From Alphaproteobacteria bacterium (lineage in GTDB: Bacteria; Pseudomonadota; Alphaproteobacteria; Caulobacterales; Parvularculaceae), in the NCBI GenBank assembly GCA_030428745.1, contig JAUIEG010000001.1, forward strand, positions 1-43,814: a stretch of DNA of 43,814 nucleotides. Reading direction: 5' to 3'. Under the pieces are notes generated by a model. That model was not told where the DNA came from, did no database searches, and saw only the letters and a program-made list of their open reading frames with translations. The translations under genes and the position numbers were made by a program. This document shows, in pieces, positions 1 to 43,814 of this stretch; the first letter of the stretch is position 1; each line of letters starts with the position of its first letter.

Positions 1-882
1 GCGAAGTTCAACACAAAAGCCCACCCCATGGACACGCTCAGAACCGCCGTGTCTTTTCTCGGTCAGGAAGATGAAACGACCGAGGATTCCTCACCCGGAG
101 GGCTGATGGAAAAGTCCGTCCGCATGTATGCGCGCATTCCGGAAATCGTCGCGGCGGATTTCCGTTTGCGCAACGGCAACGAGCCAATTGCGCCGACAAA
201 GGACCTCGCCTTTTCCGAGAACTTCTTTCACATGTGCTTCGGCAAGGTTCCGGCGCCGGAAATCATCAAATGTTTCGATATTTCGATGACGCTTTACGCC
301 GAACACTCCTTCAACGCTTCGACCTTTACCGCGCGGACGATCGCTTCGTCGACATCGGACATCTATTCCGCCGTCACCGGCGCCATCGGCTCGCTCAAGG
401 GCCCGCTTCATGGCGGCGCCAATGAAGCGGTGATGCACATGCTGAAAGAGGTGGGCTCGCCCGGCGAAGCGAAAGCCTGGATGCTCGACGCGCTGGCGAC
501 GAAGAAAAAGATCATGGGCTTCGGTCACCGGGTTTACCGCTCCGGCGACAGCCGCGTGCCCACCATGACCGACGCTTACAAGAAAATGGTCGATGTCATC
601 GGCAGTGATGAAGCAAAAAACTATTGGGAGATGAGCCGCATTCTCGACGAGACCATGGTGGCGGAGAAGGGGATCTATCCCAATCTCGATTTCCCGGCGG
701 GCCCGGCCTATTATCTGATGGGCTTCGAAATCCCGATGTTCACGCCGATCTTCGTCATAAGCCGCATCACGGGCTGGACCGCGCATGTCATAGAGCAGTT
801 AGCCAACAACAAGCTCATAAGGCCACTCTCAAATTATGTAGGCAAAGGTGAACGCCAGGCGCTCCCGCTGTTAAAGCGATAG
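1..882 (+). CDS. Citrate synthase / 2-methylcitrate synthase, C-terminal part (5' end truncated by window)
   Basis: Frame is open from base 1 (AKFNTKAHPMDTLRTAVS...). Conserved citrate synthase motifs GPLHGGANEAV, GFGHRVYR and the C-terminal ITGWTAHVIEQ are present. Confidence 0.93.
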   Translation, partial: AKFNTKAHPMDTLRTAVSFLGQEDETTEDSSPGGLMEKSVRMYARIPEIVAADFRLRNGNEPIAPTKDLAFSENFFHMCFGKVPAPEIIKCFDISMTLYAEHSFNASTFTARTIASSTSDIYSAVTGAIGSLKGPLHGGANEAVMHMLKEVGSPGEAKAWMLDALATKKKIMGFGHRVYRSGDSRVPTMTDAYKKMVDVIGSDEAKNYWEMSRILDETMVAEKGIYPNLDFPAGPAYYLMGFEIPMFTPIFVISRITGWTAHVIEQLANNKLIRPLSNYVGKGERQALPLLKR

Positions 883-1024
883 CCATTGTGTGGTCCCGGT
901 AGATGGTTTCTCAAATGATCGTTTGCAAGAAAATGCCCTCGCATAAGTTGGCGAACGCAATGGCGCCGATGCCGTTGTCACGGCTGACTTGACGCAAGCG
1001 TGTTCAAGAAAGGCGAGCAAAGCA

Positions 1025-2230
1025 ATGAATGAAAATCACGATGTTTTTGTTGTGGAAGCGACGCGAACGCCAATCGGCCGATTTGGAGGGACATTGAAGA
1101 ATACGCCATTGCGCATGCTTGGCGAGACAGTTGTCAAATCCCTGTTTGACCGTGCGCGTATCGACCCAGCAAGCGTGCAGTCCATCGCTGTGGGCAACGT
1201 CCTTAGAACAGAAGCAAGTGACGCCTATATTTCTCGTATAATTGGGGCAAGCGCAGGTATGGCGGCGGAGTCGCAAGCTGTGACGTTAAACAGATTATGC
1301 GGTTCCGGCCTGGAAGCGGTTCTTTACGTCGCAAATCAAATTCATCTTGGTGAAATCGGTATTGGTGTCGCCGCGGGCGCAGAATCCATGAGCCGTGCGA
1401 CGTATTCGAGCGCCGCGCCGCGTTTCGGAATGAAGATGGGTGCGCTTGCTTTTGAAGACGATATGTTGACCGCGCTTACGGATCCTTTCGGCGCCGGCCA
1501 TATGGGCGTTACCGCAGAAAACGTAGCGAAAAAGTACGGCGTAAGCCGCGAAGCCCAGGACGCATTTGCGTTGGAGAGCCACAAAAGGGCCATTCAGGCG
1601 ATTAGCGAAGGGCGGTTTCGGGAGCAGATCACGCCGGTAGAGGTTGCTGCCGGAAAAACCGTGACCTTATTTGAAGCTGATGAGCATCCGCGCGCAGACG
1701 TCTCTCTAGAAGATCTTTCATCCTTAAAGCCGGCCTTTGTGAGGGATGGCGGCGTTGTCACTGCTGGTAACGCGTCTGGTCTGAATGACGGCGCCGGGGC
1801 GCTGCTGTTGGCCTCAGGCGACTATGTTTGCTCGAACAATCTCAAGTCCATTGCGCGTCTTGTCGCTTATGCGCGCTGCGGAGTTGATCCGTCTACAATG
1901 GGTGAAGGCCCGATACCAGCTGTTCGCCTCGCCCTCAAAAGAGCGAATTTGTCTGTTGAGGATCTCGATGTCATCGAATCCAATGAGGCTTTCGCGGCGC
2001 AGGCTATCGCCGTTGCGCAGATGCTCGGTTTGCCCGAGGCGAAAACCAATCCAAATGGCGGCGCTATCGCACTAGGCCACCCAATCGGCGCCACTGGCGC
2101 CATCCTTACCACAAAATGTTTGTTTGAGCTCAGGCGAGTCGGGGGGCGCTTTGGTCTCGTCACATTGTGTATCGGCGGCGGGCAGGGAATTGCAGCGATT
2201 TTCCAGAACGTAACAGGAGCGGCGGCATGA
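1025..2230 (+). CDS. Acetyl-CoA acetyltransferase / thiolase family protein
   Basis: Starts VVEATRTPIGRFGG; NRLCGSGLEAV active-site Cys region; NPNGGAIALGHPIGATGA and CIGGGQGIA motifs. The ATG at 1025 is preferred over the track start at 989. Confidence 0.93.
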   Translation: MNENHDVFVVEATRTPIGRFGGTLKNTPLRMLGETVVKSLFDRARIDPASVQSIAVGNVLRTEASDAYISRIIGASAGMAAESQAVTLNRLCGSGLEAVLYVANQIHLGEIGIGVAAGAESMSRATYSSAAPRFGMKMGALAFEDDMLTALTDPFGAGHMGVTAENVAKKYGVSREAQDAFALESHKRAIQAISEGRFREQITPVEVAAGKTVTLFEADEHPRADVSLEDLSSLKPAFVRDGGVVTAGNASGLNDGAGALLLASGDYVCSNNLKSIARLVAYARCGVDPSTMGEGPIPAVRLALKRANLSVEDLDVIESNEAFAAQAIAVAQMLGLPEAKTNPNGGAIALGHPIGATGAILTTKCLFELRRVGGRFGLVTLCIGGGQGIAAIFQNVTGAAA

Positions 2231-2309
2231 GGAATTTTTACTGCCAATGCGACCTCGGTAGCCGTTACGTGAAAGGTGCAGCGGCGTGCAGACATATGAG
2301 GCATGAGAA

Positions 2310-3530
2310 ATGAAAGAGCGCGCGCTAATTATTGGTGCGGGACAAGCGGGACTGCAATGCGCGGCGTCGTTGCGGCAGTCGGCATATGACGGCGATATTG
2401 TAATGATCGGCGCTGAAGACCACCTCCCTTACCAGCGTCCACCATTATCGAAAGCTTTTTTAAAAGGGGAGCTTGCTACGGAGCGGCTCTATCTGCGTCC
2501 TCAAGCTTTTTATGAAAAGCAGCGAATCGAATTGCGGCTTGGCGAGCCCATTCGCTCGATTGATCGGCGCACCCAGCGCGTGGCGACTGACCGGGACAAT
2601 CAGTTGGCGTATGACAAGCTGTTGATCGCGACTGGAGCCCCTCCGAGACGGCTTTTGGCGCCGGGATCTGATTTGCGGGGCATATACTATCTACGCACGC
2701 TGAACGATTCTAACGAATTGCGCGCGATTTTGACGACGCCCGGGCGGGTGGTGATCATTGGCGCCGGTTATATCGGTCTTGAGGTGGCGGCCGTTGCTCG
2801 CGCCTCTGGACGTGATGTGATGGTGGTGGAATTGGCGGAACGGGTCTTGGCGCGTGTGGCGAGCCCGCCTATTTCCGCGTTTTATCAGAAGCTTCACGAA
2901 GATGCAGGCGTCAAATTACGCCTTGGCGCCAAGTTTGAGCGTTTCCTCGGTGACAATGGAGCGGTTGCCGGTGTCGAGCTATCGGATGGCGAGGTCATTG
3001 ACGCGACGGCAATCGTCGTGGGCATCGGCGCGGAGCCAGCTAGCGCGTTGGCCGTCGAAGCGGGGCTTGATGTTGCCGGCGGCATCGTCGTTGATGATCA
3101 CGCACGCACATCTGATGAGAGCATTTGGGCCGCCGGCGACTGCACTATTTTCCCCTCGGCTCGCTACGAACGATCGATGCGGCTTGAATCCGTGCCCAAC
3201 GCCATGGAGCAGGCGAAAGTCGCAGCAGTGAATATGGCGGGCGGTGATGAAGCATATGATCCATTGCCGTGGTTCTGGTCTGATCAATATGATGCAAAGC
3301 TGCAGACGGTTGGGCTTAGTGCTGGCTATGACGCGTATGTTGTTCGGAAAAATCCTGCCTCGCACTCTCTTGCGGTTTGGTATTTCAAGGACAAGATCTT
3401 GTTAGCGGTCGACGCTGTCAATGACGCGGTCTCATTCACGGTTGGGAAGAAATTGATTCTTCAGAACGCCGCGCCAGATCAGAGTCTTATTGCGGACCCC
3501 AATACTGATCTGAAGGCGCTGTGCGGCTAG
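2310..3530 (+). CDS. NAD(P)/FAD-dependent oxidoreductase, ferredoxin (rubredoxin/rhodocoxin) reductase type
   Basis: Two Rossmann motifs (IIGAGQAGLQCA; VVIIGAGYIGLEVA), IWAAGDC FAD motif, and a C-terminal region typical of ferredoxin reductases. Confidence 0.92.
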   Translation: MKERALIIGAGQAGLQCAASLRQSAYDGDIVMIGAEDHLPYQRPPLSKAFLKGELATERLYLRPQAFYEKQRIELRLGEPIRSIDRRTQRVATDRDNQLAYDKLLIATGAPPRRLLAPGSDLRGIYYLRTLNDSNELRAILTTPGRVVIIGAGYIGLEVAAVARASGRDVMVVELAERVLARVASPPISAFYQKLHEDAGVKLRLGAKFERFLGDNGAVAGVELSDGEVIDATAIVVGIGAEPASALAVEAGLDVAGGIVVDDHARTSDESIWAAGDCTIFPSARYERSMRLESVPNAMEQAKVAAVNMAGGDEAYDPLPWFWSDQYDAKLQTVGLSAGYDAYVVRKNPASHSLAVWYFKDKILLAVDAVNDAVSFTVGKKLILQNAAPDQSLIADPNTDLKALCG

Positions 3531-3742
3531 GTTTTGAAAACGAAAAAGGAAATCGCTCCTGCGTTAGCTGATCTATATGCCGAAGACAGAAAAAGACGCC
3601 TGATCCCGCTACAGCGATGATGATTGTTTGGTCTGCAGGGCTCGGATTATTAAAATAGACAACTCCTGACTTTTCAGTGGGCCGCGACAAGGTCTTCGAG
3701 TTGAAAGAAAAGATGAAGAAAGTTAGGGAGGGTCACGACAAC

Positions 3743-4318
3743 ATGGAAAATAGAAAAGAGGCGAACACGGGCGATCGCCGGCAGCAGTTGTTAGACGCGG
3801 CTGAGCGATGCTTTCTCAGGAGCGGTTTTCACGGTGCGCGTGTAGCTCAAATCGCTAAGGAGGCGAAAATGAGCCCCGGCCATATCTATCACTATTTCCA
3901 AAGCAAGGAGCAGATAGTTTCGGCCTTGATCCAGCAACATGTCGAAAAAAAACAGGCTGAGCTCAAAGCGATGGTGGGTATGGGCAGCGATCCCGTTGAA
4001 TCCCTAATCGAAGTCCTCACGGGACGGGCCTCGGAAAAGATGGAGCCATTCTGGTCAACCCTTATGCTGGAAATTGTAGCAGAAAGCACGCGTAGTCCCG
4101 AAGTCGCCGGAAGACTGCGCCAGCTTGCCGAAGACGGTCGCGAAATGTTAAGCGATATGCTTTCGGATGATGTAAGGGTAAATGACTTGAACGAGCGGCT
4201 TGAACTGCTGTTGGCGCTTGCTCAAGGGCTCGGCATGCGTAGTTTGGTTAGCAGCGATTGCAGCAGCGACAAAATACGTCCTCTGGTCAGAGAAATCGTG
4301 TTGACTCTGTTTAAATAA
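3743..4318 (+). CDS. TetR/AcrR family transcriptional regulator
   Basis: N-terminal HTH RRQQLLDAAERCFLRSGFHGARVAQIAKEAKMSPGHIYHYFQSKEQI. ATG at 3743 follows a GGGAGG Shine-Dalgarno-like stretch. Confidence 0.9.
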   Translation: MENRKEANTGDRRQQLLDAAERCFLRSGFHGARVAQIAKEAKMSPGHIYHYFQSKEQIVSALIQQHVEKKQAELKAMVGMGSDPVESLIEVLTGRASEKMEPFWSTLMLEIVAESTRSPEVAGRLRQLAEDGREMLSDMLSDDVRVNDLNERLELLLALAQGLGMRSLVSSDCSSDKIRPLVREIVLTLFK

Positions 4319-4524
4319 AGTTTTTGTTTTGCTGGTGGGGATCCGCCTCCTTTCTTAAAGGTGCTGGAGTAATCCAGCTGAGTCCATTCAGCTTAGTATG
4401 GCCTTTTCCCTTAAACTGCTGACATCTGTTTTCTATTGCATATTCATGCGCTGCTATGAATTGACATACACACGGACTGACCGACTCTGGCCGGACTTGC
4501 GATATGGCTTGCTAACTCGCTACT

Positions 4525-4690
4525 TTATAAAGCGTGCTGTGGCCTTCGCCGCAGCCGCTCCAGCTCTGGCATCTTTTTGATGATCGGCTCGATAGTCCGA
4601 GCCGGGAACCCCAGAGCCTAGTAGATAGCATCGCCTGCCCACATCGCCTTCGCGATCCTCACCGGCGGCGTCAATACGTCGCTAAACGGT
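4525..4690 (-). pseudogene. Probable remnant of a coding sequence interrupted by an in-frame stop
   Basis: Minus-strand reading: PFSDVLTPPVRIAKAMWAGDAIY*ALGFPARTIEPIIKKMPELERLRRRPQHAL*. It looks protein-like but has an in-frame TAG. Family not recognised. Confidence 0.3.
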
Positions 4691-4726
4691 AGGTAGACCT
4701 TACTCCATTACGATCACACGCGATCA

Positions 4727-5173
4727 TCAGACGCCTCTTGAAATCATTGGTTCAGCGCCAGGATTTTCCACAAGTGCGATGGCGCGCCCAGACGCAATCA
4801 AGACTGCACTTTTGTTTTCGATCCGAGCCTCGGTTGTTATGCTGCACTCATCAATAAAAACAACTTTACCGCTAACAAGCAGATCTTGTATGTCGCTAAT
4901 GCCGTGCTGGTCCGTTTTCAAATTTATTGTTCTACAAATGCCGCCAGATTGTATTACGGCAGCGCAAGAGCATGCAATTTCGACAAGGGCCGCAATCAGT
5001 CCTGCGGCGCCAGGCTCGGCCATATCTGTCGAAAGGTGTGCGGAAAAAGCAATTCCGTCTCGTGACGTTTCCAAAGGCTTTAATCGAAGACCTCGCGCGA
5101 ACGGCGATTTTTCAAGATGCGCTCCTAATTCGATAATATTCCTATTGGTCAATTTTCTCCGCCCTATATTCAA
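4727..5173 (-). CDS. PaaI-like hotdog-fold thioesterase family protein
   Basis: 148 aa; pattern of small hotdog thioesterases (AEPGAAGLIAALVEIACSCAAV; INLKTD; SVLIASGRAIAL-like strand). Confidence 0.6.
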   Translation of the reverse strand: MNIGRRKLTNRNIIELGAHLEKSPFARGLRLKPLETSRDGIAFSAHLSTDMAEPGAAGLIAALVEIACSCAAVIQSGGICRTINLKTDQHGISDIQDLLVSGKVVFIDECSITTEARIENKSAVLIASGRAIALVENPGAEPMISRGV

Positions 5174-6194
5174 CCCACGAATTCACGTTCACAGCATCCA
5201 TCGCGGAGCGAAAATCCTTCAAACGCCAAGAACCGCCTAATACTCCGCCTGATTTGCAGAAACTCGCGTTCTCCATACCGACCATACCGAAACAAGGCTA
5301 CAGCATTGTGCAAAAAGCTTGGCCGCTTTGATTTTCTCAGTGATCCGTCGCCGGTGACGTACCGATGTCTCACATAATGCCGCAAACTACGACAAACTAA
5401 ATCCGCGACGCCTTTTTCATTTAGTAAATGGATTTTGCGACAGAATTTATCTCGGCCCATTTCCGCATTAGTTCGATCTATAATCCCGGTTCCGCCACTC
5501 GTTAAATTGAGCAGCCCAGGAACATATTGTGTAGCGCTCCGAAAGTACAAGCGCCACACCATTCCCGGTTTATGCTCTCCCCAATACTGCTCGGCGCATT
5601 AGAATTGCAAATGCAAGCGCATATCTGGATGCTACGATAGCTAGTATGTTACAATCACGAGCGAGCTGAAATCGCGGTCGCGATGAGGCATCATCGGCGT
5701 AGCAGTTCCTTGAACGCAACGGCTTTACGAACCCCGTCCCTAAACCTTCGAAAACCCAAAAAAGCGGGGTTTGCGGCGGAGCCTCGTCCGGCATCCGACC
5801 GCCGTCGCAGAACAATGCCTCCCCACCTACCTCGACACTGTAAATCCGACCTTTTAGGCACTTGTTGATTATGCCCTCAGGCTTTGTTCACAGCTGTACA
5901 GCATTATCCGAAGTTGGATTTAGCTGTTTGCCCTGTACTTACCTTGAAACTAGAAGCCGGCTGCATTCATGCGGGCGAGGTCACATGGCAAAAAAATGGA
6001 AGCCGCGAAACGGGGAGCATACCGAGCAACTCTCGCTGGTTCCGCTACGAATAACCTTAGCCCAGTCTTAGCCGATACTGTGGTTCTACATTTTCGGTTC
6101 GTAAAATTTTGGTACCCCCTCGGTACCCTGATAAAAACCAACATGGGAAGGCCCGAGGTGCAAAGCTCTAACTATCGATTTTTATTGGGGAATC

Positions 6195-6239
6195 TGGCGC
6201 GAGTGACGGGACTTGAACCCGCGACCTCCGGCGTGACAG
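6195..6239 (-). tRNA. 3' half of a tRNA-Asp(GTC) gene only (anticodon loop to CCA); presumed att site
   Basis: Reverse complement CTGTCACGCCGGAGGTCGCGGGTTCAAGTCCCGTCACTCGCGCCA. Contains the anticodon loop CTGTCAC, the 3' anticodon arm, the T-arm GGTTCAAGTCC and the encoded CCA. The 5' half is absent (the next bases, TGCAGAG, do not fit). Confidence 0.8.
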
Positions 6240-6367
6240 TGCAGAGTTAAGTAATTTGCGCGCGTTTGCCTGACTTTGCTGAACTTGGATAAATATCTGA
6301 AAATAAAGATATTATATTGATGACGCGGTCCGGGGGTAATGCTACAATCTGTCCCGATTTGAGCGAT

Positions 6368-6407
6368 CTTGCTTACCATACGCTTACCCAGCGACTGGGT
6401 AAGCAAG
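6368..6407. repeat. Nested inverted/direct repeat upstream of integrase
   Basis: CTTGCTTACC ATAC GCTTACCCA GCGAC TGGGTAAGCAAG. A perfect 9-bp hairpin (6382-6390/6396-6404), and the upstream CTTGCTTACC can pair with the same right arm. Confidence 0.75.
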
Positions 6408-6434
6408 ACCGGAACGAACGAAAGCGAGCGGTGA

Positions 6435-7811
6435 ATGCCCCGGATCACCAAGAGCCTGATCGCCTCCTCCCAAACAAAAGCTGAGCGCTACTATGTCTGG
6501 GACGAAAAACCATGGGGGTTCGGTCTTTCGGTGTTCCCTAGCGGCCGGAAGAGCTTCGTCTTCCAATACCGGACGGCGGAAGGCCGCAGCCGGCGCGCCA
6601 CAATCGGAAAGGTTGAGTCTCTAACGCTGGATCAAGCGCGCCAGCGCGCGCAGGAAATGTCCGAATGCGTCCGCAAGGGCGGCGATCCTCTGGAGGAGAA
6701 GAAAGTCGCACAAGCGGAAATGTCGGTCGGAGACCTTTTCGACGCCTATCTCGCAAGCGAGGCGTTCAAGGAAAAGGCAAAGAGCACGCGCGAGACGGAC
6801 ACAGGCAGAATCGAGAACCACCTGCGCCCCCTGCTCGGCAAGAAGTTCGCCCGCATGCTGACTACGGAGCAGGTGAAGAAAGCGCGCCGGGAAATCATTT
6901 CAGGCAAGACCGCAAGGAATGTGAAAACCGGTTGGCGGGCCCGCTCCATCGTTCGCGGCGGCGAAGGAACCGCGCGGCAGTCCATGCGCATCCTGGCGGC
7001 AATCTATTCTTGGGCCGGAAAGGAAGGGCTGGTCGATAGGAATCCCGCCCGCGATGTAGACAAAGGCGGCGACGGCGAGCGCGATATCGTCATGCGCAAT
7101 GCTGAGGATTACCGGCGTCTGTTCGAAACCCTCGACACGATGGAGCGTGAAAGCCGCGTCAGGCCAGCCGTGGCTGACATATTCCGGCTCATCGCCCTCA
7201 CCGGCGCCCGGCGCAGCGAAATCACCGGACTTCTCTGGAGTGAGATCGACCTGCAGCGCGGCGTCATCATCAAATCCTCCGAGAGGCACAAGACCGGGAA
7301 GAAGACGGCGAAATCACGCATCATCGGGCTGCCTGAACTGGCGCGCGCAATTCTATCGCGCCAGCCAAGCGGCCCACCTGACGGGCCGGTCTTTCCGCCT
7401 ATGCGCAAAGACGCAGCGGGCCGCGTTTATCCAGTCTCCCGAAAAGGCGAGCCCGGATGCATCAATGTCACCAAAGACTGGCGAGCCGTGCGGACCGAAG
7501 CGAAACTCCCTGAAGGAATCGGACTTCATGGTTTGCGCCATTCCCTCGCAACTCATATGGCGATGCAGGGCGCTCAGGCCGCCGAGATCATGGCGGCGCT
7601 CGGTCACCGCAAACTCTCAACGTCGCAACGTTACATCCACTATGCAGAGGACGCTCGCGCAGCACTAGCGGAACGAGCCGTCGCTTTTATCCGCGACGCG
7701 ATGCCAACCGAGGGCCGTCAGCACAAAACTGAAGTGAAAGAAAGACCCGATGATGAACCTGTAGAGTATGAGGATGAACGCCATGCCATCTTACATTTCG
7801 CCGTTCGATGA
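6435..7811 (+). CDS. Tyrosine-type site-specific integrase (P4-like)
   Basis: N-terminal arm-binding domain (YYVWDEKPWGFGLSVFPSGRKSFVFQYR) and catalytic residues in LTGARRSEI, HGLRHSLATHM and LGHRKLSTSQRYIHY. Confidence 0.95.
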   Translation: MPRITKSLIASSQTKAERYYVWDEKPWGFGLSVFPSGRKSFVFQYRTAEGRSRRATIGKVESLTLDQARQRAQEMSECVRKGGDPLEEKKVAQAEMSVGDLFDAYLASEAFKEKAKSTRETDTGRIENHLRPLLGKKFARMLTTEQVKKARREIISGKTARNVKTGWRARSIVRGGEGTARQSMRILAAIYSWAGKEGLVDRNPARDVDKGGDGERDIVMRNAEDYRRLFETLDTMERESRVRPAVADIFRLIALTGARRSEITGLLWSEIDLQRGVIIKSSERHKTGKKTAKSRIIGLPELARAILSRQPSGPPDGPVFPPMRKDAAGRVYPVSRKGEPGCINVTKDWRAVRTEAKLPEGIGLHGLRHSLATHMAMQGAQAAEIMAALGHRKLSTSQRYIHYAEDARAALAERAVAFIRDAMPTEGRQHKTEVKERPDDEPVEYEDERHAILHFAVR

Positions 7812-8601
7812 ACGTTTCCTTAAACTCGGCCGGGCCGCAAGGCTTGCCGCCGAAAACCATGCCGGCCTCGAAAGCGCCGACATTATGGACATGCTGGCGC
7901 GCGCCGTCTTCTCCGGCGCGTTCGACCCCTCCCCCATCGATCTATTCGACAAGGCCGCGCGAGAGGCGCGCGACGCTGCTGAAAACTGGCTGCATGTGCC
8001 GATAGAGACGCCGCCCGCGGAAATGACACCCGCCCAACGGAAACTCTCGCCGAAACCGCAGCAATATTTCGGCGCAAACCGGATGACCATCGCCAGCGTC
8101 ATGGAATCCCTCGACGCGCTGCCCGGCGACGCCTCGCAATGGCATGCCTTGCTGCACGACATAACCAGACCAGAAGGTCAGGAAGAGGCGTTCGCGGCGC
8201 TCACCAAGATGCCTTTCGATCATTACCCGAAGGCCGGACGGCGCTATCTCAAAGAAATCTATGTGCCGCGTGATAAATTGCGCCGCTGGTTTACGCTGCG
8301 CCAAATCCCCCTACCGCCTTTTCTAGAGGAGGATGACTGCGCAAGACTGGTAGCGAACCTCGAAAAAGTAAGAGAGTTGGATTCTTTACAAAGCACGCGC
8401 GGCCGACCGCAAAAGGCCGCATGGAGCAACATCACTGAAGCGCTGCTGCAACTTCGAACAGAAAAGCCCAATCTTCCGAAAAAGCTGCTTGCCTATGAGG
8501 CATGGAAGCGCGCCGCTGAGGAGTTTGACGAATCCGATCTTCCAAGTGTTGCGACGATCCAGCGCAAAATCGGCGAAATTCTTCGGTCCAAAGGTCACTA
8601 G
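7768..8601 (+). CDS. Hypothetical protein overlapping the integrase 3' end
   Basis: 277-aa ORF with protein-like composition. Its start overlaps the integrase gene; an internal ATG at 7783 is an alternative. Confidence 0.65.
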   Translation: MRMNAMPSYISPFDERFLKLGRAARLAAENHAGLESADIMDMLARAVFSGAFDPSPIDLFDKAAREARDAAENWLHVPIETPPAEMTPAQRKLSPKPQQYFGANRMTIASVMESLDALPGDASQWHALLHDITRPEGQEEAFAALTKMPFDHYPKAGRRYLKEIYVPRDKLRRWFTLRQIPLPPFLEEDDCARLVANLEKVRELDSLQSTRGRPQKAAWSNITEALLQLRTEKPNLPKKLLAYEAWKRAAEEFDESDLPSVATIQRKIGEILRSKGH

Positions 8602-8672
8602 CGGAACCTTAACATCACCGGCAGACCTTTGCTTTGTTCATTAGCGCAAACGGCTCGGGTAAACCCCGTTGT

Positions 8673-9245
8673 TCACTCTTCTTCGTCTTCGCCGTAAAAC
8701 GGTTCGTCATCGTCAAAATCATCATCATCGTCGGCGGAGTAGTTAAACGCTTCATCGTCCCACACGATTGCCAGTGCTTTTTTGTCCGAGTCCTTTGTCA
8801 GCGACTCTCTTCCGGCCAGGAAAAGCAGATCGCGATAGGCCGAAAAGGGAATCATGTCGCACGCATTGTTGAAGCTTGGCTGGTCGAATTGAACCAACCG
8901 CCACAAAATCAACTTCTGGACGACCTCGTCGACAGATGCTGCGCGCGTGCGCGATGCAAGCCGGATCATCTCTTTCTCGGTCTGATACCAGGCGTTTGCT
9001 TTCTGATCGATAACGCGCAGTTCGGCGCAGATTCTTGCATCACCTTTCCGGGCGAAGGCGATTTTTTCGATCCGATTGCGCACGGCGAACAGACCGTCGA
9101 GCTGATCGAGCATTTGGCGGTATTCGTCGATCAGGATGCCGAAAGGCGAGTCGCTCAGCGAAAAGTCGAGCGGTCTTTCAACTTCGAATTCGGCAGGCGC
9201 AAGCAGCGAAGCTGCGCCTTGCAAAAGGTGCCGGCGTGTAGTCAT
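8673..9245 (-). CDS. Hypothetical protein with very acidic C-terminus
   Basis: 190 aa; N-terminus MTTRRHLLQGAASLLAP; C-terminus SADDDDDFDDDEPFYGEDEEE. SD-like GGAG upstream of ATG. Confidence 0.6.
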   Translation of the reverse strand: MTTRRHLLQGAASLLAPAEFEVERPLDFSLSDSPFGILIDEYRQMLDQLDGLFAVRNRIEKIAFARKGDARICAELRVIDQKANAWYQTEKEMIRLASRTRAASVDEVVQKLILWRLVQFDQPSFNNACDMIPFSAYRDLLFLAGRESLTKDSDKKALAIVWDDEAFNYSADDDDDFDDDEPFYGEDEEE

Positions 9246-9267
9246 GCGCGCCTCCGATTGGTGCTAT

Positions 9268-9283
9268 GATACAATCTTGTATC
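9268..9283. promoter_or_regulatory. Perfect inverted repeat between divergent genes, candidate operator
   Basis: GATACAA TC TTGTATC, between the starts of the 8673-9245(-) and 9340-9579(+) genes. Confidence 0.5.
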
Positions 9284-9339
9284 CCTGTACCAATTACGGT
9301 TTATGGCGTCAACACTGTCGCCAAATTACAGTCACCGCC

Positions 9340-9579
9340 ATGCTGACAAAAGAACAATGCAGGGCGGCGCGCGCCTTTTTAGACTGGGGAATCCGTGACT
9401 TAGCGGATGCAGCAGGAATTTCGGCGACGACAGTCAATACGTTTGAACAAGGTTACACCGCGCCAACTCGCGCGACATTGGCTGCCATCCGCCGCGCGTT
9501 CGAGGAAGCTGGCATCATCTTCACAAATGGAGAAGCTCCAGGGGTCGCAATGGGAAAGCCGAAGGATGCAGCGGATTGA
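9340..9579 (+). CDS. XRE-like helix-turn-helix DNA-binding protein
   Basis: MLTKEQCRAARAFLDWGIRDLADAAGISATTVNTFEQGYTAPTRATLAAIRRAFEEAGI, a classic Cro/C1 HTH. ATG at 9340. Confidence 0.85.
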   Translation: MLTKEQCRAARAFLDWGIRDLADAAGISATTVNTFEQGYTAPTRATLAAIRRAFEEAGIIFTNGEAPGVAMGKPKDAAD

Positions 9580-9729
9580 ATTCGCGACCTTCTAGTTCTC
9601 GTTAAACCTCGACCAGAACAACAAGGTGCTGCCTCAAACACAGCGCCTCCCTAATTTTCGCGGATGGCTTTCGAAAGCGCCGACGTCGCATTTATCGACA
9701 ATCGGGACAGACAGCGCGCTATTGGACGG

Positions 9730-10293
9730 TCAAGGATGAATTTTGGCTCGCTTCAACGAAAGTGGCAGAAAACAATCTATCTCTTCTGCGGTAAAAGTCA
9801 GGTCTTCCTTGTTTTTCAATCTATCCTGCGCTTGCTGATACGCTTTGCCATTGGTCTGGGGCGCTGCTTGATAAATTGCCGCAAGCACGGTCTGCAACTC
9901 ATCGCGCCTTTCTATGGCAGCTTCTCTCTCCAGCAATGGAAGGTCCGTCAATAGCGACAAATAGCATTCGCGAACATTCCAAAGTTTTGATGCAGCGTCA
10001 CGATGCTTCTGTGTAAGCTCGCCCAAATCAAAATTCTTCAGATAGGTGGATACAAAAAGCGTCGAGAACGACAGCAGTACGGTCGCAATTTCAATCCATC
10101 GCGTATCGGTGAAAAAAACACCAACCGCGCCGGTGCTCGCGAGACCTGTGAGCGCTATTTGTGCGACTTTGTATCTATTGAGTTTAGTGGCGTAATTTTC
10201 CGCCATTCGCTCATGAGTTTTGTGAGAATAGACAACGCGACCAAAACACTCTCGTATTTGGTCCTCTAAAGAGACATCGACCTCATCCGACAT
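9730..10293 (-). CDS. SLATT-domain two-TM effector protein (CBASS-like)
   Basis: 187 aa; N-terminal IRECFGRVVYSHKTHERMAE, two hydrophobic helices (VAQIALTGLASTGAVGVFF; WIEIATVLLSFSTLFVSTYL), then a helical cytosolic region. Its start overlaps the CD-NTase stop. Confidence 0.8.
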   Translation of the reverse strand: MSDEVDVSLEDQIRECFGRVVYSHKTHERMAENYATKLNRYKVAQIALTGLASTGAVGVFFTDTRWIEIATVLLSFSTLFVSTYLKNFDLGELTQKHRDAASKLWNVRECYLSLLTDLPLLEREAAIERRDELQTVLAAIYQAAPQTNGKAYQQAQDRLKNKEDLTFTAEEIDCFLPLSLKRAKIHP

Positions 10294-11614
10294 TTTTCAA
10301 GACTTCTTCTTTGTTCGCATTGATGGGAACCAGAATGCTATCACGAGCTACAACAACGCCATTAAGAACGGCGTAGCACTCAACAAAGTGGTCACCTTTG
10401 AAATCTGATTCTTCACGCTTCTCCCAGCCCCCTGTGTCACGTACAATTTGTCCCCTGATCATATTACGCCGCTTGGCCTCGGGGCCACGATTCAGCACCT
10501 TCCAATAAATCTCCGTCCCCTCTGGCAAATCGGAGCTGTCCGTGATTTCAAACCGTAATTTCTTATCTGGTCGCAAAAACGAGTATTTTCTGACCAACTC
10601 TCGCAGCATTTCAGCGCGAAAACCTTTTTGGGTAACCTCGCAATTTATTCGAAGGTGATACCGCACATCAATCGGAAAACGATCTTCGACAAACTCTTCT
10701 GTGTTCTGATATTGCGCTTTGCTGTGCGAAGAGCTTGCTTCTTCATTAGCACTGACCTCAGGGGCCGGATAACCATTCCCAAATACGTCTCGCCATTTTT
10801 GGCGCTCATTTCTTTGGCCGCTGGCATCTATTGCTTTTTGGCACAGATCGCGCGCCTTCTTTGCTTTTCTTTCAAATCGCTTCTTTACGCGTACGCGCTG
10901 TCGGCTACCAAGCGCTGCGTATTCTGATTGTTTTGGCTGATCTGCGAGATATTGAAAGAAATCCCGACACATTTCATCGTAGTACAAGTGGCTTTTGTTG
11001 TCGTACTCAGTTGTGGATTCAAGGAAGTTATACGCTAGCGTGTCGATCAGTAACCCACCCATCGCCACACCATGCTTGTTTTTCCACGCTCGGGCCATTT
11101 TGCATAGACGACGAAGGTTGTTGTTCTTGCGCGCATCACTTTCGCGTATCTCATCAAGCTCGGCCTGTGGTTTCGTAATCTTCCACGATCCATCGTTCTT
11201 AGTGTCTGGGTACTTATAGCTACCATCTTCTTGTTTGAACGCCGGCATAACTTCGATGTGAAAGTCTCTATAAAGTACGCGCACCACAAGCCGATCTACT
11301 TTTACAACGGTTGAAGGATATCGTGCTTTAATGGCGTCTTTAGTGTCACGAAGCAGCTCGGACTGTTTGCCGTCCTTATAACTGTCCCACTTATTCGCGG
11401 GCATTATGTAAATCATATCTAGATCAGACACGCCCTTGATCGCCGTTCCGCGACCATAAGAACCTACTTGCAGGCTGTTTGCGGTCTTTGATTCTGTGTC
11501 TCGAAATTTTTTGTTCAGCGCTGCAGTGACTTCGCCATATCGGAGCGAAATGGTGGCTGCGTTGTCGATTTTTATATTGTCGAGAAAGGTCTTGAAGTCT
11601 TCTGCAATGCCCAT
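10283..11614 (-). CDS. CD-NTase (SMODS nucleotidyltransferase) with C-terminal AGS-C sensor domain
   Basis: GSYGRGTAIKGVSDLDMIYIM (GS plus DxD), third acidic position in RDFHIEVMPAF. C-terminal FVEDRFPIDVRYHLRINCEV...IYWKVLNRGPEAKRRNMIRGQI...FKGDHFVECYAVLNGVVVARD is typical of AGS-C. SD GAGAGG upstream. Confidence 0.9.
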   Translation of the reverse strand: MGIAEDFKTFLDNIKIDNAATISLRYGEVTAALNKKFRDTESKTANSLQVGSYGRGTAIKGVSDLDMIYIMPANKWDSYKDGKQSELLRDTKDAIKARYPSTVVKVDRLVVRVLYRDFHIEVMPAFKQEDGSYKYPDTKNDGSWKITKPQAELDEIRESDARKNNNLRRLCKMARAWKNKHGVAMGGLLIDTLAYNFLESTTEYDNKSHLYYDEMCRDFFQYLADQPKQSEYAALGSRQRVRVKKRFERKAKKARDLCQKAIDASGQRNERQKWRDVFGNGYPAPEVSANEEASSSHSKAQYQNTEEFVEDRFPIDVRYHLRINCEVTQKGFRAEMLRELVRKYSFLRPDKKLRFEITDSSDLPEGTEIYWKVLNRGPEAKRRNMIRGQIVRDTGGWEKREESDFKGDHFVECYAVLNGVVVARDSILVPINANKEEVLKNVG

Positions 11615-12076
11615 GGCGCAACCTCTCGAAATAGGGCGCTGCTATAGGCTAAATTAGGTGCAGAGCCGATTTCTGTTCCTGATTTGTACGCAATTGACCA
11701 TGCATGATTGGACCTTCAACCCCTTGGGGAAATTTATGTAACAAAATAAACTACGAGACTATTTTTACTTGACTCTATTTTCGAATCTATTTGCGGTTAA
11801 GAGATAAGCTCATCAGCCTCATCCGGGGTTTTGGTTACCTTCTTCCTAGGCAGCCGCAGCAGGAAGGGTCTAAGTCGAGGCAAGCTCTGCCGAGCGTGCA
11901 TACCCTACACTCAAGTGGTACTTGCCATGTCCATGATTGGCTGGAGGCTGACGCCGTCGCTTTCGGTTTTCAATCATGTGCGCAAGTTCTTGTGAATTTG
12001 ACGAAATTTCCTCACTATTTCGCCGATTTCGCCTGTGCTGGGCTCGTCCTCGTTTCAGTAACGAGGAGGCCTGACC

Positions 12077-12349
12077 ATGGCCGAAAGTCCCAAAACCCGA
12101 CCTATTTCCCCGCCGCCGCTTGAAGAGATCGCGCGCGCCAATCCCGGCTGGTTCGATGAAGCGGTGACCGCCGCCGACGCGGCGAAGCTGACAGGCGTGC
12201 CGCCGGCGACGCTTGCGACCTGGCGCTCGCGCGGCGGCGGGCCCAAGTTTCTCAAGCTCGGCCGCGTCGTGCGCTATCGCCGGCGGGCGCTCTATGAATG
12301 GATGGGGGCGAGGGAGCGCCGCCATACGGGCGAGGCGGGACCAGAGTGA
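12077..12349 (+). CDS. AlpA/MerR-type helix-turn-helix DNA-binding protein
   Basis: VTAADAAKLTGVPPATLATWRSRGGGPKFLKLGRVVRYRRRALYEWM matches the HTH_17/AlpA layout. Confidence 0.75.
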   Translation: MAESPKTRPISPPPLEEIARANPGWFDEAVTAADAAKLTGVPPATLATWRSRGGGPKFLKLGRVVRYRRRALYEWMGARERRHTGEAGPE

Positions 12350-12678
12350 CCGGCGGTAAAACCCGGCCGCTGACCATCCGCTTGCCCGCTCGAGCCGTCG
12401 AACGGCTTCATGAACACGCAAACATCGTCAAAGGCCGTCCAACCGCCATTGCGCGCGAGCTGATCCTCGCGGGCCTTATCAAGGGGCATTCTCGCGAACA
12501 GGCGGAACGCATGCTGACCATCGAGCGGCGCCTCGCGTCTATCGGGCAGGAAATGCAGGCCGTTTCCCGGAAAACAGAAGAGCAATCGGCCTCTGTGGAG
12601 AGGCTTCTCGCCATGTTCGAGGCCCTGCTTCAGGTACTTGCGGGCGAGCATTCAAAGGACAATTCCCGTCATGAGTAA
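12346..12678 (+). CDS. Small ribbon-helix-helix-like mobilisation accessory protein
   Basis: GTG start overlapping the previous stop (GTGA). KTRPLTIRLPARAVERLHEHANIVKGRPTAIARELILAGL plus a coiled coil. Confidence 0.6.
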   Translation: MTGGKTRPLTIRLPARAVERLHEHANIVKGRPTAIARELILAGLIKGHSREQAERMLTIERRLASIGQEMQAVSRKTEEQSASVERLLAMFEALLQVLAGEHSKDNSRHE

Positions 12679-14461
12679 TGCAAAGAAAATCCTGTTTCTC
12701 GCCGCACTTGTCAGTTTCGCGGCGGCGCTCGCCGTCTTCGAGACGGGCTTCAAACGATGGACGCCTGTCGGCCGGGCGCCGGAAGGCGGCCTCGCCAGAT
12801 ACGATCCGAACTTTGTTGCGCAGTGCGCAAACTATCGGACGCGAAGCTTCTTCTTCGACGACAACGCCGCCCACGTCTGGAGCGTTTGCCGTGAAAATTT
12901 CGCTGATACCCGCTCGCTGTCCGCCTTCAACGTCCGCTATTGGTCATTGCTATCGTTTTCAGGGAGCGGGATCGCCGCGCTCTTCGCCTTCGCGCTTGCC
13001 GCGCGCATGGAGCGGCCAAAGGCAAAAGTCGTCCGCGGGCGGCGCTATCGGACCGGCGGCGAGGCCCGCAGCCAGCTTCGAAGCGCCTGCGCCGCCGAAC
13101 GCCGGCGCTCCGGAAAGGGGCTCGAATTCCCGCCGGGAATCCATATCAGCGCCGAGCGCGAGACTCGCCATTGGCTGATCTGGGGCAGCGTCGGCGCAGG
13201 GAAAACCCAGACCATGCTGCACTTGATGCACGCCGCCATCGGGCGCGGCGACAAGGTGCTGGTTCTCGACACCAAGGGAGACATGACCGCGACCATGCCG
13301 ACCGAACCGGCGCTGGTCGCACCCCAGGACGAACGCTCTTTCGTGTGGAACGTCGCCGCGGACTGCCGCACCAAACAGGACGCAAGGGAGCTGGCGGCGC
13401 GGTTTATTCCGGCGAGCAATGACCCGATCTGGTCGGACGCCGCGCGCGAAATCTTCGTCGCCTGCATCGCGCAATTGCAGGCCGAAAAGCCCGAACAATG
13501 GAGCTGGGCCGATCTCCGGGACATCGTGCTTCAGGATGCGGCGGCGCTTTTCAAGACCGCGCAAAGCTATCATCCAGAAGCCATGCGCGTGCTGAAAGAC
13601 CCGGCCAGCAAGACCGCGCAAAGCGTGCTGACGACGTTTCAGGCGCATCTGAATGTCGTGAGCGCGCTCGCTGAAAGCTGGGGCGGGCATGAGAATCCGC
13701 CGCGATTTTCCATCAATGAGTGGCTGCATATGGATCATGCGAAGCCGGTGATCCTACAGCGCGACGCCAAATATCCGGAACTCTCGAACGCATGGATCAG
13801 CGGTCTACTGGGGCTTCTTTCCTCCGCCGTCGGCAGCCCGTCGCTCTCAGAATCGCGCACGCGGCGGGTCTGGCTTTTCCTCGACGAGTTCCCGCAACTG
13901 CCGCGCATGAGCGACTTCTCGACCTTCCTCGATATGGGCCGGTCGAAGGGCGTGATCGTGGTTCTGGGGGCGCAGGACATCGCCCAGATCCGCAGTGTTT
14001 ACGGCCGCGAACGCGCCGATTCCTGGATCGGCATGATCGGCACGCAGGTCATTACGCGGCTCAATTTCGGGCGGGGGGCGGAGGAAGCAAGCCTGATGAT
14101 CGGCGATCAGGACGTCGAATATAAAGTACGCAGCACCGGAACCAGCGGCGGCCATTCGACCGTCACGGAAAGCATTCACCGCGAAACCCGCCGGGTCGTG
14201 ACCGCCGCAGACCTTTCGAACCGTCTCGGCCCCCGGCGGAAAAGCATCCGGATCGCGCTGCTCGGTCCCGGAAAAGACGCCTATGAACTCGATCTTCCGT
14301 ACGTCCGCCAGCAGCAATTGCGGCCCGCATCGCAGCCGGCGCAGTGGACTTATCGGGCGACGGAGCGCGCCAGATACGGTAAGCCCGGCGTAAAAACCGA
14401 GCCCGAAAGCGCCATTTCGAAAGCCGCCGCCGACTTCATCCGGAGCGACAGGGACGACTGA
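12671..14461 (+). CDS. Type IV coupling protein (TraD/VirD4-like)
   Basis: N-terminal TM segments, Walker A IWGSVGAGKTQTMLHLM, Walker B VWLFLDEFPQLPRM. ATG at 12671 overlaps the upstream gene. Confidence 0.9.
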   Translation: MSNAKKILFLAALVSFAAALAVFETGFKRWTPVGRAPEGGLARYDPNFVAQCANYRTRSFFFDDNAAHVWSVCRENFADTRSLSAFNVRYWSLLSFSGSGIAALFAFALAARMERPKAKVVRGRRYRTGGEARSQLRSACAAERRRSGKGLEFPPGIHISAERETRHWLIWGSVGAGKTQTMLHLMHAAIGRGDKVLVLDTKGDMTATMPTEPALVAPQDERSFVWNVAADCRTKQDARELAARFIPASNDPIWSDAAREIFVACIAQLQAEKPEQWSWADLRDIVLQDAAALFKTAQSYHPEAMRVLKDPASKTAQSVLTTFQAHLNVVSALAESWGGHENPPRFSINEWLHMDHAKPVILQRDAKYPELSNAWISGLLGLLSSAVGSPSLSESRTRRVWLFLDEFPQLPRMSDFSTFLDMGRSKGVIVVLGAQDIAQIRSVYGRERADSWIGMIGTQVITRLNFGRGAEEASLMIGDQDVEYKVRSTGTSGGHSTVTESIHRETRRVVTAADLSNRLGPRRKSIRIALLGPGKDAYELDLPYVRQQQLRPASQPAQWTYRATERARYGKPGVKTEPESAISKAAADFIRSDRDD

Positions 14462-15594
14462 TGGTCGCCTCGATTTCGGTCCGGAAAAGCGTCGCGGCGG
14501 CGGCGGCCTATTACCAGCATATGGGCAAGGATGACTATTACGCCCGCGAGGGCGAGGCCCCCGGTCGCTGGGAGGGGCGCGCCGCTGAACGTCTTTCTCT
14601 GGAAGGTTCGATCTCGAAATCCGACTTCGAGGCGGCCCTCGAAGGGCTCGATCCGAGGACCGGAGAGCGGCTCATTCTTGCAAACGGGATCGCCCATACG
14701 GCGGGCTGGGACATGACCTTCAGCGCCCCGAAATCCGCTTCGGTCCTATGGGCTCTCTCTAACGAAAACCAACGCCACACTATCGAAGCCGCACACCATA
14801 AAGCCGTCAATACAGCCCTCAAGCAACTCGAAAACGACCATGCCTGGGCCCGCCGCGGACGCCGCGGCGCCATCAAGGAAAGGACCGCCGGGCTGCTGGT
14901 CGCGGCCTTCGACCATCACACCAGCCGCGACCTCGATCCCCAGCTCCACACCCATGCCTTCATCTTCAATCTGGCGCCCCGCCATGACGGAAGCTGGGGC
15001 GCAATTGTCGGCCGCGAGCTTTATCTGGCGCAGAAGGAAGCGGGCCGCATGTACCGGGCGGAATTCGCAAACGGGCTCGAAAGATCGGGCGTCGGGATCA
15101 CAAGAGAGGCCGAGGGTTTTCGCGTGACGGCGATCCCAATGGACGTTGAGCGCGCCTTCTCAAAACGCCGCGAGGCTATCGAAAACGCCGCCGGAACTTT
15201 TGGTTATTCGAGCGCGAAAGGCATGGAAATGGCGGCGCTCCGGACACGAAAACCGAAACAGGAAATGAACCGCGAGGCGCTTCTTTCCATGTGGCGAGAG
15301 GAAGCGAAAACCCTCGGATTCAATATACAAAAACAGCAAAACCTGACGCCTAAACTGGAGATTATTCAGGCGCGCGGGCATGAAAATTCGCTGGAAATAC
15401 GCTCGGATTTGCATGCTAAAACGACGCAAGCGCAACGCGAAAAACACGCTGAAAGACGGCCTGAAAAGACCGTTCCTACGCCCAAAATCGCCCGTCTTTT
15501 GCAGCGTCTCGCGGCGACTTTAGACGGCCCTTCGCGCATGTCCGGCATCCGTTTTAGTCTGCGCCAAAAGGAGAAAAATCTCGAACGGGAGTAG
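14461..15594 (+). CDS. MobF (TrwC/TraI)-family relaxase, relaxase domain only
   Basis: N-terminal YYQHMGKDDYYAREGEAPGRW, WDMTFSAPKSASVLWAL, and the metal-binding His triad region FDHHTSRDLDPQLHTHAFIFN. 377 aa with no helicase domain. Confidence 0.88.
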   Translation: MVASISVRKSVAAAAAYYQHMGKDDYYAREGEAPGRWEGRAAERLSLEGSISKSDFEAALEGLDPRTGERLILANGIAHTAGWDMTFSAPKSASVLWALSNENQRHTIEAAHHKAVNTALKQLENDHAWARRGRRGAIKERTAGLLVAAFDHHTSRDLDPQLHTHAFIFNLAPRHDGSWGAIVGRELYLAQKEAGRMYRAEFANGLERSGVGITREAEGFRVTAIPMDVERAFSKRREAIENAAGTFGYSSAKGMEMAALRTRKPKQEMNREALLSMWREEAKTLGFNIQKQQNLTPKLEIIQARGHENSLEIRSDLHAKTTQAQREKHAERRPEKTVPTPKIARLLQRLAATLDGPSRMSGIRFSLRQKEKNLERE

Positions 15595-15750
15595 CATCTT
15601 GATGCGTGTACAGCGTAATCGGACGCTAATACATTAGTGAGGCTCAAGTTTTTCGACCGATGAGCGGCAAAATGTGCACAGCGAAATTGCGACTTTGTAC
15701 ACGGGGCAAGGGAATTCTAACGCCCTGATATGGTTGGGCTTGGCCCCTTC

Positions 15751-15782
15751 CCGGCCGCAGGCCGGTATGCGCCTTTAGGCGC
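15751..15782. repeat. Two consecutive GC-rich hairpins
   Basis: CCGGCC GCA GGCCGG (15751-15765) and GCGCCT TT AGGCGC (15769-15782). Confidence 0.6.
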
Positions 15783-16009
15783 CGGGGTGTGAAAGTTGAT
15801 TGAAGAGAGTTTTCGGGTATTGAGCTTCTTTAAGTGCGGGTCGGCTCTAGTCGCGCATGATAGTAAACTCACCGAAGATTGCGACGGCTTCAGTAGCATC
15901 CGCCGCTAGGCCAAATCCATCATAGCCAACCTATTGATACGGCGGCGTTGAGCATCAAATATAGAGCCCACATCTGAACTGATGTGAGTTTCGATCTTCA
16001 GGAGGTTCT

Positions 16010-17374
16010 GTGCCGATCTTTTCAACGCGCTCTACGGAAGACGGCTTACTCCGCGTAAGGCGCCACCTCACCCAAGATAATTACAAGAGCATCATCAGGA
16101 AACTCACCAAGGGCGGAAATGCTGCGATTGCGACAGAGTGGGAAATAGCGCTTCTGGATGCCTTCGACAGGTTTGGGGAATTGCGTTACGAGCAAGCGCT
16201 CGAAGATGGCGCTTGCCCAGATCTTTTGTTTACGGACTCGTGGGCGGACGCGCCTGACTTCATCGCCGACATAAAAACTGTTTTTCAGGATGGCCTTGAA
16301 GCGGCTCGAACCGAAGACCTCTTTTTCCAAGAAGTGATACGCATCGCCGAAGCAGTTGGGATCGATCTCAAAGGCCTGTCTTTCCGCGTGGAAGAATGGG
16401 TCGAAGGCGAGGATGTGCGGCCAGCGATTCCGACTCGCGGAGAAATGCCGCTATACTTCAACGAAAAAGTCCGGCCCTGGCTGCGTCATTACAAGGCTGA
16501 AGGAGGACGAAGCTGGAGCCGTCAGTTTTGGGACAGGGACCAAGGCGTCAACTTTCATATTGCGTATGACGCAAATCAAGAATCATTTCCCTATCATTTC
16601 CCCCGCCCTCAAATGAAGAAACGTTATCAGGACCATGTCGTCTGGCGCGCCATGAGCGCAGCGCGAAACCAGGTGAAAAATTCAAGTACTCACGTCAAAG
16701 GCATTATGCTCACGGATGGCGGGTGCAGTTACTTGCGGTCCGAGCCCCATGGCTGGAAGAGCTGGAACAGTGACTTATTCACGCGCTTTCTTAACCGATA
16801 TGAAGACATTCAATTTCTGGCAGTCTTCTCGACGCGCCGCCGCGACAGGCCATTGATCTTTAACCGCAGCGATTTCCCCAAAAACTGGGACGAAGTCACC
16901 GCCAAGGTTTTCGCATTAGACGAAACGTTTCAAGAGCGGATGCAAACGTTCTTTGACAAGGTATGCACAGAAATGCCGAGCGTTGCTTTACACCCCTCCG
17001 CCGCTGAGCGGAACTCGCGGCCGAGCTGGTTCTGGTCAGCTCGAATGGACCATATTGGAGACGTTTTACAGGGCTGGTCGAAAGTCGGCTGGGAGGAACA
17101 ACGACTTTCAGCGAAGGCTCTGCGAGGCTTTCTGCTTGGAGAGCTGCCAAGAGAAGCCCTCTTCGACCGCAACAGCGGCGATCCTTTCGCCGCACTGTCA
17201 CGCGAGGGAAAGAGGCTAGAACATGTTCATCTCGTGAAACGTCCTGATCAGGACGATGATATTGTGAAGTTCGTGTGGGCCAATCAAAGAACCGATCTCG
17301 GCGCAGGCAGCATTTGCCAAAAGAATGCTGAACGCCTCATTCAAAAAGTGATTCCCAAGGACACGGCTGAATAG
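16010..17374 (+). CDS. Hypothetical protein with PD-(D/E)XK-like N-terminal motif (possible nuclease)
   Basis: 454 aa with GTG start and strong SD AGGAGG at 16000-16005. ATEWEIALLDAF...CPDLLFTDSWADAPDFIADIKTV resembles E-(PD)-(DxK) spacing. Confidence 0.6.
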   Translation: MPIFSTRSTEDGLLRVRRHLTQDNYKSIIRKLTKGGNAAIATEWEIALLDAFDRFGELRYEQALEDGACPDLLFTDSWADAPDFIADIKTVFQDGLEAARTEDLFFQEVIRIAEAVGIDLKGLSFRVEEWVEGEDVRPAIPTRGEMPLYFNEKVRPWLRHYKAEGGRSWSRQFWDRDQGVNFHIAYDANQESFPYHFPRPQMKKRYQDHVVWRAMSAARNQVKNSSTHVKGIMLTDGGCSYLRSEPHGWKSWNSDLFTRFLNRYEDIQFLAVFSTRRRDRPLIFNRSDFPKNWDEVTAKVFALDETFQERMQTFFDKVCTEMPSVALHPSAAERNSRPSWFWSARMDHIGDVLQGWSKVGWEEQRLSAKALRGFLLGELPREALFDRNSGDPFAALSREGKRLEHVHLVKRPDQDDDIVKFVWANQRTDLGAGSICQKNAERLIQKVIPKDTAE

Positions 17375-17483
17375 CGCATTTATTCATGAGGGGACGCTGG
17401 CTCTCTGCTGCGCTTCCCAACACTAGCATGCGAGGCCCCGCGCGATCTCTCGCGCGGGAGCTAGATAGCGCTAAACGACGTAA

Positions 17484-17828
17484 TCAGTTTTGCGGATTCC
17501 AGAGAATGGCGAGCACGCGCTCGTCCTCCTGTCCGGCGGCGCGGGCGAGGTTCGCGAAAACGCGTTTCTCGCCAATGGCCGGATGAGCGAAGGTGAGCGA
17601 GACATAAGGTTTGCCGGAATTTTTCCCGACGCGATTCCAGCCGCCGCCGATCTCGTTGCCCCTACGTCCGCTTGAATTGGCGGCGTAGATGCGGAAATCG
17701 GGCTGGCGCTCGTTGTCCTTCGCCTCATTAGGAACGATGGTGATCTTGGTGTTCAAGGTCATCATCGCCAACGTGCCTTCAAAGCCGCCATTCTCGCGCT
17801 TCGTTACGGTTCCAAGTGATTGAGCCAT
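17484..17828 (-). CDS. DUF736 family protein
   Basis: MAQSLGTVTKRENGGFEGTLAMMTLNTKITIVPN...PDFRIYAANSSGRRGNEIGGGWNRVGKNSGKPYVSLTFAHP, characteristic of DUF736 on alphaproteobacterial plasmids/ICEs. Confidence 0.88.
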   Translation of the reverse strand: MAQSLGTVTKRENGGFEGTLAMMTLNTKITIVPNEAKDNERQPDFRIYAANSSGRRGNEIGGGWNRVGKNSGKPYVSLTFAHPAIGEKRVFANLARAAGQEDERVLAILWNPQN

Positions 17829-17977
17829 CTTTTCGTCTCCTTATCGCTTGGCCGGAGAACCATTCCCCGGCCTGACGCGAAACGATGAGAACGGCGCGCC
17901 GGGCCGCCTGAATCCGTGAGGGCCGAAGCCCAGCGGAGGACCGGCGGGGGCGGATTTTTTGTTTCGCGATGAATGGC

Positions 17978-17995
17978 GTCGGACAATTGTCCGAC
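17978..17995. repeat. 18-bp perfect palindrome
   Basis: GTCGGACAATTGTCCGAC, non-coding, upstream of the DUF736 gene. Confidence 0.7.
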
Positions 17996-18002
17996 CCAGA
18001 GG

Positions 18003-18025
18003 AAAAAATCCGGCAACGCCGGTTT
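18003..18025 (-). terminator. Rho-independent-like terminator downstream of parB-like gene
   Basis: Minus strand reads CCGGC GTT GCCGG ATTTTTT: short GC stem followed by a T run. Confidence 0.5.
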
Positions 18026-18174
18026 CGGGCGGGCCGGTCGTCGTTCAGTTTCGCTTGGATAAAGGCCGGGAATGGTTGTCGTCGCTCAAGCGAAATCGAG
18101 AGAGACGAATGGCGTTCTGAGCGCCGGAACTGAAACACGCGAATTAAATGCGGCGCTGATTGAAGGCGTGATTT

Positions 18175-18191
18175 TGATATTCTGAATATCA
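18175..18191. repeat. 17-bp inverted repeat, candidate operator
   Basis: TGATATTC T GAATATCA, perfect, between the parB-like and DUF736 genes. Confidence 0.55.
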
Positions 18192-18250
18192 CGGCCATAG
18201 GTTCTAAAATGACGAGGCGAAGCGCGAAATGCGCTCCGCCCCGTGATTAT

Positions 18251-19945
18251 CTACTCCGCAAAAAGCGGCGCGATTTTCTCGGCGCGTTTGACTGCGCCGG
18301 GTTTTCCGGCGTCGCCATAGGACAGCGCCGGAAACTGCAGCCAGCGCGGGCGCCAGTTCGGCGTTTTTTCGCGCCCGTTCCGGCCGTCGAGGCAGTCGCG
18401 AATGATCGCTTTCTGGGCTTTCGCAGCAGCGTCGCGGTTCGCCTTTGCAACGCTGTCGCCCGCAATGTCGGCGAGCATGGCGTTGGTCATGTTTTTGTCG
18501 CGCAAAAGCTCGAAAAACGCGTCATCCGGCGTCATCCAGTCGGCGATATCGATAGGCACAAAGCGCGCGAGACAGTCCACCGCCTCATGACCGGCTGCGA
18601 TGATTTCCGCCGTGACGAAAGTCAGAATACGGGCGATGTCTGCGTCCGAAAGCGTCATCATTTTCGCGAAAATCGACGCCAGATGCCAGCCGTCTTCATT
18701 GCCGCCGGTGATAGAGGGCGGCTCGTCAAGATCGAGCAATTTGCCGATTTCGGCGCGCTCTTTCTCAAATGCTTTTTGCCCTTTCGACGCCGCAACGCTC
18801 GCCGCCGTTTCCTCTTTCCGCGTCGCCTGTCTGTCGGGCTGGCAGCGAATATTCGGCGCGCCTGAGATCAGATGCGCCGCCAGCAAACGCAGCGCAATGC
18901 GAGAGTGTTTCAAGAGCACGGCGCGCGCGGCGGCGTGGCGGTGAAGATCTACATAATTCTCCAAGGGCGCTGAGCATTCGGGCCGTTCGGCGCGCGCTTT
19001 TTCTTTCGCCGCGTGGGTTTTCCGCCGGGGCGCGTAGCCCTTGATGAACGCCACTTCGCCGGAATGGCGCACTTCGACGAACACTTCCCCGCCTTGCTTT
19101 TTGGCGAGTTGATCGTACTCCCATGAATGGAAAAACTCTCCGCGCGGCAGGACCGTCACCTTGGTCCAACCGCTTGAAATCAGCTTCTCGCGCTGGGCTT
19201 CAATCGCCGCTTCCTGACGCGCCCAGAACTTCTCGGCGTCAGCGAAAACCGAACGCTCGCCGAACAAATCCTCGAAGATGTCGCCGTCATAATCGTCAAG
19301 AGAAAACAGCGCGGCGCCGGTTTCGATCTCGCCGCCGCCCAAGAGCCAGCGCTTTAACGCAGACCCGCGCGGCGCGCGCATGTCCGCCGATTTGAACATT
19401 TCGAACCATTCGCGCTGTTTCGATTCGCTGGCGAGGGTGAGCGCGGTGATGCTGGCCCCATCGATGTCGTCTTGGGCGTAGGCCTTGCGGATGCCGGGAA
19501 TGAGGCTCGCCAAGGCGAGGCGGCGCTTCACGGTGAGTTCCGTCACCCCGAATATGCGGGCGATTTCTTCAACGCTCTTGCCTTTGTCGTTCAATTTTTT
19601 GAACGCCTCGAATTCCTGCATTTCGTCGGGTTCGAGCCGCGCGGTGTTTTCAAGAATCGAGGCCTCCACGGCGGCGGCGTCATCGCCTTCGGCAAGCACC
19701 CGGCAGGGCAGATCACGCGCCTCGCCGGTCTCGATTGCGATTGCTTTCGAGGCCAGAAATCGCCGCCGTCCCGCGACGATTTCGAAATGGTTTTCTTTGC
19801 CGTTTGGACGCACGAGCAGCGGCACCAATACGCCGCGTTCGCGGATCGACGGCAATATATCGTCGAGATATGGCTTTTTGCGCGACGCCCTCATATTGAG
19901 CGCCGAAACCTCCAATCGGTCGAGCGGGATTGTTTGCAGTTCCAT
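18251..19945 (-). CDS. ParB/RepB/Spo0J-family protein
   Basis: ParB/Srx N-terminal domain (IPLDRLEVSALNMRAS...IVAGRRRFLASKA), ENTARLEPDEMQEFEAFKKL and HTH KSVEEIARIFGVTELTVKRRLALA. Confidence 0.88.
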   Translation of the reverse strand: MELQTIPLDRLEVSALNMRASRKKPYLDDILPSIRERGVLVPLLVRPNGKENHFEIVAGRRRFLASKAIAIETGEARDLPCRVLAEGDDAAAVEASILENTARLEPDEMQEFEAFKKLNDKGKSVEEIARIFGVTELTVKRRLALASLIPGIRKAYAQDDIDGASITALTLASESKQREWFEMFKSADMRAPRGSALKRWLLGGGEIETGAALFSLDDYDGDIFEDLFGERSVFADAEKFWARQEAAIEAQREKLISSGWTKVTVLPRGEFFHSWEYDQLAKKQGGEVFVEVRHSGEVAFIKGYAPRRKTHAAKEKARAERPECSAPLENYVDLHRHAAARAVLLKHSRIALRLLAAHLISGAPNIRCQPDRQATRKEETAASVAASKGQKAFEKERAEIGKLLDLDEPPSITGGNEDGWHLASIFAKMMTLSDADIARILTFVTAEIIAAGHEAVDCLARFVPIDIADWMTPDDAFFELLRDKNMTNAMLADIAGDSVAKANRDAAAKAQKAIIRDCLDGRNGREKTPNWRPRWLQFPALSYGDAGKPGAVKRAEKIAPLFAE

Positions 19946-19948
19946 CCT

Positions 19949-20212
19949 TCATTCTCCTGTTGCTGATGGTTTGGATTGAGACGGCGCCATTTGGTCGAGA
20001 CGGCGCAATTCATCGACAAGGTCGATCTGGCGGCGGGATTCCAAGTCAAAGAGTCCCATGTCGCAGCTTTTTTGCGCGGCGCGCGGCGCCATGGGCGCCG
20101 CCGCCAATACGCTAAGCCGGTCGCGCAAAGTGATCGGCGCGACGCCGCGCATTAGCGTTTGCGACCCCGCGTCCGTTTCCTCGGCTTCCGGCTTTTCGCT
20201 ATGCGCGCTCAT
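19949..20212 (-). CDS. Hypothetical protein between ardC- and parB-like genes
   Basis: 87 aa. Its start overlaps the ArdC stop by 4 nt, consistent with an operon. Confidence 0.55.
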   Translation of the reverse strand: MSAHSEKPEAEETDAGSQTLMRGVAPITLRDRLSVLAAAPMAPRAAQKSCDMGLFDLESRRQIDLVDELRRLDQMAPSQSKPSATGE

Positions 20213-21234
20213 GCTGCGCGCTTCATCGCAGAGGCGTCAGTGTCCGGCGCCGGATTTTCAAAGGCCAGAATAAAATCCGCCGCTTTGGAGGCGAGCGACG
20301 CCGCGTTGAAAATCGCGCGGTTGTCCTCTTTCAGAACCTCAAGCCATGCGCCCAGATAATCCGCATGGCGCACAGTCGGCGCGATGGAAAGCGAGGCGCA
20401 GACGAAGGCCGAGCTAAGTTCGGCGACCAGTTCCTCGCGGGCGTAAGCGTGGCTTCCGTAGCGGCCCTTGAATTCGCGACCCAAACGCGAGGCGTGGCCG
20501 GTCCAGTGTCCAAGCTCGTGAAAGCAAGTGCGGTAATAATTGATCTGTTCGTAAAAAGCGGGTTGCGGCGGGACGCGGATGAAATCCTGTGACGGCACAT
20601 AAAACGCCTTGTCGCCGCCGATCCGGAAATCGGCGCCGGTCGCATTGATGAGGTTTTCCGCGCGCGGGATCGCATCGCATTCCGGCAGGGGCTTGGCGTC
20701 CGCCGTCAGTTCCGGCGGCAGGCCTTCGCATTGCGCGGCGTTAAAGACGGTGTAGCGTTTGAGGAATGGCACGAAAGCGGCGTCGCCGCCCTCTTTTTCG
20801 ACTCTAGCCTGCTCGTCTTTCGGGATAAATTTGTCGGCGTAAACGACCATTGAGCCGCGCTCGCCCTTCATCACCGAACCGCCCAAGGTTTTCGCCTGCA
20901 GATAAGTCAGCCATGTCTGGCCGGAAAAGCCGTTTTCGATGGCGGCGCCCCAGAGAAGAAGAATGTTGATCCCGGAATAGGCGCGGCCTGTCTGTGCATT
21001 CTTCGGCAAGCCTGCGGCAATCGTCGCGGCTTCACCTCTTGCGGCCCAAGGCTGCGCCCATGGAAAGCGTCCGGCTTCCAGTTCCTTCACGATCTTCGTT
21101 GTGACTTCGGTATAAAGATCGGCGCCCGGCTTTCTCTTGCCGGAACGCCCGCGCGGCTTCGCGCCCGTGTTCGTCGCGTTCTTTCGCTGGACGGCGCGGC
21201 TGGGCGCGTCGGTTGCGGTTTCAAGTGATGTCAT
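20209..21234 (-). CDS. ArdC-like antirestriction / zincin metallopeptidase domain protein
   Basis: DLYTEVTTKIVKELEAGRFPWAQPW (N-terminal ssDNA-binding domain), GINILLLWGA, and HELGHWTGHASRL (HExxH zincin). ATG at 21234 preferred. Confidence 0.9.
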   Translation of the reverse strand: MTSLETATDAPSRAVQRKNATNTGAKPRGRSGKRKPGADLYTEVTTKIVKELEAGRFPWAQPWAARGEAATIAAGLPKNAQTGRAYSGINILLLWGAAIENGFSGQTWLTYLQAKTLGGSVMKGERGSMVVYADKFIPKDEQARVEKEGGDAAFVPFLKRYTVFNAAQCEGLPPELTADAKPLPECDAIPRAENLINATGADFRIGGDKAFYVPSQDFIRVPPQPAFYEQINYYRTCFHELGHWTGHASRLGREFKGRYGSHAYAREELVAELSSAFVCASLSIAPTVRHADYLGAWLEVLKEDNRAIFNAASLASKAADFILAFENPAPDTDASAMKRAA

Positions 21235-21583
21235 GGCTGCTCGCTCCTTGCCTTTCCGCCCGCAAATTCCCCCGGGACGGCGGGGGCGGCGGAAACGGGG
21301 CGAGCATGAGCGCCGGGCATCGGAGGCCGGGGCGCAACTGGTTTGGTAGGATGAGAAAAGCAATCGAGACGGATAATGTGCCAAAGCGGTTGCGGCGCGG
21401 CCGCCCGGCGCTATTCGCCCCGTCTTCCGTTCCGCCGCCCCCGCTGTCCCGAGGGGAATGACCAACAAGCCGCGGGGCAAAGCCCTGCGCCCTTATCCCG
21501 CGCGCAGCGCGGGCCTGCGGCAGGGATCGTCACCGGCACGGCGAAGACGACGAATTCACCTTTTGAATTTGTCGGCTTCGGGC

Positions 21584-21605
21584 CGCCAATCACGCGTGAT
21601 TGGCG
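21584..21605. repeat. 22-bp perfect palindrome
   Basis: CGCCAATCACG CGTGATTGGCG, no spacer, intergenic between ardC-like and abiEi. Confidence 0.8.
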
Positions 21606-21866
21606 CGCCTAGAGCCCGGCGCCGCAAAGCGGCGGCCGCCTGAACACTTAGAATGCCCACGAAACCCGACGCCCCCGGCGTTCAGTTCACATATTTTCCG
21701 AAGATCAGCTCGGACAGATGGGTCTGTAGCGTAAGCGCGAGTGCCCCCCCATACGAAAACAGGCGCCTGCGCCTTCCCGTCGCTTGCGTGACAATCCCGG
21801 CAACCCTAGTCGCTGAATATGTCAATTTCTCAAAATTTGCGGCGATGAACGCCGTAATTTCAGTAC

Positions 21867-21895
21867 TTGTTAAACTCGTCGATATTTCATATATT
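21867..21895 (+). promoter_or_regulatory. Predicted sigma70-type promoter for abiE operon
   Basis: TTGTTA - 17 bp - TATATT, 57 bp upstream of the abiEi ATG. Confidence 0.5.
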
Positions 21896-21909
21896 TGAAA
21901 TTGTAGTAT

Positions 21910-21932
21910 TTTGCGGCGATCATCGCCGCAAA
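21910..21932. promoter_or_regulatory. Perfect inverted repeat, candidate AbiEi operator
   Basis: TTTGCGGCGAT C ATCGCCGCAAA. A second, imperfect copy of the same arm lies upstream of the -35 (TTTGCGGCGAT at 21836-21846, with CGCCGTAATTT downstream). Confidence 0.6.
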
Positions 21933-21951
21933 TAGACGAAAAGGCGCACAG

Positions 21952-22797
21952 ATGCCCCTCAACGCCGAACAGCGCACGCGACTGCGGGAAGACGCGCCTT
22001 TCGGGCTGTTCGTGACGAAGGAATGGCTGTCGGGCAAGGGCTACGCCCGGCACAGCATCGATAATCTGGTCAAATCCGGTCAGCTGATCTCGCTACGGCC
22101 GGGGATCTATATCCGGCCCGATACACAGCTTGGCTGGGAGGGCGTTGTCTGTTCCCTGCAGCGCATGGGCGGCGACCTTTCGGTCGGCGGGCTGACGGCG
22201 CTCGAACTTCATGGCCTTGGCCACTATCTCGTCCTGTCGGGAAAGCGGCGCGTCGTCCTTTTCGGCGCCGATCCCCTGCCCGCCTGGATCAATCATCTCG
22301 TCAAGGACGTCACGTTCGAGAAACGCAGTGAGGCGCGTCTCTTTGCGGCGAGCCCATACGCCGAGAATGATGATGATCGCGAAGACGCGCAGGAGCGGCG
22401 CCGGCGCAAAAGAAGCGATCCCGCCATGGCGGGACTCACCACCCTGCAAATCGCGGAGCATTTGCCGCCGCTGTCTTTGTCGACGCCGGAGCGCGCAATC
22501 CTCGAAGTGCTGTTCGACGTGCCCAACCGCGTATCATTCGAACATGCCGATCAGCTCATGCAGGGGCTTGCGACCCTGTCGCCGCGCCGGCTGGAAACCG
22601 TTCTTAACCTATGCGTCAATATCCGGGTGAAACGGCTTTTCTTCTGGCTCGCCGACCGCCATCAATTCCAGTGGCGCGCGTATCTTGATCCGAATGATTT
22701 CGACCTCGGCCGAGGCAATCGCGTGATCGCCAAGCCCGGCCGCCTCGATCCGACTTACGCCATCACTGTCCCTGAGAGTTTCGCAGATGACACTTAA
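21952..22797 (+). CDS. abiEi: AbiEi-family antitoxin (type IV TA)
   Basis: N-terminal wHTH (FVTKEWLSGKGYARHSIDNLVKSGQLISLRPGIYIRPD) and C-terminal AbiEi region; directly coupled to AbiEii. Confidence 0.85.
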   Translation: MPLNAEQRTRLREDAPFGLFVTKEWLSGKGYARHSIDNLVKSGQLISLRPGIYIRPDTQLGWEGVVCSLQRMGGDLSVGGLTALELHGLGHYLVLSGKRRVVLFGADPLPAWINHLVKDVTFEKRSEARLFAASPYAENDDDREDAQERRRRKRSDPAMAGLTTLQIAEHLPPLSLSTPERAILEVLFDVPNRVSFEHADQLMQGLATLSPRRLETVLNLCVNIRVKRLFFWLADRHQFQWRAYLDPNDFDLGRGNRVIAKPGRLDPTYAITVPESFADDT

Positions 22798-23728
22798 GCG
22801 TCAGGCCTTCGAAGAGCAGGTTCGCCTTCTTGTGCGCGTGCTTCCCTATGTAGCGAGAGAGACTGATTTCGCGCTTAAAGGCGGCACGGCGATCAATTTC
22901 TTTCTTCGCGACATGCCGCGCCTGTCGGTTGATATTGATCTTGCTTATCTGCCGCTGGAGCCGAGGGAGACGGCGCTGCCGAAGATCAGTGCGGCGCTTC
23001 TCCGCATCGGCGAACAGCTTGTGGCGAGTTCTCCCGCCATCGCCACCATCGATCCGCCGGCCGTGCGGGAGAACGAGCTGCGGCTCCTCATCAGGGACGG
23101 CCGGACCCAGGTGAAACTTGAACTGTCCCCGGTTCTGCGCGGGACCGTATTCCCGCCGGAAAGGCGGATTATTGCTCCCGCTGTCGAAAGCGCGTTCGGC
23201 TATGTTGAGGTGCAGGTCCTGTCGCATGCGGACCTTTACGCCGGAAAGATTTGCGCCGCGCTCGACCGCCAGCATCCGCGTGACCTGTTCGACATTAAAA
23301 TCCTCTACGAAAACGAAGGGCTCACAGACGATCTGTCCCGCGCCTTCCTCGTCTACGCCGCCTGTTCCAACCGCCCCATTCATGAATTGCTGGCGCCAAA
23401 CGAAAAGGATATCGGCGAGGACTTCGTCCGGGAGTTCGCCGGCATGACTGCCGAACCGATCAATATCGATGCACTTCTATCCGCGCGAATACGGCTAATC
23501 GGCGACATTCAGGCGCGGCTCAATGGAAACGCCGCCGAATTCCTCATGACGCTGCAAGCGGCCGAGCCTGACTTCACGCTCATCGGCTTGCCGCACGCCG
23601 CGGAGCTACCGGCGATTAAATGGAAACTTTTGAACCTCAAAAAATTGATGATCGACAATCCGGACAAGCATCGCGCGCAAAGCGAACTTCTCAACAAACT
23701 GCTGAGCCAATCGAAGATCAATCAGTAA
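22787..23728 (+). CDS. abiEii: AbiEii-family nucleotidyltransferase toxin
   Basis: FALKGGTAINFFLRDMPRLSVDIDLAY (NTase GG...SxDxD motif); CAALDRQHPRDLFDI motif. Start overlaps abiEi by 11 nt. Confidence 0.9.
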   Translation: MTLKRQAFEEQVRLLVRVLPYVARETDFALKGGTAINFFLRDMPRLSVDIDLAYLPLEPRETALPKISAALLRIGEQLVASSPAIATIDPPAVRENELRLLIRDGRTQVKLELSPVLRGTVFPPERRIIAPAVESAFGYVEVQVLSHADLYAGKICAALDRQHPRDLFDIKILYENEGLTDDLSRAFLVYAACSNRPIHELLAPNEKDIGEDFVREFAGMTAEPINIDALLSARIRLIGDIQARLNGNAAEFLMTLQAAEPDFTLIGLPHAAELPAIKWKLLNLKKLMIDNPDKHRAQSELLNKLLSQSKINQ

Positions 23729-24623
23729 AATTCGCAGCAATGCCGTCAACGCCATCGCTTATTATCTCCACGGTCGCATGATCGACGCTGAAATTTTCTC
23801 GCAAATAGTCTTTAATTTTCCGCCGCACGCTGTTCATATCCGTATCGCCCACCGTCACGACTTCCATCGTGATCATCGGACGCTCCTCGGTGATGGACCA
23901 CACATGGATATGGTCAACGCGCGCGACGCCTGAAATTTCGCGGGTCAACGCCGCGGCGATTTCGCGCCGATCGAGATGTTCAGGCGCGCCTTCGAGCAGG
24001 ATATGCGCGCTTTCCTTTACGACCCGCCACGCGGCGCGCAGGATAATGATAGCGACGAACACCGAAAGCAGCGGGTCCGCCGGTGTCCAGCCTGTCGTCA
24101 TGATGACGATCGACGCAACGATCGCGCCGACCGATCCCAAAAGATCACCCATGACGTGAAGCGCCGCCGCCCGGACATTCAAATTACCCCTCTCTCCGCG
24201 AGACAAAATCCAGAATGCCAATAAATTGACGGCGAGGCCCGCAACCGCCACCCAGAACATCAGTCCGCCGAGAATCTCCCCGGGCTCTCGAAGCCGATTG
24301 TAAGCTTCCCAGCAAATCCACGCCGCAATTAGAAATAAGGCGAGTCCGTTGACGAAAGCCGCAAGAACCGAAAACCGGTCGAAGCCGTAGCTTCGCTTCC
24401 AGGTGGCGGGTTTGCGGGCGATGCGTAACGCGAACCAAGCAAGAGCCAATGACGCAAAATCGGTGAGCATGTGGCCGGCGTCAGCGAGCAATGCAAGCGA
24501 GCCGGAAATTAGTCCGCCGGCGGCTTCCGCAAGCATGAATCCGCCAGTCAAAACGACGGCTAGCGCAAGCTTGCCCTCGTTCCCGCCTCCCGCGACATGC
24601 GAATGATTATGGCTTTGACTCAT
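23718..24623 (-). CDS. CDF-family cation efflux protein (CzcD-like)
   Basis: SLALLADAGHMLTDFASLALAWFA, ALHVMGDLLGSVGAI, DHIHVWSI cytosolic domain; His-rich N-terminus. Confidence 0.92.
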   Translation of the reverse strand: MSQSHNHSHVAGGGNEGKLALAVVLTGGFMLAEAAGGLISGSLALLADAGHMLTDFASLALAWFALRIARKPATWKRSYGFDRFSVLAAFVNGLALFLIAAWICWEAYNRLREPGEILGGLMFWVAVAGLAVNLLAFWILSRGERGNLNVRAAALHVMGDLLGSVGAIVASIVIMTTGWTPADPLLSVFVAIIILRAAWRVVKESAHILLEGAPEHLDRREIAAALTREISGVARVDHIHVWSITEERPMITMEVVTVGDTDMNSVRRKIKDYLRENFSVDHATVEIISDGVDGIAANFTD

Positions 24624-24724
24624 CGAAGATGCCTTCACCGGGTAAATTAGAAATCCTGCAGCGCGGCCAGTTGTTCCGTCACGATACTACCATGAACACC
24701 GAATGGAACTGAATGTTGCAAGTA

Positions 24725-24759
24725 GAGCCGCCGGGTTAGGGGGACGAACCCGGCGGCTC
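24725..24759 (-). terminator. Strong 13-bp stem hairpin at the end of the cus/czc-PII operon
   Basis: GAGCCGCCGGGTT (AGGGGGACG) AACCCGGCGGCTC, perfect arms; no clear T-tract. Confidence 0.45.
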
Positions 24760-24860
24760 CTCTGGTTACGCCGGACGACTACGCGCGCAGGAAGTTAGCG
24801 CTATCGCCCGCTCGCAATTCGAAGTGACACGGACGAACTGCGAGACCAGATACAAGTGAC

Positions 24861-25169
24861 TTAGATAGGAATGGCGGCCGTGATCTTGCTCACATAAATG
24901 AAGCCCGATTCCTCCATATCGGTATTACCGTGAGCGCGTATCAGATCGGCGGCTTCGGAGAGCCGGTCGTCTTCGCAGACAAGCTCCAGCTTCACTTCCG
25001 TGATTACGCGGTCGCCAAGCTCGGTTGAATATTGCTGCTCTTTTTCGTCAAGCGCCTTGACCATGCCCTTGACATCGACGGCCGTCATGTTGGCGAAACC
25101 GGCTTTGCGTAAGGCGCGAACGACGCTCGCCGCCCGGCTGCGATGAATGAACGCCTTGATCTCAATCAT
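24861..25169 (-). CDS. PII-like signalling protein at the end of a metal-efflux operon
   Basis: MIEIKAFIHRSRAASVVRALRKAGFANMTAVDVKGMVK...KLELVCEDDRLSEAADLIRAHGNTDMEESGFIYVSKI, GlnB/GlnK-like fold pattern. Confidence 0.8.
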   Translation of the reverse strand: MIEIKAFIHRSRAASVVRALRKAGFANMTAVDVKGMVKALDEKEQQYSTELGDRVITEVKLELVCEDDRLSEAADLIRAHGNTDMEESGFIYVSKITAAIPI

Positions 25170-25182
25170 GATGCGCCTCCTT

Positions 25183-28100
25183 TCATTCGGCTGCTTTTGC
25201 ATGCGCGTCGGCGAGGTCGAGATCGCCGCGAGACGGCGCCGGCTCAGACTTCCGGCCGCGCGTTTCCATCCACTCATAGATGACCGGCAGGAGAATCAGC
25301 GTCAGCGCTGTCGACGTCAGCAAACCGCCGACGACGACAGAAGCCAGAGGCCTTTGCGTCTCGGCCCCGATGCCGGTTGACAAGAGCATCGGTATAAGGC
25401 CGAGAATGGCGACGCTCGCCGTCATCAGCACAGGCCGCAAGCGCAGTTCGGCGCCGCGCCGAACGGCGTCGCGAACGCTGAAGCCGGCGTCGCGCTGTTC
25501 ATTAATGAAACTGACGAGCACGATGCCGTTCAACATGGCGACGCCGAAGACGGCGATGAAGCCGATCGCCGACGGCACGGACAGATATTGCCCGGTGACG
25601 AAGAGCGCGAAGAGCCCGCCGCTGGCTGCGAAGGGAACGTTTGCGATAATCAACGCGGCGTATTTCACAGAATTGAACGCCGTGTAGAGCAGCACGAAGA
25701 TGAAAAAGATCGTCGCCGGGACTATCAGCGACAGTTTCGCAAGCGCCCGCTGCTGGTTTTCAAAGGCGCCGCCCCATTCGATCCAGTAGCCCGGCGGCAA
25801 ATCCACATTCGCCGCAATGACCTCATTGGCGTCCTTGACGAAGCCGTCGACATCGCGCCCACGCACATCCATCTGGATGACGGCGTAGCGCTGCAACTGT
25901 TCGCGGCGGACGAAGGAATAGCCTTCCGCCGACGTGACCGTTGCAACCCGTCCGAGCGGAATGATTGCGCCGTCCGCCGTTTGCAGCGGAATATTGCGGA
26001 TCGATTCCATGGACGCTTTCGATGCATCTTGAAGACGCGCCGTAATGTCGAATCGCCGGACGCCGTCAATGAGCGTGCCTACCGGTTCAGCGCCGATGCC
26101 GGTACGCACGACATTGAGAACGTCGTCAGCGTTCATGCCGTAACGCGCGAGTTCGGCGCGATCGACCTGAATCCGGATTTGCGGCTTGCCGATATTGGCT
26201 TCGAGAGAAAGATCAGCCGCGCCCGGCACGCCGGATATCGCCTCCTTGATCTCCTGGCTAAGCCGGTCGAGTTCGCCAAGATCCTGACCGTAGATTTTGG
26301 CGGCCAGCGTCGCGCGCACGCCGGAGATCAACTCCTCAACGCGCATCTGAATCGGCTGCGTGAAGGCGACGACCGATGTCGGCACGGTTTCTTCGAGCTT
26401 TTCGCGCATGTCATCGGCGAGCGATGCGACCGACCGCTTGCGCGGCCATTCGCTTTGCGGTTTCAAGGCCGTGTAGATTTCCATGTAGTTGACGTCGGCG
26501 GTTTCGCCTTTTTCGGCCCGGCCAATCATGGCGATGGTGGTTTCTACCTCGGGAAACTCGCCAAGTGCGTGTTCGATCTCCTTCGAAATCTCGATCGACT
26601 GATCGAGCGACGTCGATGGGATCGACGTCACCCGCCACATGATCGAGCCTTCCTGCAATTGCGGCATGAATTCCTTACCGAGGAAGGGAAAGAGCGCGAG
26701 GCTGGCGACAAGGAGGCCGCCGGCGGCAAGTCCTACTTTGCGCTTGTTGTCGAGTGACCAGGCGATCAGGGGCAGATAGCCTCGCTTGACGATGCGCATC
26801 AGCATGGTGTCGCGTTCTTCCTTGGGCTTCAGGATCATCGCCGCCAGAACCGGAATGATGGTCAGCGTCAGGAGTAAAGAACCGGCCATGGCGAAGCTGA
26901 TATTAAACGCCATGGGCTTGAAGAGTTTGCCTTCGAGCCCTTCAAGGCTGAACAAAGGCAAAAAGACGACGATGATGATCATGATCGCGAACGCGATCGG
27001 ATTTGCGACTTCGCGCGCCGCCTCCAGAACAGCCGCGGTGCGGTTGACCTCGCCGCCCTCTTCTTTTCGTTCCGCCATGATCCGAAACGAGTTTTCGACC
27101 ATGACGACGGCGCCGTCGACCATCATGCCGATGCCGATGGCGAGACCGGCCAGCGACATGAGATTGGCCGAGAGTCCCGCCTGGCCCATGAAAATAAAGG
27201 CGATCAGCATGGCGAGCGGCAGCGCCGTGATCACGACCAGCGCGGAGCGGATTTCGCCGAGAAACAGAAACAGCACGATGGCGACGAGAATTGACCCTTC
27301 AATGAGGGCTTTCTCCGCTGTGCCGACTGCCTTCTCCACAAGCTCGGTGCGGTCGTAAATCGGTTTGATGACGACGCCGTCGGGCAGCGCGCCCTCGACC
27401 GTCTCGACCTTTTCCTTCACCGCGTCGACGACATTCTTGGCGTTCTCGCCGATACGCGCGAGCGCCATGCCGAGCACAACTTCTTCGCCGTCGCGGGTGA
27501 CGGCGCCGAAGCGCAGCGCCGGCGCCTGTTCGACTTTCGCAACATCGCGAACATAGACGGGGGCGCCGTCCTTCACCTTGACGACGATATTGCCGATATC
27601 GATCTCGTCCCGGACGAGACCCAGGCCGCGAACGAGATATTGCTCCGGCCCCTGATCGATATATTGCCCGCCGACCTGCCGGTTATTCGCCTCAAGCGCT
27701 TCGACGACATCGGAAAAACCGAGCTCATATTTGATGAGTTGCAAAGGGTCGATCTGAACCTGAAACTGGCGCTCCTGCCCGCCCCAGGACATTACGTCGT
27801 CGACGCCGGCGGCCGTGCGCAGGATGAGGCGCACGTTCCAGTCCTGCAGCGTCCTCAAATCCATATCGCTGATGTCGCCCTTAAGGGACTCGTCAGCGCG
27901 TTCGAGCGTGTACCAGAAGACCTGTCCGAGGCCGGAAGCGTTCGGACCCATTTCCGGCGAGCCGTAGCCTTCCGGTATCCGGTCGCGAACTTCCGCAAGC
28001 CGCTCCATGACGAGACGGCGCGCGAAATAGATATCGACGCTGTCCTTGAAGTAGACGGCGACATAGGAAAGGCCGAAGAGACTGACCGAACGGATTTCCG

Positions 28101-28338
28101 AGACGTCAGGAAGTCCGGCCATCGCCGACTCCACGGGAAATGTCAGCAATTGCTCGACATCTTCGGCGGCAAGCCCCGGCGATTCCGTGTAGATGTTGAC
28201 CTGCACGGGCGTCACGTCCGGGAACGCGTCAATGGGAACCGTTGTGACGGCGCGCCAGCCGAGAAAGCCGACGACAGCGAAGATGATAAGCACCAGGAAT
28301 TTATACTGGAGCGAAAATTCGACGAGTTTGTTCAACAT
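25183..28338 (-). CDS. Heavy-metal RND efflux permease (CzcA/CusA family)
   Basis: 1051 aa; DAFPDVTPVQVNIYTESPGLAAEDVEQL, IGIGMMVDGAVVMVEN, RND repeats. Confidence 0.95.
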   Translation of the reverse strand: MLNKLVEFSLQYKFLVLIIFAVVGFLGWRAVTTVPIDAFPDVTPVQVNIYTESPGLAAEDVEQLLTFPVESAMAGLPDVSEIRSVSLFGLSYVAVYFKDSVDIYFARRLVMERLAEVRDRIPEGYGSPEMGPNASGLGQVFWYTLERADESLKGDISDMDLRTLQDWNVRLILRTAAGVDDVMSWGGQERQFQVQIDPLQLIKYELGFSDVVEALEANNRQVGGQYIDQGPEQYLVRGLGLVRDEIDIGNIVVKVKDGAPVYVRDVAKVEQAPALRFGAVTRDGEEVVLGMALARIGENAKNVVDAVKEKVETVEGALPDGVVIKPIYDRTELVEKAVGTAEKALIEGSILVAIVLFLFLGEIRSALVVITALPLAMLIAFIFMGQAGLSANLMSLAGLAIGIGMMVDGAVVMVENSFRIMAERKEEGGEVNRTAAVLEAAREVANPIAFAIMIIIVVFLPLFSLEGLEGKLFKPMAFNISFAMAGSLLLTLTIIPVLAAMILKPKEERDTMLMRIVKRGYLPLIAWSLDNKRKVGLAAGGLLVASLALFPFLGKEFMPQLQEGSIMWRVTSIPSTSLDQSIEISKEIEHALGEFPEVETTIAMIGRAEKGETADVNYMEIYTALKPQSEWPRKRSVASLADDMREKLEETVPTSVVAFTQPIQMRVEELISGVRATLAAKIYGQDLGELDRLSQEIKEAISGVPGAADLSLEANIGKPQIRIQVDRAELARYGMNADDVLNVVRTGIGAEPVGTLIDGVRRFDITARLQDASKASMESIRNIPLQTADGAIIPLGRVATVTSAEGYSFVRREQLQRYAVIQMDVRGRDVDGFVKDANEVIAANVDLPPGYWIEWGGAFENQQRALAKLSLIVPATIFFIFVLLYTAFNSVKYAALIIANVPFAASGGLFALFVTGQYLSVPSAIGFIAVFGVAMLNGIVLVSFINEQRDAGFSVRDAVRRGAELRLRPVLMTASVAILGLIPMLLSTGIGAETQRPLASVVVGGLLTSTALTLILLPVIYEWMETRGRKSEPAPSRGDLDLADAHAKAAE

Positions 28339-28349
28339 GGATCGCGCTC

Positions 28350-29516
28350 CTAATGCCCGTGGCCTTCGCCCATTTTCGTCTTTTGAATGAGCGATTTGAG
28401 GAGAAAGGTTTGGTCAGTGACGATCTCATCGCCTGCCGAGACGCCAGACGCGATTTCGATCCATCCGCCGCTGGCGGTCCCGGTTTCAACACTGACGGGT
28501 TCGATCTCATCGCCTTCGATGCGGAAAACGGTCGGCGCGCCGTCCATCAGGACAATCGCACTTTCCGGCAACGCCAGCATTTCATCGCCGGCGCCGGCGG
28601 CGATTGCTGCATCAACGAATTGACCTGCGTGAAAATCATCGTCTTCATTGCCGATCTCGATGCGCGCCATCAAGGTGCGCGTCGTTTCATCAAGCGCGTG
28701 CTGGAGCTGAATGACCTCGCCTTCTTCCCAGTGTCCCGCGCTGGACTTAACGCGCGCGGATGCGCCGACGGCTATTCTTTGCGCCTGTTCGGCGGTCAGT
28801 CGCGCTTCAACCCAGACCGTCGATTCGTCGCTGATTTCGACCAGCACCCGGCCGGGATCGACAAACTCTCCCAAGGTGAAATCGTCGCGGACGACGGTGC
28901 CGGACTGCGGCGCGAACAGAATGAAGCGGCCTGTCGCCTTGCTGGCGTCGCCGGTTTTCAGAAGCGCGGCGACTTCCTGCTCAGCCATGCCGAATGAGAG
29001 GAGTTTGGCATGGGCCTGCTGGCGCGCGACTTCCGCCTCGACGTAACGCTTTTCAGAAACGACGTCCCGGCCGAGATTTCGGACGCGGCGCCATTCTTTG
29101 TCGTTGATGATGAGCGCGCCTTGCGCTTCGGCCATTTCGACGCTGGAGAGCGTGACCAGCGGCGCGCCTTCCTCGACTTTCTCTCCGCGCACGATATGTC
29201 GCTCGACAATCTGCGCGCTGATGCGCGGCGCGACCTGCGCTGTCTTGTAGCGGTTCGCCGTCACCTCGCCCGGCGCAATGAACTCACCGGTCAGTTGTCG
29301 ATTGCCGAGCGCAATGGATTTGATCCCCTTGGCGCTCCGCTCCGCCGCCGTCATTTCGATATGACCGCCGCCTTCTTCGCCGTGGCCCTCTTCCGACTGC
29401 TCGACTGACGCTGATTTTTGTTCAGCATCCGATGCGCCGCAGCCTGCGACTGTCAGCGCCGCGAGGGCGATGATCGCCAGTCCAAGGCCAGAATTCAGTT
29501 TTCGAAAGTTACGCAT
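28350..29516 (-). CDS. RND periplasmic adaptor (CzcB-like), lipoprotein signal
   Basis: Lipobox-like LTVAGCGASD; adaptor barrel-sandwich motifs (APRISAQIVERHIVRGEKVEEGAPLVTLSS; FAPQSGTVVRDDFTLGEFVDPGRVLVEISD). Confidence 0.9.
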   Translation of the reverse strand: MRNFRKLNSGLGLAIIALAALTVAGCGASDAEQKSASVEQSEEGHGEEGGGHIEMTAAERSAKGIKSIALGNRQLTGEFIAPGEVTANRYKTAQVAPRISAQIVERHIVRGEKVEEGAPLVTLSSVEMAEAQGALIINDKEWRRVRNLGRDVVSEKRYVEAEVARQQAHAKLLSFGMAEQEVAALLKTGDASKATGRFILFAPQSGTVVRDDFTLGEFVDPGRVLVEISDESTVWVEARLTAEQAQRIAVGASARVKSSAGHWEEGEVIQLQHALDETTRTLMARIEIGNEDDDFHAGQFVDAAIAAGAGDEMLALPESAIVLMDGAPTVFRIEGDEIEPVSVETGTASGGWIEIASGVSAGDEIVTDQTFLLKSLIQKTKMGEGHGH

Positions 29517-30751
29517 TACAGAGTCTCCATCCATTCATTGAGCGTCCCTGACGCATCGAGCCAATCGATCCAGGCGCGCCATAAAGACCCTTGAAGTTCA
29601 ATTCCTGCGCGTTCCGCGCTGTAGGTTTGATCGAGCTGCACGAGATATTCGACCGCTGTGATGTCGCCCGACCGCCATAGCTGATCGAGCACGCGGCGTT
29701 GCTCGCCGAGCACATCCGACCCGTCGCGCATCCATGCGCGCCACGTCCCCGCCGCGACGGCGAAGCGTCCGCTGGCTTCGACGAGCCGCGCTTCGGCGTT
29801 GCGCAGCTGATTGCGGATCGCTTGCTCGGCGGCGATGCGTTCGGCGCGCGCCTCATCGACTTCGGCCTGTCCGGACGCAAAAACCGGTATGGGTACGGAC
29901 AATCGGACGCCGGCGAAATCGGCGTCTCCTTCGCGTCCATAGGCGGCGCCGATGGTCGGATCGGGAATGCGCGCTTTTTTGGCATAACGGATTTCGGCCG
30001 ACAGCGCGTCGGCGCGCGCTTCCGCCGCGCGCAGTTCCGGCAAGCGGCGGACCAGCGTCATATCGAGCGGCGGCGCCGCCGCCGGCGGGTCAGGCAGCAC
30101 CGGCCAGGCCGGCATGACTTCGCCCACAAGCGCTGTCAAAGCTTGTCGCGCTTCGGAGAACTCGCTTCGGGCGGTCGTTTGCTCGGCGATCGCCTGGGAA
30201 AGGCTCAAGCGCGCGGCAAGACGCTCCGATTTTGACAGATCACCGGCCTCCGCGCGGCGGTCTGCAATCGAAGAAAACTCGCGCGCGACGTCGGCGCGCC
30301 GGGCCGCCAGATCGGAAAGGCGTTTCCTGGCCTGGTAATCCGCCAGCGCGATCAGGAGATCGGCGAATAACGCACGCTTTTCCGCTTCATAGGCAAAACT
30401 TGCGGCGTCGACGGCGCTGCGCGCGCCCTTCGCCCGAGTGGCGCGCTTATTGGTGATGTCGAAGGCTTTCGACAGGCCGATAGAGCGACTGTCATCCGCA
30501 TCGTCTTCGCTGTCCGAGAACTCGCCCTCGAATTCCGGATTGTAGAGCGGCCGCGAATTGGCGCGCCCGCGCGCTTCCGCCGCATCGAGTTCGGCGCGCG
30601 CTTCTTCGAGCCTTGGATGATTGCGCGCGGCGTCTTCAAGAAATTGTCCTAGCGTCGGGCCAGGCTCAGCGGCGCTCTCCTGCGCGGACGCAGCGCCGAG
30701 CCCCCACGCCGCAAAAGCGGCGAGCAGGGGCCCGCATATTCTGATGGTCAT
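29516..30751 (-). CDS. TolC-family outer membrane efflux protein (CzcC-like)
   Basis: Signal peptide; NHPRLEEARAELDAAEARGRANSRPLYNPEFEGEFS; position upstream of czcB/czcA. Confidence 0.9.
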   Translation of the reverse strand: MTIRICGPLLAAFAAWGLGAASAQESAAEPGPTLGQFLEDAARNHPRLEEARAELDAAEARGRANSRPLYNPEFEGEFSDSEDDADDSRSIGLSKAFDITNKRATRAKGARSAVDAASFAYEAEKRALFADLLIALADYQARKRLSDLAARRADVAREFSSIADRRAEAGDLSKSERLAARLSLSQAIAEQTTARSEFSEARQALTALVGEVMPAWPVLPDPPAAAPPLDMTLVRRLPELRAAEARADALSAEIRYAKKARIPDPTIGAAYGREGDADFAGVRLSVPIPVFASGQAEVDEARAERIAAEQAIRNQLRNAEARLVEASGRFAVAAGTWRAWMRDGSDVLGEQRRVLDQLWRSGDITAVEYLVQLDQTYSAERAGIELQGSLWRAWIDWLDASGTLNEWMETL

Positions 30752-30810
30752 TGGTCATTGTCCTCTTGGAATCAAAATTACTGATGGGCGCGCGGAACGC
30801 GCGCGATCAG

Positions 30811-31173
30811 TCAGATTCGTGGAGGACGGAATAAGGAGGAAAGAGAAGCCTGGGGCACAACACCGTTTTCCGGCGCTATGATCTTGCTTGCAAAGAGAAG
30901 CACGGACGCTGGCTCCAATGAGGCGCGAGACAGGGCGTGAAAATGACATGCGCCGGCATGACAATGCGCAGCGTGCTCCGGGTGAACGGAACGCTCGTCC
31001 TGCGGCGCGCTGTCGTCCTGCGCAGTCGTAAGACCGCCGTCATCCTGATGCTGGGTCGCGTGATGAAATTCTTCTTCTGCCGCATGCACAGGCCCGGCGA
31101 TCGCGCTCAGCGTCCACATGGCTGCGGTGAGAAGCGCAATCAGTGCGCGATATGGAGAAAAGCGGCGAAACAT
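30811..31173 (-). CDS. Small secreted His/Cys-rich protein at head of RND operon
   Basis: Signal peptide-like N-terminus, HPEHAAHCHAGACHFHALSRAS, C-terminus LFRPPRI. Confidence 0.65.
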   Translation of the reverse strand: MFRRFSPYRALIALLTAAMWTLSAIAGPVHAAEEEFHHATQHQDDGGLTTAQDDSAPQDERSVHPEHAAHCHAGACHFHALSRASLEPASVLLFASKIIAPENGVVPQASLSSLFRPPRI

Positions 31174-31248
31174 TGCTATCGGGTTTTAACTGCCTTTTCC
31201 TGACAAATCATTAGAGAATTCGCCGCACCGCCACAAACCGAGGCCAAT

Positions 31249-31578
31249 ATGCTGAAAACCGGAATTGTATATGGAGTTGCGGCTTTCTGCGAAATCGCCG
31301 GCTGTTTCGCCTTTTGGATGTGGCTGCGGCTCGACAAATCCGCACTGTGGATTGCGCCAGGACTTGTTTCGCTGGCGGTATTCGCCTGGGCGTTGACCCT
31401 GATTGATACTGCCGCAGCGGGCCGGGCCTATGCGGCCTATGGCGGGGTGTATATCTGCGCTTCGCTCCTTTGGCTGTGGCTTATCGAACGCCATCCGCCC
31501 GACCGATGGGATTTGAGCGGCGCCGCCGTCGCGCTGCTCGGGGCGGCGATCATCATCTTCGGGCCGAGGACAGCCTAG
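31249..31578 (+). CDS. YnfA/UPF0060 family membrane protein
   Basis: [64 protein letters not shown]. Confidence 0.92.
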
Positions 31579-31583
31579 AAAAA

Positions 31584-32168
31584 TCATTGCTCTGTGACTT
31601 TACGCGGCCGACCGAGAAATCGCGGAACCTGTCGAGTGTAATCGCGATAAGCATCGCCGTATTTTTCTTTCAGCCAAGGCTCTTCAGCGAATGGCGCAAT
31701 CAGCAAGGCCGTAACGCCCGCCATCAAAACCGGCAAGGCGGGCATGGAGGCAGTCAAGACAAACCATCCGATCAACATGGCGACATCGGCGACATATTGC
31801 GGATGACGCGAATAATTATAGAGACCGCTCATGACCAGTTCGCCGGGGGCGCCGCTGGTTTGAGCGTACCCGAAACGCGCCGCCTCGGCCCAGACAGCGA
31901 GGTTTGAGAGGACAAGCAAAATTGGTCCAAGACTAAATCGCAGCCATGGGGAAATGGGCGCGCTTCCCCATCCTGAAATTCCGAGCCAGATGGCGGAAAC
32001 GAAAATGCCGAGCGTTCCCGCCCAAACGAGCGCCGATTTCCAGTTCGAGTATATCTGGGGCGGCCACAGTCTGCGTTCTGGAAAACAGATCGACCAAAGA
32101 AGAACGGCAATAAAGCCCGTTCCGCTCGCCAATCCGATTATCAAAATGACATTCTCATACTGCGTCAA
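31584..32168 (-). CDS. Isoprenylcysteine carboxyl methyltransferase (ICMT)-like membrane protein
   Basis: Multi-TM; LVMSGLYNYSRHPQYVADVAMLIGW and EEPWLKEKYGDAYRDYTRQVPRF motifs. Confidence 0.85.
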   Translation of the reverse strand: MTQYENVILIIGLASGTGFIAVLLWSICFPERRLWPPQIYSNWKSALVWAGTLGIFVSAIWLGISGWGSAPISPWLRFSLGPILLVLSNLAVWAEAARFGYAQTSGAPGELVMSGLYNYSRHPQYVADVAMLIGWFVLTASMPALPVLMAGVTALLIAPFAEEPWLKEKYGDAYRDYTRQVPRFLGRPRKVTEQ

Positions 32169-32188
32169 CCTGGCCTCCGATCATTCTT

Positions 32189-32641
32189 CTAAATCCATCT
32201 GCGCACGCGCTTGCAGTACGCGTCATACTCAGACCCAAATTTATTTCTTAGAGCTTTTTCTTCCGGCTTGATCTGAAGAGTGGTCATCGTCACGATAAAC
32301 ATAGCGGTCGGCGCAAAACCCAATGGATTCTGCAAATAGACGGCCCATCCGACTAGTAATAGCAACATCCCGAAATACATCGGATTGCGTGAAATTCGGT
32401 AAAGCCCCTTCGTCACGAGTTTTCTGGCGATGTCAGGCGATACCGGATTGATCGTCGTCTTCGCCCGGACGAAGGCGCCGATTGCAATCGCGATGATGAC
32501 CAGACCGACCGTGATTAAGCCGGCCGCCAAATACCGAAAACCATTCCACTCAATCATGAATTCCGGAAAGCGATTGGCAAGGAACCAGCTCAATGCGGCA
32601 TATACCGCAGTCTGAAGCGCAGGCGGAAAAGCCGGTTTCAT
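32189..32641 (-). CDS. ICMT-like methyltransferase family membrane protein
   Basis: KLVTKGLYRISRNPMYFGMLLLLVGWAVYL and EEKALRNKFGSEYDAYCKRVRRWI motifs. Confidence 0.88.
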   Translation of the reverse strand: MKPAFPPALQTAVYAALSWFLANRFPEFMIEWNGFRYLAAGLITVGLVIIAIAIGAFVRAKTTINPVSPDIARKLVTKGLYRISRNPMYFGMLLLLVGWAVYLQNPLGFAPTAMFIVTMTTLQIKPEEKALRNKFGSEYDAYCKRVRRWI

Positions 32642-32644
32642 AGA

Positions 32645-33304
32645 TTAGCTTTCCCTCTGCAAATAAGTCGGCTTGTTGGTCGCGGCTTTGATTTCCCGAA
32701 GCGCTTGCGCGGTGATCGAGATTGAGGACTTCACAAACAACGAGGCGAGCAATGCAGCGACGATCAAGTCAGGCAAGAACGATCCAGTCAGCCAAACGGC
32801 GGCGCCGGCGGCGATCACGGCGAGATTACCGATGGCGTCGTTACGCGAGCACAGCCAGACGGATCGAACATTCGAGTCTCCGCCGCGCCAGCGAAGAAGA
32901 ATGAAAACGCTTGCAACATTGGCGGCGAGCGCCGCAAACCCGACGCCGCTCATCACCGGCGCAACAGGAGAAGCTTCGCCAAATGCGCTCGCGATCGTAG
33001 TGGTCAGCACAAACAAAGCCATTAAGCCAAGGCTGGCGCCTTTAATGAGCGCCGCCATTGCGCGCGTGCGCAGCGCCGCGCCGATAACCGCAAAGCTCAA
33101 AGCGTAGGTCGCCGAATCGCCCGCGAAATCGAGGGCGTCGGCTTTCAGCGCCTGTGAACTTCCAAGATAGCCCGCCGACATTTCCACCAAAAACATTACA
33201 GCGTTAATCGCAATCACCGCGATCAGCGCCCGCTTATAGGCGGGCGACCGGCCGTCGAATTGATCGACTTCGATTTGCTTGTCTTCGCAGGCGCATCCGG
33301 CCAT
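32645..33304 (-). CDS. CDF-like cation transporter (membrane domain)
   Basis: MAGCACEDKQIEV...LKADALDFAGDSATYALSFAVIG, WLCSRNDAIGNLAVI. ATG at 33304. Confidence 0.85.
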   Translation of the reverse strand: MAGCACEDKQIEVDQFDGRSPAYKRALIAVIAINAVMFLVEMSAGYLGSSQALKADALDFAGDSATYALSFAVIGAALRTRAMAALIKGASLGLMALFVLTTTIASAFGEASPVAPVMSGVGFAALAANVASVFILLRWRGGDSNVRSVWLCSRNDAIGNLAVIAAGAAVWLTGSFLPDLIVAALLASLFVKSSISITAQALREIKAATNKPTYLQRES

Positions 33305-33335
33305 CCCGGCTCTCCATTGCTTTGCCGCTGAGCCT

Positions 33336-33366
33336 AACCTAATGTCTACAGCAACTGTAGGTTCAA
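33336..33366 (-). promoter_or_regulatory. MerR-type promoter/operator with 19-bp spacer driving the CDF operon
   Basis: Minus strand: TTGAAC - CTACAGTTGCTGTAGACAT (19 bp, perfect dyad CTACAG TTG CTGTAG) - TAGGTT. Lies between divergent CDF and merR-like genes. Confidence 0.75.
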
Positions 33367-33374
33367 GAGGAATA

Positions 33375-33809
33375 ATGCCGAAATCCGAAAAAATTCCGGT
33401 CACCATCGGCCGACTGGCGAAAGCCTCGGACGTCAAGGTCACGACGATCCGTTATTATGAGAGCATAGGCCTTATTGATCCGCCGGAACGGTCGGACGGC
33501 GGCCAGCGAATATACGACGCCAAAGCCATTGAGAGAATGCGGTTCATCCGCCACGCCCGCGATCTTGGCTTTCCGCTGGAGGCGATCCGCGAGCTGATCG
33601 CCCTCTCCAGAAACGAGAACCGGTCCTGCGCGGACGTTGATGAAATCGCACGCCGTCACGCCGAAGATGTCAGACAACGCATCAAGCGATTGAAATCGCT
33701 CGAACGCGAGCTCAATCGGATGATCAAGGAATGCAGCGTCGACAAAATTTCAGACTGCCGCGTGATTGGAATTCTCTCCAATCACGCGCTCTGTGCGCAT
33801 GAGCATTAA
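33375..33809 (+). CDS. MerR-family heavy-metal-responsive regulator (CadR/PbrR/ZntR-like)
   Basis: IGRLAKASDVKVTTIRYYESIGLIDPPERSDGGQRIYD; metal-site cysteines (SCADV, SDCRVIGILSNHALCAHEH). Confidence 0.92.
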   Translation: MPKSEKIPVTIGRLAKASDVKVTTIRYYESIGLIDPPERSDGGQRIYDAKAIERMRFIRHARDLGFPLEAIRELIALSRNENRSCADVDEIARRHAEDVRQRIKRLKSLERELNRMIKECSVDKISDCRVIGILSNHALCAHEH

Positions 33810-33845
33810 GGCGCGACCACAATCTTTTTGCTCGCCCAAACGAAT

Positions 33846-36800
33846 TTATTCGGCTGGCGCTAGACCGCGCGGGAGCGACGACACTTTTGATGAAGCTATC
33901 AACGCCCGTCGATTCCACAGAAAGTAAACCGCCGGGATGACGACAAGCGCGAGCACGGTCGCGCTGACAATGCCGCCGATCATCGGCGCGGCGATCCGGC
34001 GCATGACTTCGCCGCCGGTCCCGTGCCCGTACATGATCGGCATGAGGCCGGCGAGAATCACAGCGAACGTCATCATGATCGGCCGAAGACGCCGGAGCGC
34101 GCCTTTAGCGATCGCGTCGGCGAAATGCGCTTCGTCGAGCGGCGCGCCTTCTTTCTCCGCTTTGGCGTTCGCCGCTGCGACCTCTTGCTTCAGATACATG
34201 ATCATCAACACGCCGATTTCGACCGCGACGCCCGCGAGCGCGATGAAACCGACGGCGGAAGCGACAGACAAATTGAAGCCGAGGAGGAACATCAGCCACA
34301 ACCCGCCAACAAGGGCGAAGGGCAGCGATCCGAGAATGATCAGCACGTCCGACGCTTTTCTGAAATTCAGGAACAGGAGCAGCATGATAATGAGCAACAT
34401 GCCGGGACCGACATAGGCGAACCGCTCCTTCGCGCGCTGCATATATTCGTACTGGCCCGACCAGGCGATGGAATAACCAGCCGGAAGGTTCACCTTTTCG
34501 GCAACAACCCGACGCGCCTCTTCGACATAGGAACCGATGTCGCGTCCCGCGATGTCCACATAGATCCAGCCATTGAGCCGCGCATTCTCGCTGCGAATGA
34601 CGGCGGGCCCTTCGCTGACTCCAATGTCGGCGATGCGACCGAGCGGTATTTCCGCCCCGGACGCCGTCATGATTGGCAATTCACGCAAGCGTTCCGGCGA
34701 ATCGCGAATATCGCGAGGATAGCGCAAATTGATCGGGTAGCGTTCGAGGCCCTCGACGCTCTGGCTGACAGTCATGCCGCCGATCGCCGTCTTCACGATA
34801 TCCTGAACGTCGGCGATGTTGAGCCCGATACGCGCCGCCGCCTCGCGATTGATGTCGACGTCGATGAACCGCCCGCCGGTGACGCGCTCGGCGTAAACAG
34901 AAGACGTTCCCGGAACGCTTTGTAAAACGTTCTCAATCTCGCGACCGACCTCGCCGATGACGTTGAGGTCGGGACCGGCGACCTTGACGCCGACCGGCGT
35001 TTTGATGCCGGTCGCCAGCATGTCGAGGCGGTTCTTGATCGGCATGATCCACACATTGGTGAGACTTGGCACATCGACCAGCGAATTCAGTTCGGCCTTG
35101 AGCGAGTCCATGGTGACGCCGGGCCGCCATTCGGAGCGCGGCTTTAATTGTATGGTCGTTTCGATCATGGGCAGCGGCGCAGGATCGGTCGCCGTCTCCG
35201 CCCTTCCCGCCTTGCCGTAAACGGTTTCGACTTCCGGGATCGTCATGATCAGCTTGTTCGTCTGCTGAACGACTTGGGCGACCTTGCCGGCGGAAATCCC
35301 CGGATAGGCGCTAGGCATATAGAGAAGATCACCTTCATCGAGGTCGGGCATGAACTCGCCGCCGATAAGACTCGCCGGAACGCCCATGCTGGCGATCAAC
35401 AACGCCGCCGCGCCGATCGTCGCCCATGGCCGGCGCAGCGCCAGTCCGATCACCGGTCTATATCCGCGCATGAGCAGCCGATTGACCGGGTTCTCGTGTT
35501 CGGGCGCAATTCGACCGCGCACGAGAAACCCGATCAGCACAGGGACAAGCGTCACGGACAGGATTGTGGCCGCCGCCATGGCGTAGGTTTTCGTGAAGGC
35601 GAGCGGAGAAAACAGCCGGCCTTCCTGCGCTTGCAGCGCAAAGATTGGCGTGAAGCTGAGCGTAATGATCAAAAGCGAGAAGAAAAGCGGCGGACCGACC
35701 TCGACACAAGCATCAGCGATAAGCCGCCAGCGGGACTGCCCGCTTTCGGGATGTTCCTCCAGTTTCTTGTGAACATTTTCGATCATGACGATGGTGGCGT
35801 CGACCATGGCGCCAATGGCGATGGCGATGCCGCCGAGCGACATAATGTTCGCGGTGATGCCTTGCGCATTCATCACGATGAAAGCGGCGACCACGCCTAG
35901 TGGCAAGCTGATGACGACGACAAGCGCCGACCGCAGATGATAGAGAAAGAGGGCGCACACGAGCGCGACGATGATGAATTCTTCAAACAGCTTTCCCTTG
36001 AGGGTCTCCACCGATCGCTCGATGAGCTTGGAGCGGTCATAGGTCGTCACCAGCTCGACGCCATCCGGCAGGCTCGCCTTCAATGTTTCCAGCTTTTCCT
36101 TGACGCGTTTTATGGTCGCCTCGGCGTTGCCGCCGGCGCGCATGATGATGACGCCGCCGACCGCCTCGCCTTCGCCGTTGAGCTCGCCGACGCCGCGGCG
36201 CAGTTCCGGCCCGAGGCGGATGTCGGCTATATCGCGCAAGAGGATCGGCGTTCCCGCGTCGTTGACGCGCAACGGAATCCGTTCGAGATCGGCGATCGAC
36301 TCGATATAGCCGCCGGCGCGGACGATATATTCCGCCTCCGCCATCTCGACGACGCGGCCGCCGGTTTCCATATTGCCGCGTTCGATGGCGCGGCGCACAT
36401 CGACGAGCGGGATGCCGAATGAGCGCAAGCGGTTCGGGTCGACGACCACCTGATATTGTTTGACCATGCCGCCGATGGCGGCGACTTCCGAGACGCCTTC
36501 AACGGTCTGCAATTCGTATTTCAGGAACCAATCCTGAAGCGAGCGCAGGTCGGCAAGATCGTGTTTTCCGGTCTTGTCAACCAGAGCGTATTGATAGACC
36601 CAGCCGACGCCGGTTGCATCGGGCCCGAGCGCGGGCTTGGCGCCGTCAGGCAGTTGCGGCGCAACCTGGCTTAGGTATTCGAGAACCCGCGAGCGCGCCC
36701 AGTAAAGATCGGTTCCGTCTTCGAAGATGATGTAGACATAGGAATCGTTGAAGAAGGAATAGCCGCGCACGGTCTTGGCGCCGGGCACGGCGAGCATGGC

Positions 36801-37013
36801 TGTCGCCAGAGGATAGGTCACCTGATCCTCGACAACCTGCGGCGCCTGGCCTGGATAGCTGGTCTTGATGATAACTTGAACGTCGGAAAGGTCGGGGATC
36901 GCGTCGAGCGGCGTGGCGCGCAGTGAAATGACGCCTGCGACAGCGAGGAATAACGCGCCCACGATGATGAGAAACCGGTTCTCTATGGAACCGCGAATGA
37001 TTTGGGAGATCAT
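33846..37013 (-). CDS. cusA: Cu/Ag-type heavy-metal RND efflux permease
   Basis: 1055 aa; AIAIGAMVDATIVMIENVHKKLEEH (Cu/Ag-type signature), TDPAPLPMIETTIQLKPRSEWRPGVTMDSL. Confidence 0.95.
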   Translation of the reverse strand: MISQIIRGSIENRFLIIVGALFLAVAGVISLRATPLDAIPDLSDVQVIIKTSYPGQAPQVVEDQVTYPLATAMLAVPGAKTVRGYSFFNDSYVYIIFEDGTDLYWARSRVLEYLSQVAPQLPDGAKPALGPDATGVGWVYQYALVDKTGKHDLADLRSLQDWFLKYELQTVEGVSEVAAIGGMVKQYQVVVDPNRLRSFGIPLVDVRRAIERGNMETGGRVVEMAEAEYIVRAGGYIESIADLERIPLRVNDAGTPILLRDIADIRLGPELRRGVGELNGEGEAVGGVIIMRAGGNAEATIKRVKEKLETLKASLPDGVELVTTYDRSKLIERSVETLKGKLFEEFIIVALVCALFLYHLRSALVVVISLPLGVVAAFIVMNAQGITANIMSLGGIAIAIGAMVDATIVMIENVHKKLEEHPESGQSRWRLIADACVEVGPPLFFSLLIITLSFTPIFALQAQEGRLFSPLAFTKTYAMAAATILSVTLVPVLIGFLVRGRIAPEHENPVNRLLMRGYRPVIGLALRRPWATIGAAALLIASMGVPASLIGGEFMPDLDEGDLLYMPSAYPGISAGKVAQVVQQTNKLIMTIPEVETVYGKAGRAETATDPAPLPMIETTIQLKPRSEWRPGVTMDSLKAELNSLVDVPSLTNVWIMPIKNRLDMLATGIKTPVGVKVAGPDLNVIGEVGREIENVLQSVPGTSSVYAERVTGGRFIDVDINREAAARIGLNIADVQDIVKTAIGGMTVSQSVEGLERYPINLRYPRDIRDSPERLRELPIMTASGAEIPLGRIADIGVSEGPAVIRSENARLNGWIYVDIAGRDIGSYVEEARRVVAEKVNLPAGYSIAWSGQYEYMQRAKERFAYVGPGMLLIIMLLLFLNFRKASDVLIILGSLPFALVGGLWLMFLLGFNLSVASAVGFIALAGVAVEIGVLMIMYLKQEVAAANAKAEKEGAPLDEAHFADAIAKGALRRLRPIMMTFAVILAGLMPIMYGHGTGGEVMRRIAAPMIGGIVSATVLALVVIPAVYFLWNRRALIASSKVSSLPRGLAPAE

Positions 37014-38620
37014 TGCCGGTCTCCCTTTTCGCTCTCTTCCGGCATCGGCTCGATCTTGCTGAGTTCGTAGCCCGTCGCCGTTTCACGGAACGCGAAGCGC
37101 ACGGGCTCGCCGACTTTGACGCTCATGATGTTGATTCCGGACGGCGCCTTGAACGCCATCACCATCGAAGGCCAACCGAGTTCGGAAATCGGGCCGTGGT
37201 CGATGGTGACGCTCTTGGCATCCATATCCATGCTGACAACGCGTCCCTGCGCCTCGACGGCCGCAGCGGCCGGCGCCGCGTGATCATCATGCTCCATGTC
37301 CATACCAGCCATGGACTCGCCGCCCGCGTCGTCGCTCGTGTCTGCTTGCGACATATCCATGCCTTCCATCGGGTCTTCTCCCGCCGGCATGGGGCCTGTT
37401 TCCATATTCTGTGGCGGGGCGAGACGCAGCAATCCGGAATCAAGGCTCGCCTCAGAGTCGATAAGAAACTGACTTTCGACGACGACGCGCTCGCCTTCTT
37501 CAAGACCGGCGAGCACTTCGACCTTGCCGCCGCTTTCCATGCCCGTCCTGACTTCCGCCGGGCGGAAACGCCCCTCGCCGAGAGCGAGGATGACGCGATC
37601 GCCCTTGCTCGACCGGATCACAGCGGACTGCGTGACGGCCAGCACGTTTTCTTTCGGCTCTGCTTCAATCGTGACGTTTGCAAACATGTTGGGACGCAGC
37701 CGGTCGCCGGGATTGGGAAAGCGCAGACGGGCCTGAACGGTTCGGGTCATCATCTCCGCGGTCGGATAAACATAGTCGACCGCGCCTTCCCAGCGTTCGC
37801 CCGGAAACGCCGGCAGGGTCATCACCGCGCGATCGCCCGTTTCGACCCAGGCGGCCTCCGTGTCGAAAACGTCGGCGATGATCCAGACATTCGAGAGATC
37901 GGCGAGGCGCATCGCCATATCGCTGGGCCGCAGATACATGCCCTCGCGCGCATTGAGCATGGCGACGACGCCGGATTGCGACGCTTTGACAGCAACATTG
38001 CGCATCGCCTTCCTCGTGCGCCTTATTTCCGCGATCTGATCTGCGCTCATGCCAAGCGAAGTCAGCCGCTCCGTCGCGGCATCGACCAGCATCGGCCGTC
38101 CGATCTTCAGCGCCTGAATGAACTCCGATTGCGCAGCGACCAGCGACGGGGCGTAGAATTCAAACAGAACCTCGCCTTCCTCCACCTTCTCGCCGACAGC
38201 TTCCACATGAAGCTTTTCGATCCAGCCTTCGGCGCGGACGTGAATGTCAGAGCGCGCCTCTTCGTCGATCATGACGGCGCCGACGGTTTCGATCCTGCGC
38301 GGCATGTCTTCGCGCACAACTTGCTGCGTCTTGACGCCGATATTGTTGACGACGGCGGGATCGATCCTCAGCGAGGGCCCTTGCGCGCCGCCCCCGGCCT
38401 CGTCTTCATAGACGGGGATCAGGTCCATCCCCATGGGCGACTTGCCGGGTTCATCGCGGCGATAGTTCGGATCCATGGGCGCGACCCAATAAGCGATCTT
38501 GCGTTCGCCGCCTGCGGCCCCCTCCCCCTGCGGTTCATGCCCGCCTGCCCGCAACAGGAAGAATGCGCCCGCTGCGCCGGCGACGATCAGCAGAATGATG
38601 AATATGCGTAGTCTGGTCAT
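37010..38620 (-). CDS. cusB: CusB-type periplasmic adaptor with C-terminal CusF-like domain
   Basis: VAPMDPNYRRDEPGKSPMGMDLIPVYE metal-binding motif, adaptor body, Met/His linker, then GRVVSMDMDAKSVTIDHGPISELGWPSMVMAFK. Confidence 0.94.
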   Translation of the reverse strand: MTRLRIFIILLIVAGAAGAFFLLRAGGHEPQGEGAAGGERKIAYWVAPMDPNYRRDEPGKSPMGMDLIPVYEDEAGGGAQGPSLRIDPAVVNNIGVKTQQVVREDMPRRIETVGAVMIDEEARSDIHVRAEGWIEKLHVEAVGEKVEEGEVLFEFYAPSLVAAQSEFIQALKIGRPMLVDAATERLTSLGMSADQIAEIRRTRKAMRNVAVKASQSGVVAMLNAREGMYLRPSDMAMRLADLSNVWIIADVFDTEAAWVETGDRAVMTLPAFPGERWEGAVDYVYPTAEMMTRTVQARLRFPNPGDRLRPNMFANVTIEAEPKENVLAVTQSAVIRSSKGDRVILALGEGRFRPAEVRTGMESGGKVEVLAGLEEGERVVVESQFLIDSEASLDSGLLRLAPPQNMETGPMPAGEDPMEGMDMSQADTSDDAGGESMAGMDMEHDDHAAPAAAAVEAQGRVVSMDMDAKSVTIDHGPISELGWPSMVMAFKAPSGINIMSVKVGEPVRFAFRETATGYELSKIEPMPEESEKGDRQ

Positions 38621-39858
38621 TGGTCGTCTCCTGCGAGATAGGCGAGCTGCGCCCAGGCCTTGGCGCGCGCGACCTGCAAATCGAGGCGCTTTAACTCCGC
38701 GTCGAGCTCGGCGAGCTGGCTGCGAATGAGTTCGGGAAAATCGGCGCGGCCGCCGCCATAGGCGGAGACGGACGCATCCGCGGTCTCGCCCGCGCGCTTT
38801 ACGACGGCGTCGTCATAAAGGCGGACGCGCCGCTCCAACTGGGTCCAGTCGGCATAGGCGCGGATGAGATCGCGGCGCAAATCGAGCAGCGTCGTCGCGC
38901 GGTCGAGTTCGGCCGCGGACTTGTCCTTGCGCGCCGCCGACAGGGCGCGGTCCTGGCGCTTTCCGGTGAATAAAGGAATTGTCAGGCTGACGCCAACGGA
39001 AGCGAAATCCGGCCGGTCGGCGCCGCGCGCGCCGTAACCGCCTTCGATCGCCCAGGCGGGTTTATAGGCCTGCTTGGCAAGTTCAACATCGGTTTCTTCA
39101 ACGCCGATCATGGCGTCGCTGACCTGTACGATTGGATGACGCACAAGCCGGCTTTCGATCTCTTCGACAGTTCCCGGAGAGACAAGCTTCGGCAAGCCGT
39201 GAGGCAGCGGCCGCGACGCGTTCGCGCCGACATAACGGGCGAGTTCGGCTTCGGCGGCCGCTTCGCGCTGTTGCAGTTCAACAAGCCTGTCGTCGAGCAG
39301 GGATAATTCGAGTTCGGCGCGCAGGACATCCTGGCTGGTGAGTTTTCCTTGAGCGAATGAAGCGCTCAGCGCGTCGACGAGATCGCTGACGGCGGCGCGG
39401 CTCTCATGGACGATCGTTTGCGCATTCGCCGCATAAAACTTGTCGAGCCAGGCGCGCCGCACGGCGAGTTCGACGTTGCGAACCGTCGCCTCCCGCCTCA
39501 TGCGTTCGATTTCGGCCTCGCCCTCGCGTTTTTCGCGATTGAGCCGCAAGGTGCTCCCACGCGGTATTTCCTGACGCAAACCAACCTGCGCCTGCGTCAT
39601 CGGCTCCTGTCCGAACGCGAATGTGTCTGTCGGGACATTCGCCAGCGCGGTGCGCAATGTCGGATCGGGAAGCTGCGAATCGGAAACGGCGCGATCTTCC
39701 TGCGCCGAGGCGCGCGCGTCAAACCGCGTAAAGGCCGGGTCTTCGGCGGTGACGGCGATCTCGACCGCTTCGGCGAGGTCCAGGGGCTGCGCGGCGGCTA
39801 AACTGCCCGACGCCAGTCCAGCAACGACCGCCGCCATCGCGGCAATAATTTTCAGCAT
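38617..39858 (-). CDS. TolC-family outer membrane protein (CusC/CzcC-like)
   Basis: Signal peptide, TolC-like repeats; 4-nt overlap with cusB. Confidence 0.9.
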   Translation of the reverse strand: MLKIIAAMAAVVAGLASGSLAAAQPLDLAEAVEIAVTAEDPAFTRFDARASAQEDRAVSDSQLPDPTLRTALANVPTDTFAFGQEPMTQAQVGLRQEIPRGSTLRLNREKREGEAEIERMRREATVRNVELAVRRAWLDKFYAANAQTIVHESRAAVSDLVDALSASFAQGKLTSQDVLRAELELSLLDDRLVELQQREAAAEAELARYVGANASRPLPHGLPKLVSPGTVEEIESRLVRHPIVQVSDAMIGVEETDVELAKQAYKPAWAIEGGYGARGADRPDFASVGVSLTIPLFTGKRQDRALSAARKDKSAAELDRATTLLDLRRDLIRAYADWTQLERRVRLYDDAVVKRAGETADASVSAYGGGRADFPELIRSQLAELDAELKRLDLQVARAKAWAQLAYLAGDDQ

Positions 39859-39950
39859 AGGTCATTCTCGTCATCTGAGCATGAATACGGTCGCCGCACG
39901 CAGATTGCGCGCAGCGCTGTCTCAAAGCCCGCGGTAAAACGCGGGCGCGC

Positions 39951-40319
39951 TCAGACGCGAGGAGGCGGCGGGTCTAAATGCGACGGCGTCGCTACAAAAA
40001 TAAGCGCCGCCGACGCCGGATATTCAGAAAGTTTGAAAAGAGGCGAATCCGAATTCGCCGTTTCGGGCCCCGTATAAAATCCGGGGCAGGCAAGCGCGCA
40101 GGCCGCCATGCAACCAGGGTGATGCGACGGCGCGTCCGTGGCGTTCATGTCGGCGCAATCTTCAGCGGCCATGCCGCTCATATCCGCGTCATGCGCAGCA
40201 GGCCCGCTGGCCGCCGCCATATGCTCGTGCTCGCCCGCCATCGAGGCGCACGAACCCGCAGCTACAGCCGGGCCGACGGCCATCGCGAATACGAGCATTA
40301 TGGTCAACAAAATGCGCAT
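39951..40319 (-). CDS. Small secreted Met/His/Cys-rich protein at head of cus operon
   Basis: Signal peptide; GEHEHMAAASGPAAHDADMSGMAAEDCADMNATDAPSHHPGCMAACALACPG; ends DPPPPRV. Confidence 0.65.
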   Translation of the reverse strand: MRILLTIMLVFAMAVGPAVAAGSCASMAGEHEHMAAASGPAAHDADMSGMAAEDCADMNATDAPSHHPGCMAACALACPGFYTGPETANSDSPLFKLSEYPASAALIFVATPSHLDPPPPRV

Positions 40320-40444
40320 GTCACAGCTTCATTCGTTTGCCTGTCAGTCTAGTCGCACGAAGGGATCAATAAATGACATAGAATGCTTTATAACTCCCTT
40401 AGCTTCACCGGTCCCCCCTTATACGCGGGAGCGTTTCTCTTCCC

Positions 40445-40723
40445 TCAACGCTTTGTTTTCTCAAACAGATCAACAAGTTCCGTAAATTTTTCCCGCTGGG
40501 CTTTGGCGTTCCCCGCCGTGATCGCTTCTTCAACGCAATGATGGGCGTGAGTTTTGAGAATTTCGCTCTCGGCGCGCGAAAGTGCGGCTTTCACCGCCTG
40601 CACCTGATGCAGGATATCAATGCAGTAGCGGTCCTCTTCGACCATGCGCGCGACGCCCCGCACCTGGCCTTCTATGCGATGGAGACGCTTAACGATGGCG
40701 GCGGAATTAGACACTTTCCTCAT
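40445..40723 (-). CDS. CsoR/RcnR/FrmR-family metal-sensing repressor (CsoR-like)
   Basis: RLHRIEGQVRGVARMVEEDRYCIDILHQVQAVKAAL...HAHHCVEEAI; Cys/His/Cys ligands positioned as in CsoR. Confidence 0.92.
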   Translation of the reverse strand: MRKVSNSAAIVKRLHRIEGQVRGVARMVEEDRYCIDILHQVQAVKAALSRAESEILKTHAHHCVEEAITAGNAKAQREKFTELVDLFEKTKR

Positions 40724-40726
40724 CCG

Positions 40727-40755
40727 TTGACATATACCCCAATGGGGTATACATA
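40727..40755 (+). promoter_or_regulatory. Promoter with CsoR-type operator in the spacer
   Basis: TTGACA - TATACCCC AAT GGGGTA (17 bp) - TACATA; perfect dyad TATACCCC AAT GGGGTATA at 40733-40751. Confidence 0.8.
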
Positions 40756-40781
40756 GGCTCTCGAATAATATTGGTCAAGTT

Positions 40782-41222
40782 GTGATTTCAGGGCCGCTCA
40801 GGACCATCCTCTTCGCTTTTCTGGCGCTGATGCTCGGCGTCGGGCACAGCGCATGCGCAAGCATGGCCGCGCCAGCGAAAAATGCGGAAGCCCTCGCCCA
40901 TCAAGGTCATGAGGCGAACGCCGGTCATTCGGTTCACGCCGCCGGCGATGCTCATCATCAGCATGGCCAGAAATCAACGGCGCCTTGCGAGCCGGATCAA
41001 TCACCCTGCTCCCATTGCCAGACGGCACAATTCTTCAAGATCTCGACGAAGCCCGACACATCATCTTCGATACCCTCACTGAAAACGGCGATAGCCGTAT
41101 TCCCGATTTCGGCGATCGCACCGCCGGCGGCGATCTCGTTACGCACCCTCAGCAACGGGTATCAATGGCGCGGTCCGCCCGAAGACACGCCAATCACCCT
41201 GAAAATCCGTCTGCTGAATTAG
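40782..41222 (+). CDS. Small secreted His-rich protein at head of copper operon
   Basis: Signal-like N-terminus; HQGHEANAGHSVHAAGDAHHQHGQ; CEPDQSPCSHCQ. Lies directly downstream of the CsoR-type promoter. Confidence 0.65.
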   Translation: MISGPLRTILFAFLALMLGVGHSACASMAAPAKNAEALAHQGHEANAGHSVHAAGDAHHQHGQKSTAPCEPDQSPCSHCQTAQFFKISTKPDTSSSIPSLKTAIAVFPISAIAPPAAISLRTLSNGYQWRGPPEDTPITLKIRLLN

Positions 41223-41380
41223 CCCTCGCTCGGCATCGCGCCCTATTCCGGGCGCGTAAATCGCATACGCGCAGGTTTTACCCGCGCATTGCGATCGCGG
41301 CGTCCGGCCGTCCTCTCCCCCATCGCGCCGGGCGCTGCAACTTCGGCATCATCAATAACGCATAAACAAAGGATCTAGCC

Positions 41381-41881
41381 ATGAAACCTATTTCTTCCAT
41401 CATCGCCGCCGCTGCGTTCATCAGCGCGATGAGTTTTCTCCCAGTGAACGCCGCAGAAGACCCACACCCCATGAATCACGACTCCCATTGCGGCATGCCC
41501 GCAGGCGAAGGCGCTATCAATACGCTCGATGTCGCAAAATCGAGAGTAAACATTTCACACGGACCGATCGAAGCGCTCGGCTGGCCGCAAATGAAGATGG
41601 ATTTCTCAGTCTCAAAACAGGTTGATCTTACCGCGTTTTCACCTAGCGAGCGGGTTCATTTCATGCTGAAGGCGGAGAAGGACAAATCCTACTCGATTGC
41701 AATGATGTGCTCGCTCGAAGCTGACGCGGGAACGCACGAGGCCTGTATGGGGAAAATGCATGAAATCGCTATGAAAACAGCCGAAAGCGAAGGCGCGTCA
41801 TGCTCCATGGAGGGGATGGGCGACATGAAACGTATGAATCACGATGACGGTGCGGAGCAAGACCACAAAGGCCATCACTGA
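41381..41881 (+). CDS. CusF-like periplasmic copper-binding protein with Met/His-rich tail
   Basis: Signal peptide; KSRVNISHGPIEALGWPQMKMDFSV (CusF core), C-terminal MEGMGDMKRMNHDDGAEQDHKGHH. Confidence 0.82.
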   Translation: MKPISSIIAAAAFISAMSFLPVNAAEDPHPMNHDSHCGMPAGEGAINTLDVAKSRVNISHGPIEALGWPQMKMDFSVSKQVDLTAFSPSERVHFMLKAEKDKSYSIAMMCSLEADAGTHEACMGKMHEIAMKTAESEGASCSMEGMGDMKRMNHDDGAEQDHKGHH

Positions 41882-41944
41882 TCGCAGCAAAGATTGGAAC
41901 TTCGCCGTTGGGTTCGGCATTTCCGATTCAAAGGAGAAGAAATC

Positions 41945-43756
41945 ATGCTTGATCGCCGCACCCTGATGAAGGCGGCGGGCGGCGGCGGCCTTCTCGCCGC
42001 CGCCGGTCTCTTGCCCGCATGGGCTCGCAGCGCCAATAACGGCAATATCGGTCTTTCGCAACTCAGCGGTAATAACTTCGATCTCGTGATCGGCCGAACC
42101 CCGGTACGCATCGCCGGAAAAGCCGGAACCGCCGTTACGATCAACGGAACGGTCCCTGCACCGCTGCTGCGATGGAAAGAAGGCGAGACGGTGACCTTGA
42201 ACGTCACCAATCGCCTGGCGGAGGATACGTCTATCCATTGGCACGGGGTTCTTGTCCCCAATCCGATGGACGGCGTGCCGGGCATCGCCTTTCCGGGCAT
42301 CAAACCCGGCGAGACCTTCACCTACCGCTTTGAAGTCCCGCAGGCCGGCACCTACTGGTATCATTCCCATTCAGGACTTCAGGAACAGCTCGGCCATTAC
42401 GGTCCGCTGATTCTCGACCCCGCCGGCGCCGATCCAATATCGGCGGATCGCGAATATGTTCTGGTTCTATCGGACTGGTCGTTCACCGATCCCCATCGCA
42501 TCTTCGCCAAGCTGAAAAAGCAGAGCGATAGTTTCAACTTTCAGGAGCGCACCGTCGGCGACTTTATAAAAGACGCCGGCGAGATGGGCCTCGGCGCGGC
42601 GTTCAAGGAGCGCGCCATGTGGGGCGCCATGCGCATGAGCCCCGCGGACATCGCTGACGTGACTGGGAGCACGTATCATTATCTCATCAACGGTCATGCG
42701 CCCGGAGACAACTGGACGGCGGTTTTCAAACAAGGCGAGCGCATCCGATTGCGGATCATCAACGCCTCGGCAATGTCGATCCTCAATTTCCGCATCCCCG
42801 GACTGCCGATGACCGTCGTGCAGGCGGACGGGCTTAATATAAAACCTGTCGAAACTGACGAATTCCAGATCGGCGTCGCTGAAACCTACGACGTTATCGT
42901 CACGCCGAACCGCGAGCGCGCCTATGCGATCGTCGCCGAATCAATAGACCGCTTCGGCCAAGGCGTCGCGACGCTGGCGCCTCGGCCGGGCATGCGCGCC
43001 GAAGCGCCGTTACTGCGCGAGCGCCCCACATTAACGATGAAAGACATGGGAATGAACCATGGCGCGATGGGCGGCATGGCAATGGACTCCGGTTCTTCCG
43101 CCGGCGACCAAATGGATCATGGCGACCATCAAATGCACGGTATGGATCATGGCTCAGGTGACAAGATGAGTGAAATGCCGGCTCATCAGGGCAACGATAT
43201 GGGCGGCGACATGCAACAGCATTCGCATAAACGCGGCGTTGGCGTCGACAGCGTCGCAATGGCGCCGACAAATCGGCTGGACGAACCCGGGCTTGGCCTG
43301 GAAGACGTCCCGCACCGCACGCTGCGCTATTCGCAGCTGCGCAGTCTTGATCCCAATCCCGACACGCGTGCGCCGGAACGCGAGATCGAAATCCACCTGA
43401 CCGGCAATATGGAGCGCTTCATGTGGTCGTTCGACGGACTGAAGTTTTCTGAAGTCGTCGACCCGATCGTATTCTACGAGGGCGAACGCGTCCGGTTGAC
43501 CATGGTCAACGACACGATGATGACGCATCCGATCCATCTGCACGGCATGTTCTTCGATATCGTCAATGGCGCGGAAACAGACAAGCCGAGAAAGCACACA
43601 ATCAATGTCAAACCGGGCGAGAAACTGTCGGTCGATATTACGGCGGACGCGCTCGGCGACTGGGCGTTTCATTGTCATCTGCTTTATCACATGCACGCCG
43701 GCATGATGCAGGTCGTTTCGGTGCGTCCTCAGAAAATGGCGGAGGCGGCGCAATGA
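41945..43756 (+). CDS. Multicopper oxidase, CopA/PcoA family, Tat-exported
   Basis: LDRRTLMKAAGGGGLLAAAG signal; cupredoxin motifs SIHWHGVLVPNPMDGVPG, TYWYHSHSGLQEQLG, HPIHLHGMFFDI, AFHCHLLYHMHAGMM; Met/His-rich insert. Confidence 0.95.
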   Translation: MLDRRTLMKAAGGGGLLAAAGLLPAWARSANNGNIGLSQLSGNNFDLVIGRTPVRIAGKAGTAVTINGTVPAPLLRWKEGETVTLNVTNRLAEDTSIHWHGVLVPNPMDGVPGIAFPGIKPGETFTYRFEVPQAGTYWYHSHSGLQEQLGHYGPLILDPAGADPISADREYVLVLSDWSFTDPHRIFAKLKKQSDSFNFQERTVGDFIKDAGEMGLGAAFKERAMWGAMRMSPADIADVTGSTYHYLINGHAPGDNWTAVFKQGERIRLRIINASAMSILNFRIPGLPMTVVQADGLNIKPVETDEFQIGVAETYDVIVTPNRERAYAIVAESIDRFGQGVATLAPRPGMRAEAPLLRERPTLTMKDMGMNHGAMGGMAMDSGSSAGDQMDHGDHQMHGMDHGSGDKMSEMPAHQGNDMGGDMQQHSHKRGVGVDSVAMAPTNRLDEPGLGLEDVPHRTLRYSQLRSLDPNPDTRAPEREIEIHLTGNMERFMWSFDGLKFSEVVDPIVFYEGERVRLTMVNDTMMTHPIHLHGMFFDIVNGAETDKPRKHTINVKPGEKLSVDITADALGDWAFHCHLLYHMHAGMMQVVSVRPQKMAEAAQ

Positions 43757-43814
43757 AACGCACCTTCGCCGCGTTTGTGACTATCGCTATTCTTGGAAGC
43801 TCATCAGCGTTCGG
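43753..43814 (+). CDS. Start of next copper-resistance gene, probably CopB/PcoB (truncated by window end)
   Basis: ATG overlaps the oxidase stop (ATGA); MKRTFAAFVTIAILGSSSAF signal-like start; position expected for copB. Confidence 0.5.
   Translation, partial: MKRTFAAFVTIAILGSSSAF

Follow-up and report, generated by a model that had tools for sequence, protein, structure and literature searches.

The half tRNA gene in the analyzed stretch of DNA (the window; 43,814 nucleotides, C384:1-43814) is very probably an attachment core within a tandem array, in which at least three islands were accreted in one tRNA-Asp(GTC) gene. The order of the array, as read from a single MAG contig, appears to be element 0 / half 1 / element 1 / half 2 / element 2 / intact tRNA-Asp. 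The source assembly is a MAG of 3.85 Mb in 834 contigs, and contig C384 stops at position 108578, 41 bp beyond the intact tRNA. The features located in the window are listed in Table 1.

The minus strand of the window at positions 6195-6239 was found to be an exact match to the 3′ half of tRNA-Asp(GTC), reaching from the anticodon loop to the CCA (45-mer CTGTCACGCCGGAGGTCGCGGGTTCAAGTCCCGTCACTCGCGCCA), which confirms what an earlier note on this DNA had stated, including the missing 5′ half. The number of matches expected by chance in the window was 0, even when three mismatches were allowed (100 shuffles). Since neither ARAGORN nor Rfam identified an intact tRNA in the window, the fragment represents a true half (half 1). 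In a search of the whole genome the exact 45-mer was recovered twice more on the minus strand, at C384:86518-86562 as a half only (half 2) and at C384:108461-108505 within an intact tRNA-Asp (C384:108461-108537). All three exact copies are thus located on one contig and one strand, the outermost being the intact tRNA. In addition, near copies were detected on C696 (a half with one mismatch) and on C786 (an intact tRNA-Asp with two mismatches). The earlier note had expected an intact tRNA-Asp beyond position 43814 in matching orientation, which was located as described, and with two further exact copies the outcome of no second copy in the genome did not occur. Its assumption of one element up to the intact tRNA is incomplete, because with the additional half at 86518-86562 the region 6195-108537 holds two elements, not one.

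Table 1. Features of the window, with positions, strand and supporting evidence.
Feature	Position	Strand	Evidence
Element 0 (another island), right-end portion	1-6194	.	Pfam; no synteny; arm pair 6111-6127
Second citrate synthase, at contig edge	28-882		Pfam
Thiolase	989-2230		Pfam
Ferredoxin-reductase-like	2310-3530		Pfam
TetR regulator	3677-4318		Pfam
GGTACC-N5-GGTACC arm pair, right arm of family II element 0	6111-6127	+	Sole such pair on C384
Attachment core copy 1 (half 1), element 0 / element 1 junction	6195-6239	-	Exact 45-mer, identical copies elsewhere on C384
Window part of element 1	6240-43814	.	Arm pairs at both element ends; homologous ends in Parvularcula sp. NAT21
GGTAAG-N5-GGTAAG arm pair beside half 1 towards the integrase, at the left end of element 1	6372-6388	-	0.03 expected in window
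Inverted GGTAAG arm site (fifth of element 1; third on integrase side), adjoining the pair	6398-6403	+	Layout as in attP of phage P4
Family I P4/IntSXT-type tyrosine integrase, 458 aa, intact	6435-7811	+	Pfam; R...HxxR...H...Y motifs readable
CBASS-like pair, SLATT/2TM effector	9730-10293	-	Pfam, PADLOC
CBASS-like pair, SMODS/AGS-C cyclase	10283-11614	-	Pfam, PADLOC
TrwB/TraD coupling protein, mobilisation module	12638-14461	+	
MobF/TrwC relaxase, mobilisation module	14461-15594	+	
ParB-like, maintenance	18251-19945	-	
ArdC-like antirestriction, maintenance	20209-21480	-	
AbiEi/AbiEii pair, maintenance	21952-23728	+	
Metal-resistance cargo: cation efflux, two CusA/CzcA RND systems, CusB-CusF fusion, multicopper oxidase	23718-43756	.	

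Half 1 is accompanied by paired hexamers on both sides. The GGTACC pair on the left flank lies 67 and 78 nt past the CCA of half 1, and 0.02 such pairs were expected by chance in the window (one mismatch allowed). About ten congeners have this motif at an equal offset next to their cores. The GGTAAG pair on the integrase side lies at −149 in the family I loci of four genomes (the window, NAT21, HKST-UBA11 and Amphiplicatus). On the 108.6-kb C384, GGTAAG pairs were identified only at ~6372, ~86434 (left of half 2) and ~108378 (left of the intact tRNA); they mark element 1 at either end and element 2 at the tRNA. The distance of the right-arm pairs to the CCA was 66/67 and 77/78 nt. Upstream of family II integrases, GGTACC was located at about −158 (G004, G008:C38, G010, G019 and G027), and C662 of the same MAG, judged by its upstream sequence, is also of family II with GGTACC.

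All 24 arm pairs in 862 kb of loci were found at most 260 bp from a tRNA-Asp core sequence. When 398 genomes of the order were searched, exactly the four with a family I integrase had GGTAAG right arms; the reversed control pattern gave two matches. GGTACC right arms were present in 11 genomes, two of which (G165 and G028) look unrelated. The further exact copies of the 45-mer, the arm sites and the integrase at fixed distances all support the former proposal that the half tRNA is an attachment site.

Element 1 (C384:6240-86517, 80.3 kb) is bounded by GGTAAG arm pairs. The ORF of its integrase begins 195 bp from half 1, in good agreement with the P4-type integrase noted before at ~200 bp, and contains the domains PF13356 (Arm-DNA-bind_3; 6.8e-17) and PF00589 (Phage_integrase; 1e-19), both above the cut-off. 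Relatives of this integrase were found in Parvularcula sp. NAT21, Parvularculaceae bacterium HKST-UBA11 and Amphiplicatus metriothermophilus, and in two other genomes integrases of 97% and 81% identity adjoin the same tRNA-Asp half. Going by these names and by the kinship labels of the genomes compared, the source organism would be placed in Parvularculaceae. The homology of the integrase ends between NAT21, HKST-UBA11, Amphiplicatus and the window stops at the core, and the flanks beyond it differ. With arm-binding and catalytic domains, direct repeats of the tRNA 3′ end and a P4-like arm layout, element 1 shows the features of P4/IntSXT-type tRNA islands.

Besides the cargo given in Table 1, element 1 carries a copper P-type ATPase and CopD, and the region 24919-30984 shares 89% identity with NAT21 sequence lying downstream of the intact tRNA-Asp there. 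An integrase, a MobF relaxase and a coupling protein are present, and among the proteins scanned, which cover part of the ORFs, no transfer-channel genes were found; element 1 is a candidate IME. The combination of relaxase and coupling protein without detected channel genes suggests that element 1 would be mobilised by a helper. The CBASS-like two-gene pair (9730-11614), which gives element 1 a phage-defence cargo besides copper resistance, is situated close to its integrase end.

Judged from its sequence, the DNA left of 6195 is the right end of another island and not core chromosome, since the GGTACC pair found 67 nt past half 1 is the label of the other integrase lineage. The ~1.9 kb between the TetR gene and half 1 contain no recognisable genes. 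With DNA homology, synteny of the left-flank genes was absent in all 28 congeners, and across 60 relatives only scattered paralogues matched; a search for a conserved chromosomal neighbour via the far flank in NAT21 likewise yielded nothing but scattered paralogues or cargo. The ancestral neighbour downstream of tRNA-Asp, cytochrome c together with nuoABCD (seen via G004, G007 and G021), is absent beside half 1, and nuoB was not found in the MAG. Of the orientation proposed earlier, the element on the right could be retained, but the chromosome on the left is not supported, given the GGTACC arm pair, the lack of synteny and the missing cytochrome c/nuo genes. Element 0 is seen at its right end only, and not at its integrase end. 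At 5880-5945, ~250-313 nt left of half 1, a stretch with a degenerate GGTAAG pair shows 79% identity to the right arm of family I in NAT21; it may be the relic of an older attachment site within element 0.

Element 2 (C384:86563-108460, 22 kb) lies between half 2 and the intact tRNA-Asp. Its cargo comprises a phytase, TonB receptors, IolA-, IolB-, IolC- and IolD-like proteins, IolG-like dehydrogenases, an SSF transporter and an RpiR regulator. Phytase and TonB receptors together with a set for myo-inositol catabolism suggest phytate use. The inositol region was found in 3 of 62 family genomes, the source genome counted. The element is bordered by a core copy at either end and has its GGTAAG right arm beside the intact tRNA; no tyrosine integrase was detected in it by a genome-wide PF00589 search in which stops were read through, and no arm site was found at its left end at half 2, even with three mismatches. 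Element 2 may therefore be regarded as a putative CIME-like, cis-mobilisable, decayed family I element. We infer the decayed family I origin from the right arm only, because the left end has no arm site.

The tRNA-Asp gene is an integration hotspot in the relatives as well. The congener G007 carries no island at tRNA-Asp, the tRNA being separated from nuoB by 1.15 kb, so that the comparison with island-free relatives proposed before yielded an unoccupied site. The same gap, measured within the genus on a single contig and always in the same orientation, was 7.2 kb in G021 and 14 kb in G016, and it reached 73 kb (G003), 111 kb (G002) and 165 kb (G004) in occupied congeners. In G103, which belongs to another genus, the intact tRNA is followed by an insert of 48.6 kb and then by a half that lies 0.7 kb from nuoB, with a GGTACT arm pair at both ends. 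The 45-mer is mostly single per family genome, with two or three copies in several. In NAT21 and HKST-UBA11 a GGTACC right arm is located on the far side of the family I half, and in NAT21 and Amphiplicatus the intact tRNA-Asp directly adjoins a GGTAAG right arm.

Remnants were also observed. In Amphiplicatus a broken family I integrase remnant was found beside the tRNA-Asp half (G113:C14), and C16 carries the intact tRNA-Asp with the GGTAAG right arm. In NAT21 (G008:C77:1480-1582) a GGTAAG right arm follows a truncated core remnant of ~20 nt; this attachment site was apparently damaged by a deletion.

Tyrosine integrases grip the arm sites with their arm-binding domain and exchange strands in the core; with every integration the tRNA is made whole again and the previous core comes to lie further out (PMC11963761 for arm sites, PMC5704250 for accretion and CIMEs). 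Accordingly to this scheme, each arriving circle would have brought a tRNA 3′ half as attP core. The integrase would swap strands in the core, the incoming 3′ half would rebuild the intact tRNA, and the old 3′ half would be left as the outer scar. The simplest order of arrival would be element 0 (family II, GGTACC), then element 1 (family I, GGTAAG, with its own integrase) and finally element 2 (GGTAAG right arm). The family I integrase would be expected to excise element 1 alone by recombination of half 1 with half 2 (80.3 kb), or the composite of elements 1 and 2 by recombination of half 1 with the intact tRNA (102.3 kb). By excision of the composite the phytase/inositol cargo could travel in cis, which leads to the prediction that the integrase-less phytase/myo-inositol island can travel with the copper-resistance element. 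A common core with unlike arms would explain how elements of unrelated integrases are stacked in one gene.

The co-orientation of half 1 and the intact tRNA, the integrase at the left end and the housekeeping-like metabolic enzymes encoded in the left flank are consistent with a single island between 6195 and the intact tRNA at 108537 and core chromosome to the left, as the earlier note had assumed. However, this region is divided at ~86434-86562 by a third core, which has a GGTAAG right arm of its own, and the left flank bears the right-arm pair of the other lineage at the canonical offset and has neither congener synteny nor the ancestral cytochrome c/nuo genes, so that a single island is very unlikely. 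Element 1 could also extend over 102 kb and include element 2, with half 2 and its arm as the relic of a smaller element that landed inside. This would agree with the missing integrase and left arms of element 2 and with the arm hexamer at the intact tRNA, which is identical to that of element 1. Against it, half 2 has a complete core and an arm pair at the canonical +67, which gives element 1 two proper ends, and the right end in NAT21 matches the arm of half 2 (113 bp, 76%) and not that of the intact tRNA; the larger element is considered improbable, though still a reading of some weight. For a degenerate or chance tRNA fragment with no tie to integration no points in favour were found, and the exact match with zero expected, the two extra exact copies, and the arm sites and integrase at fixed distances, a linkage repeated in other genomes, make it practically negligible.

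An assembly artefact would imply that C384 is a chimera, joined at repeats of 45-60 bp from different islands or strains. The MAG consists of 834 contigs, and strain mixture or misbinning is present, because C786, C696 and C662 in the bin carry other tRNA-Asp attachment pieces. In addition, C384 ends 41 bp past the tRNA, and its last 118 bp are common with C786 at 98%. On the other hand, the contig broke at this longer shared stretch and passed through the shorter cores as if these had been resolved, and the junction type of half 1 (GGTACC arm / core / family I integrase) occurs independently in NAT21 and HKST-UBA11. A chimera is therefore held to be unlikely, and the tandem array is preferred. 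The intact tRNA-Asp of C786 (G000:C786:7780-7856) has two compensatory T-stem changes (G-to-A/C-to-T), upstream chromosome and an identical upstream flank, and is probably a variant of the same locus, the 3′ half of which was supplied by another island. C696 is 99.9% identical to G022:C7 over 9.4 kb, with ~77% identity between the conserved flanks of both genomes, which could be due to a recent transfer or a misbinned contig. On C662 a family II integrase begins just beyond the expected core position. These three contigs could represent further variants of the tRNA-Asp locus, or foreign contigs.

The site-specific accretion of islands with a CIME-like member is of a known kind, and the tRNA-Asp array is a well-resolved new case. 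The arrangement is similar to attP/int of phage P4, where the integrase also belongs to the Arm-DNA-bind_3 (DUF4102) type and the core is a tRNA 3′ end (tRNA-Leu). The annotated P4 attP likewise consists of an inverted site plus pair, core and pair, with the inverted site on the integrase side. It differs in the tRNA and in the arm sites (tRNA-Leu with GGGGGCA at 12 bp, compared to tRNA-Asp with GGTAAG/GGTACC at 11 bp), and P4 is a phage satellite, whereas the cargo found here is plasmid-like.

ICE/IME-CIME accretion was described for Streptococcus ICESt1/CIME and for a tRNA-Lys composite in S. agalactiae (review PMC5704250). As in these cases, elements of unlike integrases are present in tandem at one tRNA 3′ end, together with an integrase-less member with attachment sites, but the present array is alphaproteobacterial, its two integrase lineages are distinguished by arm hexamers, and excision of its composite is a prediction. 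For IntS of ICEMlSymR7A, an alphaproteobacterial tRNA-targeting integrase as well, five P/arm-type sites with the consensus TGKTGGTATC were described in attP (PMC11963761). GGTA is common to the arm sites of both, but in that symbiosis ICE the sites end in TC compared to AG, CC or CT here, and an RDF was described (PMC11963761), whereas none was identified in this study. From a single half tRNA an integration hotspot was resolved into the DNA predicted to be mobile, the integrase expected to move it and the units, and the arm pairs corrected the boundary call, the left side being another island.

The paired hexamers may constitute a lineage-specific recognition code of DUF4102-type integrases, a proposal for which we see about even chances. 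The code would comprise GGTAAG, GGTACC, GGTACT, GGTATC, GGTAGC and further hexamers, with a constant spacing of 11 bp within this taxonomic order, and would tell the owner element, the moving integrase and orphan islands mobilisable in cis or trans; elements with the same core and unlike arms would stack and yet excise independently. If it holds generally, tandem islands could be split and each paired with its integrase from sequence only. In the literature, which was covered in part, neither a study of Parvularcula islands nor an earlier statement of a GGTAnn arm code was found. The claim of an 11-bp spacing is made for this order only, because upstream of E. coli CP4-57 intA, used as an outside control, an exact hexamer pair at 11 bp is lacking, and in P4 the spacing is 12 bp. 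At 34 of 37 P4-like integrase loci of the order, an exact hexamer repeat with 11-bp spacing was found no more than 150 bp upstream of the gene; these are not 34 independent events since the loci are mutually related. Nearly all other spacings were found at 0-3 of the 37 loci, and a spacing of 10 bp at seven; windows placed within the integrase genes as a control gave at most four loci with a hexamer repeat. The sequence of the hexamer varied by integrase lineage.
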